From: an uncultured Subdoligranulum sp. | GTDB taxonomy: Bacteria; Bacillota; Clostridia; Oscillospirales; Ruminococcaceae | NCBI GenBank assembly: GCA_945830575.1 | Contig: CALZZE010000002.1 | Location: forward strand, 1 to 64,000 | Length of the DNA: 64,000 nucleotides | Direction of reading: 5' to 3' | Shown here: piece after piece, positions 1 to 64,000 of the stretch | How positions within the stretch are numbered: position 1 is the first letter of the stretch | Layout of the letters: the number at the start of each line of letters is the position of its first letter | The notes under the pieces: model-generated | Databases searched by the model: none | Seen by the model: the letters and a program-made list of their open reading frames with translations, nothing else | What the model was told of the DNA's origin: nothing | Translations under genes and position numbers: made by a program

Positions 1-1211
1 TCTGCACCTATCCCCGGACGGACAGCCGCTACCTGACTTCCGACATGGCCGAGGGCCTGCCGGTGCTGGTGAATCTGGTCGCCAACGCCATGCCGTTCCG
101 CAAGGGCATCGCCATTTCCTGCGATGCGGCGGTGGTCATCAACGACAAGAAAGTGACCGATCACCATGCGGTGATCCCCACCCGCAACATCCGGGACGTG
201 GACCTGTCTGCCCTGCCGGTGGGCGAACGGGCAATTCTGGAGCTGGTGGCCCTGCGCCTGTTGTGCGCGGTGGCCCCGCCCTATACCTACGCCGAGACCG
301 CTGTCACGGTGGAGTGCGACGGCGCGGAGTTCACCGCCAAAGGCCGCACGGTGAAGCAGCCCGGCTGGCGGGAACTGGACGCCGCCTACCGCGCCAGCAT
401 GAAAAATGCGGAGCCGGATAAGGACACCGAGGACAAGTCGCTGCCGGAATTGGCTGAGGGCCAGGCGCTGCCGGTCGCCGGTGCCGCCGTCAAGGAGGGC
501 AAGACTACCCCGCCCAAACACTTCACCGAGGATACGCTGCTCTCCGCGATGGAGACTGCCGGAAAAGATGATATGCCGGAGGATGCCGAGCGCAAAGGTT
601 TGGGCACCCCCGCCACCCGCGCCGGGATTTTGGAAAAGCTGGTCTCTACCGGCTTTCTGGAACGCAAAAAGAGCAAGAAAACCGTACAGCTCCTGCCGTC
701 CCATGACGCACTTTCCTTGATTACTGTCCTGCCGGAGCAGTTGCAATCCCCGCTGCTGACCGCCGACTGGGAGTACCGGCTGGGTGAGATCGAGCGCGGC
801 GAGCTGGCCCCGGAGGACTTCATGGACGGGATCTGCGCCATGCTGAAAGAACTGGTGGGAACCTATCAGGTCATTAAGGGCAGCGAGTACCTGTTCACCC
901 CACCCCGCGAGGTGGTGGGCAAATGCCCCCGCTGCGGCGGTGAAATTGCAGAAATGCAAAAGGGCTTCTTCTGCCAGGACAAATCTTGCAAATTTGCCAT
1001 CTGGAAAAACAGCAAGTGGTGGGCCGCGAAGCGCAAACAGCCCACCAAGACTATTGTGGCGGCGCTGCTGAAAGATGGTCGCGCCCGTGTGACCGGGCTG
1101 CACTCCGAAAAGAGCGGCAAAACCTACGACGCCACCGTTGTCCTGGAGGATACCGGCCAGTACGTCAATTTCAAGCTGGACTTTGACCGGCAGAAAGGCG
1201 GCGGCAAATGA
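1..1211 (+). CDS. topB: DNA topoisomerase III, 5'-truncated by the window edge
   Basis: Type IA topoisomerase of the ICE, which relaxes or decatenates single-stranded DNA during conjugative processing. The open frame runs from base 3, and the first visible residues, YPRTDSRYL, are the active-site segment with the catalytic tyrosine. The methionine codon at 45 is therefore internal and not the start. About 400 residues remain. They end in a four-cysteine zinc ribbon (CPRCG at about 922-936 and CQDKSC at about 973-990) followed by a short basic tail, as in ICE-borne TopB proteins. The stop overlaps the next start as ATGA, so translation is probably coupled. The N-terminal Toprim domain lies left of the window. 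Confidence 0.93.
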   Translation, partial: CTYPRTDSRYLTSDMAEGLPVLVNLVANAMPFRKGIAISCDAAVVINDKKVTDHHAVIPTRNIRDVDLSALPVGERAILELVALRLLCAVAPPYTYAETAVTVECDGAEFTAKGRTVKQPGWRELDAAYRASMKNAEPDKDTEDKSLPELAEGQALPVAGAAVKEGKTTPPKHFTEDTLLSAMETAGKDDMPEDAERKGLGTPATRAGILEKLVSTGFLERKKSKKTVQLLPSHDALSLITVLPEQLQSPLLTADWEYRLGEIERGELAPEDFMDGICAMLKELVGTYQVIKGSEYLFTPPREVVGKCPRCGGEIAEMQKGFFCQDKSCKFAIWKNSKWWAAKRKQPTKTIVAALLKDGRARVTGLHSEKSGKTYDATVVLEDTGQYVNFKLDFDRQKGGGK

Positions 1212-1489
1212 AACTGAGCCTTTATGAACAGGAAACCATTATCCTCTACAACCAAGCCGAGGCCACCGCCGAGGTCTACACCCATGACCCGAAGCTGCTG
1301 GAGAAACTGCGGCGGCTGGCGGAGAAATACCCGGACCAGATCGTGAAGAAAGACCGCCAAACCTTTACAGTGCCCAAACGCTGCGTGTCTGTCCGGGAAC
1401 CGTACAGCGCCGAGCGCCGCAAGGCCGCCAGTGAACGAGCCAAGGCCGCCGGGTACAAACCGCCCGTCCCGAAAGCGGGCAGCAAGTGA
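1208..1489 (+). CDS. Small conserved ICE protein, function unknown
   Basis: A 93-residue basic protein with no motif I can assign. It starts in an ATGA overlap with topB and its stop overlaps the next start (GTGA), so it sits inside a tightly coupled ICE transcript. The C-terminal third is rich in K, R, A and P and is probably disordered. Proteins like this are common between topB and the CHC2 zinc-finger gene in clostridial ICEs, but no function is known to me. It is called real because of the overlapping coupled arrangement and the lack of any better frame here. Confidence 0.75.
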   Translation: MKLSLYEQETIILYNQAEATAEVYTHDPKLLEKLRRLAEKYPDQIVKKDRQTFTVPKRCVSVREPYSAERRKAASERAKAAGYKPPVPKAGSK

Positions 1490-4308
1490 GCATGGGCGAG
1501 AGTGTCTTTGAAGTCGTAAAACAGTCCGTCACCACCAGGGAGGCGGCGGAGCATTACGGCATCGCGGTGGGACGTGGCGGCATGGCCTGCTGTCCCTTCC
1601 ACGATGACCGCCACCCCAGCATGAAGGTGGACACACGTTTCCACTGCTTTGGGTGTGGCGCAGACGGCGATGTGATCGACTTCACCGCCCGGCTCTATGA
1701 CCTGCCTCCCAGGGAGGCCGCCGAAAAGCTGGCCCTGGATTTTGGCCTGGCCTATGGCAGTCAGGCCCCTCCCCGAAGGCGTTACGTCCGGCAGAAAACC
1801 GAGGCGCAAAAATTAAAGGAAAAACGGGAACATGGGTGGCGTGTTCTGACGGACTACTACCACTTGCTCCGAAAATGGGAAACCGATTATTCCCCCAAAA
1901 CGCCGGACGAGAACCCGCATCCCCGTTTTATGGAGGCTATTCAAAAGAAAGATTACATGGGCTATCTGCTGGATACGTTTCTCGACAGCAGCACCGAGGA
2001 ACAGGACCGGTGGATCGCAGAACACACCGCTGAACTTTCGGCCATAGAAGGGAGAGTGAAAATCATGGCTGACAAACCCACCAACCGGGAGCGGTTGCAG
2101 GAAATCACGGCGGGCATTGAACAGGGCATCAAGGAGCTGTTCGAGAGCGAGAAATACAGGCGCTACCTGTCCGTTATGTCCCGCTTCCACCGCTACTCCG
2201 TCAACAACACCATGCTCATCTATATGCAGCGCCCGGACGCCACGCTGGTAGCTGGTTACAACAAGTGGAAAAACCAGTTTTCCCGCCATGTGAAGCGGGG
2301 TGAACACGGCATTACCATCATTGCCCCGACACCATATAAGAAGAAAATCGAGGAGCAGAAGCTGGACCCGGACACCAAAGCCCCCATGCTGGATAAGGAT
2401 GGCAAGGTCATCATGGAGGAAAAGGAAATCGAGATCCCGCTGTTCCGCCCGGTGAAGGTGTTCGACATCAGCCAGACGGACGGAAAGCCCCTGCCGGAAC
2501 TGGCGTCCTCTCTTTCCGGGAATGTCCAGAATTATGAGGTATTTATGGAGGCCCTGCGCCGGTCCGCCCCGGTCCCCATCGAGTTTGAGCCGATGGCAGC
2601 CAACATGGACGGATATTTCTCGCCGGACCGGCAGCGCATCGCCATCCGTGCTGGCATGAGCGAGGTACAGACCGTTTCCGCCGCCGTCCATGAGATCGCC
2701 CACAGCAAGCTGCACAACTACGCTAAGGCTCAGGAGGAAGCGGTCAGGGCCGGTGACAAGGAGCCGCCCAAGAAGAAAGACCGCAACACCGAGGAGGTGG
2801 AGGCCGAGAGCATTTCCTACGCGGTTTGCCAGTATTACAGTATCCAGACCGGCGAGAACAGCTTCGGCTACATCGCCAACTGGAGCCAGGGTAAGGAGCT
2901 GCCGGAGTTGCGGGCCAGTTTAGAGACCATCAACAAGGCGGCCGGGGAACTGATCGCGGACATTGACCGGCATTATAAGGTTATCTGCAAGGAGCGCGGC
3001 ATTGACCTGACTGCCCAGCCGGAACAGGCGGTGCCTCAGTCGGCCGCAGAGGAAACACCCACCATGCCTGAACCCAGCGCCGAGTACCGCGAGGCCCTGC
3101 TGGTGCTGGACGATACCACCTATCTTCATGTTCAGCCCTGCGATACCGGCTGGGACTACACGTTCTACGACGCCGCCACCAGGAAGCAGCTGGACGGCGG
3201 CCAGCTGGATGCGCCGGAGCTGCCCCTGTCCACCGCCGCGCTGAAAATCTGCGAGATGCACGGGATGGGCGGCCAGACCATTCAGTATGCGCCGCTGTCC
3301 ATGATCGAGACCTTGCAGGAGGCGGCTGTCCAGCAGATGCAGACAGAGGCCAAGGCCGCCGCCCCGGAAACCACCCAGCTGCCGGACGCCCCGGAACAGC
3401 ATCTGGACGAATATCCCATGCCGGACCCGGCGTTGACCCAGGACGATTTGGAAAAGTGCGGCTACCTGGACGGGGACCTTCTGCCCCTCTCCAAAGAAAG
3501 GGCCTATGAGCTGATGGAGCGTGATCTGACCGTTTACATCATCCAGCAGGGCGAGAACCCGGCGATGGCTTTTGATACCACTGACCTGGACGCCCACGAC
3601 GGGATCTTTGCCGTCACCCGCGAGGAATGGGAGGAAAGCCCGGCTTTTGAGGCCCAGGTCAAGGCGCGTATGGACCACCAGCAGGAACGGGAGCAGGCGT
3701 TCCTCGACCACAAGGGCGACTGCTTTGCCATCTATCAGGTAAAGCACACCGACGAGCTGCGGGACATCCGCTATGAGGGGCTGGAATGGATCAAGTCCAT
3801 CGGGCAGACGGTGCAGCGGGACAATTATGATCTGGTCTACACCGCGCCGCTGGCCCCCGGCGACCTGAAAGGCAGCGTGCTGGACAATCTTGAATACCGC
3901 TTCAACAACGAACACCCCACCGACTACCGCCACCCGTCCATGAGCGTCAGCGACATCGTTGCCATCAAGCGGGACGGCAAGGTATCCTGTCATTACTGCG
4001 ACAGCTTCGGTTTTGCCGAGGTTCCCGGCTTCCTGCCGGACAACCCGCTGAAAAATACGGAGATGGCCGTGGAGGATGACTACGGCATGATCGACGGTAT
4101 CATCAACAACGGCTCCAAGGAGCAGACGGTGGCCCAGCTGGAACAGCAGGCCCGCAGCGGCCAGCCCATCTCCCTGATGGACCTGGCTGCCGCCGCCCAC
4201 CGGGAGGAGCGGGACAAGAAGAAATCCGTTGTGGAGCAGCTGAAAAGTCAGCCCAAACCCGAACATAAAAAGACAGCGCCCAAAAAGAGCGCGGAAAGGG
4301 AGATCTGA
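1486..4308 (+). CDS. CHC2 zinc-finger / ArdC-like / YodL-domain fusion protein
   Basis: A 940-residue ICE protein. Residues 1-90 form a DnaG-type CHC2 zinc finger (CCPFHDDRHPS followed by FHCFGCGADGDVIDF), which suggests contact with single-stranded DNA or primase-like activity. From about residue 194 there is an ArdC-like N-terminal domain (NNTMLIYMQRPDA), then a metallopeptidase-like HEIAH at about 402-406. The C-terminal third resembles YodL/DUF4316 domains (FAIYQVK, then DYGMIDGIINN) and ends in a lysine-rich tail. The start is GTG at 1486, overlapping the previous stop, or ATG at 1492. In related elements the zinc-finger and ArdC/YodL parts are often two genes. Here an internal ATG at 2065 with GAAGGGAG upstream lies in the same open frame, so either one fusion or two products are possible. 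Confidence 0.85.
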   Translation: MSMGESVFEVVKQSVTTREAAEHYGIAVGRGGMACCPFHDDRHPSMKVDTRFHCFGCGADGDVIDFTARLYDLPPREAAEKLALDFGLAYGSQAPPRRRYVRQKTEAQKLKEKREHGWRVLTDYYHLLRKWETDYSPKTPDENPHPRFMEAIQKKDYMGYLLDTFLDSSTEEQDRWIAEHTAELSAIEGRVKIMADKPTNRERLQEITAGIEQGIKELFESEKYRRYLSVMSRFHRYSVNNTMLIYMQRPDATLVAGYNKWKNQFSRHVKRGEHGITIIAPTPYKKKIEEQKLDPDTKAPMLDKDGKVIMEEKEIEIPLFRPVKVFDISQTDGKPLPELASSLSGNVQNYEVFMEALRRSAPVPIEFEPMAANMDGYFSPDRQRIAIRAGMSEVQTVSAAVHEIAHSKLHNYAKAQEEAVRAGDKEPPKKKDRNTEEVEAESISYAVCQYYSIQTGENSFGYIANWSQGKELPELRASLETINKAAGELIADIDRHYKVICKERGIDLTAQPEQAVPQSAAEETPTMPEPSAEYREALLVLDDTTYLHVQPCDTGWDYTFYDAATRKQLDGGQLDAPELPLSTAALKICEMHGMGGQTIQYAPLSMIETLQEAAVQQMQTEAKAAAPETTQLPDAPEQHLDEYPMPDPALTQDDLEKCGYLDGDLLPLSKERAYELMERDLTVYIIQQGENPAMAFDTTDLDAHDGIFAVTREEWEESPAFEAQVKARMDHQQEREQAFLDHKGDCFAIYQVKHTDELRDIRYEGLEWIKSIGQTVQRDNYDLVYTAPLAPGDLKGSVLDNLEYRFNNEHPTDYRHPSMSVSDIVAIKRDGKVSCHYCDSFGFAEVPGFLPDNPLKNTEMAVEDDYGMIDGIINNGSKEQTVAQLEQQARSGQPISLMDLAAAAHREERDKKKSVVEQLKSQPKPEHKKTAPKKSAEREI

Positions 4309-4309
4309 T

Positions 4310-4525
4310 ATGAACACTTTGACCTTTGAGGAAACCAACCTGCTGTGCATCTACAACCCCGGCACCCGCCAGGGGGCCATCGAGGCCCTGACCGAGATGC
4401 GCGGCCACTTGCAGGCGGACGAGGCCGAGCTGCTGGCCTTGACCGACAGCACCCTCGCCAAGCTGCGTGCCATGACCGACGCCGAGTTTGACGAGCTGGA
4501 ACTGTACCCGGATTTTGACGAGTAA
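4310..4525 (+). CDS. Transposon-transfer assisting protein (TTRAP family)
   Basis: A 71-residue acidic protein that starts directly after the previous stop. Its sequence (FEETNLLCIYN, then R.GAIEAL..M, and a D/E-rich end with LYPDFDE) matches the TTRAP family found in Tn916/Tn1549-like and CTn elements. Members are named for presumed help in conjugative transfer, but the mechanism is not established. Its place between the zinc-finger protein and the giant helicase is the usual one. Confidence 0.8.
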   Translation: MNTLTFEETNLLCIYNPGTRQGAIEALTEMRGHLQADEAELLALTDSTLAKLRAMTDAEFDELELYPDFDE

Positions 4526-4601
4526 CCCCCTGTTTTAACCAGCCGGGGCGGCCGCCGTGCCGCCCCATTTTCATATCCGAATGAAGGGAGGATAGAACCC
4601 C

Positions 4602-7600
4602 ATGCCAACCAAAGCAGAACAATATGCGCAGATGGCCGACCAGGTGGCGCGGCAACTCACCGGCAGCTGGCAGGAGTGGGCAGGCTTTCTCACCACCGCC
4701 GCCCGGCTTTACAAATACCCGTTCCATGAGCAGCTGATGATCTACGCCCAGCGCCCGGACGCTACTGCCTGCGCCGAGTACGACCTGTGGAACAACCGCA
4801 TGGGCCGGTATGTGCGGCGCGGGTCCAAGGGCATCGCCCTGGTGGATGATTCCGGGGACCGGCCCCGGCTGCGGTATGTGTTTGATATTTCCGACACCGG
4901 CACTCGTGAACATTCTCGTACCCCCTGGCTGTGGCAGCTGGAGGAACGGCACATTGGGCCTTTGTCGGCTATGCTGGAACGCAACTACGATGTGAGCAGC
5001 AACGACCTGGCCCAGCAACTGGCTGATGTGGCCGCCAAGCTGGCGGAGGAATACTGGGACGAACACAGGCAGGACATTCTCTATATCGTTGACGGTTCCT
5101 TTTTGGAGGAGTACGATGAGTACAACATCGAGGTGCAATTCAAATCCGCCGCCACCGTCAGCATCACCTATGCCCTCATGTCCCGCTGCGGGCTGGAACC
5201 GGAGCAGTATTTCGGCCATGAAGATTTCATGCCGATCTTCGACTTCAACACCCCTGCGGCCATCGGGGCGCTGGGCACGGCGGTCAGCCAGGTAAACCAG
5301 CAGGTGCTGCGGCAGATCGGCGTCACCATCCAGAACTATGAACGTGAACAACTCGCAGAAAGGAGCGTCACACATGGAGAACAACCTGACTTACACGAGG
5401 AACGGAGATTACCTGATTCCCGACCTGAACCTGACCGAGCAGCCGTCGAAGCCCCTGGGCAAATACGGCAGGATGCGCAAAACGTACCTGAAGGAGCATC
5501 GGCCCATCCTGTACAACCAGCTGCTGATGACCGAGAAGCTGTACCCGCACCTGCGGGAGATCGACGAGACGGCGAACCGGCGGCTGGCGCAGATGATGCC
5601 CCAGATGGCCGAGGCGGCGGGCGCAACGGAGGCGCTGAAAGCCGCCGACCCGATGGCCTGGGTGGGTCTGATGAACACCTGCAAAGCCCAGGCCGAGGAG
5701 ATTCTGCTGGCGGAACTTATCAACAGCTGACCTTAAACCTGTTCCTCTCCGAAGCGGAACAAATCCATAAAATCGACGAAGCAGAGAGTGTGAAAACGCC
5801 CTCTGCTTTTTCTATGCCCAAACCCGCTGCGCAGGCGGAACCCGTGCGCCGGGCGCTGACCCAGGCCGACATTGACGCCGCCATCCAGGAATGGAACGGC
5901 AAAATCGAAAGTAAGCACGCAGTTGTTCGCTACATGAGGGACCATGCCCGTGAAAAGGACACCGCCGCCTGGCTGCGGCAGGAGTACGGCGATGACCTCC
6001 CGGCCCTGCCTGTGACGGTGGACAGCGCGGCGGGCGACGTGTCCTGGCCCAAGGTGCAGCGCCGGATCGCCCAGCTCATCAAGGAAGATCGGTTCTACAC
6101 CGAGGCGGAGCAGGACCGTTTTGACAACATCGACCCCATCGCCATCCGGGAGGCGCTGGCCGAGCGCGGCATTGTGAACGGTCAGGTGGTGGACCCGGAA
6201 AAACTGGACAGTGACCCGTTCATCCAGCAGGTCATGCGGGATGTGGAGGCCGTCGCAGCCGAGAAACAGGCCGAGACAGCGGCAAAACCGCCTTTGCCGG
6301 ACTTGTCCGGCCAGCCCATCACCCGCGAGGGAGACACCCTCACCATCGGCAGCGGCGAACCCACCCATGAGATCGACATCACGGTGTCGGACGAGGAATA
6401 TGCCGCCATCCGGGGCACCATCCCGGAGCGCACCTCTTACGACCCGTCCGCCCCGGTTTACAATGTGGGCGATACCGTCTATCTGGATGACCGCGCCCAC
6501 CAGATCACCGAACTGCGGGAAGATACGGTGCAGCTGCTGCCCACCGGCATGAGCTATCCCATCTACCGGGCCGAGAGCCGGGAGCGGTTCGAGCAGCTTC
6601 TGCGGGCAGACAACCGCAACGACTTTTACACCGAGTTCCTGCCCTTCAACCCCGACACGGCGGACCAGGACCTGCGGGACGTGCTGACCCACGGCCTCAT
6701 CGGCGCGGCGGACAAGGCGGAGGTTTCCGAACTGCTGCGCACCGGCAAGAGCAACCGGGAGGTCGCCCTGTGGCTGAGCCGGGCCTACCCCGACATCATC
6801 GAGACGATGGAGTTGGAGACCGGCGACACCGCCGACTATCGCACCACGTCCGAAGGCATCGAGCTGGAAGTGCTGGACGCGGATGAGAAGCGGCTGGCCA
6901 TGCTGTATTTTCGCTGGGATGAGGTCGCGCCCCTGCTGCGCGGGCTGTATGCCCGTCAGCTGGACGGCTTTGGGCGGGAGCAGGCCGAACCGGCTATTAC
7001 CGCTGATACCACTGTCGAAGAACCTATTGAACCCGCCAAGCCCATTGAGGAACCTGCCACCGAGGCCCCGGCGTTCCATTCCGATCCGGTGACCGTCTAT
7101 CCTGGCGAACAGAACCATCTGCCCTATGACGTAGTGGTGGAACGGCTGCACGTTGACCAGTCGGAACCTACGCCGCCCGAACCAACGCCGGACGTGGAGC
7201 CTGGCGAGAAGCCGGAACACCCGGTCGCCATCCCGGTCAACGGCGAGTGGCAGACCTTCCCCAACCAGCGGACTGCCGAGCAGGCGGCCTATCAGGAGTA
7301 CCGGGACAACCTGCGCCGCAATGCGCAGAATTTTCACATCACCGACGACCATCTGGGCGAGGGCGGCCCCAAGGCCAAGTACCAGGCCAATGTGGCGGCA
7401 ATCAAGCTGCTGAAATACCTGGAGGAAACCACCGGCCAGGCCACGCCGGAACAACAGGAAGTGCTGTCCCGCTATGTGGGCTGGGGCAGCGTGGCGGATG
7501 CCTTCGACCCATCCAAAACTGCCTGGGCCAAGGAGTACGCCGAACTGAAAGAGCTTTTGACCCCGGAGGAATATGAAGCGGCCAGGGCCTCTACCCTCAA

Positions 7601-10600
7601 CGCCCACTACACCAGCCCCACTGTGATCCGCGCCATTTACGACGCGGTAGAACAGATGGGCTTCCGCACCGGCAACATTCTGGAGCCGTCCTGCGGTGTG
7701 GGCAATTTCTTCGGGATGCTGCCGGAGAGCATGGCCGGGAGCCGTCTGTACGGCGTGGAGCTGGACAGCATTTCCGGGCACATCGCAAAGCAGCTCTACC
7801 CCAAGGCCGACATCACGGTGGCAGGATTTGAAACCACCGACCGGCGGGATTTTTACGACCTTGCCATCGGTAACGTCCCTTTCGGACAGTATCAGGTGAA
7901 CGACAAAGCCTACAACAAACTGGGTTTCAACATCCACAACTACTTTTTCGCAAAATCGTTGGACCAGGTGCGGCCGGGCGGCGTGGTGGCGTTCGTCACC
8001 AGCCGCTATACAATGGACGCCAAGGATTCCACCGTGCGCCGGTATCTGGCCCAGCGGGCCGAGCTGCTGGGAGCCATCCGCCTGCCCAATAACGCCTTCC
8101 GCGCCAATGCGGGCACCGATGTGGTGTCCGACATCCTGTTTCTGCAAAAGCGGGACCGTCCGCTGGACATCGCCCCGGACTGGACCCAAACCGGCCGGAC
8201 CGAGGAAGGCTTCACGGTCAACCAATATTTTCTGGATCACCCGGAGATGGTGCTGGGCCGCCCTACCGCCGAAAGCACCCAATACGGCAAGCAGGATTAC
8301 ACCGTGGTCCCCATCGAGGGGCTGGAGCTGGCCGACCAGCTGCACGATGCCGTGAAGTATATTCACGGCACCTATCAGGAGGCCGCGCTGCCGGAGCTGG
8401 GCGAGGGCGAGGACATCGACGAATCCCTCCCGGCTGACCCCAATGTGAAGAATTACTCCTACACGGTGGTGGACGGCGCGGTGTACTTCCGGGAAAACAG
8501 CCGCATGGTGCGCCCTGACCTGAACGCCACCGCCGAGGCCCGCGTCAAAGGGCTGGTGGGGCTGCGGGATTGTGTGCAACGGCTCATCGACCTGGAGATG
8601 GACGCCGCCGCGCCGGATGCAGACATCCGGGCGCAGATGGCCGAACTGAACCGCCGCTATGACGATTTCTCCGCTAAATATGGCCTTATCAACGACCGGG
8701 CAAACCGGCTGGCCTTTTCCGATGACAGCAGCTATTACCTGCTCTGCGCCCTGGAGGTGCTGGACGAGGACGGCAGGCTGGAACGCAAGGCAGATATGTT
8801 CACCAAGCGCACTATCAAACCCCATGAGGCCGTCACCACCGTGGACACGGCCAGCGAGGCGCTGGCGGTCTCCATCTCGGAGAAAGCCTGCGTGGACATG
8901 GCCTACATGGAACAGCTTACCGGCAAAACCGGCGAAGAACTGGCGGACGAGCTGCGCGGTGTCATCTTCCGTGTGCCCGGCCAGACTGAGCCGGACGGGA
9001 CGCCCCATTATGTGACCGCCGATGAATACCTCTCCGGCAACGTGCGCCGGAAGCTGCGCCAGGCCCAGCGGGCGGCGGAACAGAACCCGGCTTTTGCGGT
9101 CAACGTGGAGGCTCTGACCGCCGCCCAGCCCAAGGACCTGGACGCTTCCGAGATCGAGGTGCGGCTGGGGGCAACCTGGATTGACAAAGAGTACATTCAG
9201 CAATTCATGTACGAAACCTTTGACACGCCTTTTTACCTCCAGCGCAGCATTGAAGTCCACTACACCCCCTTTACGGCGGAGTGGCAGATCTCCGGCAAAA
9301 ATGTCGTGGGGCAAAACAACGTGGCCGCCTATTCGACCTACGGGACTGGCCGTGCCAACGCCTATAAAATCCTCGAAGATTCCCTCAACCTGCGGGATGT
9401 GCGTATCTACGATACTGTTGAAGATGCGGACGGCAAGGAGCGCCGGGTGCTGAACGCCAAGGAGACCACCCTGGCCGCCCAGAAGCAGCAGGCCATCCGG
9501 GAGGCGTTCAAGGACTGGATTTGGCGGGACCCGGAGCGGCGGCAGGCGCTGGTGCGCCAGTACAACGAGGAAATGAACGCCACCCGCCCCCGCGAGTATG
9601 ACGGCAGCCACATTGTTTTTGGCGGCATGAACCCGTCCATCACCCTGCGGGAACACCAGAAAAACGCCATCGCCCATGTGCTGTACGGCGGCAACACGCT
9701 GCTGGCCCATGAGGTGGGCGCGGGCAAGACCTTTGAAATGGTGGGGGCCGCGATGGAGGCCAAGCGCCTGGGCCTGTGCCAAAAGAGCTTATTCGTGGTG
9801 CCCAACCACCTGACTGAGCAGTGGGCTTCGGAGTTCCTGCGTCTATACCCGTCCGCCAATATCCTGGTGACAACCAAAAAGGACTTTGAGAAACACAACC
9901 GCAAGAAGTTTTGTGCCCGCATCGCCACCGGCGACTATGATGCCATCATCATGGGCCACTCCCAGTTCGAGAAAATCCCCATCAGCAAGGAACGCCAGGA
10001 GCGGCTGCTGCATGAGCAGATTTGGGAAATCACCGAGGGCATCTCCGAGGTGGAGTCCAGCGGCGGGGAACGCTTCACAGTCAAGCAGTTGGAGCGCACG
10101 AAAAAGTCTCTGGAGGCCCGGCTGGAAAAGCTGCAAGCGGAAGGCCGCAAGGACGATGTGGTGACGTTTGAACAGCTGGGCGTGGATCGGCTGTTTGTGG
10201 ACGAGGCCCACAACTACAAGAACCTCTTTCTCTACACAAAAATGCGCAATGTGGCTGGCCTCTCCACGACGGACGCACAGAAATCTTCGGATATGTTCGC
10301 CAAGTGCCGCTACATGGACGAGATCACCGGCAGCCGGGGCGTTATTTTTGCCACCGGCACGCCTGTCAGCAACTCCATGACGGAGCTTTACACCATGCAG
10401 CGGTATCTCCAATATGACCGGCTGCAAGAGCTGGGCATGGCACACTTTGACTGCTGGGCCTCCCGGTTTGGCGAGACCGTGACGGCGCTGGAGCTGGCCC
10501 CGGAGGGCACCGGCTACCGGGCACGCACACGCTTTTCCAAGTTTTTCAACCTGCCGGAGCTGATGAACCTGTTCAAAGAGGTGGCCGACATCAAGACCGC

Positions 10601-12245
10601 CGACCAGCTGCACCTGCCCACGCCCCAGGTGGAGTACCACAACGTAGTGGCCCAGCCCACCGAAATCCAGAAAGAGATGGTAAAGACCCTCTCCGAACGT
10701 GCGTCCGAAGTACACCGGGGCAGCGTGGACCCATCGGTGGACAATATGCTCAAGATCACGTCGGATGGGCGAAAGCTGGGCCTGGATCAGCGGATCATCA
10801 ACCAGATGCTGCCGGACGAACCGGGCACCAAGGTCAACCAGTGCGTGGACAACATCATGCAGATCTGGCGGGACGGCGAGGCCGACAAGCTGACCCAGCT
10901 GGTGTTCTGCGACATTTCCACGCCCCAGGCCAAACCCGCCAAAAAGGTGGCGAAGGCGCTGGACAACCCGACCCTCCACGCTTTGGAGGACGCGGTGCCG
11001 CTGCCGGAGCCGGAACCGGCCTTTACGGTCTATGAGGACATCCGGCAGAAGCTCATCGCGAAAGGTGTGCCCGCCGAGCAGATCGCCTTTATCCATGAGG
11101 CCAACACCGAGGTACGCAAAAAGGATCTGTTCTCCAAGGTCCGCACCGGCCAGGTGCGCGTTTTGCTGGGCAGCACCGCCAAGATGGGCGCGGGCACCAA
11201 CGTCCAGGACCGCCTGGTGGCGCTGCATGATCTGGACTGTCCGTGGCGGCCCGGCGACCTGGCCCAACGAAAGGGCCGCATTGAGCGCCAGGGCAACCAG
11301 AACGAGACTGTCCATGTGTACCGCTATGTCACCGAGGGGACGTTTGACGCCTACCTCTGGCAGACGGTGGAAAACAAACAGAAATTCATCAGCCAGATCA
11401 TGACTTCCAAATCGCCGGTGCGAAGCTGCGATGACGTGGACGAAACCGCGCTGTCCTTTGCCGAGATCAAGGCGCTGTGCGCCGGAGACCCGCGCATCAA
11501 GGAGCGTATGGACCTGGATGTGGACGTGGCGCGGTTGAAATTGATGAAGGCCGACCACCAAAGCAAGCAATACCACTTGGAGGACCAGCTGCTCAAAACC
11601 TTCCCGGAGGAGATCGAGAAAAACAAGGGGTTTATCGCCGGGCTGGAAACCGATATGAAAACGCTGGCGGAACACCCGCACCCGGAGGACGGTTTTGCCG
11701 GAATGGAAGTGCGGGGCGACACCCTCACCGACAAGGAGAACGCCGGGGCGGCGCTGCTGGACGCCTGCAAGGAGGTCAAAGGGGCCGACCCGGTGCCGGT
11801 GGGCAGTTACCGGGGCTTCACCATGTCGGTGTCGTTTGACGCTTTCCGGCAGGAGTATATGCTCCTGCTGAAAGGCCAGATGACCCACCGGGCGGCCCTG
11901 GGCACCGACCCTCGCGGAAACCTAACCCGTATTGACAATGCGCTCAGTCAGATGCCCCAGCGGCTGGAGGCGGTGAAGAACCAGCTGGGCAATCTCTACC
12001 AGCAACAGGCCGCCGCCAAGGCGGAGGTGGGCAAGCCCTTCCCCCAGGAACAGGAGCTGCGGGACAAATCTGCCCGGCTGGCCGAGCTGGACGTACTGCT
12101 GAACATGGACGGCCGGGGCCGCCCTGCGCCGGAAGCGGTGCTTGCCAAGAGCGGCCGCCCCTCGGTGCTGGAAGGGCTGAAACGCCCGGTGCCGCCGCGC
12201 TGCCCTGAGAAGAAACCCAAACACCACGAACAGGAGGTGCGATAA
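4602..12245 (+). CDS. Giant ArdC / DNA-methylase-like / SNF2-type helicase protein
   Basis: A 2547-residue protein typical of clostridial ICEs, probably acting on transferring DNA. The N-terminus has an ArdC-like domain (HEQLMIYAQRPDA). Residues about 246-376 are a low-complexity R/D/G/P-rich linker that is simply the other-frame reading of a nested tnpV gene. A methylase-like fold follows, with LEPSCGVGNFF at about 1026 and GNVPFG at about 1090 in place of the usual NPPY/F. The helicase has Walker A GAGKT at about 1705, a DEAH box at about 1867 and motif VI-like QRKGRIERQGN at about 2225. The C-terminus is coiled-coil-like. The start has GGGAGG upstream. The altered methylase motif raises doubt about methyltransferase activity, while the helicase motifs look complete. 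Confidence 0.9.
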   Translation: MPTKAEQYAQMADQVARQLTGSWQEWAGFLTTAARLYKYPFHEQLMIYAQRPDATACAEYDLWNNRMGRYVRRGSKGIALVDDSGDRPRLRYVFDISDTGTREHSRTPWLWQLEERHIGPLSAMLERNYDVSSNDLAQQLADVAAKLAEEYWDEHRQDILYIVDGSFLEEYDEYNIEVQFKSAATVSITYALMSRCGLEPEQYFGHEDFMPIFDFNTPAAIGALGTAVSQVNQQVLRQIGVTIQNYEREQLAERSVTHGEQPDLHEERRLPDSRPEPDRAAVEAPGQIRQDAQNVPEGASAHPVQPAADDREAVPAPAGDRRDGEPAAGADDAPDGRGGGRNGGAESRRPDGLGGSDEHLQSPGRGDSAGGTYQQLTLNLFLSEAEQIHKIDEAESVKTPSAFSMPKPAAQAEPVRRALTQADIDAAIQEWNGKIESKHAVVRYMRDHAREKDTAAWLRQEYGDDLPALPVTVDSAAGDVSWPKVQRRIAQLIKEDRFYTEAEQDRFDNIDPIAIREALAERGIVNGQVVDPEKLDSDPFIQQVMRDVEAVAAEKQAETAAKPPLPDLSGQPITREGDTLTIGSGEPTHEIDITVSDEEYAAIRGTIPERTSYDPSAPVYNVGDTVYLDDRAHQITELREDTVQLLPTGMSYPIYRAESRERFEQLLRADNRNDFYTEFLPFNPDTADQDLRDVLTHGLIGAADKAEVSELLRTGKSNREVALWLSRAYPDIIETMELETGDTADYRTTSEGIELEVLDADEKRLAMLYFRWDEVAPLLRGLYARQLDGFGREQAEPAITADTTVEEPIEPAKPIEEPATEAPAFHSDPVTVYPGEQNHLPYDVVVERLHVDQSEPTPPEPTPDVEPGEKPEHPVAIPVNGEWQTFPNQRTAEQAAYQEYRDNLRRNAQNFHITDDHLGEGGPKAKYQANVAAIKLLKYLEETTGQATPEQQEVLSRYVGWGSVADAFDPSKTAWAKEYAELKELLTPEEYEAARASTLNAHYTSPTVIRAIYDAVEQMGFRTGNILEPSCGVGNFFGMLPESMAGSRLYGVELDSISGHIAKQLYPKADITVAGFETTDRRDFYDLAIGNVPFGQYQVNDKAYNKLGFNIHNYFFAKSLDQVRPGGVVAFVTSRYTMDAKDSTVRRYLAQRAELLGAIRLPNNAFRANAGTDVVSDILFLQKRDRPLDIAPDWTQTGRTEEGFTVNQYFLDHPEMVLGRPTAESTQYGKQDYTVVPIEGLELADQLHDAVKYIHGTYQEAALPELGEGEDIDESLPADPNVKNYSYTVVDGAVYFRENSRMVRPDLNATAEARVKGLVGLRDCVQRLIDLEMDAAAPDADIRAQMAELNRRYDDFSAKYGLINDRANRLAFSDDSSYYLLCALEVLDEDGRLERKADMFTKRTIKPHEAVTTVDTASEALAVSISEKACVDMAYMEQLTGKTGEELADELRGVIFRVPGQTEPDGTPHYVTADEYLSGNVRRKLRQAQRAAEQNPAFAVNVEALTAAQPKDLDASEIEVRLGATWIDKEYIQQFMYETFDTPFYLQRSIEVHYTPFTAEWQISGKNVVGQNNVAAYSTYGTGRANAYKILEDSLNLRDVRIYDTVEDADGKERRVLNAKETTLAAQKQQAIREAFKDWIWRDPERRQALVRQYNEEMNATRPREYDGSHIVFGGMNPSITLREHQKNAIAHVLYGGNTLLAHEVGAGKTFEMVGAAMEAKRLGLCQKSLFVVPNHLTEQWASEFLRLYPSANILVTTKKDFEKHNRKKFCARIATGDYDAIIMGHSQFEKIPISKERQERLLHEQIWEITEGISEVESSGGERFTVKQLERTKKSLEARLEKLQAEGRKDDVVTFEQLGVDRLFVDEAHNYKNLFLYTKMRNVAGLSTTDAQKSSDMFAKCRYMDEITGSRGVIFATGTPVSNSMTELYTMQRYLQYDRLQELGMAHFDCWASRFGETVTALELAPEGTGYRARTRFSKFFNLPELMNLFKEVADIKTADQLHLPTPQVEYHNVVAQPTEIQKEMVKTLSERASEVHRGSVDPSVDNMLKITSDGRKLGLDQRIINQMLPDEPGTKVNQCVDNIMQIWRDGEADKLTQLVFCDISTPQAKPAKKVAKALDNPTLHALEDAVPLPEPEPAFTVYEDIRQKLIAKGVPAEQIAFIHEANTEVRKKDLFSKVRTGQVRVLLGSTAKMGAGTNVQDRLVALHDLDCPWRPGDLAQRKGRIERQGNQNETVHVYRYVTEGTFDAYLWQTVENKQKFISQIMTSKSPVRSCDDVDETALSFAEIKALCAGDPRIKERMDLDVDVARLKLMKADHQSKQYHLEDQLLKTFPEEIEKNKGFIAGLETDMKTLAEHPHPEDGFAGMEVRGDTLTDKENAGAALLDACKEVKGADPVPVGSYRGFTMSVSFDAFRQEYMLLLKGQMTHRAALGTDPRGNLTRIDNALSQMPQRLEAVKNQLGNLYQQQAAAKAEVGKPFPQEQELRDKSARLAELDVLLNMDGRGRPAPEAVLAKSGRPSVLEGLKRPVPPRCPEKKPKHHEQEVR
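5374..5730 (+). CDS. tnpV: TnpV-family protein nested inside the helicase gene
   Basis: A 118-residue protein read in the +1 frame relative to the 2547-residue helicase that surrounds it. The sequence (NLTYTRNGDYLIPDL, then LGKYGRMRKTYLKEHRP) is typical of the TnpV family of small ICE and transposon proteins, whose role is unknown. The ATG has a strong ribosome-binding site (AGAAAGGAG, 8 bases upstream), which argues that it is translated. Here the helicase frame encodes only an unstructured linker, as expected if tnpV came first and the helicase frame was overprinted on it. I am fairly sure the protein is real. Whether it is made from the same mRNA is inference. Confidence 0.8.
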   Translation: MENNLTYTRNGDYLIPDLNLTEQPSKPLGKYGRMRKTYLKEHRPILYNQLLMTEKLYPHLREIDETANRRLAQMMPQMAEAAGATEALKAADPMAWVGLMNTCKAQAEEILLAELINS

Positions 12246-12246
12246 C

Positions 12247-13323
12247 ATGAATACCAATAAAAACACGGCCCTCTATGAGAAGATGGCCGCCGAACAGGAT
12301 AAGTTTCGGGACTGGCTGAAAAGCCATCCCCCGGAGGAAATCTTAAATCATGCCTACGAGTATACCGTCCGAGAGGATATTCTGATGGCGATGGAGGAAC
12401 TGGACCTGCCCCAAAGCCGGGCCGCCGCGCTGCTGGCCTCCCCGTCCCCGCTGGCGGATGTCTACAAGGAGTTTGCCGACCGGGAGACTTCCTACATGGA
12501 TGTGGTGCGGGACAGTATCGAGCAGCGGGCTGAGGCGGCGCTGGACGCCCAGCTGGAACTGCCGCTCTACCGGCACGACGCCGCCTATGCCCGTGAGCAG
12601 GGCAACCTGGATTTGTACCGGGCGTCCCGACGCGCCAACATCGCCTGCAAGGAGGCCATCGAGGCGTCCCTTTCGGAACATTACCGGGACAACCGGCTGG
12701 ACAGAGACGCGGTGCCCCAGGTGATCGAGCAGTTCGGCTACACCCGCACCCTCTATGTGCTGGCAAACACCGTACAGCAGAAGGAATGGGATGGACGGTT
12801 CAGCCCGGCCAACAAGGCATGGGCCAAAACGGTGGACATCCCGCCCAACCCGGACGGCTTCGGCGGAGACCGCAACCTGGACTTCGTGGTGGACAGTCAC
12901 CCCGGCCTGGTCGATCTGTTTTTGAGCCAGGCGCGGCAGGATTATCTGCGTCTCCAACCGCTGACGCCGGAGGAGATTCACGCCGAGGCCGCCCGGCTGT
13001 TGCAGGAGCTTCGTGCGCCGGATACGCCCAACAGCCCCCACGGCACCCATTACATGGCCCGTGTTTCGCCGGATTTTCTGGCCCGCGCCGGCACCCAGGC
13101 CCACGACCAGCTGATGGCGCTGCTGCCGTTCCGCAGCCTGACGATCACCGGGTTGGTGGACCGTCCCGGCACCTATGTCACCATCCTTGCCAGCGAGGAT
13201 CGCAGTAAGGAGCTGCGCCAGCCTCGCCGTTCTGTCCGACGCCAGCTAAAGCAGGAACCGCACCCCGCTGAAAAGCCGGAGAAAAAATCCTCTGCCCATA
13301 AGAAAAAGGAGCCGGAGCGATGA
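12247..13323 (+). CDS. DUF3848/DUF3849 ICE protein
   Basis: A 358-residue soluble protein. The first 90 residues resemble DUF3848, and residues about 105-140 (LPLYRHDAAYAREQG, then ASRRANIACKEAIE) are the DUF3849 signature; both are known mainly from conjugative elements. The last 50 residues are basic and probably disordered. The start lies two bases after the helicase stop and has GGAGG upstream; the end overlaps mobC as ATGA. This places it in the DNA-processing operon, but its function is unknown. Confidence 0.8.
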   Translation: MNTNKNTALYEKMAAEQDKFRDWLKSHPPEEILNHAYEYTVREDILMAMEELDLPQSRAAALLASPSPLADVYKEFADRETSYMDVVRDSIEQRAEAALDAQLELPLYRHDAAYAREQGNLDLYRASRRANIACKEAIEASLSEHYRDNRLDRDAVPQVIEQFGYTRTLYVLANTVQQKEWDGRFSPANKAWAKTVDIPPNPDGFGGDRNLDFVVDSHPGLVDLFLSQARQDYLRLQPLTPEEIHAEAARLLQELRAPDTPNSPHGTHYMARVSPDFLARAGTQAHDQLMALLPFRSLTITGLVDRPGTYVTILASEDRSKELRQPRRSVRRQLKQEPHPAEKPEKKSSAHKKKEPER

Positions 13324-13664
13324 CCGCTCCCAAGCGCAAGCGGGACGTGCAGCTGAACTTCCGTGTCTCGCCGGAGGAACTGGCGCTGATCAAGCAGAAG
13401 ATGGCCCAGCTGGGGACAGAGAACCGGGAAGCCTATCTGCGCAAGATGGCCCTGGACGGTTATGTGGTGCGCCTGGAACTGCCGGAGCTGAAGGAGCTGG
13501 TCTCCCTGATGCGCCGGAGCAGCAACAACCTCAACCAGCTGACCCGTCGTGTGCATGAAACCGGGCGCATTTACGACGCCGACCTGGAGGATATATCCCG
13601 GCGGCAGGAGGCTTTGTGGGATGGGGTGCATCAGGTATTGACCCAGCTGGCAAAGCTGTCGTGA
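13320..13664 (+). CDS. mobC: MobC-like relaxosome accessory protein
   Basis: A 114-residue protein with an N-terminal ribbon-helix-helix-like segment (VQLNFRVSPEELALIKQKM) and the MobC signature RRSSNNLNQLTRRVHETG. MobC proteins bind near oriT and help the relaxase reach its nick site. Its start overlaps the preceding gene as ATGA. The partner relaxase is 2.5 kb downstream rather than adjacent, because several other genes lie between them. A terminator follows. Confidence 0.87.
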   Translation: MTAPKRKRDVQLNFRVSPEELALIKQKMAQLGTENREAYLRKMALDGYVVRLELPELKELVSLMRRSSNNLNQLTRRVHETGRIYDADLEDISRRQEALWDGVHQVLTQLAKLS

Positions 13665-13688
13665 TAGGGGCATACGCCCCGGCTTTGA

Positions 13689-13736
13689 GGGAGGTCCGGC
13701 GTGTGCGTGCGGCTGCGCCAGGCCTCCCTTTTTTTC
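13689..13736 (+). terminator. Terminator after mobC
   Basis: GGGAGG pairs with CCTCCC about 30 bases later, followed by a run of seven T. It closes the topB-mobC transcript. Confidence 0.65.
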
Positions 13737-13804
13737 TTTGCCCGTATCGTTGCACTTTTGCGGGCCGCAGGCGATAATGGAGTCAGAAACGGAGGTGAAG
13801 GCTG

Positions 13805-14110
13805 ATGTTGACATTTGAAAATATCTTGGAGTTGTTTCAAGAGTATCTGCTGTGTGACCCGGAGGAAGAAGTCCTCTCATGCAAACGCGGCTATGTCCGA
13901 TTGACCTGGAACAAGGATTCCCGCTACTGCGTGGATGGCATCCTCTGCCGGACCCCGGAGGAACTGTTTGACCTGCTGCTCACAGATTACCAGGACTATG
14001 AATTGCTCCGCCGGACGAAAGGCCGCCGGGAGGTTACAGAAGCCGACGAAAAAGCCGTGGAGAAGCTGTGCCAGCCCTACCTGGACTGGCGGAAGGGGGC
14101 GCTGAAATGA
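13805..14110 (+). CDS. Small ICE protein, function unknown
   Basis: A 101-residue acidic protein with no recognised domain. It has a good ribosome-binding site (GGAGGTGAAGG) and its stop overlaps the next start as ATGA. It appears to be the first gene of a short transcript that begins after the mobC terminator. Sequence composition matches the ICE backbone rather than the AT-rich cargo. No function can be inferred. Confidence 0.7.
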   Translation: MLTFENILELFQEYLLCDPEEEVLSCKRGYVRLTWNKDSRYCVDGILCRTPEELFDLLLTDYQDYELLRRTKGRREVTEADEKAVEKLCQPYLDWRKGALK

Positions 14111-14418
14111 GAGCTGTGCTGTTTATTTTGAAATTGGGGCTGAAAATCCTGGCTGCGCCGGTAGTGCTGGCGCTGATGCTGTTCACCTGGGTATGCTTTG
14201 GACTGCTGTATGTGTCCAGCTTCATCTTCGGCCTGGCCTCCACGGTGGTGGCGCTGCTGGGGGTCGCGGTGCTGGTGACCTACTCGCCGCAAAACGGCGT
14301 GATCCTGTTGGTGATTGCTTTCCTGGTCAGCCCGCTGGGCCTGCCGATGGCTGCCGCCTGGCTGGTGGGCAAGGTGCAGGACCTGCGGTATGCGATCCAG
14401 GACGCGGTGTATGGCTGA
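14107..14418 (+). CDS. CD1845-family small membrane protein
   Basis: A 103-residue hydrophobic protein with three probable transmembrane segments: around residues 8-30, 35-57 and 62-85. It resembles the CD1845 family of small membrane proteins recurrent in clostridial conjugative elements. Its start overlaps the previous stop and a terminator follows. A role at the cell membrane during conjugation or as an entry-exclusion factor is possible but unproven. Confidence 0.7.
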   Translation: MRAVLFILKLGLKILAAPVVLALMLFTWVCFGLLYVSSFIFGLASTVVALLGVAVLVTYSPQNGVILLVIAFLVSPLGLPMAAAWLVGKVQDLRYAIQDAVYG

Positions 14419-14434
14419 ATAGGAAACGCGGAAG

Positions 14435-14465
14435 TGCCGGGAGTGAGTGCCCGGCATTTTTGACT
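14435..14465 (+). terminator. Terminator after the CD1845-like gene
   Basis: TGCCGGG and CCCGGCA form a 7-bp stem with an 8-base loop, followed by TTTTT. Confidence 0.75.
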
Positions 14466-14570
14466 TTACTTTTGTGCTAATTTTGTAAATAAGATTAGCA
14501 CGAAAGGAAAGTTTAGCCTTATCGTAACGGTGCAAAGTGAGTAAGACGTTTCTTCGTGTGTTTTTGGCGT

Positions 14571-14599
14571 TTTACTTTCTGCGAGAAATAGGATATACT
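14571..14599 (+). promoter_or_regulatory. Sigma-A type promoter for the YhcG module
   Basis: TTTACT and TATACT are separated by 17 bp, ahead of the yhcG-like gene. About 70 bp further upstream, GTGCTAAT (14474) and ATTAGCAC (14494) form an inverted repeat that could be an operator. The module therefore seems to have its own control, separate from transfer. Confidence 0.55.
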
Positions 14600-14663
14600 G
14601 ATAGATAAGAGCAAACCGGCAGCATGGTATCATGGTATGCCGATGAAATAAAGGAGGGATTCT

Positions 14664-15707
14664 ATGGCGAACCAACTGACGCCGAACAATCCGTTGGTCC
14701 AGGAAATCCGGGAGCTGGTGAAAAACGCAAGAACCACTGTGGCACAACAGGTCAACACCCAACTTTTGTCCACTTACTGGCAGATTGGCCGTGCGATTGT
14801 GGAATACGAGCAGCAAAGCCAGCTCCGGGCTGAATACGGCAAGCAGACATTGAAGGAGTTGGCAAAGGAGCTGACGAGAGAATTGGGAAAAGGATTCTCG
14901 CGGTCAAATCTCCAAAATATGAGGGCCTTTTATCTGGCGTATGAAAAATGCCAGACAGTGTCTGGCAAATTGTCCTGGTCCCACTACTGCGAACTTTTAA
15001 GCATTTCTGATGCAAATAAACGCAGCTTTTACGAAAAGGAGGCTGTCAATTCCAACTGGTCCGTCCGCGAACTGAAGCGTCAGATCGACAGCTCCCTTTA
15101 TGAGCGCCTGCTGCTGTCCAACGGAGACGCCAATAAAGAAAAGGTCCTTTCTCTGGCGCAGAAAGGAATTGAGATCAACCAGCCAGCCGATATTATCCGC
15201 GATCCGTATGTATTTGAATTTTTGGGTGTGCCGGAAAACAAGCCCATGTTGGAAAGCGACTTGGAGAAGGCTCTGGTAGCGCAGATCGAAAAGTTCCTGC
15301 TGGAGCTGGGGCGCGGTTTTATGTTTGTGGGAACACAGCAGCGGGTTACATTAAACAATACCCACTATTATGTGGACATGGTGTTCTACAACAAAATCCT
15401 GCGGGCGTATGTTTTGATTGAGCTGAAAACCACAAAACTGACGCCGGAAGCTGCCGGACAGCTCAATATGTATCTGAACTACTATGCCGCCGAAGTCAAC
15501 GACCCCGATGACAACCCGCCTATCGGCATCATTCTCTGCACCGAGAAAGATAGTGTGGCGGCGGAATATGCGTTGGGCGGTCTTTCCAACAACATTTTTG
15601 CATCCCGCTATGTTCTCTATATGCCGGACAAGGAGCAGCTGATCGCCCAGGTGGAAGCTGTCTTGAAAAACTGGCATAAGAAAAATGATGGTTCTGCCCA
15701 TGAATGA
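14664..15707 (+). CDS. YhcG-family (DUF1016) PD-(D/E)xK nuclease-like protein
   Basis: A 347-residue protein with an N-terminal DUF1016 helical domain (STYWQIGRAIVEYEQ) and a C-terminal nuclease-like fold. The acidic motif VDMVFYN and the IELKTTKL segment supply the D and ExK residues of a PD-(D/E)xK active site. YhcG proteins are common near restriction-modification systems and on mobile DNA, and are suspected of roles in defence or recombination. An AGGAGGG ribosome-binding site precedes the ATG. The gene has its own promoter and overlaps a small downstream partner. It sits as an insertion between mobC and the relaxase, so it is probably accessory cargo. Confidence 0.85.
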   Translation: MANQLTPNNPLVQEIRELVKNARTTVAQQVNTQLLSTYWQIGRAIVEYEQQSQLRAEYGKQTLKELAKELTRELGKGFSRSNLQNMRAFYLAYEKCQTVSGKLSWSHYCELLSISDANKRSFYEKEAVNSNWSVRELKRQIDSSLYERLLLSNGDANKEKVLSLAQKGIEINQPADIIRDPYVFEFLGVPENKPMLESDLEKALVAQIEKFLLELGRGFMFVGTQQRVTLNNTHYYVDMVFYNKILRAYVLIELKTTKLTPEAAGQLNMYLNYYAAEVNDPDDNPPIGIILCTEKDSVAAEYALGGLSNNIFASRYVLYMPDKEQLIAQVEAVLKNWHKKNDGSAHE

Positions 15708-16134
15708 GAAAGAGCTGATTGGGAAAGTTCATTCGTCGGTCTACCACCAATGCCAGCGGCGAGGTTACGCCGCCCCGGTAGATGTGTTGATGGACATTGG
15801 CGTCCTGCCAAAGCAAAAGTATGAGGATTGGCGGTTCGGAAAGGTAGATTACCTCGAACGGGTCTGCACGGTCAATTTGCGAAAGCTGTCTTTCATCATG
15901 CACCAGATGCGGGTGTATGCACAGAAAACTGGCTTAAAGCCTTCTTTCTGTTACTACAAGCGATGGGGCGTGAAGAAGAAAACCGGCCAGGGGCATAAGC
16001 TGGTTATCCCGCTGCGGTTCAGCAAAAGCGGTAACCCGGAAGTTGAAAAGTGGTATGCGACCCACTTTATAGACAGCAAGCGGATCGCAGAACTGAAAAC
16101 GCAGCAGCAATCGAATATAGACCAAGTTCAATGA
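15700..16134 (+). CDS. Hypothetical partner of the YhcG-like nuclease
   Basis: A 144-residue basic protein of unknown function, overlapping the end of the nuclease gene by 8 bases. Alternative in-frame ATGs exist at 15685 and 15688; 15700 (MNEKELIGKVH) is preferred because the protein reads naturally from there. The middle has conserved-looking aromatic and basic residues (CYYKRWGVKKK, then HKLVIPLRFSKSGNPEVEKWYATHF). I know no family for it. Overlap with yhcG suggests co-translation and a shared role. Confidence 0.7.
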   Translation: MNEKELIGKVHSSVYHQCQRRGYAAPVDVLMDIGVLPKQKYEDWRFGKVDYLERVCTVNLRKLSFIMHQMRVYAQKTGLKPSFCYYKRWGVKKKTGQGHKLVIPLRFSKSGNPEVEKWYATHFIDSKRIAELKTQQQSNIDQVQ

Positions 16135-16137
16135 AAC

Positions 16138-16170
16138 AAGGACAGCTTTTACAGAGCCGTCCTTTTTCTT
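16138..16170 (+). terminator. Terminator after the YhcG module
   Basis: AAGGAC pairs with GTCCTT across a 15-base segment that has further pairing, followed by TTTCTTTT. It isolates the YhcG pair from the relaxase gene. Confidence 0.7.
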
Positions 16171-16213
16171 TTGCCTGTTGCTATCTTATTTTTTGAGGAA
16201 GGAGGGCACCCAC

Positions 16214-17626
16214 ATGGCCACCACCCGTATCATGCCGCTGCACGCCGGCAAGGGCCGCACGGTCGGCAAGGCCATCAGCGACATCATCGACTATGTAAAA
16301 AATCCAGAAAAGACCGACCACGGCAGGCTCATCACCAGCTACCAGTGTGACAGCCGCGTGGCTGATGCGCAGTTCCTGCTGGACAAGCAGACCTACGCCT
16401 CCCGCACCGGCCGGGTGCGCGGCAAGGATGATGTGATTGCGTACCACCTGCGGCAGTCCTTTGTGCCGGGCGAGATCACGCCGGAGGAAGCCAACCGCCT
16501 GGGCGTGGAGCTGGCCCGGCGCTTCACCAAGGGCAGGCACGCTTTCATCGTCTGTACCCACATCGATAAGGCTCACGTCCACAACCATATTATATGGAAC
16601 TCCACCGCGCTGGAGTGCGACCGCAAGTTCCGCAACTTTTGGGGCAGCACCCGCGCCGTCCACCGCCTGAGCGACACCATCTGCATCGAGAACGGCTACT
16701 CCATTGTGCAGGCTCCCAAGCGGCGCGGACAGAGCTACAACAAATGGCTGGGCGATGCGGCCAAGCCCTCCCACAAGGAGCAGCTGCGCCAGGCTATTGA
16801 CCGGGCACTGGCGCAGAAACCGGCCAGCCTGGAGGAGCTGCTGCGCCTGTTGGAGCAGGACGGCTTTACCGTTCACCGGCGCGGCAAGACCATCTCCATC
16901 AGCGCGGAGGGCTGGGGCAACAACGTCCGCTTTGACCGGCTGGGGGGCGGCTACACGCTGGACGATTTGTTGGCGGTTCTTTCCGGCCAGAAAGAGCATA
17001 CGCCCCGCAAGCAATCTGCCTCACAGGCCGCCCCGCCCAGGGTCAATCTGCTGGTGGACATCCAGGCAAAATTGCAGGCCGGGAAAGGTGCCGGGTATGC
17101 CCGCTGGGCCAAGGTGTTCAACCTCAAACAGATGGCGCAGACCCTCAACTATCTGTCCGAACACGGGCTGCTGGATTATGCCGATCTGGAAACCAAAACG
17201 ACAGAGGCGACGGCCCGCTACCACGCGCTGTCCGACCAGATCAAGGCCGCCGAAAAGCGCATGGCCGAGATTGCCGTACTGCGCACCCACATCGTCAACT
17301 ATGCCAAGACCCGCGACACCTATGTGGCCTACCGCAAGGCCGGATATTCAAAGAAATTCCGGCAGGAGCATGAGGAAGAAATCTTACTGCACCAGGCCGC
17401 CAAGGAAGCCTTCAACGAGCTGAATGTGAAGAAGCTGCCCGCCATCAAGGAGCTTCAGACCGAGTATGCCAAGCTGCTGACAGATAAGAAAACGGCTTAC
17501 GCCGAGTACCGGCAGACCCGCGCCGCCATGCGGGAGCTGCTGACGGTCAAGAACAACGTGGATCGGGTCCTGGCGATGGAGCAGACCGAGCCGCAACAGA
17601 AAGAAAAAGACCACGGCCAGCGGTGA
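16214..17626 (+). CDS. mobA: MOBP-type relaxase (MobA/VirD2-like)
   Basis: A 470-residue relaxase that nicks oriT and stays covalently linked to the transferred strand. A tyrosine near the N-terminus (DIIDYVKNPEKT, residue 27) is the likely nucleophile. The metal-binding motif H.DKAHVHNHIIWN lies at about residues 119-132. A helical basic C-terminal region runs from about residue 290 to the end. The ATG at 16214 is chosen because GGAAGGAGGG precedes it. The gene starts after a terminator and ends just before a block of stacked hairpins. It completes the mobilisation set with mobC. Confidence 0.92.
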   Translation: MATTRIMPLHAGKGRTVGKAISDIIDYVKNPEKTDHGRLITSYQCDSRVADAQFLLDKQTYASRTGRVRGKDDVIAYHLRQSFVPGEITPEEANRLGVELARRFTKGRHAFIVCTHIDKAHVHNHIIWNSTALECDRKFRNFWGSTRAVHRLSDTICIENGYSIVQAPKRRGQSYNKWLGDAAKPSHKEQLRQAIDRALAQKPASLEELLRLLEQDGFTVHRRGKTISISAEGWGNNVRFDRLGGGYTLDDLLAVLSGQKEHTPRKQSASQAAPPRVNLLVDIQAKLQAGKGAGYARWAKVFNLKQMAQTLNYLSEHGLLDYADLETKTTEATARYHALSDQIKAAEKRMAEIAVLRTHIVNYAKTRDTYVAYRKAGYSKKFRQEHEEEILLHQAAKEAFNELNVKKLPAIKELQTEYAKLLTDKKTAYAEYRQTRAAMRELLTVKNNVDRVLAMEQTEPQQKEKDHGQR

Positions 17627-17643
17627 GCTGGTCGCGGTCAAAA

Positions 17644-17740
17644 GCGTTCGCAAGAACGCGCAGCCACAGATTGAAAATCTGTGTTCCAAGGGGGCTTGGG
17701 GGACTTCCCTCAACAAGCGCGTGGGGCTATCTGGATAGCC
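17644..17740. other. Cluster of four short perfect hairpins after the relaxase
   Basis: In fewer than 100 bp there are GCGTTC/GAACGC (17644-17659), CACAGATT/AATCTGTG (17665-17683), CCAAG/CTTGG (17685-17698) and GGCTAT/ATAGCC (17725-17740). No convincing gene is present. The block could be a structured RNA, a terminator region or part of an origin of transfer. The boundary with the AT-rich cargo follows immediately. Confidence 0.5.
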
Positions 17741-17813
17741 ACAGGCATCGCTTGCTAGTCTTATCGGAAATTTCTGATAACCAAATTTATCCCTTGTGCA
17801 TTTGATTTGTTAT

Positions 17814-18401
17814 TTATGAGGTATGAAGGATGATGGATTTCTTTACTGGATACAGCGAAAAAACGATCTGCGTGGTCTCATTTTCCAGATTTTCATATTC
17901 GTTTTCATTCCAGTCGTATTCAATGATCTGATATGGAATTGTTAGTTCAATATCATGTCCTGGAAGCATTGTGCCTGCCGTCGGTTTGTCGGGGTTTAAT
18001 AATTGAAACAGGGGGATGTAACACATATAAGTACAAGTGTAATTTCCCAACTGTAATAGCATTTGGCCAGCAAAATCGACATCGACATTTTGCTCTGATA
18101 CGTTTTTGGCATACATTGTAAATACAATGATTTTTGAATGAAGGCCGTATGCCTTTACATGGAGAGGGTCTATATTAAATTGTTTGCAGAATTCATCTTC
18201 ACTAAGTACAGCATAATCCGAAAGCGTGTATTCCACACCATTGTGAAAAACAGGCTCATTCAGTGAATGCGTATCCAAAACCGGAGCCGGGCACTCAGCA
18301 TTCACGACATGAAATCTCCATACAAAAACGGAAGCAATTACTACAATAACGAGAAAGGCGGAAATTACTTCTCTAAGGCGATTACTTTTGACTGCCCGCA
18401 T
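17814..18401 (-). CDS. Membrane-anchored extracytoplasmic protein of the ABC operon
   Basis: A 195-residue protein with one N-terminal transmembrane segment (about residues 12-30) and an extracytoplasmic beta-rich part with no named domain that I can assign. It shares the general look of DUF5028/DUF4352-like accessory proteins. GAGGAGGG precedes the ATG, and the first codons overlap the end of the ABC ATPase gene by 37 bases, so it is the last gene of that operon. A role as an immunity or accessory protein of the transporter is an inference from context. Confidence 0.7.
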   Translation of the reverse strand: MRAVKSNRLREVISAFLVIVVIASVFVWRFHVVNAECPAPVLDTHSLNEPVFHNGVEYTLSDYAVLSEDEFCKQFNIDPLHVKAYGLHSKIIVFTMYAKNVSEQNVDVDFAGQMLLQLGNYTCTYMCYIPLFQLLNPDKPTAGTMLPGHDIELTIPYQIIEYDWNENEYENLENETTQIVFSLYPVKKSIILHTS

Positions 18402-19021
18402 AATTTTCCCTCCTCAAGAAAAATCACAGTATCGGCTAGCTGGTATAATTCTTCGGTATCGTGGCATGTAAGAATAATTAATGCCCCCCGCTCCTTCTCG
18501 TGGTGTAAAAGATTGCTTATTTGGGGAACGCCTTTTTCGTCAATTGCATTAATAGGTTCATCCAGAAGAATCAGTTTTGGGTGTTCCATAATGGCACAGG
18601 CGATTCCTAGACGCTGTTTCATCCCTAACGAATATTTTCTATAGGTGCGTCTGTCTTTGGGATCGAGGCCAACGGCAAGTAGTGCTTCATCTATCTGTTC
18701 CCATGGTGTGCCACCTTTCAAACTTGCAAGAAGCTCTAGGTTTTTCCTGCCTGTATAACCGGGAAGAAAAGCAGGGTTTTCAATCAACACACCAATGCTT
18801 TCCGGTGAGGAAATGTCTTTGTGCAGAACTTTGCCATCCCAAACAACGGAACCGTCTGATAATCGAATCAATCCGGCGATAGCGCGCATCAACATGGTTT
18901 TCCCGCTTCCATTTTTTCCTTTGATTCCATATATATGACCGGAGGATAGGGATAGAGAAATGTCGTCTAGCACGGTCACGCCCTTTATCTTTTTTGTGAC
19001 GTGGCTCAGTTCGAGAATCAT
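18365..19021 (-). CDS. ABC transporter ATP-binding protein
   Basis: A 218-residue ATPase. The Walker A motif is GKNGSGKT; the signature is shortened to YSLGMKQRLGIA; Walker B is LILLDEP, followed by the switch histidine in LTCHD. The start is set at the ATG reading MILELSHV with AGAGGGTG upstream, because a longer reading runs into the preceding permease. The protein belongs to the class that pairs with two ABC-2-like membrane proteins in bacteriocin-immunity or peptide-export systems. It works with the two permease genes upstream in the same operon. Confidence 0.88.
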   Translation of the reverse strand: MILELSHVTKKIKGVTVLDDISLSLSSGHIYGIKGKNGSGKTMLMRAIAGLIRLSDGSVVWDGKVLHKDISSPESIGVLIENPAFLPGYTGRKNLELLASLKGGTPWEQIDEALLAVGLDPKDRRTYRKYSLGMKQRLGIACAIMEHPKLILLDEPINAIDEKGVPQISNLLHHEKERGALIILTCHDTEELYQLADTVIFLEEGKLCGQSKVIALEK

Positions 19022-19029
19022 ATTGTTAT

Positions 19030-19857
19030 TCACCCTCTTACTAATAGATCTTTTTTGGGCAATACGGTGAGACCAACTACAAGGCTGACAAAGATGACGC
19101 ATAGGCAAACCGTAACGGTCTGCTGAAAAGTAGTGCCAGAACCTTCAAACGAATAGGAACGCAATAACATTGTGTGACTTGTGAATAGAAGCGGTGAATC
19201 CGAAAACGCACCAGCAATCACAAGTGACAACAGAACGAAAAATGCAAACCATGCATTCGTTAATAATTCAATAACTTGCTGAAGCAATCCCATTGCAGCC
19301 CATACAAAAAATGGAGTTAAAAGCAACGTAAAAATCTGAATACCTTCTTGACCAGGCCAAGGTTCAATGGCCGGAAGCGCAAGTCCCATATAATCGCTTG
19401 GAGATAAACCTGCCTGGACGATAAAAGAGAAGCCAGCTGTTATCATGAAGGCTGTGAAGCTGTACAAAATAGAGACAAATAGGCAAAATGCACTATGCGC
19501 ATACCACCAAATTCTTCGCTTGGGAAGCCTTGTAAATAATTCGTATCCGTATGCACCCAAGCAACTCTCTGTAGTTCCACCGAGTGATATGAGCAACAGT
19601 AAATGCTGCATCAGATATACGATAGGAATCTGAAACGTATTTGCTCTGTCTGGTATAAACGGGTAAGTCCCTTCAAAAGAATGGGCAAGTTGATCCCAAA
19701 ACGACGGTGTAACTCGGCTTTCGGGGAAATTCTGCAGATATAATTGGCTATAATAGGAAAAGTCGGATGCAATAAAAAGCAGTGCAACCCCAATTACCAA
19801 AACAAGTAAGCGCGTTCGATGAATTTGCAGCTCCAGTCGTAATGCTCTAAAAAACAT
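19030..19857 (-). CDS. ABC transporter membrane protein (second permease)
   Basis: A 275-residue protein with about six hydrophobic segments, the first near residues 15-33. It has no sequence motif beyond an ABC-2-like topology. It overlaps the upstream permease gene by 11 bases and ends 8 bases before the ATPase start, so the three are co-expressed. Base composition is AT-rich like the rest of this cargo. The substrate is unknown, but the secreted protein encoded at the head of the same strand is a candidate. Confidence 0.82.
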   Translation of the reverse strand: MFFRALRLELQIHRTRLLVLVIGVALLFIASDFSYYSQLYLQNFPESRVTPSFWDQLAHSFEGTYPFIPDRANTFQIPIVYLMQHLLLLISLGGTTESCLGAYGYELFTRLPKRRIWWYAHSAFCLFVSILYSFTAFMITAGFSFIVQAGLSPSDYMGLALPAIEPWPGQEGIQIFTLLLTPFFVWAAMGLLQQVIELLTNAWFAFFVLLSLVIAGAFSDSPLLFTSHTMLLRSYSFEGSGTTFQQTVTVCLCVIFVSLVVGLTVLPKKDLLVRG

Positions 19858-20680
19858 CTCGATTCCTCACACAAGAAAAAGCACATAAGCCAACGGACAA
19901 AAGAAGTATGAAAATAGCTTCCAGACACATAACGGTACTGGAGAGGGCAATGCCGACATAAGGAGTTATGATGAAATCTGGCCGGTAAATAGTTAGCCCT
20001 AAGAAATCAAAGAGATATGTCAACGCGTAAAAAAGCACGGTAGGCCCAATCAATGCAAAGAAAGCGTTTCTAACAAGGCCAGCTACAAAGATCGAAACGG
20101 AAGCAAATGCAGCAAGGAAAACAGCGTCAAACAAATTGTACAAAATCAAATAGGCCAGCGGATGCTGTGCATAAAAAGATGCGCCGACATGTCCAACCGT
20201 CATTAGTGGAAATGAAAAAGATGCAATTTCAGGCGGAAGAACCGGCAAAAACATCATACTGAAAAGCATTTGGCCCGTCGTTGCAAACATGACGACTAAA
20301 AAAGCCCCAATAAAGACTGTAATGTACCGTGATGCGTAAATAATTTGACGGGATGTCTTGATCGCTAAGTTTTTGATATATCCTGTGCGCAAGTCCTGCG
20401 CTAAAGCAGCTCCATACGGTAGAGTTGTGAGAAATGGTAGAAGAGCGAAGAGGAGTGTGGACGGAAGAGTCACGCCATCAGCACTGATGCATCCATTGTA
20501 AACGGAGTAGGGATAACTATAGGCGATTGTCTGATTTTGCAACGCTTCCAGGCTGCGATAATGTTCATGTACATTTAGCCCCAAACACCAGATTCCCAAT
20601 AGCGCACTCAGGATAAGTGCTGCTTTGAATGCAAAGCCGTGTATCATACGGTATAAGTCCAATCGGAGCATATTTTTCAT
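19847..20680 (-). CDS. ABC transporter membrane protein (first permease)
   Basis: A 277-residue polytopic protein. After one segment near residues 20-36 comes a long extracytoplasmic loop (about 40-75), then five more hydrophobic segments, a layout common in ABC-2 type exporters. The ATG at 20680 is preferred over an in-frame GTG nine bases earlier because AAGGTG lies at the right distance. It starts 6 bases after the lipoprotein stop and overlaps the next permease. Confidence 0.82.
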   Translation of the reverse strand: MKNMLRLDLYRMIHGFAFKAALILSALLGIWCLGLNVHEHYRSLEALQNQTIAYSYPYSVYNGCISADGVTLPSTLLFALLPFLTTLPYGAALAQDLRTGYIKNLAIKTSRQIIYASRYITVFIGAFLVVMFATTGQMLFSMMFLPVLPPEIASFSFPLMTVGHVGASFYAQHPLAYLILYNLFDAVFLAAFASVSIFVAGLVRNAFFALIGPTVLFYALTYLFDFLGLTIYRPDFIITPYVGIALSSTVMCLEAIFILLLSVGLCAFSCVRNRDVF

Positions 20681-20685
20681 TGCAA

Positions 20686-21492
20686 TCACCTTTTTTCTAA
20701 TGTGGGCAGTTTAATATAGATGTTATCACAATCGAACATATCTTCAGTCCAAGCCTGCGCGTTCAGATAAATTGGAGAGTAAGTTAAAAAGCCTGAACCG
20801 ACTTCGAAGGCAACGGTGTACGTTTCCGATTGACCAATTGCAAGCGATACTTTTGAATAATCAGAATTGTGCGGGTGAGGGTCACTCACATGATCTTGGT
20901 AACACATTTCACAGCTTTGAACATAGCAATCTACAGAAAATGCATTAACTGACATGGCATTAAGAAATAAGATTCCCTCTGTGTTACTGTTATTCTTTAC
21001 ATTAATTTTCATGAAAATATAGACTGGATCTTTTGGATATGTTGAAAGTTCATAATCATTGTTTATCATGTTGTCAGTTGAGTCTTCATACCAAACGTCT
21101 TGTAGAGTAAAAGTGGCTCCCATAGAGTCCCAGCTAGAATCAACACCTTCCAAAACATGGCCCTCATCCAATGCAAATTGATATTCTTCCGAATCATATT
21201 GCTGGAGAGGATCATCAACATCTTCATTTGCGAGTTCTTCAATACTATAACATTTCAAATTTGGCGTATTACCAAACTGGGCATCAACCGAAGTGACATC
21301 AATTGTGTCGGATGGGGCAGAGTTGCCTGTACCGGAATGATCAGATGCGGAACCTGCATTTTCGGATATAGGGGGTAGATCCGATGTATTTGGCAAATTA
21401 CTAGATGGATTTCCTGTGCATGCACAAAAAGAAAAACACACGCCAAGCAAAAGCGCACTCATTTTACACAAATGATATTTTCTTTCCACCAT
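20686..21492 (-). CDS. Lipoprotein of the ABC operon
   Basis: A 268-residue protein with a signal peptide and a lipobox (SFCAC, cysteine about residue 25), followed by a Ser/Asn/Pro-rich linker to about residue 90. The beta-rich domain that follows resembles DUF4352/DUF5028-type extracytoplasmic domains (VYIFMKINVKNNSN). The start is taken at ATG 21492; an upstream in-frame TTG is less likely. A terminator-like hairpin separates it from the secreted-protein gene upstream, so it is probably expressed by read-through. It may be an immunity or substrate-capture protein of the transporter. Confidence 0.72.
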   Translation of the reverse strand: MVERKYHLCKMSALLLGVCFSFCACTGNPSSNLPNTSDLPPISENAGSASDHSGTGNSAPSDTIDVTSVDAQFGNTPNLKCYSIEELANEDVDDPLQQYDSEEYQFALDEGHVLEGVDSSWDSMGATFTLQDVWYEDSTDNMINNDYELSTYPKDPVYIFMKINVKNNSNTEGILFLNAMSVNAFSVDCYVQSCEMCYQDHVSDPHPHNSDYSKVSLAIGQSETYTVAFEVGSGFLTYSPIYLNAQAWTEDMFDCDNIYIKLPTLEKR

Positions 21493-21530
21493 AAGATATG
21501 ATTCTCCCGTCCTGTTCAAATTATAAAAAT

Positions 21531-21579
21531 CAAGGCAACCCCTATCCAGCTATTACACGGTTCGATAGGGGTCACCTTG
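21531..21579 (-). terminator. Attenuator-like terminator between secreted protein and lipoprotein genes
   Basis: ACCCCTATC and GATAGGGGT form a perfect 9-bp stem, extended by CAAGG/CCTTG across a CA/CA mismatch. On the minus strand it is followed by ATTTTTATAA. Incomplete termination here would give much more mRNA for the secreted protein than for the transporter. Confidence 0.7.
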
Positions 21580-21645
21580 TTCATAACTTACTTGTGTTAT
21601 AGTTTCCGTACAGAGAACCAAGCTGTCTGTACGATTACAAAAAGG

Positions 21646-22119
21646 TCAAATCTGAACAACTCCAGATTGGGGAACACTGTCGGGACTCCATTCGCCGCGC
21701 ATGGTTACAGCTTTAGGAGTTTTGAAACTCAGCGCTGCCCACGTGTAACCATTTTCCTTTACACTATTATAGATAAAGTACTGAGTTCCAACACTCATGT
21801 ATCTATTAGAAGGTTCAGCAGAATTGCAGAAGGCCCAGTTACTAGTAGGATTTTCGGAGTATCCGCCACGTGCATTAACATATGCATAAGTAACGGAACT
21901 GTTAGAGGTGTGCTGAATTTGACAGTAGATGGAAGTGGTATTATCCTTTTTCCCTGCTTTATTCATCAATGCTTGACCAGTTGAATTGACAGTTGTAAAA
22001 CGGAAGCTTCGGTTATCAGATGTTGCTGATGCACCCAAAGACACAAAAACAGAAAGCATCATCGCGAGCAGCAGCGCCAACGCGATCTTCGCCAAGTTTG
22101 TTTTCTTTGCGGTATCCAT
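21646..22119 (-). CDS. Secreted DUF2712-like protein
   Basis: A 157-residue protein with a clear signal peptide: charged start KKTNLAK, hydrophobic core to about residue 29, likely cleavage after ASA at residue 32. The mature part is about 125 residues, rich in N, S, T and aromatic residues, with two cysteines. It resembles DUF2712-type secreted proteins, which occur beside ABC transporters in lactococcin-972-like loci; that family link is moderate. The ATG has TGGAGG upstream. The gene heads the ABC operon, with a 160-base leader holding a long palindrome. It could be a bacteriocin-like product or an exported signal. Confidence 0.68.
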   Translation of the reverse strand: MDTAKKTNLAKIALALLLAMMLSVFVSLGASATSDNRSFRFTTVNSTGQALMNKAGKKDNTTSIYCQIQHTSNSSVTYAYVNARGGYSENPTSNWAFCNSAEPSNRYMSVGTQYFIYNSVKENGYTWAALSFKTPKAVTMRGEWSPDSVPQSGVVQI

Positions 22120-22227
22120 AACTTTTCCTCCAATCATTATTTGTTTGGTGAACAGAATGCATGAGATGGAAGTTAACAAAATTGTCTGCGGATATCAGCC
22201 CTCCTTCTTTGGTGAAATTAGGTGAAG

Positions 22228-22247
22228 TATCTTCTGGCCAGAAGATA
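22228..22247. promoter_or_regulatory. Perfect 20-bp palindrome in the leader of the secreted-protein gene
   Basis: Both arms are perfect (TATCTTCTGG and CCAGAAGATA). It lies about 110 bases before the start codon and downstream of the predicted promoter, so it could be a repressor site or a leader hairpin. The rest of the stretch 22120-22426 holds the promoter and a terminator but no gene. Confidence 0.6.
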
Positions 22248-22288
22248 AAGGATGCCAAGATTGAATAGAAACTTTTCATGTTGAGGCA

Positions 22289-22317
22289 AGTATACCCGTA
22301 AAGCATTGGGCTGTCCA
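22289..22317 (-). promoter_or_regulatory. Promoter of the secreted-protein/ABC operon
   Basis: Read on the minus strand: TGGACA, 17 bp, TATACT. It gives a leader of about 160 bases before the start at 22119. Confidence 0.55.
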
Positions 22318-22356
22318 GTAATTTTGCCTATTTGCATGAAAAAGTGCGCCATATGC

Positions 22357-22390
22357 AAAAAACGACCTGATGTGAATCAGGTCGTTTTTT
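22357..22390. terminator. Bidirectional terminator
   Basis: AAAAAACGACCTGA and its exact complement form a 14-bp stem around a 6-base loop, with T runs on both strands. It ends the XRE regulator transcript on the minus strand and isolates it from the secreted-protein promoter. Confidence 0.88.
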
Positions 22391-22426
22391 CTATGATCGG
22401 CGTATGAAGAAGCACATAACGGAATA

Positions 22427-22783
22427 TCAATGAACGAATTGCTCGATTATCCGTGCTAAAAGCTCCTGCTGTTGTCTGGTTAACTTGGGGTTATGGTTGG
22501 CTGGACGAGCAAGTTCTTGAATCAATTCGGTAACAAGTTCGATTTGTTCTTCCTTTAGCCCCTTCACAGATATAACGTTTGCTTTTTCGCCACATGCCAG
22601 GTAATCAAGAGAGACGTTCAGGACATCAGCCAGAGACTCCGCCACTGACAGAGAAGGAATTCCCATATCGTTTTCGTAGTTGCCCAATGTAGAACTGGAA
22701 ATTTGAACTTTCTGAGCCAATTCAATCTGAGATAGCCCACGCGATTTGCGCAGCTTTAACAGCCGCTTACTGAAATCAAACAT
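22427..22783 (-). CDS. XRE-family transcriptional regulator
   Basis: A 118-residue regulator with an N-terminal Cro/C1-type helix-turn-helix (LSQIELAQKVQISSSTLGNYENDMGIPS, residues about 17-45) and a C-terminal helical tail. The start is the ATG reading MFDFSKRLLK, preceded by AGGAGG. It is divergent from the agr response regulator, and a 15-bp palindrome lies just upstream of its start, next to the agr promoter. It probably represses itself and possibly the quorum-sensing operon. Confidence 0.85.
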   Translation of the reverse strand: MFDFSKRLLKLRKSRGLSQIELAQKVQISSSTLGNYENDMGIPSLSVAESLADVLNVSLDYLACGEKANVISVKGLKEEQIELVTELIQELARPANHNPKLTRQQQELLARIIEQFVH

Positions 22784-22806
22784 ACCAGCCCAGCCTCCTG
22801 TAACCT

Positions 22807-22821
22807 GTACAATTATTGTAC
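22807..22821. promoter_or_regulatory. Palindromic operator between XRE regulator and agr locus
   Basis: GTACAATTATTGTAC is a perfect inverted repeat apart from its central base. It touches the -35 box of the rightward promoter and precedes the leftward regulator gene, as expected for the binding site of the adjacent XRE protein. Confidence 0.6.
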
Positions 22822-22824
22822 TGT

Positions 22825-22853
22825 TTGACAGGGGCAAAATATTGGAATACTAT
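22825..22853 (+). promoter_or_regulatory. Promoter for the agr regulator genes
   Basis: TTGACA, 17 bp, TACTAT. A second candidate (TTGACA at 22895, 17 bp, TATGGT) lies closer to the gene. Both are ahead of a strong ribosome-binding site (AAGGAGG). Confidence 0.55.
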
Positions 22854-22984
22854 ATATGATAATTCCATATTTTTAAGGGATTTTCGTCTGCGATTTGACA
22901 GAAAGGTTTTTTGGGACTATGGTGAGAAAGACTCTTGTGCATCTGATGACTGATGTTTGGACAGTTTATAAGGAGGATCGACAT

Positions 22985-23707
22985 ATGAAGGTTCTAGTGT
23001 GTGACGATGAACCCCTATTTGCGGAAGGATTAAAGCAGAACATTCTCAACATTCTTGACAAACCGACATGGCGTGTGTCTGTTGATTGTGTTTCGGACTT
23101 GGAACAAATGGCCAAGATCAATGCAGAGCAGTACGATGTCGCTTTCCTGGATATAGATATGGGAAAACTGAACGGCATAGAGCTTGGCAGAAGGCTTCGA
23201 GTTTCATCATCAGATATAATTTTGGTTTTTGTGACCAATTATGTGCAGTATAGTCTAGATGGTTACGAAGTTCATGCACTTCGCTATCTGCTAAAAGATC
23301 ATCTGGAAGAAAAACTGCCGGAGTGCTTAGATGCAGTTATATCGGCTTACAGGAAAGAACGTAGACACATACGCTTTTCCAGCGAAAACAACGAGATAGA
23401 CGTCATGCCAGTGCATATTGTATACGCAGAAACAGAGGGACGGCATCTTAAGATACATATGGTAAACGAATTACGCGCGGAAATGGTTGTGAGTATGACC
23501 ATGAGCGATTTGACGGAGCTTCTACAAGAGCGAGGCTTTTTAAGAATTCACCAAAGCTATCTTGTAAATATGGCCTACATTCAACGAATAAAGAGTACAG
23601 GCGTATGGCTAAATGATGACACAAAATTGCCAATCAGTGCCAGAAACTACAAATATCTTAAACAGGAGTACCTACATTGGAAGGGGATGAAACGATGGCG
23701 TATGTAA
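22985..23707 (+). CDS. AgrA-like response regulator with LytTR domain
   Basis: A 240-residue two-component regulator. The receiver domain begins MKVLVCDDEP, has its phosphoacceptor aspartate at about residue 56 (FLDIDM), and has a lysine near 105. The C-terminal LytTR DNA-binding domain starts at about residue 135 (ENNEIDVMPVHIVYAETEGRHLKIH) and contains the typical FLRIHQSYLVN segment. The ATG at 22985 is preceded by AAGGAGG. The gene overlaps the kinase gene by 13 bases. It is expected to activate agrBD when phosphorylated by that kinase. Confidence 0.9.
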   Translation: MKVLVCDDEPLFAEGLKQNILNILDKPTWRVSVDCVSDLEQMAKINAEQYDVAFLDIDMGKLNGIELGRRLRVSSSDIILVFVTNYVQYSLDGYEVHALRYLLKDHLEEKLPECLDAVISAYRKERRHIRFSSENNEIDVMPVHIVYAETEGRHLKIHMVNELRAEMVVSMTMSDLTELLQERGFLRIHQSYLVNMAYIQRIKSTGVWLNDDTKLPISARNYKYLKQEYLHWKGMKRWRM

Positions 23708-25023
23708 TCAGCACTTTGCTGAATAGCGTTCAGCTGTTAAGTTTCCTTTGGTTCTTCGATGGTTTTTTCGTGAGGAAGTATCAGGGAATTAGATTTTGGG
23801 TAATAGCCTTGATGTGGGATGCAGCAGTGTGCTTTTTACTAAACATTGAAGCATCTGTATTGAGTCCCGTTAAGGTGATTTCTGTCATAGCTTCAATTTT
23901 ATTACTGAGTGTTTTGCTGTATGTTGGAGATTTGGCGTTTAAGGTGTTTTTATCCGTATCAGTCTATGCATTATTCAACCTCCTTGCTTATGTGCTGGAA
24001 TTTGCTGTGATGGCGACCTATGGTATACCGAGAGAAATGTTGGTTAATGATCGGGTGTTATACACTGTGACGGGTTTTGTCGGCGGATTGTGCATGCTCG
24101 TATTATCTCAATTTGTCAAACACTTCCATTCCCCAGGGCAATACAACGAAAATAATCGCGTATGGACACTTATCACCACAGTGTTTCCCATTGCATCTAT
24201 TCTTGTGTTACTTCTGCTCTATGCAGCGGTTTCACCATACAATGATAATCAGAGAACAACAAAGCAATTCGCACTTGTCTGTCTTTGCGTTTTGGCCATT
24301 GCCAATATCATTGTCTTGGTACTTATTGACACGCTAAAGCGTAATACACAGGAGCATGAGGAGCTAGTTGCAATCAGTGAGAGAGAACGTATGCAGCGGG
24401 AAAGCGTGCTGGCGTTATCCGCGGCGTATGATGGGCAACGCCGATTGACACACGATTTTCGAAAGCATATCTCTGTTCTAACTGAGCTTATGGAAAAACG
24501 CCGATATGATGAGGCAACGCACTATATAGAGCAGCTGCAGGAGCAACAAACAGAAAGGATTCTGTTAGTTAATACGCATCACGCAACTATTGATGCGATT
24601 CTAAATCAAAAAGGATACGAGGCGGAAAAAAATAAAATCGATATCCGGTTTGAAGTGAATGATCTGTCGAGAATTCATATTAAGGCAACCGAATGCACAG
24701 TAGTTCTCGGAAATTTATTGGACAACGCTATCGAATCTTGTCAGAAATTTCCCGAAGATAAGCGGTGGATACAAGTGAGTGTCATATACAATAAGGGGGA
24801 TGATAAGGAGCCGGGAAATATTTTCATCTCTGTGTTAAATCCGAGCCTGCCTGTAAAAATCGAAAACAATATGATTCGGACAACGAAAGCGAACCCCTCT
24901 TTTCATGGCTTTGGGTTAAAAAATGTAAAAGATGTTCTTGATAGATACCACGCTGAGTACTATATGTCGTATGAAGATGGACAGTTTGTTTTTAGCTTGG
25001 AATGGCCAGACGAAAATTTGTGA
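23695..25023 (+). CDS. AgrC-like sensor histidine kinase
   Basis: A 442-residue membrane kinase. Six or so transmembrane segments fill residues 1-210, as expected for a peptide-pheromone receptor. The phosphoacceptor histidine lies in RRLTHDFRKHISVL at about residue 252. The GHKL-type ATPase follows, with N box VLGNLLDNAIESC at about 335 and G box HGFGLKNVKDVL at about 404. The start overlaps the response regulator and has GGAAGGGG upstream. With AgrB and AgrD downstream, this makes a complete signal-production and sensing circuit. Confidence 0.9.
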   Translation: MAYVISTLLNSVQLLSFLWFFDGFFVRKYQGIRFWVIALMWDAAVCFLLNIEASVLSPVKVISVIASILLLSVLLYVGDLAFKVFLSVSVYALFNLLAYVLEFAVMATYGIPREMLVNDRVLYTVTGFVGGLCMLVLSQFVKHFHSPGQYNENNRVWTLITTVFPIASILVLLLLYAAVSPYNDNQRTTKQFALVCLCVLAIANIIVLVLIDTLKRNTQEHEELVAISERERMQRESVLALSAAYDGQRRLTHDFRKHISVLTELMEKRRYDEATHYIEQLQEQQTERILLVNTHHATIDAILNQKGYEAEKNKIDIRFEVNDLSRIHIKATECTVVLGNLLDNAIESCQKFPEDKRWIQVSVIYNKGDDKEPGNIFISVLNPSLPVKIENNMIRTTKANPSFHGFGLKNVKDVLDRYHAEYYMSYEDGQFVFSLEWPDENL

Positions 25024-25028
25024 TATTT

Positions 25029-25097
25029 TGCAAATGCGCAGCATTTTTGTGCATTTGAGCAGATAAGGTGGACTTTCTCTTGTTAATGCAGTAGATT
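25029..25097 (+). promoter_or_regulatory. Candidate LytTR-regulated promoter of agrBD
   Basis: Two imperfect direct repeats, TGCAAATGCGCAG (25029) and TGCATTTGAGCAG (25050), are spaced exactly 21 bp, two helical turns. They lie just before TGGACT, 17 bp, TAGATT. LytTR proteins typically bind paired direct repeats at this spacing next to a weak -35 box. The assignment is inference from layout. Confidence 0.5.
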
Positions 25098-25136
25098 TAT
25101 GACTAGGTTAGATCCATTAGAAAAGAGATAATACCA

Positions 25137-25700
25137 ATGGAAACTTTTGCTGAGGCAGTGACACAATTTTGTCTGCGAAAGCATTTGATTGACAGCCATC
25201 AAACGGAATGGTGTCACTACATGGTTGTGCGCCGCGCCATGAGCATCATATCCCTGCTTTGGCTGGTTCCTGTGGGCGCATTGCTCTCCAAGTGGTACAT
25301 ATCTTTGGCTTTTGTGTTAAGTTATCGCTTTCTGCGGTCTCGTACGGGCGGTTATCATGCAAAATCACCGCTTGGATGTATACTGAGTTCTACATGCTTG
25401 CAAATTACAGGAATGTGTTTTGTGTCCTGTACCAAAGGATTGCTCCGTATTGCGGTTTTATTTGTGATTTCATCAATCATCATTATCCGGCAAGCTCCGG
25501 CGAACAATGCTGAACTGCATTTGACCACAGAGGAAATTCAAGCCCTGAAACCACGAATCAAAATGCGATTGCTTATACTTTTTACCTTGATGCTTGCCTT
25601 TAGTCTTATGCTGCCCCGGATTGCTGTTTGCATTTCTTTTGGAGTGGCAGTAACCGCAGTTTTACTGCTCCTTTCTCGAATGGGAATGGGTGCTCAGTAG
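25137..25700 (+). CDS. agrB: AgrB-like autoinducer-processing protease
   Basis: A 187-residue membrane endopeptidase that trims and cyclises the AgrD precursor. The active-site histidine and cysteine are visible as H74 (RSRTGGYHA) and C81 (SPLGC), seven residues apart as in staphylococcal AgrB. Four or more hydrophobic segments follow. The conserved loop before the last helices is APANNAELHLTTEE. The gene is followed after 27 bases by the pheromone precursor gene. The order here (regulator, kinase, B, D) differs from the staphylococcal BDCA order. Confidence 0.9.
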   Translation: METFAEAVTQFCLRKHLIDSHQTEWCHYMVVRRAMSIISLLWLVPVGALLSKWYISLAFVLSYRFLRSRTGGYHAKSPLGCILSSTCLQITGMCFVSCTKGLLRIAVLFVISSIIIIRQAPANNAELHLTTEEIQALKPRIKMRLLILFTLMLAFSLMLPRIAVCISFGVAVTAVLLLLSRMGMGAQ

Positions 25701-25727
25701 AAATAATAACAAGAAAGGATGAGTTAT

Positions 25728-25913
25728 ATGTCCTCCATGAAAAAACGCGTTTACAAAGCTGCCAAGTCTGTAGTTCAACACTTGGTTAAAGCAGAAGCGC
25801 AGGATTGGCCGCCGTATACAATGTGCGGACTTTACCAGCCACGGCGGCCGAACATGACACAGTCAAGTGCTCAAAAGACAGAAAAAAGGGAAAGTGAGAA
25901 GGAAAATCTCTGA
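25728..25913 (+). CDS. agrD: AgrD-like cyclic peptide precursor
   Basis: A 61-residue precursor with an amphipathic N-terminal helix (MKKRVYKAAKSVVQHLVKAEA), a short core (DWPPYTMCGLYQPRRP) and a charged tail. The start at 25728 is preferred because AAGAAAGG lies 9-10 bases upstream; 25719 and 25737 are alternatives. By comparison with clostridial AgrD proteins, where the five-residue ring directly precedes a YQP or HQP motif, the ring would be TMCGL and closed through threonine. If the cysteine closes the ring, the product would be CGLYQ. The usual acidic EEP after QP is replaced by RRP. Confidence 0.8.
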   Translation: MSSMKKRVYKAAKSVVQHLVKAEAQDWPPYTMCGLYQPRRPNMTQSSAQKTEKRESEKENL

Positions 25914-26322
25914 CCCCTTACGGTTCGCAGTAAGAACAAATTTCACTCCGGAGCCGGCCAACTTAATCTCGACATCTTAGAGCTAAATTACAAATGGGAG
26001 CGCAGAGCCTGTCACCTGTTCGTCAGGAGGACTTTGCGCTTTTCCTATATATCCAGCACTTTTGATTCAGAGAAAGTGCAGCAAAGCACCATTTTCTGTT
26101 TGGTTCGGAATAGCTTGCCTAGTCTATGCATTGGAACGGCATTGCGGTTTGCGCTGTGAGCTATATAGCGCAAGGCAAATATTCACTTTCGCCGGCCCAG
26201 TATCCACCACGGTCGTTTTTTGCATTTGCACAGGCAGTCCATGCATATAAGCAAAAAACATAGATCTCTTCGAATCATAGGTGTATTTTTAGATCGAGAT
26301 AAGCGATTGCCTTCCTCCAGAT
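25914..26322. other. Intergenic stretch without a recognisable gene
   Basis: A hairpin with the ends AGCGCA and TGCGCT (25999-26040), followed by TTTTCC, is the likely terminator of the agr locus. It closely resembles the hairpin at 26741. Beyond it I see no supported gene; short open frames here lack ribosome-binding sites and similarity. Confidence 0.5.
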
Positions 26323-26500
26323 ATGCTCGGCTTTAAGAAACAGGGGAAAACCATCCTTCTAGCCAGCCACAGCGCAAAGGGGATCAGCTTCCTCTGTGAT
26401 ACCGTCCACGAAAATGGACGCAGGGGCTTGATGGAGGGCCGGAAACGGAGCGAGAAAAGGCAACGTAAGGAAATAGGATTGCTGCTGTTGAACCGCGATG
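26323..26500 (+). pseudogene. Remnant of an ABC transporter ATPase
   Basis: The reading frame begins LGFKKQGKTILLASHSAKGISFLCDTVHENGR, which corresponds to the region just after Walker B in bacteriocin-type ABC ATPases (GKTILLASHS, then LCDTV). The preceding Walker A, signature and Walker B parts are missing, and the sequence degenerates after about 60 residues. It points to an earlier transporter or immunity locus lost from this spot. Confidence 0.55.
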
Positions 26501-26559
26501 TTCAGAAGAGACATACGCGTGGAAACAATGCGCGGCTGTTCGGAGAAAAGACAAAACTT

Positions 26560-26742
26560 ATGAATAGAAAAGAAGAGTCTCGCTGGGTACGTTGTCCTCT
26601 CTGTGGAGGAAAAACGAGAACGAAGGTATATGAAGATACCGTCTTGATAAAGTTCCCGCTTTATTGCCCCAAATGCAAGCGGGAAATCCGAATCGATGTT
26701 GTGAAATTGAAGATGGTCTTAAGCGAAGAGCCGGACGCATAA
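26560..26742 (+). CDS. Cysteine-rich KTR-type zinc-ribbon protein
   Basis: A 60-residue protein with two CxxC knuckles (CPLCGGKTRTKVYEDT and YCPKCKREI), the pattern of the cysteine-rich KTR family often found on clostridial mobile elements next to transporter genes. The ATG at 26560 begins MNRKEESRWVRCPLC; the open frame extends upstream into the ABC remnant but that part is not KTR sequence. No function is established. A terminator follows at once. Confidence 0.75.
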   Translation: MNRKEESRWVRCPLCGGKTRTKVYEDTVLIKFPLYCPKCKREIRIDVVKLKMVLSEEPDA

Positions 26743-26789
26743 AGCGCAGAGCCTGCTACCCATTCATCAGGTGCAGGCCCTGCGCTTTT
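26741..26789. terminator. Shared terminator between KTR gene and XRE gene
   Basis: AAAGCGCAG pairs with CTGCGCTTT, with internal pairing of GCCTG and CAGGC. T runs occur on both strands, so it can stop both the KTR gene and the converging XRE gene. Confidence 0.7.
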
Positions 26790-26797
26790 CAGTTGCA

Positions 26798-27148
26798 CTA
26801 CTCGATGTTATATCCCTTGCTGGAACGCAAAGCTGTCAAGACCGCCTTTATGACGGGAAGCAATGTATGGGCTTCTTCTTCGCTGCATTCGTTAACCAGG
26901 GCATGAAGCTGACGAATAGCAAAACTGTCGGTTTGCGGAGCATCATCAAAAATCTCTCGCGTGTCTATTTTCAAAGCGCGTACAACAGCGTAAAGCGTCT
27001 TAAGAGTAGGATTTCCGCAGCCCTGCTCAAAAGTGATAATAGTGCGCACATCGGTACCGCTCTTTTCAGCAACTTCCTCTTGTGTGAGGTCGAGTTCAGT
27101 ACGGGTTCTCTTTACAACAACAGCTAAGCGCCGGGCATATTCTGGCAT
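26798..27148 (-). CDS. XRE-family transcriptional regulator
   Basis: A 116-residue protein with an N-terminal helix-turn-helix (LTQEEVAEKSGTDVRTIITFEQGCGNPTLKTL, residues about 20-51) and a helical C-terminus. It reads away from the sigma-like gene and from a 21-bp palindrome centred at 27215, its probable operator. It may act as a repressor of the ICE recombination region. Confidence 0.85.
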   Translation of the reverse strand: MPEYARRLAVVVKRTRTELDLTQEEVAEKSGTDVRTIITFEQGCGNPTLKTLYAVVRALKIDTREIFDDAPQTDSFAIRQLHALVNECSEEEAHTLLPVIKAVLTALRSSKGYNIE

Positions 27149-27204
27149 CCTGATTCACCTCGGATATATTTTACAATACACCTCGTTTCGTTATAATTCG
27201 TTGA

Positions 27205-27225
27205 GCATCATGTTTAACATGATGC
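27205..27225. promoter_or_regulatory. 21-bp palindrome, probable operator
   Basis: The arms GCATCATGTT and AACATGATGC are perfectly complementary around one central base. It lies 57 bp upstream of the XRE start, in the divergent region before the sigma-like gene, so one regulator could control both directions. Confidence 0.6.
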
Positions 27226-27440
27226 ATATTGCATATTGAGGAAAGCGCCCGGAAATCGCTATGCGAGACATTTGTGACAGAGCGGATTCACATTTCAGTT
27301 TCTTGCACAGCGGTGGTATGCGTCAGTACCTGCATTCCATTGCAGAATAAATAATATGATTGGCGGCACGCCAGGCTGCCGCTCGCCTCCGCTATTCGGT
27401 TCATCCGTTTATAACGCTTGAATCGAAATGGAGGCACACA

Positions 27441-27857
27441 ATGCAGGAAATCAATCTTCGAGATTTGTATCCCGATGTTTATAAAGAAGATATGCTCGTG
27501 AAGGTATCGGAGGACGTACTGGCCGTTATTACAGCTGATCATCGGGCGGATGCGGCCCATGAACGGCAGATGTACCGTTATAAGGCCCACTACTCCCTGG
27601 ACTGCGACAACGGCATTGAAAAGGCGGCCCTTCCGCATACATCTACCCCGGAGGAACTTTTGGAGGAAAAGCTGCAACGCGAGGAGCTGTATGCTGCGGT
27701 GATGTCCCTGCCCGAAAAGCAGGCAAAGCGTGTCTATGCGCATTTCTACCTGGGCATGACGGCGAGGGAGATTGCTGATGCTGAACATGTTGATGCCAGC
27801 TGCATCCGCCGCAGTATCCGAAACGGTCTGAAACGTCTGGCAAAAAAATTGCGGTAA
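27441..27857 (+). CDS. Sigma-70 region-4-like regulator of the ICE
   Basis: A 138-residue protein. The C-terminal part (ELYAAVMSLPEKQAKRVYAHFYLGMTAREIADAE, then IRRSIRNGLKRLAKKL) is a sigma region-4 or RinA/ArpU-like helix-turn-helix. The start is the ATG with GGAGG upstream (27430-27434); an extension upstream lacks a ribosome-binding site. Such proteins sit beside xis and int in clostridial ICEs and probably switch transfer or excision genes. Confidence 0.82.
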   Translation: MQEINLRDLYPDVYKEDMLVKVSEDVLAVITADHRADAAHERQMYRYKAHYSLDCDNGIEKAALPHTSTPEELLEEKLQREELYAAVMSLPEKQAKRVYAHFYLGMTAREIADAEHVDASCIRRSIRNGLKRLAKKLR

Positions 27858-28375
27858 TTCCCGGTTACTATACCCGTTTGGAGCTGTTTTTGTCAGTACT
27901 TATAAGAAGGATGTTTTCTACCCTTCATAGGTACTTTGACAACCGCATACACAGCAGAACAGGTACATAACCCGCGCAGGAGCGAGTGAGAAGCGACGCC
28001 AGGATGCTGGCAGCCAGGAGGTGAACACGGCTGTCAGCGGAGCGCCCACCGCCTTTCTCAAACACAGCTGCGGCACGCTGTGCGCGATGATCGCGCGGGG
28101 GCTTAAAGATACTTCCTCACGGCCCGCCAAAGACTTGGGGGGAACCCTGCGGCGCACGCTACGAACGGCACTGCGGAGTTATGACAGCCGCGCCAGCGGA
28201 GACCTGTCCTGTTCCCCTTGCCTGGGGTGCGCGGCAAATAGGGCAATTTCAAACAAACGTTTTACTGTCTGGCATAATTTGATGTCAGATACTATGGCGG
28301 CCATCGTAAACGGAGTGTCCCTCCCAGTACGATGGCCGCTATCCATGTGACATTAAGTTAAAAGGAGATTGACAC
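27858..28375 (+). other. Noncoding leader region ahead of xis, with a hairpin
   Basis: This 518-bp stretch has no convincing gene; a 110-codon open frame (28021-28350) has no ribosome-binding site and an improbable composition. Near the end, ATGGCGGCCATCGT (28294) and ACGATGGCCGCTAT (28329) form a stem of 14 bp with one mismatch, just ahead of the excisionase gene. It may hold regulatory RNA or protein-binding sites for excision control. Confidence 0.45.
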
Positions 28376-28630
28376 ATGGCAACTACAAAAAAATATTCCG
28401 CGGAGGTATCGCAACCCGAACGCATTGACTTTGAAATGGAGCCGGTCGTCTTGCCGCAGATTGCCAGCATCAAACAGGCCAGCGCCATGATGGGGCTGCC
28501 GGTTTACTATCTGCGGCGGCTTTGCAAAGAGGTGCCTGGCATTGCGTTCCAATCCGGCGTGAAATGGTACATCAACCTGGGACGCCTGGCCGATTATTAT
28601 AACGGCCGCTTGACGGATACCAAAGCATAA
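28376..28630 (+). CDS. xis: Excisionase-like DNA-binding protein
   Basis: An 84-residue protein. Residues about 32-75 (IKQASAMMGLPVYYLRRLCKEVPGIAFQSG, then WYINLGRLADYY) form a winged-helix domain of the MerR/excisionase type that binds DNA next to the element ends. AAAAGGAGAT precedes the ATG. It lies 127 bp upstream of the integrase gene, the normal xis-int arrangement. Small Xis proteins diverge quickly, so the call rests on fold and position. Confidence 0.8.
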   Translation: MATTKKYSAEVSQPERIDFEMEPVVLPQIASIKQASAMMGLPVYYLRRLCKEVPGIAFQSGVKWYINLGRLADYYNGRLTDTKA

Positions 28631-28757
28631 ATAATACGCACTGTCAAGCATACCGGGCGGCCCTGCGACAAACTTCCTCCCGGCAGAAAACTCGGCTATA
28701 GTGGGTGTCAGGAGGGCAACTCCAATACGCTGTAACCATGGCCCAGGAGGAAAAACG

Positions 28758-30245
28758 ATGGCATCTGTAAAATTGATAACGCCCCAAAACAAACCAAAGT
28801 ATTTCAAGTTGACCGCCAACATAGTGGTGAATGGCGAGAAAAAACGGTACTATTCCCGGTTCGAGTTTGACCCCAAAGTGCTCAGGACCGCAAAATCGAG
28901 ATACGCTGCGGCGATGGCCGCGGCGGTCCGCTTTGAGTCGGAGATGCAGCAGGAGGCGTTAAACCCCAAAAAGCCGGAACCTGTTCTGACGTTTGTCGAG
29001 GTGGCGGAAGAGTACATCCAATCCTGCAAAGCAAGAAAGGCGCCTTCCGCTCGCCTGAGCGGCAATTACGATGCAAACAAAAACAAAGCAAACACAACAA
29101 ACAACAAAGAAACCTACCTGCGAAAGCTGCAAACGGTGTGCCCCTGGTTCACCTCGATGGAGGTCAACAAGATCAGCAAAGGCGACTATGAGCGGCTGAT
29201 GGACGAGATGGAGGTGATGGGGCCGTGCCGCCGTGAGCGGGCTACATTGCGTCCGGGGGCGGAAGTGTACAAGACAGCCTCCTTCACAAAGCTGGCTGCG
29301 AAGTGCGATGTCACCCCGTATACGATGGCGGAAGCCTTCCGCGGTAAGACCGTGAAACGGCATACCGCCGATGAGATCGCCAAGGCAATGGGGCAGCCCG
29401 TGGAGGCGCTGTTCCAGATCGAGGTGGTCGAGCATGCGCTGTCCCAAAAGACAATGCGGGAGTACGCGCTGTTTGCCCGCCAGGTCTTGCAGTATGCCGC
29501 CGAACACTACGGCAGCATGAAGCCGGAGTTTGCACTGCCGGCAAAAGGCAGCCGCCCCCGCTTCGTGGATTGCCTGCATGAAGACGAGGTGCATATCCTG
29601 CTGAAAGAACTGGATCGGAGCAGCATGATTGAGCAGGCGGTGATTCGAGGACTGCTCAACACAGGCGTCCGCCGCGGCGAGCTGGCAGGGCTGACCTGGG
29701 ATGACATCGACTTTGCCGGATGCACCGTACACGTCTACAAGTCATTGCTGGTCATCAAAGAGTATGGATATCAGCTGACCACCACCAAGGAATCGAACGA
29801 CCGCTATGTGGATGTAGCGCCAGAGTATATGGATTTCATGCAGCGGTACTACGACTACTGGAAGACAAAGAAACGGCTGATGGGAGCCAGCTGGCAAACC
29901 GTCATCGAAAAGAAAAACGGCAAACATTATGCCTCTCTGCGCGCCTTGGCCGGCAACGATTTCGTGATCTGCAACGACCAGGGCTGGCCGCTGAATCCGG
30001 ACGGCTACGCGGCAATGGTGCGCCGCGTGGGGGACAGGGCAGGGGTTCGTCACCTGCATCCGCATATGTTCCGGCACACCTTCGTCAGCCTGCTGATGTC
30101 CAACCCGGAGATCGACGTGGCCACGGTGGCGGCCGAAGCGGGCCATGCGCAGCCCAGTACAACCCTGATGATCTACACCCAACAGTATAAAAAACGGCAA
30201 AAAATGATCCGTAGCCAACTCAGCAAGGAATTATACGGCAAATAG
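28758..30245 (+). CDS. int: Tyrosine integrase of the ICE
   Basis: A 495-residue site-specific recombinase. An N-terminal arm-binding region (residues 1-65) and a SAM-like core-binding domain (about 77-250) precede the catalytic domain. Active-site residues are visible as Arg in TGVRRGEL (about 305), H436 and R439 in HPHMFRHTF, H463 in AGH and Tyr473 in MIYTQ. The core-binding domain is interrupted at about 176-222 by a segment resembling an XRE helix-turn-helix (FTKLAAKCDVTPYTM, then IAKAMGQPVEALF). The ATG has AGGAGG upstream. The attachment region lies directly downstream. Confidence 0.93.
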   Translation: MASVKLITPQNKPKYFKLTANIVVNGEKKRYYSRFEFDPKVLRTAKSRYAAAMAAAVRFESEMQQEALNPKKPEPVLTFVEVAEEYIQSCKARKAPSARLSGNYDANKNKANTTNNKETYLRKLQTVCPWFTSMEVNKISKGDYERLMDEMEVMGPCRRERATLRPGAEVYKTASFTKLAAKCDVTPYTMAEAFRGKTVKRHTADEIAKAMGQPVEALFQIEVVEHALSQKTMREYALFARQVLQYAAEHYGSMKPEFALPAKGSRPRFVDCLHEDEVHILLKELDRSSMIEQAVIRGLLNTGVRRGELAGLTWDDIDFAGCTVHVYKSLLVIKEYGYQLTTTKESNDRYVDVAPEYMDFMQRYYDYWKTKKRLMGASWQTVIEKKNGKHYASLRALAGNDFVICNDQGWPLNPDGYAAMVRRVGDRAGVRHLHPHMFRHTFVSLLMSNPEIDVATVAAEAGHAQPSTTLMIYTQQYKKRQKMIRSQLSKELYGK

Positions 30246-30302
30246 TCGTTTTTTGAAATGGCCCGAAATTTTGGCTACCAAAATTTCACAGGTTTGGCTA
30301 CC

Positions 30303-30349
30303 AAAAAAAGAACGCGCAGCGTTAATAATAACGACTGCACGTTCTTTTT
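30303..30349. terminator. Terminator downstream of the tRNA gene
   Basis: AAAGAACG pairs with CGTTCTTT, and the stem continues with partial pairing (CAGCGTTA with AACGACTG). On the minus strand it ends in seven T. It fits termination of the tRNA transcript and, on the plus strand, of int. Confidence 0.7.
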
Positions 30350-30354
30350 GCAAG

Positions 30355-30428
30355 TGGGCCAGGCAGGGTTCGAACCCGCGACCAATCGGTTATGAGCCGA
30401 CAGCTCTGACCAGCTGAGCTACTGGCCC
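30355..30428 (-). tRNA. tRNA-Met (anticodon CAT), complete, inside the ICE end
   Basis: Read on the minus strand, a 74-base cloverleaf is complete. The acceptor arms are GGGCCAG and CTGGCCC with discriminator A. The D-arm is AGCTCAGCTGGTCAGAGCT. The anticodon loop is CTCATAA in a GTCGG/CCGAT stem, and the T-arm contains GGTTCGAACC. CCA is not encoded. Anticodon CAT could also be read as an isoleucine tRNA that needs lysidine. Its sequence differs at several positions from the broken copy 142 bp to the right, so it is not a recent duplicate. Confidence 0.92.
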
Positions 30429-30570
30429 AAATGACGAAATCTATGAAGTTTTCGGTGCGGCTTTGGATGGCTTTGGTAGCCAATCGGTAGCCAAAACGGG
30501 GAAAATCAACAGGCGTTCATTTCGGAACGACGTAAGATCGTTGTTTGCAAAAGAAATTTTGGTTGGCTCT

Positions 30571-30614
30571 GGCGGTTATGAGCCGCCAGCTCTGACCAAC
30601 TGAGCTAATGGCCC
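30571..30614 (-). pseudogene. 5' part of a host tRNA-Met(CAT), cut by the ICE
   Basis: On the minus strand the acceptor 5' strand (GGGCCAT), D-arm (TAGCTCAGTTGGTCAGAGC) and complete anticodon stem-loop (GGCGG CTCATAA CCGCC) are intact. The variable loop, T-arm and 3' acceptor strand are absent and replaced by non-tRNA sequence. The break is taken as the right end of the ICE; the missing 3' part should lie at the left end, outside the window. Confidence 0.8.
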
Positions 30615-30630
30615 ACATGGCAACTGTATC

Positions 30631-30659
30631 ATTATAGCAGAAAAACTTCCAATGGGCAA
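30631..30659 (-). promoter_or_regulatory. Promoter of the host tRNA-Met gene
   Basis: On the minus strand: TTGCCC, 17 bp, TATAAT, ending 17 bases before the tRNA 5' end. It faces into the ICE, so it could now transcribe the broken tRNA and then the complete one. Confidence 0.75.
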
Positions 30660-30707
30660 GGTCTTTTTTGCATTTTCCTGCGTAGACTGTGGCAGGGGGG
30701 CGATACA

Positions 30708-31877
30708 GTGCGCAGAGTGTTGGGAGCGATCCTCTGTCTGGCAATGTTGGCGGCTGTGCTGGTACTGCCGGGGCTGCCGGGCAGGCTGACGGAGCCGGCA
30801 GTCACACCCACCCCCGCACCCAGCCCGCCGCCGGAGGAAGCCGGCAGCGGCTTTGGGGTGTGGGTGAGCTATCTGGAATGGCAGCAGGTGGATTTTTCCT
30901 CCGCACAGGCGTTTGCGGCGGACATTGCCGTCATTCTGGACAACATCCGGGACGCGGGCGGCAGCGTAGTGTTTGCGCAGGTGCGGCCCTTCGGGGACGC
31001 GCTGTACCCCAGTGACTACTTCCCTTTCAGCCATCTCTGCACCGGCACGCAGGGGCAGGATCCGGGCTTTGACCCGCTGGCGCTGCTGGTGGAGGCCGCC
31101 CACGCCCGGAGGCTGGCGCTGGAGGCGTGGGTGAACCCTTACCGGCTGCAGGCGGGCAGTCTGCCCGCCGAACTGTGCGCCGCCAACCTTGCCAGCATCC
31201 ACCCGGACTGGGTGCGGGAGACGGACGGCGGGCTGTATCTGAATCCGGCCGACCCGCAGGTGCGGCAGTACATTGCGGACGGTGTGGATGAGCTGTGCCG
31301 CCGCTACGATGTGGACGGCGTCCATTTTGACGATTACTTTTACCCCGCCACCGACCCGGCCTTTGACGCCGCCGACTACGCCGCCAGCGGCACATCGCTG
31401 GCGCTGGCGGACTGGCGGCGCCAGAACGTGAACGAGCTGGTGCGCCTTTGCTGGCAGACCGTCCACCGGTACGAGGGCGTGCGGTTCGGGGTGTCGCCGC
31501 AGGGCAACCCGGACAGCTGCCTGACGATGCAGTACAGCGATGCGGCGCTGTGGCTGGCGGAGCCGGGGTACGTGGATTACCTGATGCCGCAGCTGTACTG
31601 GGGGCTGGACTCGCTGCTGCCGGAGCGGGCGCAGGCGTGGCTTTCCCTGCCCCGGGCCGAGGGCGTGGCGCTGTATTTCGGGCTGGGAGCCTACCGCATC
31701 GGGGAGGGCGAGCAGGGCAATCTGGCGGAGTGGAAGTCCGGCTGCGCGCTGGCCCGCCAGCGGGACTGGCTGCTGGCCCATGGCGCGGACGGAGTCGGGC
31801 TGTATCGGTACGGCTCGCTGTGGGCAAACACCTCCTGGCCCGGACTGGCCGCCGCCGAGCTTGCCGCGCTGCGATAA
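30708..31877 (+). CDS. Secreted glycoside-hydrolase-like protein (GHL10/DUF187, YngK-like)
   Basis: A 389-residue protein with an N-terminal signal or membrane segment (residues 5-24) and a Pro/Thr-rich linker to about residue 45. The TIM-barrel domain is typical of the GHL10 family: GVWVSYLEW, then DAGGSVVFAQVRPFGDALYPSDYFP, EAWVNPYR, and DGVHFDDYFYP with acidic residues. Family members are thought to act on cell-wall or envelope glycans; the substrate is unknown. The start is GTG with AGGGGGG upstream. It is the first chromosomal gene right of the ICE and is monocistronic. Confidence 0.85.
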   Translation: MRRVLGAILCLAMLAAVLVLPGLPGRLTEPAVTPTPAPSPPPEEAGSGFGVWVSYLEWQQVDFSSAQAFAADIAVILDNIRDAGGSVVFAQVRPFGDALYPSDYFPFSHLCTGTQGQDPGFDPLALLVEAAHARRLALEAWVNPYRLQAGSLPAELCAANLASIHPDWVRETDGGLYLNPADPQVRQYIADGVDELCRRYDVDGVHFDDYFYPATDPAFDAADYAASGTSLALADWRRQNVNELVRLCWQTVHRYEGVRFGVSPQGNPDSCLTMQYSDAALWLAEPGYVDYLMPQLYWGLDSLLPERAQAWLSLPRAEGVALYFGLGAYRIGEGEQGNLAEWKSGCALARQRDWLLAHGADGVGLYRYGSLWANTSWPGLAAAELAALR

Positions 31878-31880
31878 ATG

Positions 31881-31918
31881 TGTCAGGCCGCGCTTTCGCA
31901 CGGCCTGACGTTTATTTT
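31881..31918 (+). terminator. Terminator after the GHL10 gene
   Basis: GTCAGGCCG and CGGCCTGAC form a 9-bp stem, followed by GTTTATTTTTT. It overlaps the end of the converging small membrane-protein gene. Confidence 0.88.
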
Positions 31919-32232
31919 TTCGAGACTGCTCTGCGTTTTTTCCACGGGGACCAGCCAATCATGCCCAGCAGCGTCACCAGCGAAACGCCGTCCGCCAGCA
32001 GCCACCGCTTGGGTTCCCGGAACGCCACCGAGATGGTGCCCGCGTACCCCGCCGGAACCGTGACGCCCACCATGCCGTTGACGGTCAGATAGGTGGCGCC
32101 GGGGCCGTCCACCACCGTGTAGCCGGGATAGTACAGCAGCGGCTGCAGGGCGGCCCACACCGCCTGCCCCACCATCAGCAGTTCCACCGCCAGAACCAGC
32201 CACAAAGCCGGCGTGCGGCGGAGCCATTGCAA
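31912..32232 (-). CDS. Small membrane protein resembling the YfhO C-terminus
   Basis: A 106-residue frame with two transmembrane segments around an extracytoplasmic beta segment (YYPGYTVVDGPGA, then VTVPAGYAGTISVAF), the pattern of the C-terminal end of YfhO-type membrane proteins. The only in-frame start is TTG at 32232 without a good ribosome-binding site. A well-placed ATG (32248, after AGAAGGA) is out of frame by one base across a run of five G and six A. With one G fewer the protein would begin MGKKLLQWLRRTPA. This may be a real frameshift, a slippery start or a sequencing error. Confidence 0.5.
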   Translation of the reverse strand: MQWLRRTPALWLVLAVELLMVGQAVWAALQPLLYYPGYTVVDGPGATYLTVNGMVGVTVPAGYAGTISVAFREPKRWLLADGVSLVTLLGMIGWSPWKKRRAVSKK

Positions 32233-32268
32233 GAGTTTTTTCCCCCATAAAAATGTTCCTTCTCAAAC

Positions 32269-32302
32269 AGAAAAGGCGGACGGCAGCCTCCTGCCGCCCG
32301 CC
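32269..32302 (-). terminator. Terminator of the pgk-tpiA-gpmI operon
   Basis: GGCGG-CGGCAG and CTGCCG-CCGCC pair around a 4-base loop with one mismatch. On the minus strand it is followed by TTTTCTGTTT. Confidence 0.85.
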
Positions 32303-32319
32303 CTCTCGGACGTACTGAC

Positions 32320-33846
32320 TTATTCCACGATGATGCTTGTGCCGGTCATTTCCGCAGGCACCGGCAGGCCGATGAAGGGCAGCATGGTGGGGGCGATGTC
32401 CGCCAGGCATCCGCCCTCCCGCAGCTTCACATCGCCCGCGCCGATGACGGCGAAGGGCACCTTGTTGGTGCTGTGGGCGGTGAAGGGGGAGCCGTCCGGG
32501 TTCATCATCTTTTCGGCGTTGCCGTGGTCGGCGGTGAGGAACATCACGCCGCCCATTTTGAGGGTAGCCTCCATCACGGCGCCCACGCCGGCGTCCACGG
32601 CCTCCACGGCCTTGACGGCGGCGTCAAACACGCCGGTGTGGCCCACCATGTCGCAGTTGGCGAAGTTCAGAATCACCACATCATACTTGCCGCTCTCGAT
32701 GCGGGCCACACATTCGGCGGTGACCTCGGGCTGACTCATTTCGGGTTTCAGGTCATAGGTGGCCACCTTGGGGCTGGGGATGACCTTGCGGTCCTCGCCC
32801 TCGTAGGGGGCCTCCACGCCGCCGTTGAAGAAGAAGGTCACGTGGGCGTACTTCTCGGTCTCGGCGATGCGCAGCTGGGTCTTGCCGTTCTTGGACAGGT
32901 ACTCGCCCAGCACGTTGTTCAGCTCCACCGGCGGGTAGGCGACCTCACAATTCGGCATGGTGGCGTCATATTCCGCCATGCAGACGTAGTTCACCGGGAA
33001 CCGGCCAAAGCGGCGCTCAAAGCCCTTGAACTCGTCATCCACAAAGATGCGGGTCATCTGGCGGGCGCGGTCGGGACGGAAGTTCATAAAGATGACGGTG
33101 TCGCCCTCGGCCACGCGGCCGCCCTCGCAGGTGATGACGGGCACCACAAATTCATCGGTCACATTCTTGGCGTAGGAGGCCTCGATGGCGGCCTTCCAGC
33201 CGTCGGCCTTCTCGCCCTCGCCGTACACAAAGGCGGCGTAGGCTTTCTCCTCGCGGTCCCAGTTGGAGTCGCGGTCCATGGCGTAGTAACGGCCGGTGAC
33301 GGTGGCGATGGTGCCCAGACCGATCTCGTCCAGCTTGGCCTGCAGGTCGCCCAGGAACCGCTCGCCGTCATGGGGGTCGGTGTCACGGCCATCCATGATG
33401 CAGTGCAGGTACACCTTGTCCGCGCCCATGGCCTTGGCCATGTCCAGCACGCCGAACCAGTGGTCGGCATGGCTGTGCACGCCGCCGGTGCCCACAAGGC
33501 CCATCAGGTGGATGGCCTTGCCGGCGTCGATGGCGGCCTTCATGTTTTTGACCAGCACCGGGTTGGTCATCATGGAGCCGTCGCGGATGCTCTTGGTGAT
33601 GAGGGTGAGCTGCTGGTACACGATGCGGCCTGCGCCCATGTTGGTGTGGCCCACCTCGGAGTTGCCCATCTGGCCTTCAGGCAGGCCAACGGCCATGCCG
33701 GAGGCGTCAATGGTGGTCATGGGGCAGGTGGAGAAGATTTTGTCCAGATTGGGTTTGTTGGCGGCGGCCACGGCATTGCCGAAGGTCTGGTCGGGCGTCC
33801 AGCCGAAGCCGTCCATGATGCAGAGAACTGCGGGGCGTTTAGCCAT
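32320..33846 (-). CDS. gpmI: 2,3-bisphosphoglycerate-independent phosphoglycerate mutase
   Basis: Interconverts 3-phosphoglycerate and 2-phosphoglycerate in glycolysis with two manganese ions. The 508-residue length is normal for the family. The phosphoserine nucleophile is Ser63 in MGNSEVGHTNMGAGR. Metal ligands are visible in the N-terminal IMDGFGW and the C-terminal LTADHGNAE motifs. It is the last gene of an operon with tpiA and pgk and is followed by a strong terminator. Confidence 0.97.
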   Translation of the reverse strand: MAKRPAVLCIMDGFGWTPDQTFGNAVAAANKPNLDKIFSTCPMTTIDASGMAVGLPEGQMGNSEVGHTNMGAGRIVYQQLTLITKSIRDGSMMTNPVLVKNMKAAIDAGKAIHLMGLVGTGGVHSHADHWFGVLDMAKAMGADKVYLHCIMDGRDTDPHDGERFLGDLQAKLDEIGLGTIATVTGRYYAMDRDSNWDREEKAYAAFVYGEGEKADGWKAAIEASYAKNVTDEFVVPVITCEGGRVAEGDTVIFMNFRPDRARQMTRIFVDDEFKGFERRFGRFPVNYVCMAEYDATMPNCEVAYPPVELNNVLGEYLSKNGKTQLRIAETEKYAHVTFFFNGGVEAPYEGEDRKVIPSPKVATYDLKPEMSQPEVTAECVARIESGKYDVVILNFANCDMVGHTGVFDAAVKAVEAVDAGVGAVMEATLKMGGVMFLTADHGNAEKMMNPDGSPFTAHSTNKVPFAVIGAGDVKLREGGCLADIAPTMLPFIGLPVPAEMTGTSIIVE

Positions 33847-33875
33847 AATGTTTGCTCCTTATCAAAACAGTTTTA

Positions 33876-34646
33876 TCAACCTTTGGTGGCGGCGTCCACG
33901 ATGACGGCGAACTGCTCCGCCTTGAGGGACGCGCCGCCGATGAGGCCGCCGTCCACATCGGGCTTGGAGAGCAGCTCCTCGGCGTTCTTGGGGTTCATGC
34001 TGCCGCCGTACTGGACGGTCAGGCCCTTGGCGGCCTCCTCGCCGTACAGCTCGCCCACCACCTTGCGGATGGCGGCGCAGACCTCCTGCGCCTGCTCGGC
34101 GGTGGCGGTCTTGCCGGTGCCGATGGCCCAGATGGGCTCATAGGCGATGACCACGTTCTTCAGCTCCTCGGCGGTGACGCCGTTCAGCGCGATCTTGGTC
34201 TGCATCCGCACCAGCTCCTCGGTAACGCCCTGCTCCCGCTGGGTCAGGCTCTCGCCCACGCAGATGATGGGCTTGAGGCCGGCGGCCAGCGCGGCGCGGG
34301 ACCGCTTGTTGACGGTCTTGTCGGTCTCGGCAAAATACTGGCGGCGCTCAGAGTGGCCGATGACCACGTATTCCACGCCCAGATCCACCAGCATGTCGGC
34401 GGAAATTTCGCCGGTGAAGGCGCCGGACTTCTCAAAGTGGACGTTCTCGGCGCCCACATGGATGTTGGTGCCCTTGCACTTGGCCACGGCGGTGGTCAGG
34501 TCGGTGAAGGGCACGCAGATGACCACCTCACAAGTGGCGTCCTTGACGGCGGGGATCAGCTCGTCGATGAGGGCGGCAGCCTCGGTGGCGGTCTTGTTCA
34601 TCTTCCAGTTGCCGGCGATGATGGCCTTGCGGTTCTGTTTATCCAT
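33876..34646 (-). CDS. tpiA: Triosephosphate isomerase
   Basis: Interconverts dihydroxyacetone phosphate and glyceraldehyde 3-phosphate. The protein has 256 residues and all catalytic positions: N13 and K15 in AGNWKMNK, H98 in VIGHSERR, and E170 in [11 protein letters not shown], with the flexible phosphate-binding loop. It lies 29 bases from gpmI and 72 bases from pgk in one operon. Confidence 0.98.
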
Positions 34647-34718
34647 GATACATTCTCCTTTTCAAGCAAAGGTGCGGCGGCGCTGTCGCCGCCGCACACG
34701 GGCTTACAATAATTCCAA

Positions 34719-35927
34719 TTATGCCTTCTGAATGACGGCGATGCCGGGCAGCTCCTTACCCTCCAGATATTCCAGAGAGGCGCCGCCGCCGGTGGAGATG
34801 TGGGTCATCTTGTCGCCCAGACCCATCTGCTGCACAGCGGCCGCAGAGTCGCCGCCGCCGATGACGGTGGTGGCATCGCTCTCCGCCATGGCCTTGGCAA
34901 CGGCCAGCGTGCCGGCGGCCAGAGTGGGGTTCTCGAACACGCCCATGGGGCCGTTCCACACCACGGTCTTGGAGGCCTTGACGGCGGCCGCGAACAGCTT
35001 CATGGTCTCGGGGCCGATGTCGCAGCCTTCCATGTCGGCGGGAATGGCGGTGACGGGCACCACCACAGTATCAACGGGAGCATCGATGGGGTCGGGGAAC
35101 GCCTTGACGCAGGCGGTGTCCACGGGCAGCAGCAGCTTGACGCCCTTGGCCTCGGCCTTGGCCATCATTTCCTTGCAGTAGTCCAGCTTGGAGTCATCGC
35201 ACAGGCTCTTGCCGATCTCATAGCCCTGCGCCTTCAGGAAGGTGTAGGCCATGCCGCCGCCGATGATGAGGGTGTCCACCTTCTCCAGCAGGTTGGAGAT
35301 GACGTTGAGCTTGTCCGCCACCTTGGCGCCGCCCAGAATGGCGGTGAAGGGACGCTCGGGGTCATTGACGGCGTTGCCCAGATACTTGATCTCCTTCTCC
35401 ATCAGGTAGCCGACAGCGGTGTCCTTGATGTAATCGGTCACGCCGGCGGTGGAGCAGTGGGCGCGGTGGCAGGAGCCGAAGGCATCGTCCACGTAGGCGT
35501 CGGCCAGAGAAGCCAGATCCTTGCTGAACTCAGGCAGGTTCTTGGTCTCCTCCTTGCGGAAACGGGTGTTCTGCAGCAGCACCACATCGCCGTCCTTCAT
35601 GGCGGCGACAGCGGCCTTGGCGTTGTCGCCCACGACGGTGTCGTCATCGGCAAACACAACGTCCTTGCCCAGCTTGGCGGACAGGGCCACGGCAACGGGG
35701 GCCAGGCTGAACTTGGCCTCGGGGCCGTTCTTGGGCTTGCCCAGATGGCTGCACAGGATGACCTTCGCGCCATCGTTGATGAGCTTCTGGATGGTGGGCA
35801 GAGCCGCGTTGATGCGGTTCTCGTTGGTGATGACGCCCTCCTTCATGGGGACGTTGAAATCGCAGCGCACCAGCACGCGCTTGCCGGCGTAGTTCTGATC
35901 GTCGATGGTCTTTTTACCCAAACCCAT
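34719..35927 (-). CDS. pgk: Phosphoglycerate kinase
   Basis: Transfers phosphate from 1,3-bisphosphoglycerate to ADP in glycolysis. The 402-residue protein has the signature [15 protein letters not shown] near the N-terminus, SHLGKPKNG, and the C-terminal nucleotide-binding GGGDSAAAV and [13 protein letters not shown]. It is the first gene of the pgk-tpiA-gpmI operon. Its leader carries a GC-rich hairpin (about 35967-35996), and a consensus promoter lies further upstream. Confidence 0.98.
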
Positions 35928-36008
35928 AGTGAAAAACTCCCTTCGATACTCCTAAATTTATTTGTGCCGCCCCGCCCCCTTTTCGGCGGGGCGTTCTGGC
36001 CTACCCTT

Positions 36009-36037
36009 ATTATAGCGGCAAACCGCCATTTATGCAA
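36009..36037 (-). promoter_or_regulatory. Promoter of the glycolytic operon
   Basis: On the minus strand: TTGCAT, 17 bp, TATAAT, with a leader of about 75 bases before pgk. It is back to back with the promoter at 36066. Confidence 0.75.
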
Positions 36038-36065
36038 GGGGATTTTGATATTTTTTTAACGCGGC

Positions 36066-36094
36066 TTGCTCTTTTTGCCATCCAACGCTATAAT
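36066..36094 (+). promoter_or_regulatory. Promoter of the O-antigen-ligase-like gene
   Basis: TTGCTC, 17 bp, TATAAT, about 40 bases before the ATG at 36135. Confidence 0.7.
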
Positions 36095-36134
36095 GGGCAG
36101 AAAACGGCATATTAGCAAGAAAGAGGTCGTCGTT

Positions 36135-37676
36135 ATGAAAACACCACGTTTCACCGCAGCGGATGCTGCGCTGGCCTATGCCGCAGGGGTCATGGGATGG
36201 TATCCATGGGTGCTGCGGGGGTATCTGGATCTCAGCCCTTTTAAGCTCGGCGTGTTTCTGGCTTTCACGCTGCTGTGTGTGCTGGCAGTCAGCTTTCTGA
36301 TGGAGGATACCCGGCCCGCCCGGCCCGCGCCCGCCACCGTCTGGATGCTGCTGTGGGCGGCTTCCACGGCGGTGAGCACCGCTTTTTCGCTGTCCCCCGC
36401 ATCGAGCCTGTGGAACAGCGAGAGCTATCTGGGCGGGCTGTTCCTCTGTGTTGGCTGTCTGTCGGGCTATCTGCTGGTGCAGAGCTTTCTTCCCACCGGC
36501 GCGCCATCCTTTCTGGCAAAGCTGTTGACGCTCTCCGGCGTGGGGGTGGGGCTGCTGGGGGTGCTGAACAATTTCGGCGTTGACCCGCTGGGCTTTTCCG
36601 CCGCCATCGAGGAGAGCCAGCGCAATATTTTCTTTTCCACCATCGGCAATGTAGATTACCTGAACAGCCTGCTCTGCCTCTGGATCCCGCTGGCGGTGTG
36701 GGCGTATCTGGACGCCGGGCAGCTGTGGGGGCTGGCGGGGTCCACGGCGGGCTTTGTGTGCCTGGCCGCGTTGGACCCTGGCATTGCCAGCCTTGGTCTT
36801 GCGGCGGCGTTTGCCATGCTGCTGTGGTGCTGTCCGCTGGACGGCGGGCGGTGGTCCCGGCTGTTTGTGCTGGGTGTGCTGTGGCTGGGCGCTCAGCTGG
36901 CGGTACAGAGGCTGCAGACCGTCTTTCCTCTGCGCATGGTGGAGCGCCCCATGGAGGTGCTGGGGGCTCCGCTGACGGCGCTGACCGGCATGGCGGCGTG
37001 CGCGGTGCTGGCGGTGCTGCTGCGCCGCATCAAAACGTCACATCTGACGGTGCAGCGGGGGCTTGTGCTGGGACTTTGCGCCGCGGCGGCGCTGCTGTTC
37101 CTGTGGCGCAACCACGGCGGGCCTTCGCTGGGCGGCTTTGACAACCTGTTCCTGCTGGGTCCCGGCTGGGCCACCGACCGGGGCGCCATCTTCGCGGACT
37201 GCTGGGCGCTCTACCGGAACGGCAGTCTGCTGCGCAAGCTGGTGGGCATTGGGCCGGGTATGCTGCACCGCGCCATGACGGCGGCAGGAAGCGGCGTCCC
37301 CTATCCGCTGGAGGATGCCATCGGCGCCCACAACGAATACCTGGAGATGCTGCTCTGTTGCGGCGCAGCCGGACTGGCCGCCTGGCTGGGCGTGCTGGTC
37401 AGCCATCTGCGCGGGGCGCTGGGGAACCGCTCCTCCGCCGGCTGGGCGCTGTCCCTGTGCGCCTACGCCGGGCAGGCATTTTTCAATAACCGTGTGGCGG
37501 CGGTGTTTCCCGTGGCGGTTCTGGTACTGGCTGTGCTGCGGGTCTGCAGCCGGGAACAGCCTTCCCCCCTCTCCCGCCGCCGCGGTCTTGCCTGCAGTCT
37601 GGCAGGCGGCGCATTCCTCCTCTGCTGTCTGCCAGCGGGCGCTGTCCTCAGCAGACTGCTGCATTTTTTCGCATAA
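36135..37676 (+). CDS. O-antigen ligase-like polytopic membrane protein
   Basis: A 513-residue protein with about 12 transmembrane segments and a large extracytoplasmic loop near residues 355-420. That loop contains IGAHNEYLEMLLCCGAAGL, the HN.YL motif typical of WaaL/Wzy_C-type ligases and polymerases. The start at 36135 fits the promoter; AAGAGG precedes it. Family members join or polymerise glycans at the outer face of the membrane, but Gram-positive homologues have no proven substrate. It stands alone between the glycolytic operon and a secreted-protein gene. Confidence 0.8.
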   Translation: MKTPRFTAADAALAYAAGVMGWYPWVLRGYLDLSPFKLGVFLAFTLLCVLAVSFLMEDTRPARPAPATVWMLLWAASTAVSTAFSLSPASSLWNSESYLGGLFLCVGCLSGYLLVQSFLPTGAPSFLAKLLTLSGVGVGLLGVLNNFGVDPLGFSAAIEESQRNIFFSTIGNVDYLNSLLCLWIPLAVWAYLDAGQLWGLAGSTAGFVCLAALDPGIASLGLAAAFAMLLWCCPLDGGRWSRLFVLGVLWLGAQLAVQRLQTVFPLRMVERPMEVLGAPLTALTGMAACAVLAVLLRRIKTSHLTVQRGLVLGLCAAAALLFLWRNHGGPSLGGFDNLFLLGPGWATDRGAIFADCWALYRNGSLLRKLVGIGPGMLHRAMTAAGSGVPYPLEDAIGAHNEYLEMLLCCGAAGLAAWLGVLVSHLRGALGNRSSAGWALSLCAYAGQAFFNNRVAAVFPVAVLVLAVLRVCSREQPSPLSRRRGLACSLAGGAFLLCCLPAGAVLSRLLHFFA

Positions 37677-37741
37677 TTTTGCCAGATTTTCCGCCGTTTC
37701 CCTCACTTTATTGCTTTTCTTGCTGTTTTTTCTGTTTCTTC

Positions 37742-37791
37742 TTGCATTTCGCATAACACAAAACTATAATTTGTAACGAACTATGGTTCGT
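37742..37791 (+). promoter_or_regulatory. Promoter with adjoining palindrome
   Basis: TTGCAT, 17 bp, TATAAT, followed at once by the inverted repeat ACGAAC-TATG-GTTCGT (37776-37791) close to the start of transcription. The palindrome may be an operator or a stabilising 5' hairpin of the mRNA. Confidence 0.7.
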
Positions 37792-37828
37792 AGTTTCTTA
37801 TAATTTTAGTAAAGGAGTCTGACATTTC

Positions 37829-38245
37829 ATGAAAAAACTGATCCGTGTCGCCGCTGTTTCGATGGCCATTGCCTGCTGCAGCTGTGCCGCTGCGATTTCT
37901 GTGGGCGCCGCTTCCACCCCCGAAAACGCCAAAGTGTCTACCGCTGAGAACGCCAACGCTCACAGCGACATCGGCGAAGCCATCAAGAACGGCACCTGGG
38001 GCAAGCCCTCCGTCGTGGCCAACACCAGTGGTTCCTATCACGCCCCCACCAAGGCCGCAGCCGCTGAGAAGCTGACCACCAAGTCCTTCACCGCTTCCAC
38101 TGTGTATGTGGATCCCGTCACCCATGCCATCAGCAACGTTTTTGACGCTGACGGCAACCTGATTCCCGCCACCTTGAGCTCTGACGGCCACTGGTACATC
38201 GTTCCCACCAATGAGGGCTACCTGTTCCTGGCGACCGGCCGCTGA
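37829..38245 (+). CDS. Small secreted protein, function unknown
   Basis: A 138-residue protein with a signal peptide (MKKLIRVAAVSMAIACCSC, cleavage probably near SVGA at about 26-28). The mature part is about 110 residues, low in charge, rich in A, S and T, and ends with VDPVTHAISNVFDADGNLIPATL and GHWYIVPTNEGYLF, a compact beta-like domain. No family is recognised. A consensus promoter, AAAGGAG before the ATG and a strong terminator suggest high expression of a single-gene transcript. Confidence 0.75.
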   Translation: MKKLIRVAAVSMAIACCSCAAAISVGAASTPENAKVSTAENANAHSDIGEAIKNGTWGKPSVVANTSGSYHAPTKAAAAEKLTTKSFTASTVYVDPVTHAISNVFDADGNLIPATLSSDGHWYIVPTNEGYLFLATGR

Positions 38246-38259
38246 TCGCTCTGTTTTTT

Positions 38260-38282
38260 GCCCCGCAGCTGAGCTGCGGGGC
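38260..38282 (+). terminator. Palindromic terminator, first copy
   Basis: GCCCCGCAGCT and AGCTGCGGGGC form an 11-bp perfect stem around one base; TTTTTTG lies on its left. The same 23 bp recur at 38479. Confidence 0.8.
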
Positions 38283-38310
38283 TCAGTGTGTCGAAAAACC
38301 TTAATTCGCG

Positions 38311-38432
38311 TTTGTAGGGGGCGGCGTCCTCGACGCCCCGTGGAGCGCCGTCTCGCAAAAAACATCGTTGTAAGGACACCTTTTTCGGGCGGGACTGCAG
38401 GGCACCCTTACGGGCTGTCCCGCCCCTACAAA
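38311..38432. repeat. MITE-like element of about 122 bp
   Basis: It begins TTTGTAGGGG and ends with the exact complement CCCCTACAAA. Inside are two hairpins: GGCGTC/GACGCC (38323-38337) and GGGCGGGAC/GTCCCGCCC (about 38387-38425). There is no open frame. It fits a short non-autonomous palindromic repeat. The stretch 38246-38594 otherwise holds only terminators and a promoter. Confidence 0.65.
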
Positions 38433-38478
38433 TGATGGCAAGGTTTCTCGTTGTGATTGGACTTTTTTGACAGTCTGT

Positions 38479-38507
38479 GCCCCGCAGCTGAGCTGCGGGG
38501 CTTTTTT
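38479..38507 (+). terminator. Palindromic terminator, second copy
   Basis: Identical 23-bp palindrome to that at 38260, here followed by TTTTTT. Confidence 0.8.
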
Positions 38508-38517
38508 GTGCGCATTT

Positions 38518-38576
38518 TGCAAAGTCTGCTTGACAAATTATGCAAAGCGTGCTATGCTAAAAATGCAAAGTCGACT
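38518..38576 (+). promoter_or_regulatory. Consensus promoter with three direct repeats
   Basis: TTGACA (38530), 17 bp, TATGCT (38553). The motif TGCAAAG recurs at 38518, 38541 and 38564, exactly 23 bp apart, upstream of, between and just after the promoter boxes. This suggests autoregulation by the XRE protein encoded next. Confidence 0.7.
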
Positions 38577-38594
38577 ATGCAAAAGGAGTACCCT

Positions 38595-38792
38595 ATGAAA
38601 ACCAATCTTCCCGCGCTGCGCAAGGCCCGCAAGCTCAGCCAGCAGGAACTGGCCGACGCGGTGGGCGTGACGCGGCAGACCATCACCAGCATCGAGGTGG
38701 GCAAGTACGTTGCCAGCCTGCCGCTGGCGTTCAAAATTGCCCGGTATTTCGGGCTGGCCATCGAGGACGTATTTATTGATGAGGAGGAATGA
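38595..38792 (+). CDS. Small XRE-type regulator
   Basis: A 65-residue single-domain Cro/C1-type repressor (LRKARKLSQQELADAVGVTRQTITSIEVGKYVASLPLAFKIA split over residues 8-48). It resembles the YgzD/YazB group, which commonly pairs with a small membrane protein. AAAAGGAG precedes the ATG. The membrane-protein gene starts 3 bases after its stop, so the two form one operon. Confidence 0.88.
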   Translation: MKTNLPALRKARKLSQQELADAVGVTRQTITSIEVGKYVASLPLAFKIARYFGLAIEDVFIDEEE

Positions 38793-38795
38793 GCC

Positions 38796-39284
38796 ATGCT
38801 GTTGAAACTGCTGACCTATGATACCAATGTGACCGAGGCCGAATATCGCCGCCACCGCACCGGCCTTTTGTGGTTGTGGGCGGGGCTGATGCTGGCCGGC
38901 GTGCTGACCATTCTGTTTTCCGCCTTCGGGGTGCCGCTGCTGGTGACTGACCCGGCGCGGGTGGATTTCTGCATGGGCATGTATTGCGGCATCGGCACGG
39001 CGCTGCTGGTAATCGCCCTGCTGCAATTCATCCGCAGCTGGCAGATGCTCCGCGATGACAAAAAGCTGCGCGCCGCCTACATCCGGGACACCGACGAGCG
39101 CCGCCGGGAAATCAGCAGCCGCGCCGTCTACGCCGCCGGCATGACCATGGTAGTGGCGCTGTATGTGGCGCTGCTGGCTGCCGGGCTGTTCTGGCCGGAG
39201 GTATTCTGGTTCTGCTACGCCATGGTGATGGGCTTTGTGGTGCTGATTCTGGGGTTCCATTTCTATTATGAGCATAAGCTGTGA
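38796..39284 (+). CDS. Small membrane protein paired with the XRE regulator
   Basis: A 162-residue protein with four transmembrane segments (about residues 26-46, 60-82, 114-134 and 138-157) and a charged cytoplasmic loop (about 84-110) rich in R, D and E. It resembles DUF2178/DUF3796-like membrane proteins that follow XRE genes. Its function is unknown; a sensor role that controls the repressor is a guess from pairing. Confidence 0.75.
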   Translation: MLLKLLTYDTNVTEAEYRRHRTGLLWLWAGLMLAGVLTILFSAFGVPLLVTDPARVDFCMGMYCGIGTALLVIALLQFIRSWQMLRDDKKLRAAYIRDTDERRREISSRAVYAAGMTMVVALYVALLAAGLFWPEVFWFCYAMVMGFVVLILGFHFYYEHKL

Positions 39285-39455
39285 GGGGTTCGCAACGTCT
39301 TTCCTAAAATTTTTTACAATTTTTTTGAAAAAACTGTTTATTATTTCCAAGATTTGTGGTAAAGTAGAAACAATCGGTGCGATGGTTCTGCCATGCACCC
39401 ACAAATCTACGCCGGACAGCCCCGGTTTCCGGCGCGAAAAGAGGTTAGGAACCCA

Positions 39456-41531
39456 ATGGACTACGCAAGCAAAGACATCCGCAACATTCTGGTAGCCGGT
39501 CACGCCGGCTGCGGCAAGACCACTCTGGTGGAAGCCCTTCTGTACATGTCCGGCGCCACCGAGCGCATGGGCCGTGTGGAGGACGGCACCACCGTCAGCG
39601 ACTTTGACCCCGAGGAAGCCCGCCGCAAGGCATCGCTGAACGCCAGTGTGGTTCCCGTGGAAAAGGACGGCGTCAAGTTTAATTTCATCGACGCGCCCGG
39701 TCTGTTTGACTTCGAGACCGGCGCGGCGGAGGGCGCTATGGCCGCCGAGAGCGTGCTCATCTGCGTTTCCGGCCGTTCCGGCGTCACCGTGGGCGCGGAA
39801 AAGGCCTACAAGCTGGCGCTGAAAAACAACAAGGCCCGCATGGTGTTCGTCACCAAATGCGATCTGGAAAACGCCGACTACTTCAAGATTCTGGAACAGC
39901 TGAAAATCCAGTTCGGCCCCAGCATCTGCCCCTGCGTGGTGCCCCACCGTCTGGACGACGGCACCGTGGCGTACATCAACCTGTTCAGCCAGAAGGCCTT
40001 CAAGTACGAGAGCGGCAAACAGGTGCAGATCGACCTGCCGGACATCGGCCACCGCTTTGACGGCCTGATCGAGGCCATGAGCGAGGCCATCGCCGAGACC
40101 GATGAGTCCCTGATGGAGAAATTCTTCGAGGGTGAGCCGTTTACCACCGAGGAGATCGTGCGCGGCATGGCCACCGGCGTGCGCAGCGGCCAGATCACCC
40201 CCGTTCTGTGCGGCAGCGCCGTCAACGCGCAGGCGCTGGATATGCTGCTGTATAACCTGAGCGTGCTGCTGCCCGGCGCGGACGCCGCCGCGGCGATGGG
40301 CGAGACCAAGGACGGCGAGGCCGTGGAGGTCACCGCCGACGAGAACGCCCCCCTGTGCGCCTATGTGTTCAAGACGGTGGCCGACCCGTTCGTGGGCAAG
40401 CTGAGCTTTATCAAGGTGCTGTCCGGCAAGCTGACCGCCGCCTCCAACGTCATCAACGCCCGCACCGGCCAGCCGGAGCGCCTGGGCAAGACGCTGACCA
40501 TCTGCGGCAAAAAGCAGAGCGACACCGCTGCCATCACCACCGGCGACATCGGCGCGGTCGCCAAGCTGGCCACCGCCAAGACCGGCGATACCCTGTGCGA
40601 CCCCGCCCGCGTGGTGGCGCTGCCCGCCCCCAGCTACCCCACCCCCTGCTACCGCATGGCGGTCAAGGTGGCCAAGAAGGGCGACGAGGGCAAGGTGTCC
40701 GGCGCGCTGGCCCGCCTCATCGAGGAGGACCCCTCCATCAGCTTTGCGGTGGACGCCGAGACCAAACAGCAGGTCATCGCGGGTCTGGGCACCCAGCATC
40801 TGGAGGTGGCGCTTGCCAAGCTGAAAAACAAGTTCGGCGTGGAGATCACGCTGGACGTGCCCCGCGTTCCCTACCGGGAATCCATCCGCAAGAGCTGCAA
40901 GGCCCAGGGCCGCCACAAGAAGCAGACCGGCGGCCACGGCCAGTTCGGCGATGTGTGGATCCAGTTCGAGCCTACCGAGGGCGAGGACGTGGTGTTTGAG
41001 GAGAAGGTGTTCGGCGGAAGCGTGCCCAAGAACTTCTTCCCCGCTGTTGAAAAGGGCGTGCGTCAGGCCGCCGAGCACGGCGTGCTGGCGGGCTATCCCA
41101 TGGTGGGTCTGAAGGCCACCCTGCTGGACGGCAGCTACCATCCCGTAGACTCCAGCGAAATGGCGTTCATCATGGCCGCCAAGCTGGCGTACAAGGCCGC
41201 CGTGCCTGAGGCCGGCCCCGTTCTGCTGGAGCCTATCGGCACGCTGCGCGCCCACGTGCCCGCCGACAACACCGGCGACATCATGGGCGAGGTCACCAAG
41301 CGCCGCGGCCGCGTGCTGGGCATGAACCCCGACGAGGACGGCGAGCAGGTGGTGGAGGCCGAGGTGCCCATGGCCGAAATGCAGGATTTTGCCACCTTCC
41401 TGCGGCAGCTCACCCAAGGCCGCGGCTGGTACACCTTTGACTTTGTCCGCTACGAGACACTGCCCCAGATGCTGGAAGGCAAGGTCATCGAGCAGGCCAA
41501 GGCACTTGGCAACTTTGCCGACGACGAATAA
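39456..41531 (+). CDS. EF-G-like translational GTPase (divergent paralogue)
   Basis: A 691-residue protein with the full EF-G domain order. The P-loop is GHAGCGKTT (residues 15-23), but G3 is DAPG instead of DTPG (79-82) and G4 is TKCD instead of NKxD (133-136). Domain IV has the usual GGHGQFGDVWIQFEP and the C-terminus ends normally. It is intact, so the changes are not decay. It belongs to the second EF-G-like lineage common in Firmicutes, not to the main fusA, which would normally sit with ribosomal genes. AAGAGG precedes the ATG at 39456. No partner genes are nearby. Confidence 0.88.
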   Translation: MDYASKDIRNILVAGHAGCGKTTLVEALLYMSGATERMGRVEDGTTVSDFDPEEARRKASLNASVVPVEKDGVKFNFIDAPGLFDFETGAAEGAMAAESVLICVSGRSGVTVGAEKAYKLALKNNKARMVFVTKCDLENADYFKILEQLKIQFGPSICPCVVPHRLDDGTVAYINLFSQKAFKYESGKQVQIDLPDIGHRFDGLIEAMSEAIAETDESLMEKFFEGEPFTTEEIVRGMATGVRSGQITPVLCGSAVNAQALDMLLYNLSVLLPGADAAAAMGETKDGEAVEVTADENAPLCAYVFKTVADPFVGKLSFIKVLSGKLTAASNVINARTGQPERLGKTLTICGKKQSDTAAITTGDIGAVAKLATAKTGDTLCDPARVVALPAPSYPTPCYRMAVKVAKKGDEGKVSGALARLIEEDPSISFAVDAETKQQVIAGLGTQHLEVALAKLKNKFGVEITLDVPRVPYRESIRKSCKAQGRHKKQTGGHGQFGDVWIQFEPTEGEDVVFEEKVFGGSVPKNFFPAVEKGVRQAAEHGVLAGYPMVGLKATLLDGSYHPVDSSEMAFIMAAKLAYKAAVPEAGPVLLEPIGTLRAHVPADNTGDIMGEVTKRRGRVLGMNPDEDGEQVVEAEVPMAEMQDFATFLRQLTQGRGWYTFDFVRYETLPQMLEGKVIEQAKALGNFADDE

Positions 41532-41544
41532 CCCCCCCTCTCAG

Positions 41545-41568
41545 CGCCCCGGCCCCGCCGGGGCGTTT
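41545..41568 (+). terminator. Terminator after the EF-G-like gene
   Basis: CGCCCCGGC and GCCGGGGCG form a 9-bp stem followed by TTTCT. Confidence 0.75.
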
Positions 41569-41690
41569 CTGATGCGTAACATTTTCCCGAAAATACAAAA
41601 GATTTTTCTAATGCCCTTGCCCCGTTTTATGGTATGCTGAAATCACAGGAACCACAGCGGGCAAAGCCCGGAAATGGAAAGGAGAACAAA

Positions 41691-43211
41691 ATGTCGGAAT
41701 TTGTGAAACTGAACCTCACCGGCCTGAAGGAGCTGCGTCAGGTCAACCCCATGATGATGTCCTACAACGTGGAATTTGCCGAGGTCACCGGCGGCACCTT
41801 CTGGAAGGCGTACACCCCCGGTCAGGTGGCAGGCACTGAGCCGTTCGTGCTGAAGCCCGCGAACTCCTACGAGGCCATGATGGGCGACCTGATGCAGATG
41901 TACCCGCCCATCGACCTGTATGACGAGCGCATCCGCAAGCTGGCGAAGGAATTCGGCCCCGCGTGGGTGCGGGTGTCCGGCACCTGGGCCACCAAGACCT
42001 ACTACGACTTTGACGGCACCACCGGCGGCAAGGCCCCGGAGGGCTATCTGAACGTGCTGACCAAGGATCAGTGGCTGGGCGTGCTGGACTTTGTGAAGGC
42101 GGTGGGCGCCAAGCTGCTCATCAGCGTGGCGAACTGCCCCGGCCTGCATGCCCACGATGAGCCGTGGCCCAGCACTGAGGCGGAGAAGATTTTCAAGCTG
42201 AGCGCCGACTACGGCGTGCCCATCTCCGCCGCCGAGTTTGCCAACGAGCCCAACATGATGGAGCAGACCGGCTTTGCCCCCGGCTACACGCCGGAGGACT
42301 ACCGCCGCGACCAGGACCTGTTCTTTGCGTGGCTGCGCAAAAATCACCCCGACTGCCTGTGCGTCGGCCCCTGCACCGTCGGCCCGGACGCCAGCCTTGG
42401 CAAGAAAAACCAGCAGGGCGTGGGCGGCATTGAGCAGGTGTTCAAGAGTTGCTACTGCCGCGACCTGATGGACGGCACCACCGAGCCGCTGGATGTGTTC
42501 AGCTACCACTACTACAACAGCGTGTCGGAGCGTCTTGCCATGATGATGCCCGCCGGGCACTGGGACGCCAGCGAGGCCCACACCGAGGCTTATCTGGACG
42601 TGGCCCCCGCCTGCGCCCGCGCCTACGCCCCGCTGCGGGACAAATACTGCCCCGGCGGCGAGATGTGGGTCACCGAGTCCGGCGACGCGGGCGGCGGCGG
42701 CGACACCTGGGCCTCCACCTATCTGGATGTGCTGCGCACCCTCAACGAGCTGGGCACCTTTGCCGCCATCACCGACGGCGTGATTTTCCACAACACGCTG
42801 GCAGCCTCGGACTACGCCTTCCTCTCCCGCGGCGACCACATGCCCCGCCCCAACTACTTTGCGGTGCTTTTGTGGAACCGCCTGATGGGCACCACCGTCT
42901 TTGACGCGGAGCAGCCCATCCGGGAGGGTGCCCACGTGTTCGTCCACTCCCGCAGGGACGGCAAGGACGGCAAGGCAGTGCTGGTCATCAACAACTCGCT
43001 GACTGAATCCACCACCGTGGAGCTGCCCGCCGACGCCACCCGCTACACGCTGGCGGGCAAGGACGGCAATATGCGCGCCACCGTGATGACGCTGAACGGC
43101 CGCGATCTGGTGCTGGGCGAGGGCGACGCCCTGCCCGACCTGTCCGGCGAGGCCCAGCCCGCGGGCGCTGTGGAAGTGGCCCCCGGCAGCTGCGTGTTCT
43201 TCGTTCTGTAA
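41691..43211 (+). CDS. GH79-like (heparanase / beta-glucuronidase family) glycosidase
   Basis: A 506-residue protein with no signal peptide, so probably cytoplasmic. The clan-A catalytic pair is visible: the acid/base glutamate in AAEFANEPN (about residue 186) and the nucleophile in WVTESGDAGGGG (about 329). The spacing and the NEP and TES.GGG contexts match GH79 enzymes, which act on uronic-acid-containing glycans. The C-terminal beta domain follows from about residue 430. GGAGAAC precedes the ATG. It is monocistronic and followed by a strong bidirectional terminator. Substrate and exact family need alignment. Confidence 0.75.
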   Translation: MSEFVKLNLTGLKELRQVNPMMMSYNVEFAEVTGGTFWKAYTPGQVAGTEPFVLKPANSYEAMMGDLMQMYPPIDLYDERIRKLAKEFGPAWVRVSGTWATKTYYDFDGTTGGKAPEGYLNVLTKDQWLGVLDFVKAVGAKLLISVANCPGLHAHDEPWPSTEAEKIFKLSADYGVPISAAEFANEPNMMEQTGFAPGYTPEDYRRDQDLFFAWLRKNHPDCLCVGPCTVGPDASLGKKNQQGVGGIEQVFKSCYCRDLMDGTTEPLDVFSYHYYNSVSERLAMMMPAGHWDASEAHTEAYLDVAPACARAYAPLRDKYCPGGEMWVTESGDAGGGGDTWASTYLDVLRTLNELGTFAAITDGVIFHNTLAASDYAFLSRGDHMPRPNYFAVLLWNRLMGTTVFDAEQPIREGAHVFVHSRRDGKDGKAVLVINNSLTESTTVELPADATRYTLAGKDGNMRATVMTLNGRDLVLGEGDALPDLSGEAQPAGAVEVAPGSCVFFVL

Positions 43212-43218
43212 ATCTGCA

Positions 43219-43273
43219 CAAAAAAGCGGCGCGGTTTTTGGCTTTGACCAAAAACCGCGCCGCCTCTTTTTTT
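43219..43273. terminator. Strong bidirectional terminator
   Basis: GCGGCGCGGTTTTTGG and CCAAAAACCGCGCCGC form a 16-bp perfect stem with A and T runs on the two sides. It stops both the GH79-like gene and the converging AEC transporter gene. Confidence 0.92.
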
Positions 43274-43274
43274 G

Positions 43275-44195
43275 TTATCGTACCAGCAGGCACCACAGCG
43301 GAATGGTGGCAAGGGACAGCAGTGTGGAGGCCACCACGCATTTGGCGGCCAACTGCTCCCCCACGCCGTATTTGGTAGCCAGCGCCGACACGGTGGTGGG
43401 CGCCGGTGTGCCGCTGAGCACCACCGCCACGCTGGTCACCAGCCCGTCCACCCCCGCCAGCCGACAGGCCAGCAGCGTCAGGCCGGGCATCAGCAGCAGC
43501 CGCACCACGCAGTAGCGCAGCACCTGCCCTTCCGCAATGGTTTTCAGGTCGGTCTGGGCCAGCACGGTGCCCACCAGCATCATGGCGCACATGGTGTTGC
43601 CCCCGGCCACATTTTTGATGGTCAGCGACACCACGGCGGGCAGGTGCAGCTGGGCCAGCATGATGACCAGCCCCGCCGCCACCGCCAGCACACAGGGGTT
43701 CATCGCCACCCGCCGCAGTGCGGCCTTTTTGTCGGAGGTGCCCTCAAAATAGCTCACGCCCAGCGTCCACATGATGATGCGCTGGGGAATGACGTACACC
43801 GAGGCGTACAGCACCCCCAGACTGCCGAAAATGCCCTCCGCAATGACGGTGCCCAGAATGCCCGAATTGGAGACCAGCGTGCCGTATTGCAGCACCGGCC
43901 GCCGATCCGCCGGGGCGCGGCGGTACAGCAGCTGCGCCAGCACCGCGCCGCCCAGCTGGATGCACAGCCCCACCAGCGTGATGGCCACACAGCTGCGGGC
44001 AATCTCCGCGTCAAATTCCATCTGGAAGGCGTGCAGGATGCTGGCGGGCAGCGTCACGTTGACGGTCAGCGCGCTGAGCAGCTTTTTGCCATCCGGCGGG
44101 ATGATGCCGATGCGCGTCAGCACATATCCCAGCACCAGCAGCAACAGCAGCATCCCCTGCGTTGTGAACATTCCCGAAAGCTCCACACCTTCCAC
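43275..44195 (-). CDS. AEC (auxin efflux carrier) family transporter
   Basis: A 306-residue protein with about ten transmembrane segments and the two-fold repeat of AEC permeases. The N-terminal half contains GYVLTRIGIIPPDGKKLLSALTVNVTLPA split over residues 22-50, and the middle has NSGILGTVIAEGIFG. AEC proteins export or exchange small organic acids, but the substrate cannot be read from sequence. It lies downstream of a MATE transporter on the same strand, 46 bases apart, so the two may be co-transcribed. Confidence 0.88.
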   Translation of the reverse strand: MEGVELSGMFTTQGMLLLLLVLGYVLTRIGIIPPDGKKLLSALTVNVTLPASILHAFQMEFDAEIARSCVAITLVGLCIQLGGAVLAQLLYRRAPADRRPVLQYGTLVSNSGILGTVIAEGIFGSLGVLYASVYVIPQRIIMWTLGVSYFEGTSDKKAALRRVAMNPCVLAVAAGLVIMLAQLHLPAVVSLTIKNVAGGNTMCAMMLVGTVLAQTDLKTIAEGQVLRYCVVRLLLMPGLTLLACRLAGVDGLVTSVAVVLSGTPAPTTVSALATKYGVGEQLAAKCVVASTLLSLATIPLWCLLVR

Positions 44196-44241
44196 CTCCG
44201 CCGCACCTCTCCTCCCATTATAGAAAGGCGGGCGGAAAATG

Positions 44242-45654
44242 TCAATCCGGCATGGGAAGTGTGTCCTTCCGGTTCAGCTCCCGATAGGTCTGCGCGATGA
44301 GGACTGCCGCCACAAGGAAGGTCAGCACGTCGGACACCGGCATGGAGTACAGCACGCCGTCCAGCCCGAACCAGACCGGCAGCAGCAGCGCAAATCCCAC
44401 GCCGAACACCACCTCACGGATCATGGACAGCACGGTGGATTCCACCGCCTTGCCCATGGCCTGCAAAAAGATAAAGCAGGCCTTGTTGATGCAGGCAAAG
44501 ATCATCATGCACAGGTACACCCGGAAGGCACGGATGGCAAAATCGGTGTAGTAGCTGCTCTCGTTGGCCGCACCGAAAATGCTGATGAGCTGCCGTGGGA
44601 AGAACTCCACCAGCACCAGCGCCACCGCACCCACGGCAGCCTCCGCCAGCAGTAGGCGGGTGAACAGCTCCCTGACACGGGAGAATTTGCCCGCGCCCAT
44701 GTTGAAGCCCACAATGGGGATGCAGCCTGCCGCCATGCCCACCACGATGGAAATGACGATCTGGAAGAATTTCATGACGATACCCACCACCGCCATGGGG
44801 ATCTGGGCGTACTGCTCCTGCCCGAAGACGGGGTCCAGCGCGCCGTACTTGCGCAGCATGTTGTTGATGGCCGCCATGGCCGCCACCAGACTAATCTGGG
44901 ACAGGAAGCTGGTGATGCCCAGCGCCAGCGTTCTGCCGCAGACCTGCCCGCCGAGGCGGTAATCGCCCTTTTGGGGGCGGATGATCTTCATGTGGGCCAG
45001 ATACCATACCGACAGCACCGCGGTGAGCACCTGACCGATGACGGTAGCCACGGCGGCGCCCATCATGCCCCAGCGGAACACAAAGATGAAGATGGGGTCC
45101 AGCACGATGTTGACGGCCGCGCCCGCCAGCGTGGCAATCATGGCGAACCGGGGGTTGCCGTCCGCCCGGATGATGGGGTTCATGGCCTGCCCGAACATAT
45201 AAAACGGGATGCCCAGCGTAATATAAAAGAAATATTCGCTGGAATGGCGGAAGGTCTCGGCGTTGACGGTGCCGCCAAAAACGCTGATGATGGGCGCGGC
45301 AAACGCCAGATACAGCGCCGCCAGCACCACGCCGCTGCTCACCGCCATCACCACCGCGTTGCCCACGCTGCGCTTGGCGGTGCCCACCTCCTGCCGGCCA
45401 AGGCAGATGCTCACGTAGGCACAGCAGCCGTCACCGATCATCACCGCGATGGCCAGCGCCACCACCGTGAGCGGAAACACCACCGTGTTGGCCGCGTTGC
45501 CGTAGGAGCCAAGGTAGCTGGCATTCGCAATGAAAATCTGGTCCACAATGTTGTACAAAGCGCCCACCAGCAGCGACACGATGCAGGGCACCGCATACTG
45601 TTTCATCAGCTTGCCGATACGCTCCGTCCCCAAAAACTGATTCGATGTTTCCAT
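44242..45654 (-). CDS. MATE-family efflux transporter
   Basis: A 470-residue membrane protein with twelve transmembrane segments in two homologous halves. The N-terminus (GTERIGKLMKQYAVPCIVS, then LVGALYNIVDQIFIANA) is typical of the DinF/MepA-like branch. MATE proteins export cationic drugs or metabolites using sodium or proton gradients. GGGGAG precedes the ATG. The AEC gene follows closely. Confidence 0.92.
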   Translation of the reverse strand: METSNQFLGTERIGKLMKQYAVPCIVSLLVGALYNIVDQIFIANASYLGSYGNAANTVVFPLTVVALAIAVMIGDGCCAYVSICLGRQEVGTAKRSVGNAVVMAVSSGVVLAALYLAFAAPIISVFGGTVNAETFRHSSEYFFYITLGIPFYMFGQAMNPIIRADGNPRFAMIATLAGAAVNIVLDPIFIFVFRWGMMGAAVATVIGQVLTAVLSVWYLAHMKIIRPQKGDYRLGGQVCGRTLALGITSFLSQISLVAAMAAINNMLRKYGALDPVFGQEQYAQIPMAVVGIVMKFFQIVISIVVGMAAGCIPIVGFNMGAGKFSRVRELFTRLLLAEAAVGAVALVLVEFFPRQLISIFGAANESSYYTDFAIRAFRVYLCMMIFACINKACFIFLQAMGKAVESTVLSMIREVVFGVGFALLLPVWFGLDGVLYSMPVSDVLTFLVAAVLIAQTYRELNRKDTLPMPD

Positions 45655-45883
45655 ACAAGTTCTCCCCTCAAAAAAAGAATGCGTGCGGCCCGGACGCTGG
45701 TTTTACGCACAGGGCTACACGCTTTTTGGAATGATTCTGTTTTTTTTGGTCACACTGAATATTATAGCGGATTTTCTCCGGCAATGCAAAGGCGATTTTG
45801 CACAATTTGATTCCCCTGCTGCTCGGGGGTATTCTGAGCAGATTGCGCATGCAGGGTTGCGGAATCTGCGCGGGAGCAACGCA

Positions 45884-46061
45884 ACCCATATTGTGCACCA
45901 GTTTTTTGATGCGCTCCTCAAACCGCTCCCTGGGATACTGCAAGCCCAAATCGGTGTGTTTCAAAAATTCAATGTACTCCTCCGGGCTGAGCCGTTCCTC
46001 CTGACAGGTCAACTGCGCACTGGCTGCCGGAAGAATAGCGGGCGTAGATTACGGCGGTCAT
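45884..46061 (-). pseudogene. Fused remnants: serine recombinase start and GNAT N-terminus
   Basis: On the minus strand a GGAGGTGCAACC ribosome-binding site precedes an ATG that encodes MTAVIYARYSSGSQ, the standard first residues of a large serine recombinase. After 14 codons the sequence leaves that family and soon ends. From 46012, in another frame, it encodes TCQEERLSPEEYIEFLKHTDLG and QYPRERFEERI, the N-terminus of a GNAT-type acetyltransferase. That also breaks off, near 45884. Neither is functional. Confidence 0.65.
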
Positions 46062-46072
46062 GGTTGCACCTC

Positions 46073-46462
46073 CAAGGAAACTGCTGCAGCATCTACGAAG
46101 TCCGTCCCCGTACCTGCCGCCTCTACCCCTTTGCGGTTGACTACGGACGCAATGGCCGCTCGTTTGAATACCTGCTGTGTACAGAGAAACCGCATCATCT
46201 GTGCGGCGGACGCACCAGCGTCAACCAATGGATGCAGGAGAATCTCAGCCGGGAATACAAAGAGTTCCTCATTCACAGCCATACTTTTCTGCAAGAGGCC
46301 GGCGGGCTTTTGCTCCATATGAGCCGGGAAAAACAGGAATCTCTGCTGTCCATGTTTCTTTTCCTGTATGATACCGGCTATGATTTTGACCAGCCGTTTC
46401 TCCCGCAGCACAAATCCCGAACCACCAGAATTTTGGATATTCTGAAAAGAGAATCCAAGTAA
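46073..46462 (+). pseudogene. C-terminal remnant of a YkgJ-family cysteine-cluster protein
   Basis: The frame encodes CCSIYEVRPRTCRLYPFAVDYG followed by about 100 further residues to a normal-looking stop. This is the C-terminal half of a YkgJ-type metal-binding protein. The N-terminal CxxC part is missing; upstream sequence in this frame is antisense to the serine-recombinase and GNAT fragments. No start codon with a ribosome-binding site is evident, so it is called a remnant. Confidence 0.65.
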
Positions 46463-46573
46463 CGCCCCCGTTTCTCCCCCCCCACTTAGCCAATCTTCTC
46501 GCAGAACCATTGCCCATCGGGTGATGGTTCTTTTGTTTGGGAATCCCCACGAGTCAACCCCTGCATATTTTTC

Positions 46574-46602
46574 TTGCAATATTGGTATCCAATCTATATA
46601 AT
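46574..46602 (+). promoter_or_regulatory. Promoter with an operator in its spacer (kinase operon)
   Basis: TTGCAA, 17 bp, TATAAT. The spacer holds the inverted repeat ATTGG-TAT-CCAAT (46581-46593), so a protein bound there would block RNA polymerase directly. This is the arrangement expected for an autoregulated toxin-antitoxin operon. Confidence 0.7.
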
Positions 46603-46622
46603 AATACAAGAGGTGAAGTGTC

Positions 46623-47171
46623 ATGGCAATTCAGGAAAGAACAGCGAAGATTCTGATTAACAAAGCCGGTGGAACAGCAGGACCGGATTCCCAGAATTAC
46701 AAGGTTTCCCTGCCCTCCAGTTGGATGAAGGCGCTGGGCGTCAGCAAAACAGACCGGGAAGTCACCCTGCAATTTGATGGCGAGTGCATCACCATCCGGC
46801 GGACCGCCCCTGCCAATTATGAGAAATTTCTGGCACAAGCTCGCAGCCAGCATCATGAGTTGTTGCTCCTGCATTTCTATCGAGGGGAAACGCTCTGCAC
46901 AAAAATCTGCGTTGACCAGACTGCGCACCGTCTTGCCATTCAAAATCTGGTTTCTGATCCGTTGTCCACAGCCTTCGGTGTCAATCTCGCTCCTGACTGG
47001 GACGATTTACAGCACTTTCTGGAAAGCCGCTGTATTCCCAGACAGCGGGATGGCGTTCGGGCGTATCTGTCAGCGCTGGGGTTGGACCATTATGACCCGT
47101 TGGACATCATCCGCAAAACCAAGGGCCGTATGGCAGAGGACACCTGTTGGGTCAACATCGTGGTGGGATGA
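46623..47171 (+). CDS. AbrB-like DNA-binding protein, probable antitoxin
   Basis: A 182-residue protein. Residues about 8-60 (AKILINKAGG, then YKVSLPSSWMKALGVSKTDREVTLQFDGECITIRR in parts) form a SpoVT/AbrB-like swapped-hairpin DNA-binding domain. The rest ends with RCIPRQRDGVRAYLSALGL and YDPLDIIRKTKGRMAEDTCW, a segment I associate with small partner proteins of HipA-like kinases. AAGAGGTG precedes the ATG, and the stop overlaps the kinase start as ATGA. It is likely the repressor and antitoxin of the pair. Confidence 0.75.
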   Translation: MAIQERTAKILINKAGGTAGPDSQNYKVSLPSSWMKALGVSKTDREVTLQFDGECITIRRTAPANYEKFLAQARSQHHELLLLHFYRGETLCTKICVDQTAHRLAIQNLVSDPLSTAFGVNLAPDWDDLQHFLESRCIPRQRDGVRAYLSALGLDHYDPLDIIRKTKGRMAEDTCWVNIVVG

Positions 47172-47992
47172 AGATGGCGCTCAGACTGAAAACGGGAAGC
47201 CACATTGCGGAGACTTCCTCCAAGGGCAATCAGGAAAAGTGGCTGGAAAACGGCAGGTGGTACAAGCTGGATTTGTTTGGCTACGAGGGGTTGGCGGAAA
47301 CCGTCACCTCGGCCCTGCTGGCAAAAACCAATGTTGAAAAACTGGGATTCCGGTTTGTGACCTACCACATGGAGCGGATGGAAGTGCACCGCCATATTCG
47401 GAACGGCTGCTCCAGCGAGAACTTCTTGCGTCCCGGCGAGGAAATTCTGACCCTTGCCGATTTGTTCCATAAGGGTGTCGGCCCAAGCTGGCAGTCGGAG
47501 GTGGGGAATCTGCCAAATCTCAAGAGTAAAATCCAGTGGATGGTGGAAAGCACCCGTCGTCTGACCGGGCTTGACCGTTTTGGCGTCTACCTGACGATGC
47601 TGTTTGAAGCAGATATGCTGTTTGGCAACGAGGACCGCCATTTGAACAACATCGCTGTTCTGCGCCGCGGGGAGCTCTTTGATTACTGCCCTCTCTTTGA
47701 TTTTGGTGCTGGGCTTTTGTCCAACGTCCGGGATTATCCCATGGAAATCGCGCCCAGGGGGCTGCTCCGCCAACTGCGGGCGCAGCCGTTGAATACCACC
47801 TTCCCCCGTCAGGTCCATGCGGCGCAGGCACTCTATGGGCCGCAGCTTCAATGCAGTTTTACCTCTCAGGATGTCACCTTTGCGCTCGCAGCACCGCTGG
47901 ATTATTATGCTGACCGGGACAGAGCCTATCTTCGTGACCGCATAGAAACCTGCATTGCCACACAGCAGAAAAAGCTGGAACAATCCTATTAG
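47168..47992 (+). CDS. HipA-like protein kinase, probable toxin
   Basis: A 274-residue protein, much shorter than HipA (about 440) and lacking its N-terminal subdomain. An ATP-binding region is suggested by TGSHIAETSSKGNQEKW and the lysine in WYKLDLF (about 33). The catalytic loop is GNEDRHLNN (153-161), and a DFG-like metal motif is PLFDFGAG (176-182). HipA-type kinases phosphorylate glutamyl-tRNA synthetase or other targets and cause dormancy. The 4-base overlap with the AbrB-like gene implies coupled translation. A hairpin terminator follows. Confidence 0.78.
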   Translation: MKMALRLKTGSHIAETSSKGNQEKWLENGRWYKLDLFGYEGLAETVTSALLAKTNVEKLGFRFVTYHMERMEVHRHIRNGCSSENFLRPGEEILTLADLFHKGVGPSWQSEVGNLPNLKSKIQWMVESTRRLTGLDRFGVYLTMLFEADMLFGNEDRHLNNIAVLRRGELFDYCPLFDFGAGLLSNVRDYPMEIAPRGLLRQLRAQPLNTTFPRQVHAAQALYGPQLQCSFTSQDVTFALAAPLDYYADRDRAYLRDRIETCIATQQKKLEQSY

Positions 47993-48020
47993 GGTTCCCA
48001 CATCATTTTCCACAAAAGCA

Positions 48021-48055
48021 GAGGCCGCTCCCCAAAAGGGAACGGCCTCCTTTGT
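48021..48055 (+). terminator. Terminator of the kinase operon
   Basis: GAGGCCG/CGGCCTC plus CCC/GGG form a stem with an AAAA loop, followed by CTTTGTT. Confidence 0.75.
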
Positions 48056-48058
48056 TCA

Positions 48059-48442
48059 GATGCGGAATCGGTCAATACTCTTCAAGAGCGTTACGCACAA
48101 CTCCTGATAGAAAGCTGTCTTTCCGGCATAGCAGCCCTTGGTGCAGACTTGGAGGGGACTCGCATTGAAAGCCACGCCAGAACGTTGGAGCGCAGTCGTA
48201 AAATGCTGAGCATCCTCAACAGCGCAATAGATTTGATGCGAACCAGGCACAAAAAAGGAGAACTATATTACTGGGTTCTGTACTACACCTATCTGTCGCC
48301 TCAGGAATACGACAATGTAAATGAAATCCTGATTGCTTTGGAAGCTCACTTTCAGCCTATGTCCTCAAGAACTTACTATTCCCGGAGAGAAGAAGCTATT
48401 CGGACATTAGGTTCCATTCTTTGGGGTTATACCTTTGGATAA
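48059..48442 (+). pseudogene. 5'-truncated phage-type regulator fragment
   Basis: An open frame without a usable start codon encodes about 127 residues ending LYYTYLSPQEYDNVNEIL and MSSRTYYSRREEAIRTLGSILWG. This is the C-terminal helix-turn-helix region of ArpU/RinA-like or sigma-like regulators found on phages and ICEs. The only in-frame start is a TTG at 48149 without a ribosome-binding site. It begins directly after the kinase terminator, so its 5' end was probably lost when the neighbouring DNA was joined. Confidence 0.55.
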
Positions 48443-48454
48443 ACCGGCGCAGGC

Positions 48455-49285
48455 TCAGTCCAAAAACTCCTCGTTAATGGTCACACCGAAGTCGTGGGCA
48501 ATGGCGCGCAGAGCATCATCGGTGATGGTCTGGCGGATGTGGCCCTGACCGGCGGAGAGAACCTTGACGTAAATCTCGGCGGCTTTCTCGATGGTGTGGG
48601 CCAGACCGAAGGTAATGTCAAAGTCGGGGCCAGAGGCAAACAGGCCGTGCTGCGCCCAGACGGCGGCCTGATAGGTTTTCATCTTCTCGCTGGTGGCCAT
48701 GGCGATGTCCGCGCCGCCCGGCACCATCCAGGGGCAGACGCCCACGCCCTCCGGGAACACCACGGGGCACTCGGTGGCGGACTGCCACAGAGCGCGGGAG
48801 AAGTCCCGGTCGGTGAGCGGCAGAACATAGGTCAGCGCGATGAGGTTGGTGGCATGGCAGTGGTAGATGACCCGGTTGGCGCCATGGGTGGCCGCCTTGC
48901 GCACGCTGTGGTTCATAAAATGGCTGGGGAACTCGCTGGTGGGCTTGGCGCCGTTTTCAAGGCCCCAGACGATGTGCCAGCTGTCGCCTGCCTCGTTGAT
49001 CTCCACGATGCCGGTGTTGGCGGCGGGGTCCAGCTCCACGTTGCGGAAGAACTTGCCGGAGCCGGTGGTGATGAAATATTCCCCGGCCAGATTGTCCGCC
49101 TGAACGTCCATCTTCACCCACTCGCGGGGCGTCTCGTCAAAGAAGGGGCGGCAGGCGGCCACGTCCTCCGCGGTCATGCGGTAGGTGAGGTTGCCGCCGT
49201 TGCGCTCGTGCCAGCCCTGCAGCCAGCCGTCATGGCACATACGGATAAAGCCCGTCAGGCAGGAAGTTTCCAGAATGTTGTTCAT
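48455..49285 (-). CDS. rhaD: L-rhamnulose-1-phosphate aldolase
   Basis: Splits rhamnulose 1-phosphate into dihydroxyacetone phosphate and L-lactaldehyde. The 276-residue class II aldolase has the zinc-binding region ATHGANRVIYHCHATNL and the N-terminal GWHERNGGNLTYRM. The ATG at 49285 is used because GAGGAGAT precedes it. It is the last gene of rhaBAD. Confidence 0.94.
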   Translation of the reverse strand: MNNILETSCLTGFIRMCHDGWLQGWHERNGGNLTYRMTAEDVAACRPFFDETPREWVKMDVQADNLAGEYFITTGSGKFFRNVELDPAANTGIVEINEAGDSWHIVWGLENGAKPTSEFPSHFMNHSVRKAATHGANRVIYHCHATNLIALTYVLPLTDRDFSRALWQSATECPVVFPEGVGVCPWMVPGGADIAMATSEKMKTYQAAVWAQHGLFASGPDFDITFGLAHTIEKAAEIYVKVLSAGQGHIRQTITDDALRAIAHDFGVTINEEFLD

Positions 49286-49299
49286 GGTTCTATCTCCTC

Positions 49300-50556
49300 T
49301 CATACACGTTTGCTCAAAACATCACGTTCATAGGCCTGCACCTGCGCCAGCCACTGGCCGTCCTCCGGCACACCGGCGCGGCGGCAGTACTCCGCCCAGA
49401 TCTCTCCGAAGGGCAGCGTCTTGGATTCCTCCTGCGCCACCAGCAGCTCGGTGAAGCGGCCCTCGTCCTGCATGGCCTTGAAAGCAGCGTTGGGGGTCAG
49501 CAGCGCCTGCAGCAACGCCTTCTGTACGCTGCGGAAGCCCACCGTCCACGCGGCAATGCGGTTGATGGAGGCGTCGAAATAGTCCAGCGCGATGTTGACC
49601 CGACCGTCCAGACCGCCGCAGCGGACAATCTCCTTGCAGATCTCCTGCGTCTCATCGTCCAACCGAACCACATGGTCGGAATCCCAGCGGATGGGGCGGG
49701 TGATGTGCAGCGCGATCTCCGGGAAGAAGGCCAGCAGGGCGGGGATTTTGTCGCTGACCACCTCGGTGGGGTGGTAGTGGCCGTTGTCCATCAGCGGGAT
49801 GCACTTTTCTTTGTTCATGGCGGCGTAGGTCAGCGAGAACTCGGCACTGCCCACCGTGTAGGCCTCCACGCCGATGCCGAACACCTTGGATTCCACACAG
49901 GGCTTGACCTTATTAAAGTCATACGGCTCCGACAGAATTTCATCAATGCTGGCCTTGTAGCGCTGGCGGGGGCCCATGCGGTCGGCGGGGATATCCTTGA
50001 AGCCATCGCCGGTCCAGATGTTCATGGTGCAGGGCTGGCCCAGCTCCTCGGCCAGATACTGGCTGATGCGGATGCAGGCCTTGCCATGCTCGATCCAGAA
50101 GCGTCGGGTGTCCTCGTTGGGGCTGGACAGCGTCAGCGGGTCGCACTTAGGATGGCTGAAAAAAGTGGGGTTGAAGTCCGCGCCAAGGCCGCGTGCCTTG
50201 CAGAACTCCACCCACTTGGCAAAGTGGCGGGGTTCCAGCTTGTCCCGGTCCGCCCAGTCGCCGTCCTCAAAGATGGCGTAGCTGGCGTGCAGGTTGATTT
50301 TCTTGGTGCCGGGGCAGAGTTTCAGCACCTCGTCGATGTCGGCCATCAGCTCCTCCGGCGTACGGGCGCGGCCGGGGTAGTTGCCGGTGGTCTGGATGCC
50401 GCCGGTCAGCGGCTTGCTGGGGTCGGTGTCAAAGCCGCGCACGTCATCGCCCTGCCAGCAGTGCAGGCTGACGGGAACGGACTGCAACCGGGTCATGGCG
50501 GCGTCAACATCCACGCCGAGGGCGGCGTAGGCGGCTTTTGCGGATTCGTAGCTCAT
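49300..50556 (-). CDS. rhaA: L-rhamnose isomerase
   Basis: Converts L-rhamnose to L-rhamnulose. The 418-residue length is normal. Typical segments include VPVSLHCWQGDDVRGF near the N-terminus, KINLHASYAIFED, and metal-ligand regions LMDNGHYHPTEVVSDK and ITRPIRWDSDHVV. Its start overlaps the rhaB stop by 4 bases, and rhaD follows after 14 bases. Confidence 0.96.
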   Translation of the reverse strand: MSYESAKAAYAALGVDVDAAMTRLQSVPVSLHCWQGDDVRGFDTDPSKPLTGGIQTTGNYPGRARTPEELMADIDEVLKLCPGTKKINLHASYAIFEDGDWADRDKLEPRHFAKWVEFCKARGLGADFNPTFFSHPKCDPLTLSSPNEDTRRFWIEHGKACIRISQYLAEELGQPCTMNIWTGDGFKDIPADRMGPRQRYKASIDEILSEPYDFNKVKPCVESKVFGIGVEAYTVGSAEFSLTYAAMNKEKCIPLMDNGHYHPTEVVSDKIPALLAFFPEIALHITRPIRWDSDHVVRLDDETQEICKEIVRCGGLDGRVNIALDYFDASINRIAAWTVGFRSVQKALLQALLTPNAAFKAMQDEGRFTELLVAQEESKTLPFGEIWAEYCRRAGVPEDGQWLAQVQAYERDVLSKRV

Positions 50557-51965
50557 TGCGGGTTTACCTCCTTGATGGGAAACGATTCTTTGATGGCATT
50601 GCGGGCGGCTTGTAAATCAGCATATTTACCTGCATGGATAAACTGGACCATCAGGTTGCCGAGGGCAGTGCCCTCGGTGGGTCCTGCGTACACTGTCAGG
50701 CCGGTGGCGTTGGCGGTCATCTGGTTGAGGTATTCGTCCTGACTGCCGCCGCCCACGATGTTCAGGCTGGTGTAGATCTTGCCGGTGTGGGTTTGCAGGC
50801 GCTGGATGGCGGCTTTGTAGTCCTGCGACAGCGAGTTGTAAATGCACTGCATCACCTCGCCGTTGGTAGCTGGTTCCTGGTAGCCGTTCTGGATGCAGGC
50901 GGCTTTCACTTCCGCAATCATGCTGGCGGGGGCGAGGAATCTCGCGTCATCGGGGTCTACTTTTCCCATGTAATACTGCGCATCCTGCGCGGCGGCAATC
51001 AACTCCGGGAAACCGGGTTTCCGGCCGGTGCGCTCCCCCAACTCTCGCCGCACCGACTGGATCATCCACAGGCCCATGATGTTTTTGAGGAAGCGGAACC
51101 GGTACTGATACCCGCCCTCGTTGGTGAAGTTGTCCGCCCGGCTGGCATCGGTGGCGATGGGAGCAAGGTTTTCCACCCCCAGCAGGCTCCATGTGCCGCT
51201 GGACAGGGTGACGGCAAATTCGTCCCGCGCAGGCACCGCCAGAAACGCCGAGCCGGTGTCGTGGGTGGCGGGCAGAATGACCTGACAGTCGAAGCCCACT
51301 TTCTCCTGAATTTCCGGCAGCAGACCGCCCAGCACGGTGCCGGGGGTGCGGATGGGCTGGAAGATGTTGCGGGGCAGGCCCAGTTTTTCGATAAGTTTGT
51401 CGTCCCATTCTTTGCTTTCCGCATTTACCAGCGCGGTGGTGGTGGCGTTGGTGTACTCGTTGGCGGCCACGCCGGTGAGCAGATAGTTGAGATAATCGGG
51501 AATCATCAAAAAGGTCTCGGCGGCGGCAAGCTGCTCCGGGTGTTCTTTTTGCAGCGCCGCCAGCTGGTAGACGGTGTTGAACTTCTGGAACTGGATACCG
51601 GTGCGGGCGTAATGCTCCGTAAAGGAAACGGGCAGCGTCTCCCGGATGCCGTCGGTGCGCTCGTCCCGGTAGGCCACCGCGTCACCGATGCGATGACCGG
51701 TCTTGTCCAGCAGCACAAAGTCCACCGCCCAAGTGTCGATGCCCATGGTGGCAGGCACAAAGCCTGCGGCGCGGCAGGCGGCCATGCCGTTGATGACCTC
51801 AGCGGCGAGGGCGTCCACATCCCAGCAGAGATGCCCGTTTTTGCGGGAAATCCCGTTTTCAAAACGGTAGACCTCTTTTAACTGAATGTGCCCGTCCTCC
51901 ACCCAGCCGACGATGTACCGCCCGCTGGACGCCCCGATGTCCACGGCCAGATAACAAGGTTGCAT
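50553..51965 (-). CDS. rhaB: Rhamnulokinase
   Basis: Phosphorylates L-rhamnulose with ATP. A 470-residue FGGY-family sugar kinase with N-terminal LAVDIGASSGRYIVGWVEDGHIQ (phosphate 1 region), TWAVDFVLLDKTG, and the C-terminal nucleotide-binding NIVGGGSQDEYLNQMTAN. GGAGGAG precedes the ATG. It is the first gene of the operon and faces the AraC-type regulator across a short control region. Confidence 0.96.
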   Translation of the reverse strand: MQPCYLAVDIGASSGRYIVGWVEDGHIQLKEVYRFENGISRKNGHLCWDVDALAAEVINGMAACRAAGFVPATMGIDTWAVDFVLLDKTGHRIGDAVAYRDERTDGIRETLPVSFTEHYARTGIQFQKFNTVYQLAALQKEHPEQLAAAETFLMIPDYLNYLLTGVAANEYTNATTTALVNAESKEWDDKLIEKLGLPRNIFQPIRTPGTVLGGLLPEIQEKVGFDCQVILPATHDTGSAFLAVPARDEFAVTLSSGTWSLLGVENLAPIATDASRADNFTNEGGYQYRFRFLKNIMGLWMIQSVRRELGERTGRKPGFPELIAAAQDAQYYMGKVDPDDARFLAPASMIAEVKAACIQNGYQEPATNGEVMQCIYNSLSQDYKAAIQRLQTHTGKIYTSLNIVGGGSQDEYLNQMTANATGLTVYAGPTEGTALGNLMVQFIHAGKYADLQAARNAIKESFPIKEVNPQ

Positions 51966-52005
51966 TGGCTCCTCCTTTGGTGTAAAATGGGTTCGTACTG
52001 GTTTT

Positions 52006-52070
52006 ATTATAGCGGGCAGTCAGGTCCGTTTCCATGCGGAAAGTTCGCAGTTTTTTGCGGAAAATTCTCA
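52006..52070 (-). promoter_or_regulatory. rhaBAD promoter with AraC-type direct repeats
   Basis: The minus-strand -10 is TATAAT (52006-52011) with no good -35. Two near-identical 15-bp direct repeats, TGCGGAAAGTTCGCA (52035) and TGCGGAAAATTCTCA (52056), are spaced 21 bp and abut the -35 position. This is the classic layout for activation by an AraC-family protein; the second repeat lies just upstream of the regulator's own start codon. Confidence 0.72.
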
Positions 52071-52087
52071 TTGAGGGAGGTGTCCCG

Positions 52088-52945
52088 ATGCTGACCTACA
52101 ACATGGACGTGGAGCCGCGCAGTCAATGGCTGCGCACCACCCCCGGCGCGCTGGCGCTGGCACAGCCCTTTTACTGCACCGAGGCAGGCCGTTTTTACGG
52201 GCGCGGGCAGTTTTCCACCGCCCGCACCGACAAGGAAAGCTACATTTTATTCTATACCCGCCGGGGCGCGGGGCTGATCGAGCAGAACAGTATGCAGGTA
52301 CTGCTGCCGGAAGGGCAGGCACTGCTGCTCAACTGCCGTACCCCGCAAAGCTACTGCACCGCGCCGGGGCAGCCCTGCTGGCACCATGACTGGGTGCATC
52401 TGGACGGAGCCGGGGTGCGGGCGCTGGAGGAGCTGCTGATTCCGGGGCGGCTCTGCCCGCTGCCGCTGTCCCCTGCCCTGCTGCCGGAATTTGACACGAT
52501 TTTGTCCCGGCTGGAGCGGGGCGACACCGCCAGCGTAGTGGCGGTGGGCCTTGCGCTGCACACGCTGCTGGCCGGACTGGCCGCCGTCCGTCTGGAAAGC
52601 ACCGCCCCCACCGGCAGCCGGGCACTTATTGGGCAGGCGGCGGATTACATCCGCACCCACTACGCCGAGGAGCTGGATCTGGACAAGCTTTTACAGATCG
52701 CGCCCATGAGCAAAAGCCATTTCCTGCGGGTGTTCCGGGAGCAGATGGGCACCACGCCCTACAACTTTCTGCTCTGCACCCGCATGACGCAGGCCAAGGA
52801 GCTGCTGGTCATGACGGATTTGTCGGTGGGTGCGGTGGCGGTGCGGGTGGGATTTTCCAGCGAAAGCAATTTTTCCGCCCGGTTTTCCGCCATGACGGGG
52901 CAAAGCCCGCTGCAATACCGCAAAAACATCGCAAACCGCCCCTGA
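52088..52945 (+). CDS. AraC-family regulator of rhamnose genes
   Basis: A 285-residue regulator with an N-terminal cupin-like sensor domain (residues 1-160; YILFYTRRGAGLIEQN) and a C-terminal double helix-turn-helix. The latter contains ELDLDKLLQIAPMSKSHFLRVFREQMG and VGAVAVRVGFSSESNFSARFSAMTG. GAGGGAGG precedes the ATG. Divergent placement from rhaBAD and the direct repeats between them indicate it activates that operon, probably with L-rhamnose as inducer. RhaR or RhaS would be the functional counterpart. Confidence 0.85.
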   Translation: MLTYNMDVEPRSQWLRTTPGALALAQPFYCTEAGRFYGRGQFSTARTDKESYILFYTRRGAGLIEQNSMQVLLPEGQALLLNCRTPQSYCTAPGQPCWHHDWVHLDGAGVRALEELLIPGRLCPLPLSPALLPEFDTILSRLERGDTASVVAVGLALHTLLAGLAAVRLESTAPTGSRALIGQAADYIRTHYAEELDLDKLLQIAPMSKSHFLRVFREQMGTTPYNFLLCTRMTQAKELLVMTDLSVGAVAVRVGFSSESNFSARFSAMTGQSPLQYRKNIANRP

Positions 52946-52988
52946 CAAAACCCCCGGAAACCACCTGCATGGTTTCCGGGGTTTTGTC
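52944..52988 (+). terminator. Terminator of the AraC-type gene
   Basis: GACAAAACCCC.GGAAACC and GGTTTCC.GGGGTTTTGTC form a long stem of about 18 bp around an 8-base loop. Confidence 0.88.
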
Positions 52989-53000
52989 GGTATATCGCTG

Positions 53001-53078
53001 TTACCGCACGTTCTCGCCGTTGGTGTCAATTCCCAGCGGGTTTTGAATGCTGAGAACTTTCAGATTGCTCAGTTTCAT
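53001..53078 (-). pseudogene. N-terminal stub of a GH78-type gene
   Basis: A 25-codon minus-strand frame reads MKLSNLKV, then IQNPLGIDT, and soon stops. This is how many alpha-L-rhamnosidases of family GH78 begin (MK.SNLKV...NPLG.D). It follows the C-terminal remnant of another GH78 gene by 10 bases and has no further rhamnosidase sequence, so it looks like what is left of a second, deleted copy. Confidence 0.5.
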
Positions 53079-53088
53079 GGTTCTTTTC

Positions 53089-53690
53089 TCATGTTGCCAG
53101 CGGGCAGGAATACACATACTGGCCTGCCGGGACGGAATGTTCCGTCTCATCCGGCAGAATCACCTGAGCCGGGACGGGCGTCTGAATGGAAATGGCGGCA
53201 GTTTTGTCCGTGACGCGCCAATCCACCAAAAACTGTCCGGAGCGGCTGTTGTACCGGCCCCTGACGCCGCCCAGCCGTTCATCCACCAGCGGACGGATGC
53301 GGGCTTTGGCGAAGCCGGGTTCTGCTGGCTGGATGCCCAGAATGTACCGGTAGTAAAATTCCCCCACCGCGCCGAAGGCATAGTGATTGAAGGAGACCAT
53401 GTTGCTGCCGTTCTGGTCCTCCTCGTTGACGGTTCCGTCAGGGCGCACCGCGTCCCAGCGTTCCCAGATGGTGGTGGCGTCCCGGTCGACCTGATACATC
53501 CAGCCGGGGCAGTTTTCCTGCAGCAGCAGATCGAAGGCCAGTTTCTCCTGCCCGTGGTCCGCCAGCAGCGGCAGCAGCTGGGCCGTGGCGAAAAATCCGG
53601 TGCCGATGCCTTCGGCGCGCAGCTTTTCCACCAGCTTTTCAAACACGCTGTCCCACAATGGGCCCGGCTCCAGCACATTGGAGAATGTCA
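53089..53690 (-). pseudogene. C-terminal remnant of an alpha-L-rhamnosidase (GH78)
   Basis: About 200 residues match the end of GH78 enzymes: GTGFFATAQLLPLLADHGQE, then DRDATTIWERWDAV, VSFNHYAFGAVGEFYYRYI and the beta-sandwich C-terminus. The N-terminal two thirds, with the main catalytic acid region, are gone. At its 5' end near 53690 the sequence switches abruptly to a ParM-like gene. It once supplied rhamnose to the adjacent rhaBAD pathway. Confidence 0.75.
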
Positions 53691-54028
53691 AACCGTTTGA
53701 AATAAGCGACAAACGCTTTATGCTGCGCCCCAAAGTGGGCCGGCGGCAATCCGATGGCAAGGTCCACACAGATCAGTTCCTCAGAATAGCCGCCCTGCGC
53801 TTCCACTTCATTGGCGATGGCAAACAGCGTCAGAACAAAGAAGCGCTCGTCCTCGGTCTTATCCTTGCGGTAGGGCATCCGCCGGGCGGAAAGTGTGTAA
53901 TACTCGCCCTGATATTCCAGCACGTTGTTTCCGAATGGCCGTGTCAGACTGCGCTGCAGGCCGGATACCATCGGCGGGCAGTGGACGGTCTTGATTTGTT
54001 TGTTTCCGTGGTCGATTGCGATAAGCAT
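53690..54028 (-). pseudogene. N-terminal remnant of a ParM/Alp-like plasmid actin
   Basis: About 112 residues starting MLIAIDHGNKQIKTVHCPP with AAGGAG before the ATG. This is the N-terminal domain of actin-like plasmid segregation proteins (DHGN phosphate-1 region; FVLTLFAIANEVEA; VDLAIGLPPAHFG). The remainder of the actin fold is missing; the frame breaks at the GH78 remnant. It shows that plasmid or ICE DNA was once inserted here. Confidence 0.7.
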
Positions 54029-54197
54029 AACATCAGCTCCTTTTCACTGCTTATACTTATCCTATACGTCTGGAATACACCGGTTTCAACAAACCTTCAA
54101 AAGTAAAGTTGGCTGGAATGCAGGTTTCTGCTATGGTAATCTGTCGAATATTGTGGTATGATATCTCTCAGTGTTGTTTGATTGGGAGGTCAATATT

Positions 54198-54380
54198 TTG
54201 GATATACCACGCCTTCGTCCCGGAGAGGACTGCTACTCGATTCAGCAGGACGGTTCCGGTACCTTTGTAAATTATGTGTACTGCTCCTTTGCCGGAGGGT
54301 TCTTTCAGTGTTCCTGCAGGACACTGGAGGAAGCCCACCGCCGGTGCGAAAAGTGGCTGGAATGGCACGAGAATAAGTGA
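54198..54380 (+). CDS. Small hypothetical protein of mobile-element type
   Basis: A 60-residue protein from a TTG start with GGGAGGT seven bases upstream. It has several aromatic residues and three cysteines (DCYSI, then YCSF and CSCRTLEEA). No family is recognised; similar small proteins occur on clostridial mobile DNA, which fits the ParM remnant nearby. A hairpin terminator follows the stop by 9 bases. Confidence 0.5.
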   Translation: MDIPRLRPGEDCYSIQQDGSGTFVNYVYCSFAGGFFQCSCRTLEEAHRRCEKWLEWHENK

Positions 54381-54389
54381 TTGAAAAAA

Positions 54390-54412
54390 GCAGAGAGCTC
54401 TCCGCTCTCTGC
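54390..54412. terminator. Terminator-like hairpin
   Basis: GCAGAGAGC and GCTCTCTGC form a 9-bp perfect stem with a 5-base loop, with AAAAAA on the left side. Confidence 0.65.
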
Positions 54413-54562
54413 CAATTTATTTTATTATGTTTTGGCTCTTGATTCTGTTGGATTGGCTCAGTGTGTAGCTTTCCGCGATAATCTGGAACACCTGCTCCCC
54501 GCCCATGTGTTTTGTTGGAGCGTTCGTCCGGTGCTGTTTCCGGTCAACGGTCGATCTGCTTT

Positions 54563-56353
54563 TCACACAATTTTCGCCTCATAAGGTGCGAGAGAGACGA
54601 CGTCCGGCAGGCCGAGGAGGAAGGGGCTGTCCACGCGGAACTGCTGTTCCTGTTCGCTGAAATTGAACAGGGCGACCATGGTCTGCTCGTCACACTTACG
54701 CACAAGCACCAGCACGGCGGTGTTGTCGGCACCCCAGGTGGTCACGGAGGCATCGGGCGCAAAGCAGCAGTCGGCACGCATCTGGCGCAGCTCGGCAAGA
54801 CCCTGCCACAGCGTGTTTTGCAGGGTGCCGGGGATGCTCCGCCGCTTTGCTTTTGTCCAGTCAAATTTGCTGCGGTGGAGGTTGCGGCTGTCCTCGGCCA
54901 GCGCTGCGTCCTGCTTGTAGTCCCAGCCGTTCAGCTGGCCGATCTCATCGCCGCAGTTCATCATGGGAAAGCCCTTCAGAAATGCCATGACGCTGTGCAG
55001 CAGCAGGTCGCGGCGGAGGGCAAGCTGCAATGCCTGCCCGTCCTTTTCTTCCAGCGCTTTTTCCACGCCGCACAGGCTGGCGGCGGTGCCGCAGCTGCGG
55101 GCGTCGCCGGTGGCGGGGTCGTAGTTGTACAGCTCTCCTTTGGCCCAGCTTCCGGGGAACTTTCCTTCGTAAAAATGGTAGAGATATTCCTTATGCAGCT
55201 GGGGGTCGATGCCAAGGCGGTGTTCCTCGTCCTCGTCCAGACCCCAGCCAATGTCATCGTGGCAGCGCAGATAATTCACAAACCAGCAGTGTTCCGGCAA
55301 GCTGTTCAGCGCATCCAGCTGGGCTTTCAGCAGCCGCACGTCCCGGCTGGCCAGAGCGCTCCACAGGTTGACCATCACCGACACATTGTACAGCATGTGA
55401 CATTCCGGCTTTTCCGGCGTGCCGTAGTAGGCGGCCAGCTCCCGCGGCGCCATGACCACCTCGCCTTTGAGGATCACCGCCGGGCAGACACATTCCAGCA
55501 CCATGCGCAGCATCCGCACAATGGTATGTACCTGCGGCAGATTGCGGCAGCTGGTGCCCAGCTCTTTCCAGATATAGGGTACTGCGTCGATGCGCAGCAC
55601 CTCCACGCCCAGATTGGCAAGGTGCAGGATGCTTTTGACCATCTCCACAAACACCGCCGGATTGCGGTAATTCAGATCCCACTGGTAGGGGTGGAAGGTG
55701 GTCAGCACCCATTGGTGCATCTCCTCATTCCATGTGAAGTTGCCCGGCGCGGTGTTGGGGAACACCTGCGGCATGGTGCGCTCGTACTGGTCGGGAATGG
55801 TGCGGTCCTCAAAGCAGTGGTAATACGCCTGATAGGTGCTGTCCCCCGCCTTGGCCCGCATGGCCCATTCGTGGGTGTCGGCAGTGTGGTTCATCACCAC
55901 ATCCAGACACAGGCTGATGCCCGCTTTGCGCAGCTTTGCCGTCAGCGCGGCCAGGTCCTCATTGGTGCCGAGGGCAGGGTCCACCTCCTCAAAGCTTTCC
56001 ACCGCGTAGCCGCCGTCATTGTGGGGATGGGGCATTTTCAGCAGCGGCATCAGGTGCAGATAGGTCAGCTTCTGTTCCTTCAGATAGGACAGTTTTCCGG
56101 CAAGGGCCTTCAGGTCCCCCGCGAACAGGTCGGTATACATGGTCATGCCGAACATATTGCCCCGGCGATACCAGTCCGGGTCCGCCTCGCGGGCGGAATC
56201 CAGACGTTTCAGTTCTTTGCTGCGTTCCTCATAGGCCTGCCCCATGGTGTGCTTCAGCGCGTTCAGCCACCAGCGGTCATTGTACAGTTCCATAAACAGC
56301 CAGTCCAGCTCGTCCTCGTGACGGGACAGACGGGCGGAAAACACATCCGTCAT
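54563..56353 (-). CDS. GH13 amylosucrase-like enzyme
   Basis: A 596-residue protein with an N-terminal helical domain (residues 1-70) and the GH13 barrel typical of the amylosucrase/sucrose hydrolase group. Catalytic residues are D256 (EVLRIDAV), E298 (ILKGEVV) and D366 or D367 (RCHDDIGWG). The B-strand region is DVVMNHTADTHEWA. Such enzymes cleave sucrose and transfer glucose to glucan or water. The ATG has GGAGGG upstream. It is the last gene of the ABC-importer operon, so sucrose is the likely substrate. No signal peptide, so it is cytoplasmic. Confidence 0.85.
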   Translation of the reverse strand: MTDVFSARLSRHEDELDWLFMELYNDRWWLNALKHTMGQAYEERSKELKRLDSAREADPDWYRRGNMFGMTMYTDLFAGDLKALAGKLSYLKEQKLTYLHLMPLLKMPHPHNDGGYAVESFEEVDPALGTNEDLAALTAKLRKAGISLCLDVVMNHTADTHEWAMRAKAGDSTYQAYYHCFEDRTIPDQYERTMPQVFPNTAPGNFTWNEEMHQWVLTTFHPYQWDLNYRNPAVFVEMVKSILHLANLGVEVLRIDAVPYIWKELGTSCRNLPQVHTIVRMLRMVLECVCPAVILKGEVVMAPRELAAYYGTPEKPECHMLYNVSVMVNLWSALASRDVRLLKAQLDALNSLPEHCWFVNYLRCHDDIGWGLDEDEEHRLGIDPQLHKEYLYHFYEGKFPGSWAKGELYNYDPATGDARSCGTAASLCGVEKALEEKDGQALQLALRRDLLLHSVMAFLKGFPMMNCGDEIGQLNGWDYKQDAALAEDSRNLHRSKFDWTKAKRRSIPGTLQNTLWQGLAELRQMRADCCFAPDASVTTWGADNTAVLVLVRKCDEQTMVALFNFSEQEQQFRVDSPFLLGLPDVVSLAPYEAKIV

Positions 56354-56376
56354 AAACAATCCCTCCTATAAAGAAG

Positions 56377-56403
56377 GACCGGCGCCTTTTCGGGGCGCCG
56401 GTC
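56377..56403 (-). terminator. Intergenic hairpin between GH32 and GH13 genes
   Basis: GACCGGCGCC and GGCGCCGGTC form a 10-bp stem around a 7-base loop. On the minus strand it is followed by CTTCTTTATA. It may reduce read-through into the GH13 gene. Confidence 0.65.
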
Positions 56404-56416
56404 GATGGTTTCACAA

Positions 56417-57895
56417 TTACCCCAGCGTGTGATGCAGGATGTCCAGTTTGACAGGCCCGTCCGAGCGGAAGGTGATGTCCTGCGCGTCCGGCGGTGTCTC
56501 CAGCAGGGCGCTCAGGGCGCGCTCGCCGTCATTGATGAACAACTCTGCGCTCTCGCCGTCCAGCACCAGCCGCAGCGTCAGCTTTCCGTGATGGGGCGTC
56601 GCGGTGATGTGGCGGGTGTGGGGAATGTCCCGGCGGCTTCCGGAACGGCTGCGGTCAAACACCAGCTCGCCGCGGGTCAGGTTGCAGCGGACTTCGGTGA
56701 AGAACCGGTCGCTGCCCGCAAAGCGCAGCTCGAACCGGCGGCAGGCGGGGCTGGCGTCCACGTCCACCGTCACCGTCATGTCCACATGGCGGCCCGACAC
56801 GCCCTCAAACTGCTGGCTGCCGTACACTGTCACGCCGGACAGAGCAGTCTCCTTTTTCCAAAGGGTTTCCAGCTCCCGCACCGGCGTCTGATACAGGCGG
56901 CCGTGGCGAAGATGCAGTTCCCGCGGCAGGCTCATGCGGCCAAACCAGGGATGCACGCGGGGTTCGCTGCCGCAGGTCTCCCAGTTGACCATCCAGCCCA
57001 CCATGATGCGCCGCCCATCGGGGGCCAGCGTGGTCTGGGGGGCGTAGAAGTCCAGGCCGTGGTCGATTGGCTGAACCTGTTCGCGGGTAAAGGTGCGGGT
57101 CCCGGCATCCCAGTGACCCAGCAGCGCGATGGTGCCGTAGCCCGCATGAAACTCCCCGTCCCGGTTGGCCTGCATCTCCTGCGGGCTGACCAGCAGCAGT
57201 TGTTTGCCGTCCAGCGGGAAAAAGTCGGGACATTCCCACATTCTGCCGTACTCGTTGTCGCTGGAATCCAACTCGGTGACAAAGGTCCAGTGCAGGGCGT
57301 CGGGGCTTTCAAACAGCAGGATGCTGCCCTGCCGGGTCTCGTGGCGGTTGCCTGCCGCGCAGTAGTATTTGTCGTTCTCCCGCCAGATTTTCGGGTCTCG
57401 GAAATCCACCGCGCTGTAGCCCGCCGGCAAGGCCGAGGCGTCCAGCACCGGGTTCTGGGAGACCTTGCGGAAATCCACGCCGTTGCCGATTGCGACACAC
57501 TGGGCCTGCAGTTCCGCATGGCCGGTGGAGGCAGGCTGCACGCCGGTGTACATCAGCAGCAGCTGTCCGTCCGGGGTCTCCACCGCCGTGCCGGAGAAGC
57601 ATCCGCCCGCGTCGGCGGCGGTATCGGGGGCGAGGGCGGCGGGCTGCCAGGTCCAATGCAGCAGGTCGGTGGTGACAGCGTGGCCCCAGTGCATGGGTCC
57701 CCACACCGTGCTGTACGGGTTGTACTGGTAAAACAGGTGGTATTCTCCATTGTAATAACAGAATCCGTTGGGGTCGTTCATCCAGCCCACCATGGGGGTC
57801 AGGTGGAACAGGGGGCGTTCAGAGGCGGGGATTTTGGCTGCCTGCGCCCGTTCAAATTCCCGTGCGGCCTCCAGCTTTGACTGGTTTCGGGGCAT
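56417..57895 (-). CDS. GH32 beta-fructofuranosidase (sucrose / fructan hydrolase)
   Basis: A 492-residue cytoplasmic enzyme that releases fructose from sucrose or short fructans. The nucleophile D41 is in WMNDPNG, the transition-state stabiliser is D167 in FRDPK, and the acid/base is E221 in WECPDFF. The C-terminal beta-sandwich is complete. GGAGAG precedes the ATG. It lies 20 bases after the solute-binding protein in the same operon, whose ABC importer would bring in unphosphorylated sugar. Confidence 0.92.
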   Translation of the reverse strand: MPRNQSKLEAAREFERAQAAKIPASERPLFHLTPMVGWMNDPNGFCYYNGEYHLFYQYNPYSTVWGPMHWGHAVTTDLLHWTWQPAALAPDTAADAGGCFSGTAVETPDGQLLLMYTGVQPASTGHAELQAQCVAIGNGVDFRKVSQNPVLDASALPAGYSAVDFRDPKIWRENDKYYCAAGNRHETRQGSILLFESPDALHWTFVTELDSSDNEYGRMWECPDFFPLDGKQLLLVSPQEMQANRDGEFHAGYGTIALLGHWDAGTRTFTREQVQPIDHGLDFYAPQTTLAPDGRRIMVGWMVNWETCGSEPRVHPWFGRMSLPRELHLRHGRLYQTPVRELETLWKKETALSGVTVYGSQQFEGVSGRHVDMTVTVDVDASPACRRFELRFAGSDRFFTEVRCNLTRGELVFDRSRSGSRRDIPHTRHITATPHHGKLTLRLVLDGESAELFINDGERALSALLETPPDAQDITFRSDGPVKLDILHHTLG

Positions 57896-57915
57896 AAAGG
57901 TCTCTCCTTTTTTGG

Positions 57916-59577
57916 TTATTTCCCGGCGGCGTAGCGGTTATAAGCGTTCTGGTAGACCTCCAGCAGCTTGTCAGCGCCGCAGCTCTGCAGCTTGGACTTG
58001 TAGGCCTCCCAGTCGGCATCGCTGGGGCCGCCCTCCTTGATCCAGAGGGCCTCCTGCTCGGAGACAGCGTTTTCAAACTCCACGCGGTACATGTCGATGG
58101 TGTCCAGCTCCTCGGCGGTGAACACGCAGTCCACGGGGTAGGTGGTGGTATCCTTCACATAGGGCATCCAGAAGTCGTACAGGTCGGTCAGACGCTCGAT
58201 GGCGCGATCCTCCATCTTGAAGGTAGTGTTGTAGTAGTCAGACAGGATCAGTTTGGGGCCGTAGACCTCGTACTGGCCCTTCAGCTCACCGGCGCTCTTG
58301 CCGTACTGTTCGCGGGACTGCTCGTCGGTGATGCTCAGCCAGCGGCCGTCGGCGTCCTGCTCGGTGAAATAGGTGCCGATGGGGCCGTATTGCAGCTGCA
58401 TGACGGTCTCCGGGGCGTACCACTGGTCAAAGAATTTCAGCAGGTTGGCGGGGCTTTCGCAAGCGCTGGTCACGCTCAGGTTGCCGGAGTTGATGGCGCC
58501 GCCGGTGCGCACCGTCACGTTGGAGGTGCCGTCGGGGCCGGTGAGGACAGGCAGGAACACATAATCCTTGGAGTAATCGCCCATCAGTTCCTCAATGTAC
58601 CACCAGGTCGCCACGCCCACATAGCCCTGAGAGCACTTGGACATATACTGGGTGGTGTCCTGGCTGAACATTTCCTGATCCATCAGGCCCTCGGCAAACC
58701 AGTCATGGAAGTAGGTGACGGCGGCGCGGTAGTTGTCGTCGTCACTGACAAAGTTGACGGTGCCGTCCTTGTTGAGCACCAGATCGTTGCAGACGTCGTT
58801 GGGCCAGTTGGTGTAGCCGAAGCCCGCATAGAAGATGTTCTGGCCCCAGCACCACTCGTCAAAGCCGGTGCTCATGGGGATGGTGGAGCCCGCCGGGTTG
58901 CCGTAGTAAGTGGCGGACATATCGTTGTCCTTGAACGCCTGGAGGGCGGTGTGCAGTTCGTCCAGCGTGGTGGGGACAGGCAGGCCCAGCTCATCCAGCC
59001 ATGCCTTGTTGATCATGCTGAACTGAGGGATGGTGAAGATGCTGTAATCCTCCTCCTTGCCGATGCCGGCGGTGCCCATCTGTTCGCCGGAGGGCAGACC
59101 GTAGATGCAGCCATCGTCCATGGTGATGGCGGCGCGGATCTCAGGATGCTCCTCGAGAATCTTGGTCAGGTTGGGCATATATTCCTCGGTCAGGTAGGGG
59201 GTCAGGTCGATGAAGGTGCCGTCCTCGCCGTAGGTGGTCAGGTCGTAGTTGTTGAAGCCCACGCCCATGAAGGCGTCCGGCAGCTGGCCGCCCGCGATGC
59301 GCACGTTGACCTGCTCGGAGAGGGAATCGCTCATGCAGTCCCACTTGATGGAAATGCCGTTGTCCTGCTGCATTTTATCGAGGACTTCGTTGTTGTCGTA
59401 GCCGCCGGACAGCGCGGAGATGCCGCCCACGATTTCAAAATTGGTCTGGTCGGTGTTGGTGTTGGCCACGCCCGGCTCGGCCTTGGGAGTGGAGGGTTTG
59501 CCGCCGCAGGCGCAGAGGCTTGCGGCCATGCCAGCGGTCAGCGCCAGCGCGGTGATGCGTTTGAAACTGGTTTTCAT
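57916..59577 (-). CDS. Sugar-binding lipoprotein of ABC importer (LipO-like)
   Basis: A 553-residue extracellular solute-binding protein with a lipoprotein signal (LTAGMAASLCACGG, cysteine 24). Its large size and sequence style fit the LipO/LplA group used with LplB/LplC permeases for oligosaccharides. It is encoded after the two permeases and before the fructosidase. No ATPase gene is present, so a shared multi-sugar ATPase (MsmX type) is expected elsewhere. Confidence 0.92.
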   Translation of the reverse strand: MKTSFKRITALALTAGMAASLCACGGKPSTPKAEPGVANTNTDQTNFEIVGGISALSGGYDNNEVLDKMQQDNGISIKWDCMSDSLSEQVNVRIAGGQLPDAFMGVGFNNYDLTTYGEDGTFIDLTPYLTEEYMPNLTKILEEHPEIRAAITMDDGCIYGLPSGEQMGTAGIGKEEDYSIFTIPQFSMINKAWLDELGLPVPTTLDELHTALQAFKDNDMSATYYGNPAGSTIPMSTGFDEWCWGQNIFYAGFGYTNWPNDVCNDLVLNKDGTVNFVSDDDNYRAAVTYFHDWFAEGLMDQEMFSQDTTQYMSKCSQGYVGVATWWYIEELMGDYSKDYVFLPVLTGPDGTSNVTVRTGGAINSGNLSVTSACESPANLLKFFDQWYAPETVMQLQYGPIGTYFTEQDADGRWLSITDEQSREQYGKSAGELKGQYEVYGPKLILSDYYNTTFKMEDRAIERLTDLYDFWMPYVKDTTTYPVDCVFTAEELDTIDMYRVEFENAVSEQEALWIKEGGPSDADWEAYKSKLQSCGADKLLEVYQNAYNRYAAGK

Positions 59578-59603
59578 ACTCGTATTCTCCTTTTATAATG
59601 GAT

Positions 59604-60506
59604 TCAGCCTTTGACAGCACCGGCCATAAAGCCCTGCTCAAAGTATTTCTGGACGAAGGGATAGATGACCAGCATGGGAGCCGCCGCCACGATGATGGAG
59701 GCAAACTTGATCATCTCGGTCATTTTGTTCAGCTCCGCGTAGCCGCCGGAGATCATGCTGGCCTGGCTGGCGCTGGTGGAGCTTTTGATGAGGATGTTGC
59801 GCAGCACCAGCGGCAGAGGCGCCTGGTCGCTGCTCATGTAAATGAGGGCGGTGAACCAGTCGTTCCAGTAGGCCACCATGCTGAACACCACCATGACCGC
59901 CATGATGGGCTTGGACAGCGGAATGATGATGCTGAAGAACACCCGCAGCTTGGATGCGCCGTCAATTTCGGCGGCCTCCTTCAGTTCCTTGGGGATGCCG
60001 GTCTCGAAGAAGTTGCGGGCGATGATCATGTTGCTCACCGCCACGCCGCCGGGCAGGAACATGGCCCAGATGGTGTTCATCAGGCCGGTGTCCTTGACGA
60101 TCAGGTAGGTGGGAATCAGTCCGCCGCCGAAATACATCGTGATGACGAAGAAGATGTTGAAGAACTTGCGCCCCGGCAGGTCAGGGTTGGACAGAGGATA
60201 GGCGGTCACATAAATCATGGCCACCGAGAAAATGGTGCCGACCACCGTGTATTTGATGCTGTTCCAGTAGCCCATCAGAATGCTGTCGTCCACGAACACC
60301 GCCTTGTAGCCCTCCAGCGTGAACTGGCTGGGCAGCAGGAAGGTCTTGCCCGCGTAGACGTCGTAGGGGTTGGACACCGACGCGATGAGGATGTAGTACA
60401 GCGGGTAGGCCACAATGATGAGGATGAGGACGGACAGCGCCACCAGTACCATATCGCTGGCTTTGTCGGAAAGACCGCCCAATTTGTTTTTCTTTGTCTT
60501 GATCAT
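59604..60506 (-). CDS. ABC sugar permease (LplC/YtcP-like)
   Basis: A 300-residue inner-membrane permease with six transmembrane segments. The ABC-binding EAA loop is visible as ELKEAAEIDGASKLRVFFSIIIPLSKP at about residues 174-200. It begins 13 bases after the partner permease stop and pairs with it as a heterodimer for oligosaccharide import. Confidence 0.93.
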   Translation of the reverse strand: MIKTKKNKLGGLSDKASDMVLVALSVLILIIVAYPLYYILIASVSNPYDVYAGKTFLLPSQFTLEGYKAVFVDDSILMGYWNSIKYTVVGTIFSVAMIYVTAYPLSNPDLPGRKFFNIFFVITMYFGGGLIPTYLIVKDTGLMNTIWAMFLPGGVAVSNMIIARNFFETGIPKELKEAAEIDGASKLRVFFSIIIPLSKPIMAVMVVFSMVAYWNDWFTALIYMSSDQAPLPLVLRNILIKSSTSASQASMISGGYAELNKMTEMIKFASIIVAAAPMLVIYPFVQKYFEQGFMAGAVKG

Positions 60507-60519
60507 GGTATGGCCTCCC

Positions 60520-61500
60520 TTACACGAAATTCACATCGCTGGCCTTTTTGGCGATCTTGCTGACGACGATCAGCAGGATGATGTTCACCAGCGTGTTGAA
60601 CAGGCCGATGGCCGTGGAGTAACTGTACTTGGCGTTGAGAATGCCCTGTTCGTACACATACACCGCGATGATGTCGCTGGTGGCCTTGTTCAGCTCGGTT
60701 TGCAGCAGATAGGCTTTCTCAAAGCCCACGTTCATCAGGTTGCTGGCGCTCATGATGAGCTGTAAGACGATCATGGGAACCAGCTGGGGCAGGTCGATGT
60801 GCAGGATGCGCTGGAACACCGAGGCGCCGTCCACCTTGGCGGCCTCATAGAGGGAGGTGTCCACGCCGGACAGGGTCGCCAGATAGATGATGGTGCCCCA
60901 GCCGGCCTCCTGCCAGATGCCGCTGGCAATGTAGATGGTGCGGAACATGGTGCTTTCGGTGAGGAAGTCCACGCTGGTGCCGAACAGCAGGTTGATGAGG
61001 CCGCCGGACGGAGACAGGAAGATGCGCAGCATACCGCAGATGATCATGGTGGAAATGAAGTGCGGCGCATACAGGACGGTCTGCACCACCCGGCGCAGCC
61101 GGTGGAACCGCAGCTGGTTGAGCGCCAGCGCCAGAATGATGGGCACTGGGAAGCTCCACAGCAGGCTGTACAAGCTGAGCAGCACGGTGTTTTTGATCAT
61201 GCGCACGCAGTTGGGGGACTCAAAAAACCGCTTGAACCAGTACAGCCCCACCCATTCACTTCCGGTGATGCCCCGGCTGGGCTTGAAGTCCCGGAAGGCG
61301 ATCTGGATGCCGTACATGGGCCCGTACTTGTAAATGATGGTGATGATGACCGGAACCAGCAGCAGCAGGTAAAGCTGCCAGTTTTCCGCAAGCCTTTGCC
61401 GCAGCGGCTTGTGGCGGATCTCCGGGTCCTCCGCAGGCCGTGCAGCGAACAGGCCGAAGCGCTTTTTCGGAGCAGCCACTTCGGCGGTCGTTTTGTTCAT
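60520..61500 (-). CDS. ABC sugar permease (LplB-like)
   Basis: A 326-residue permease with a long cytoplasmic N-terminus and six transmembrane segments. The EAA loop is LYEAAKVDGASVFQRILHIDLPQLVP at about residues 218-243. GAAGGAGG precedes the ATG. It is the first gene of the importer-fructosidase operon, directly downstream of a LacI-type control region. Confidence 0.93.
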   Translation of the reverse strand: MNKTTAEVAAPKKRFGLFAARPAEDPEIRHKPLRQRLAENWQLYLLLLVPVIITIIYKYGPMYGIQIAFRDFKPSRGITGSEWVGLYWFKRFFESPNCVRMIKNTVLLSLYSLLWSFPVPIILALALNQLRFHRLRRVVQTVLYAPHFISTMIICGMLRIFLSPSGGLINLLFGTSVDFLTESTMFRTIYIASGIWQEAGWGTIIYLATLSGVDTSLYEAAKVDGASVFQRILHIDLPQLVPMIVLQLIMSASNLMNVGFEKAYLLQTELNKATSDIIAVYVYEQGILNAKYSYSTAIGLFNTLVNIILLIVVSKIAKKASDVNFV

Positions 61501-61551
61501 AGGGTTCCTCCTTCTTGAATGGATGGGGTGATCAGTCCCGTTTCATGGTGT

Positions 61552-61610
61552 CGTGAATCGTTTCACGTTCTGTCAAGCCAAAGATACCACGTTTGCAAGG
61601 GTTTTGTCAA
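61552..61610 (-). promoter_or_regulatory. Promoter and LacI-type operator of the sugar operon
   Basis: On the minus strand: TTGACA (61605-61610), 18 bp, TATCTT (61581-61586). Just downstream lies CGTGAATCGTTTCACG (61552-61567), a palindrome with the central CG typical of LacI/GalR and CcpA sites. A repressor bound there would block transcription start or early elongation. The stretch 61501-61814 contains only control sequences. Confidence 0.7.
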
Positions 61611-61700
61611 TGGCTTTTCCGGATTTTCTGGGTTCAAAATGCGTTTTTGTAGGGTTTGACAACGGAAAAGGCCTGCATTTGGTGAAATTGACGAATAAAT

Positions 61701-61777
61701 TCGCGTGAAACATTTCGCGAAATTATAAAATATTTTCACGAAAGCCTCTTTACATTTTCATGAAACCATGGTATGAT
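61701..61777 (+). promoter_or_regulatory. Promoter and palindromes of the LacI regulator gene
   Basis: TTTACA (61749), 17 bp, TATGAT (61772). Upstream, TCGCGTGAAACATTTCGCGA (61701-61720) is an imperfect palindrome, and TTTCATGAAA lies between the boxes. They resemble the operator at 61552 in their TGAA/TTCA cores, so the regulator probably controls itself too. Confidence 0.62.
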
Positions 61778-61814
61778 AAGGACAGCAAAGAAACCCAAAC
61801 GAGGTGAAGATGTC

Positions 61815-62819
61815 ATGAACGAAAAGAAACCCGCCACCATGGCCGATGTGGCAAGGGAGGCCGGGGTCGCGCTGGGAACGGTTTCCAAGGTGGTCAACGG
61901 GCTGCCGGTGGGGGACGTCTACCGCCAAAAGGTGGAGCAGGCCATCCGCAAGCTGGACTATCAGGTCAACACCAGCGCCAAGGCTCTGAAAAGCAGCCAT
62001 ACCAATACAGTGGCGCTCATCGTGCCAAACACCATCGCGCCCTTTTTTGCGCTGCTCACCCATCATGTCAATCTGGCGCTGGACAAACAGAATTATAAAA
62101 TGCTGCTCTGCTTCACGGAATTTGAACACGACCGGGAGCAGGAATACATCCAACTGGTGCGCCAGAACCGGGTGGACGGCATCATCGCGCTGACCTACAG
62201 CCCCCAGCTGGACATTCCGGAGGGCCTGCCTTTCGTCACCATCGACCGTTATTTCAGCGCATCGGTGCCCTGTGTGGCCTCCGACAATTTCGGCGGCGGA
62301 CGGCTGGCGGCGCAAAAGCTGGCGGAGCTGGGCTGCCGCCATGTGGCCTGCCTGCGGTCCGGTTCCTCACTGGTGAACGAGCCAAGCAAACGCAAGGACG
62401 GCTTTGTGAGCGGCTGCCTGGACCTGGGGCTGGAGTTTGAAATGTGCAATCTGTCGGATAACGCCCCGTTGTCGGCGTTTGAGGTTTTTCTGAAACGGAA
62501 CCTTCTGGAGACCGACTACCCGCTGGATGGGTTGTTCTGCGGCACCGACCTGATGGCCTATCAGACGGTGAAGATGGTCCGCAGCCTCGGCAAACGTGTG
62601 CCGGAGGATGTGCAGATCATCGGCTATGATGGAATGCGGATGTTTGGCGACAAGGACTACATCTGCTCCACCATCGTGCAGCCGGTGGCTGAAATGGCGG
62701 AGACCGCCGTAAAAATGGTGCTCTCCCCCGACTATCGCGGCCTGCCCCAGCTCATCTGTCTGCCGGTGCGGTACCAGCCCGGCGGCACCACCCGCGAGCC
62801 TGTGGAGGAAACCGTATGA
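61815..62819 (+). CDS. LacI-family regulator of the sugar locus
   Basis: A 334-residue repressor. The N-terminal helix-turn-helix is TMADVAREAGVALGTVSKVVNG with the hinge near residue 50 (NTSAKALKSSHTNTVALIVPN). The periplasmic-binding-like effector domain follows, ending in PVRYQPGGTT. AGGTGAAG precedes the ATG at 61815. It is divergent from the ABC operon and overlaps the next gene by 4 bases. The effector may be sucrose or a fructose derivative. Confidence 0.92.
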   Translation: MNEKKPATMADVAREAGVALGTVSKVVNGLPVGDVYRQKVEQAIRKLDYQVNTSAKALKSSHTNTVALIVPNTIAPFFALLTHHVNLALDKQNYKMLLCFTEFEHDREQEYIQLVRQNRVDGIIALTYSPQLDIPEGLPFVTIDRYFSASVPCVASDNFGGGRLAAQKLAELGCRHVACLRSGSSLVNEPSKRKDGFVSGCLDLGLEFEMCNLSDNAPLSAFEVFLKRNLLETDYPLDGLFCGTDLMAYQTVKMVRSLGKRVPEDVQIIGYDGMRMFGDKDYICSTIVQPVAEMAETAVKMVLSPDYRGLPQLICLPVRYQPGGTTREPVEETV

Positions 62820-63604
62820 ATCTGTTCCGACCTTATCGCGCCGCCGAGCCGGAGCGGGACGAAACCGGGCGGCTGGTGGGCATCGACCGGTATCAGGAGG
62901 TTCTGGGCCTTGGGTGGAAGCGCTTTTTCCTCTCCGGCCTGCTGACCATGGCGGGCTGCCTGCCGCTGACGCTGGGCGTCGGGTACGCGGTGCTGAGCAA
63001 AAGTGCGCTGGTGCTGCTGCCCGCCAGCCTGTTGGGCGGCGCTGCGGCAGGGCCGTTCATCGCCTGCCTGTATGACACCATTCTGCGCGCCCTGCGGGAC
63101 GCGCCCGGCCGCTGGTGGGCTAACTACCAGAAGGCCTTTGCCCAGAACTGGCGGGGCTCGCTGGTTCCGGGGGCGCTGACGGGCCTGTTTCTGGGCTGCG
63201 CGGTCTTTGCCGCCATGCTGCTGTTCGCCTGGGCCACCGCCTTCCCCGGCGCGGGCACCATCGCGGTGTTCCTGTTCAGCTGCCTTCTGTTTCTGATTCT
63301 GACCACCCTGTACTGGCCCCAGCTGGTGCTGTTTGAGCAGAGCGCCGCGCTGCGGCTGCGCAACGCACTGCTGTTCACCGTCAAGTATTTCTGGCGTGTG
63401 CTGGGCGTGGCTGCGCTGCAGCTGGTCTGGTGGCTCTGTTTTGTGTTGTTTGCACCGCTTTCCCTGCTGCTTTTGCCGCTGGCGGGGGTGTGGTTCATCT
63501 TATACGCGACCCTGTTTATCCTGTATGACCCATTGAACAAGGCGCTTGGCATCGAGGAACAGATCGCCCGGCGCTATCCCGACCAGACACCCCGTTATGA
63601 TTGA
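62816..63604 (+). CDS. YesL-like (DUF624) membrane protein
   Basis: A 262-residue protein with about five transmembrane segments and the DUF624 style of the YesL family, found in many Firmicute ABC-sugar loci. Its start overlaps the regulator stop as ATGA and the kinase gene follows after 14 bases. Function is unknown; the repeated link with LplBC-type importers suggests help in transport or its regulation. Confidence 0.75.
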   Translation: MNLFRPYRAAEPERDETGRLVGIDRYQEVLGLGWKRFFLSGLLTMAGCLPLTLGVGYAVLSKSALVLLPASLLGGAAAGPFIACLYDTILRALRDAPGRWWANYQKAFAQNWRGSLVPGALTGLFLGCAVFAAMLLFAWATAFPGAGTIAVFLFSCLLFLILTTLYWPQLVLFEQSAALRLRNALLFTVKYFWRVLGVAALQLVWWLCFVLFAPLSLLLLPLAGVWFILYATLFILYDPLNKALGIEEQIARRYPDQTPRYD

Positions 63605-63618
63605 AGGAGAGATGTACT

Positions 63619-64000
63619 ATGACAGATGTTGTTGCACTGGGCGAACTGCTCATTGACTTTGCCTGCCAGAGCGTGAACGCCGGCGGGTATCCCACCCTGA
63701 TCGCCCAGCCGGGCGGCGCGCCCGGCAACTTTCTGGCGGCGCTGCAGGCCTACGGCTGCTCCACCGCCATGATCGGCAAGGTGGGCAAGGACACCTTCGG
63801 GTATCTGCTGACCAAGACCCTGCGGGAGAAGGGCATCTCCACCTGGGGCATCGTGGAGGACCCCACCGTGTTCACCACGCTGGCCTTTGTGACGCTGGAC
63901 GAGACCGGCAACCGGGAATTCAGCTTTGCCCGCAAGCCCGGCGCGGACACCTGCCTGACGGAGACCGAGGTGGATTATCAGCTCATCGAGGACGCACGGG
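63619..64000 (+). CDS. Fructokinase (PfkB family), truncated by the window end
   Basis: The first 127 residues of a PfkB carbohydrate kinase, starting MTDVVALGELLIDFA with GGAGAG upstream. The substrate-binding motif GGAPGNFLAAL is at about residues 32-42, followed by KVGKDTFGYLL. In this locus it would phosphorylate fructose released by the GH32 enzyme. The C-terminal ATP-binding part with the catalytic DTxGAGD lies beyond the window. Confidence 0.88.
   Translation, partial: MTDVVALGELLIDFACQSVNAGGYPTLIAQPGGAPGNFLAALQAYGCSTAMIGKVGKDTFGYLLTKTLREKGISTWGIVEDPTVFTTLAFVTLDETGNREFSFARKPGADTCLTETEVDYQLIEDAR

Follow-up and report, generated by a model that had tools for sequence, protein, structure and literature searches.

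A conjugative-type element of gut bacteria appears to supply a substitute for the tRNA-Ile2(CAU) gene that it splits

An apparently conjugative-type element (ICE) is inserted into a host tRNA gene, assigned here to tRNA-Ile2(CAU), in the 64,000-nucleotide stretch of DNA analysed in this work (the window). It is highly probable, in our assessment, that the ICE splits the apparently sole host gene of this kind, restores it at neither end and supplies a promoterless replacement that is driven by the host promoter. Comparison of the window with related genomes shows the splitting of the gene, its two halves, the empty sites and the replacement tRNA, and also that no promoter-like site stands close before the latter.

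Read on the minus strand from a host flank gene (GHL10, glycosyl hydrolase-like, 30708..31877, plus strand; Pfam PF02638, E=3.5e-43; tblastn), the order is promoter, tRNA 5′ half, spacer, complete tRNA, hairpin and a convergent integrase. The host tRNA promoter, TTGCCC-17-TATAAT with a TG before the -10 (30631..30659, minus strand; sigma-70 promoter scan), precedes the 5′ half of the host tRNA-Ile2(CAU) gene (30574..30614, minus strand), which ends in the core CTCATAACC (30574–30582), the boundary of the element (attR). From the core, a 145-nt element spacer (30429..30573, minus strand), devoid of promoter-like sites on this strand and carrying GTAGCCAA repeats at 30476 and 30487 (plus strand) that are presumed integrase arm sites, leads to the complete element-borne tRNA, the candidate replacement tRNA-Ile2(CAU) (30354..30428, minus strand; tRNA-Met in the ARAGORN labelling). 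Directly 3′ of this tRNA is a terminator-like hairpin with a U tail (30300..30354, minus strand; MFE -27.2 kcal/mol, z -7.2; inverted repeat). Two TTTGGCTACCAAAA repeats, again presumed arm sites, occupy 30270..30306 (plus strand) between the tRNA terminator and the tyrosine integrase, a protein of 495 aa that is convergent with the tRNA (28758..30245, plus strand; PF00589, E=2.6e-25). The right-hand part of the ICE fills 1..30573, the contig starting at position 1 and the rest of the element lying on other contigs, and includes a relaxase of MobA/VirD2 type (16178..17626, plus strand; PF03432, E=9.7e-30).

ARAGORN and Rfam both find one complete CAT-anticodon tRNA, at 30354/5–30428 on the minus strand (67.5 bits), and through a 47-nt direct repeat (91%) a second tRNA 5′ half can be located at 30573–30619 on the same strand, 186 bp off. 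These results, with the native-site comparison below, bear out an earlier sequence-only reading of this DNA, which held that a host tRNA is split and that a complete one lies further in on the same strand. It was also right that the host gene is not restored at this end, its 5′ half running into the spacer, and that the element tRNA differs from the broken copy, as the element tRNA does from the host half at 16 of 16 loci. The cut does fall within the gene as that reading proposed, although in the anticodon loop and not right after the anticodon stem: host sequence stops after CTCATAACC, comprising the anticodon loop and two stem bases, the crossover is within the loop, and the shared core measures 7–11 bp across element types A–C. 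The stem-like CCGCC that follows the loop is assigned to the element side because native genes read CCGCT. The proposed gap between core and tRNA is likewise real, at 145 nt instead of 142 bp.

The same arrangement was read at 16 loci: the window, L006–L013, G015, G007, G014 and the Faecalibacterium loci L137, L138, L141 and G395 (the last placed in that genus from its likeness to L141). Because it is found at 15 further loci, the arrangement is not due to chance; the loci were picked by similarity to the window, so that 16 of 16 is no estimate of frequency. Orientation is constant throughout, with a distance of 136–148 nt from CTCATAA to the tRNA. We sorted the elements by spacer and tRNA into types A–E, and at least five kinds of element tRNA occur across the Gemmiger and Faecalibacterium loci, their cloverleaf pairs kept. 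Over 14 tRNAs (8 element, 6 native; 13 distinct) all 273 of 273 stem cells pair, while 9 of 21 stem pairs have changed on both sides, and the element tRNAs accordingly look selected as tRNAs. The element tRNA in L011–L013 (type B) is identical to the native gene of another species (G019), which argues that at least some element tRNAs are captured host genes.

Promoters were sought as the best sigma-70 match in the 100 nt before each tRNA start, scored 0–12 with an additional 0.5 for a TG and given a shuffle p, the scan covering sigma-70-type promoters only. Native loci scored 10–11.5 in 14 of 14 cases (p≤0.003; 13 native genomes and an unsplit copy in G002) and broken host halves 9.5–11.5 in 16 of 16 (shuffle p≤0.033). 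Upstream of the element tRNAs scores fall to 6–9, and at none of the 16 loci is there a promoter-like site at p<0.05; the lowest p values are 0.087 (G014), then 0.213 and 0.250 (type C), and the G014 match, at 9/12, ends 2 nt before the tRNA and is therefore poorly placed. Because a consensus promoter stands before 16 of 16 broken halves and 0 of 16 element tRNAs, the host promoter most likely drives the element tRNA, and the absence of a promoter-like site before it supports the same proposal in the sequence-only reading. No terminator-like site was seen in one example each of type B, C and D spacers; the scan is insensitive and this null counts for little, since the hairpin behind the L010 tRNA was missed as well. 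The window (type A) spacer holds a 5-pair hairpin (30529–30514) with five T in its 8-base tail, which counts against read-through.

That the replacement tRNA is instead driven by its own or a distant element promoter, its place behind the host promoter being accidental, we regard as unlikely. Such a scheme has a precedent in an actinophage tRNA with a promoter of its own (PMC10865867, in excerpt), and type A and B elements do have an outward 12/12 promoter at their other end: TTGACA-16/18-TATAAT, 232–257 nt before the core in 5 of 5 type A/B left ends (0 of 300 shuffles each). It is absent from both type C left ends, and type D and E left ends were not found, so that it occurs in two of the three element types tested. 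Integration, however, separates this outward promoter from the tRNA, none of the 16 element tRNAs has a promoter-like site of its own at the threshold above, and the orientation and the 136–148 nt distance would hardly be constant at 16 of 16 loci by accident. In the excised circle the outward promoter could read through attP into the tRNA; alternatively, its product is a small RNA or its role lies elsewhere.

The identification of the complete tRNA as a tRNA-Met, also made in the sequence-only reading, did not hold. Its best E. coli match is a CAT tRNA annotated as tRNA-Ile (86.8% over 91% of the query), the others among the best five listed being three tRNA-Lys at 80.9% and one tRNA-Ile at 79.4%. 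Over its full length it shares 83% and 76% identity with two E. coli CAT tRNA-Ile, versus 68% and 65% with the other CAT tRNAs of its own genome, on contigs C16 and C36; the latter two are 66–73% identical to those E. coli tRNA-Ile, both of which ARAGORN labels ‘Met’ too. The C16 tRNA we take to be initiator-like by its sequence features, and the C36 tRNA presumably resembles the elongator Met of Bacillota; with C36 as query, only tRNA-Thr appears among the E. coli matches listed. Because the window tRNA is closer to E. coli CAT tRNA-Ile than to its own genome's other CAT tRNAs, we reject the tRNA-Met identity; by these comparisons the tRNA is tRNA-Ile2(CAU), the AUA decoder.

The window's own draft genome gives 33 tRNA matches, three of them with a CAT anticodon: those on C16 and C36 and the window tRNA. 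No second Ile2-type tRNA was seen among the 33, and in the closed genome G034 two half-gene patterns found nothing beyond the split halves and the element tRNA; the disrupted gene is apparently the host's sole tRNA-Ile2 gene. A second one could sit in a draft gap, since the draft is also without some necessary tRNAs (Phe and Cys). This incompleteness would suit the alternative that the complete tRNA is a functionless captured passenger and that another AUA decoder sustains the host, as would the identity of type B element tRNAs with the G019 gene, which resembles recent capture. Such a passenger is nevertheless very improbable, given that a second Ile2 gene is seen neither in the draft nor, by pattern, in G034, and that all stems are kept with compensatory changes present.

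A genus-wide comparison took in 35 genomes, of which 12 have a split gene (G000, G002, G007, G010, G014, G015, G016, G022, G023, G026, G032 and G034), 16 have an unsplit gene only (G001, G003, G005, G008, G012, G013, G017, G019, G021, G024, G025, G027, G029, G030, G031 and G033) and 7 were placed in neither class (G004, G006, G009, G011, G018, G020 and G028). In the unsplit genomes, 17 loci were read over 1.5–3.1 kb (two in G030), each with one anticodon core and no fragment. The sequence-only reading had named an element-free genome with the complete tRNA in tandem to the fragment as the case that would count against it; 16 of the 35 genus genomes are unsplit without a fragment, and no such tandem was encountered. 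GHL10 lies upstream of the unsplit tRNA and divergent from it in 11 of 16 genomes and downstream in G033, and was not found within the 1.5–3.1-kb native stretches of G005, G008, G021 and G025. G002 has, beside its split gene, an unsplit copy on another contig next to GHL10, which is perhaps contamination. Two unsplit tRNA-Ile2 genes are present in G030, on different contigs (L166 and L167) and each beside GHL10; contamination or duplication may account for them.

The missing 3′ half, sought at the left end of the element, is present there in G034, G010, G022 and G016, alone after the same core. Both ends were read in these genomes (on one contig each in G034, G010 and G022, on two contigs in G016), and no functional tRNA is rebuilt at either junction. 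Both flanks of the G034 element match the native site of the closed genome G027, which has an intact tRNA between them (87% over 1408 bases on one side; 93.5% over 1368 bases on the other, beyond roughly 0.1 kb present only in G027); the flanks of G010 match those of G021 at 80% over 1413 bases and 88% over 265 bases. Joining the halves gives the native G027 gene in 5 of 5 pairs tried (G034, G010, G022, G016 and G000), where the junction ends of G016 and G000 lie on two contigs each and the G000 3′ half may stem from an older element. The element measures 41.8 kb in closed G034 (1,490,856 to 1,532,610), 28.8 kb in G010 and 29.1 kb in G022. An ordinary tRNA island, with the complete tRNA as a host gene whose 3′ end the ICE restored and the fragment as an old duplicate, would account for the position of the integrase, which adjoins the complete tRNA at its 3′ end as it does in typical islands, but has almost no chance of being correct: at native loci a single tRNA is present and the fragment is absent, the far end in those four genomes has the same core with just the 3′ half behind it, the spacer between fragment and tRNA is alike across hosts with similarity ending soon past the fragment's 5′ end, and the G034/G027 pair speaks against it. 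We rejected both a restored 3′ end, the 5′ half running into the spacer and the 3′ half standing alone at the far end, and a tandem duplication in the host, native loci having a single tRNA and no fragment.

Under the preferred reading, that of a split gene with an element-borne replacement, events would run as follows. A tyrosine-integrase ICE would enter the anticodon loop of the host tRNA-Ile2(CAU) gene via the 7–11 bp core and leave it unrestored, with promoter and 5′ half at one end and 3′ half at the other. The ICE attachment region, holding a complete tRNA-Ile2 and terminator between core and integrase in the same orientation, would keep AUA readable. As the replacement shows no promoter of its own, the orphaned host promoter would, after integration, transcribe the 5′ half, the spacer and the replacement tRNA; RNase P and 3′ nucleases would free the mature tRNA from this read-through transcript, and excision would rebuild the host tRNA gene. 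Read-through expression, processing, excision and essentiality are the parts of this scheme that we infer.

The repeat TTGGCTAC/GTAGCCAA is present in six copies in the 64 kb, of which five flank the tRNA on either side within 30211–30494; it recurs at two left ends, that on C57 (type A) and that of the G010 element (type B), and is absent from the type C spacer examined. These repeats look like integrase arm sites, which would put the tRNA within attP because they lie on both its sides. The left end of the window element is most likely on C57 of the same genome (L025), with ParA and a VirD4-like CD1115-family protein, the link between the contigs being a presumed one.

On that contig (L025, 6975) the core connects a type A left end, with ParA and the VirD4-like gene, to the 3′ half of a type C tRNA along with a second integrase. 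On contig C5 of the same genome (L154, 2339–2708) a type C left end runs into a 3′ half of native type, beyond which 89 residues of a third integrase survive as a remnant (66%, E=3e-35); an exact pattern found no type C 5′ half in this genome. With presumed contig links, the simplest reading is a row of host 5′ half, window element, type C element and older remnant. At a single tRNA-Ile2 site three or more related elements appear to stand in a row, with the same core at each boundary; in G015, too, a type C left end is followed by an integrase remnant. For the window element itself the pair of junctions is not closed, since in this apparent stack its left end and the host 3′ side are on other contigs. 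If the row is real, the newest element adjoins the promoter and the older replacement tRNA is left without its 5′ half. We also considered whether element tRNAs have altered anticodon stems that evade their own integrase; types A, C, D and E differ from the native stem, and type B L011 does not, and with a type C 3′ half attached to a type A end on C57, a type C tRNA seems to have been hit. Somewhat short of probable, and offered tentatively, is a promoter swap at attP, from the outward element promoter in the circle to the host promoter after integration, so that one tRNA gene would be expressed in both states, combined with promoter-proximal stacking in which each later arrival captures the promoter, strands its predecessor's replacement tRNA and leaves the outermost element as the only supplier of the AUA decoder.

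Type A, B and C integrases are 49–93% identical to that of the window; for G034 and G014 the frames found cover only part of the enzyme. Between integrase and tRNA there are about 10 kb in G007 and 2.4 kb in L141. In G007, the split tRNA with a type C replacement tRNA and the distant integrase share a contig (L156, 2048–2268 and 12551–14032), and this replacement tRNA may be domesticated or rearranged. The integrase clade occurs in 7 of 396 genomes in the family, in 2 of 126 genera (E≤1e-60), and 2 of 394 genomes in the order (E≤1e-45), one being the window's own. Among plasmids, 139 records matched in part, always with coverage below 80%.

Conjugation genes are spread over the element family: integrase and relaxase in the window, a VirD4-like CD1115 protein on C57 (counted with the window element by the assumed contig link), a VirB4-like CD1110 protein in G034 and a VirD4-like protein in G010. 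A scan of viral contigs returned only two integrase matches, at 22–29%. We rejected a phage origin on the relaxase, VirD4-like and VirB4-like genes and because the viral contigs gave no more than these two weak matches; judged from its gene content, the carrier is a conjugative-type element of a Gemmiger-like genome and not a temperate phage. Other cargo in the window comprises a LytTR response regulator, a histidine kinase (HATPase_c_5) and AgrB at 22895–25700, resembling an agr-type quorum-sensing set; a 2547-aa protein at 4602–12245 with SNF2/helicase and weak Eco57I-type methylase matches; and a YhcG-type PDDEXK nuclease (DUF1016) at 14664–15707. The G034 element has two protein-kinase genes (L028, 2285–7447) whose NCBIfam matches, below cut-off, include a MADS6-like defence kinase model. 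Among hand-chosen Pfam-supported window genes (9 element, 7 host), the AUA count is 23 among 6083 element codons versus 1 among 2973 host codons (Fisher p=0.0016); a wider host set, with five frames added of which four had no Pfam match and one went unscanned, gives 5 of 5410. Altered promoter spacing may be tolerable for a tRNA that is seldom used.

The open-licence literature searched yielded no ICE with this arrangement, which would carry over to conjugative elements of common gut bacteria a phage strategy, that of breaking a tRNA and bringing a spare. It also points to a more compact form of that strategy, an attachment region with a promoterless, probably essential gene that takes over the promoter of the gene it destroys. 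Such a mechanism would explain the exchange of tRNA-Ile2 genes between species and would make the host dependent on the integrated element; it would also offer a clean system for studying how cells respond to exchange of their AUA decoder.

The nearest parallel is the tRNA-dependent lysogeny of actinobacteriophages (Guerrero-Bustamante & Hatfull 2024, PMC10865867, in excerpt), in which two Gordonia phages use tRNA-Ile2-CAT. Shared features are a tyrosine integrase, an attB inside a tRNA gene, a short core, junctions neither of which rebuilds the tRNA and a disrupted gene that is apparently the host's sole one for that isotype. In contrast to those phages, the carriers here are apparently Bacillota ICEs; and whereas in phage Fionnbharth a strong promoter of its own serves the tRNA, which overlaps gene 37, the tRNA here lies in the attachment region, apparently promoterless and downstream of the broken gene's promoter. 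The label of tRNA-dependent lysogeny fails here because the carriers are apparently conjugative, and tRNA placement and promoter differ too. Sinorhizobium prophages (excerpts of PMC11476347 and PMC12429752) and Lactobacillus prophage Lj965 (as told in PMC10865867) are said to replace a host tRNA broken by integration; in these prophages, as proposed here, an element tRNA substitutes for the broken gene. A word search of the two Sinorhizobium texts, as far as they were available, did not find ‘promoter’.

Conventional islands as described in excerpts of the Islander paper (PMC4383910), where 2083 of 3919 have an anticodon-centred attachment site, resemble the present elements in their tyrosine integrase, anticodon-centred site, displaced tRNA fragment and tandem arrays. 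Those islands restore their target from a partial copy in attP, whereas here there is a whole second tRNA and neither end is restored. Ends of the present kind could be misplaced by island-finding programs built around a restored tRNA and a far-off fragment, the 2-kb minimum length of PMC4383910 being one example. According to the part of a review available to us (PMC8371274), bacterial tRNA genes are reconstituted on integration and, with very few exceptions, use their original promoter; in the present elements the gene is not rebuilt, although its promoter is most likely reused.
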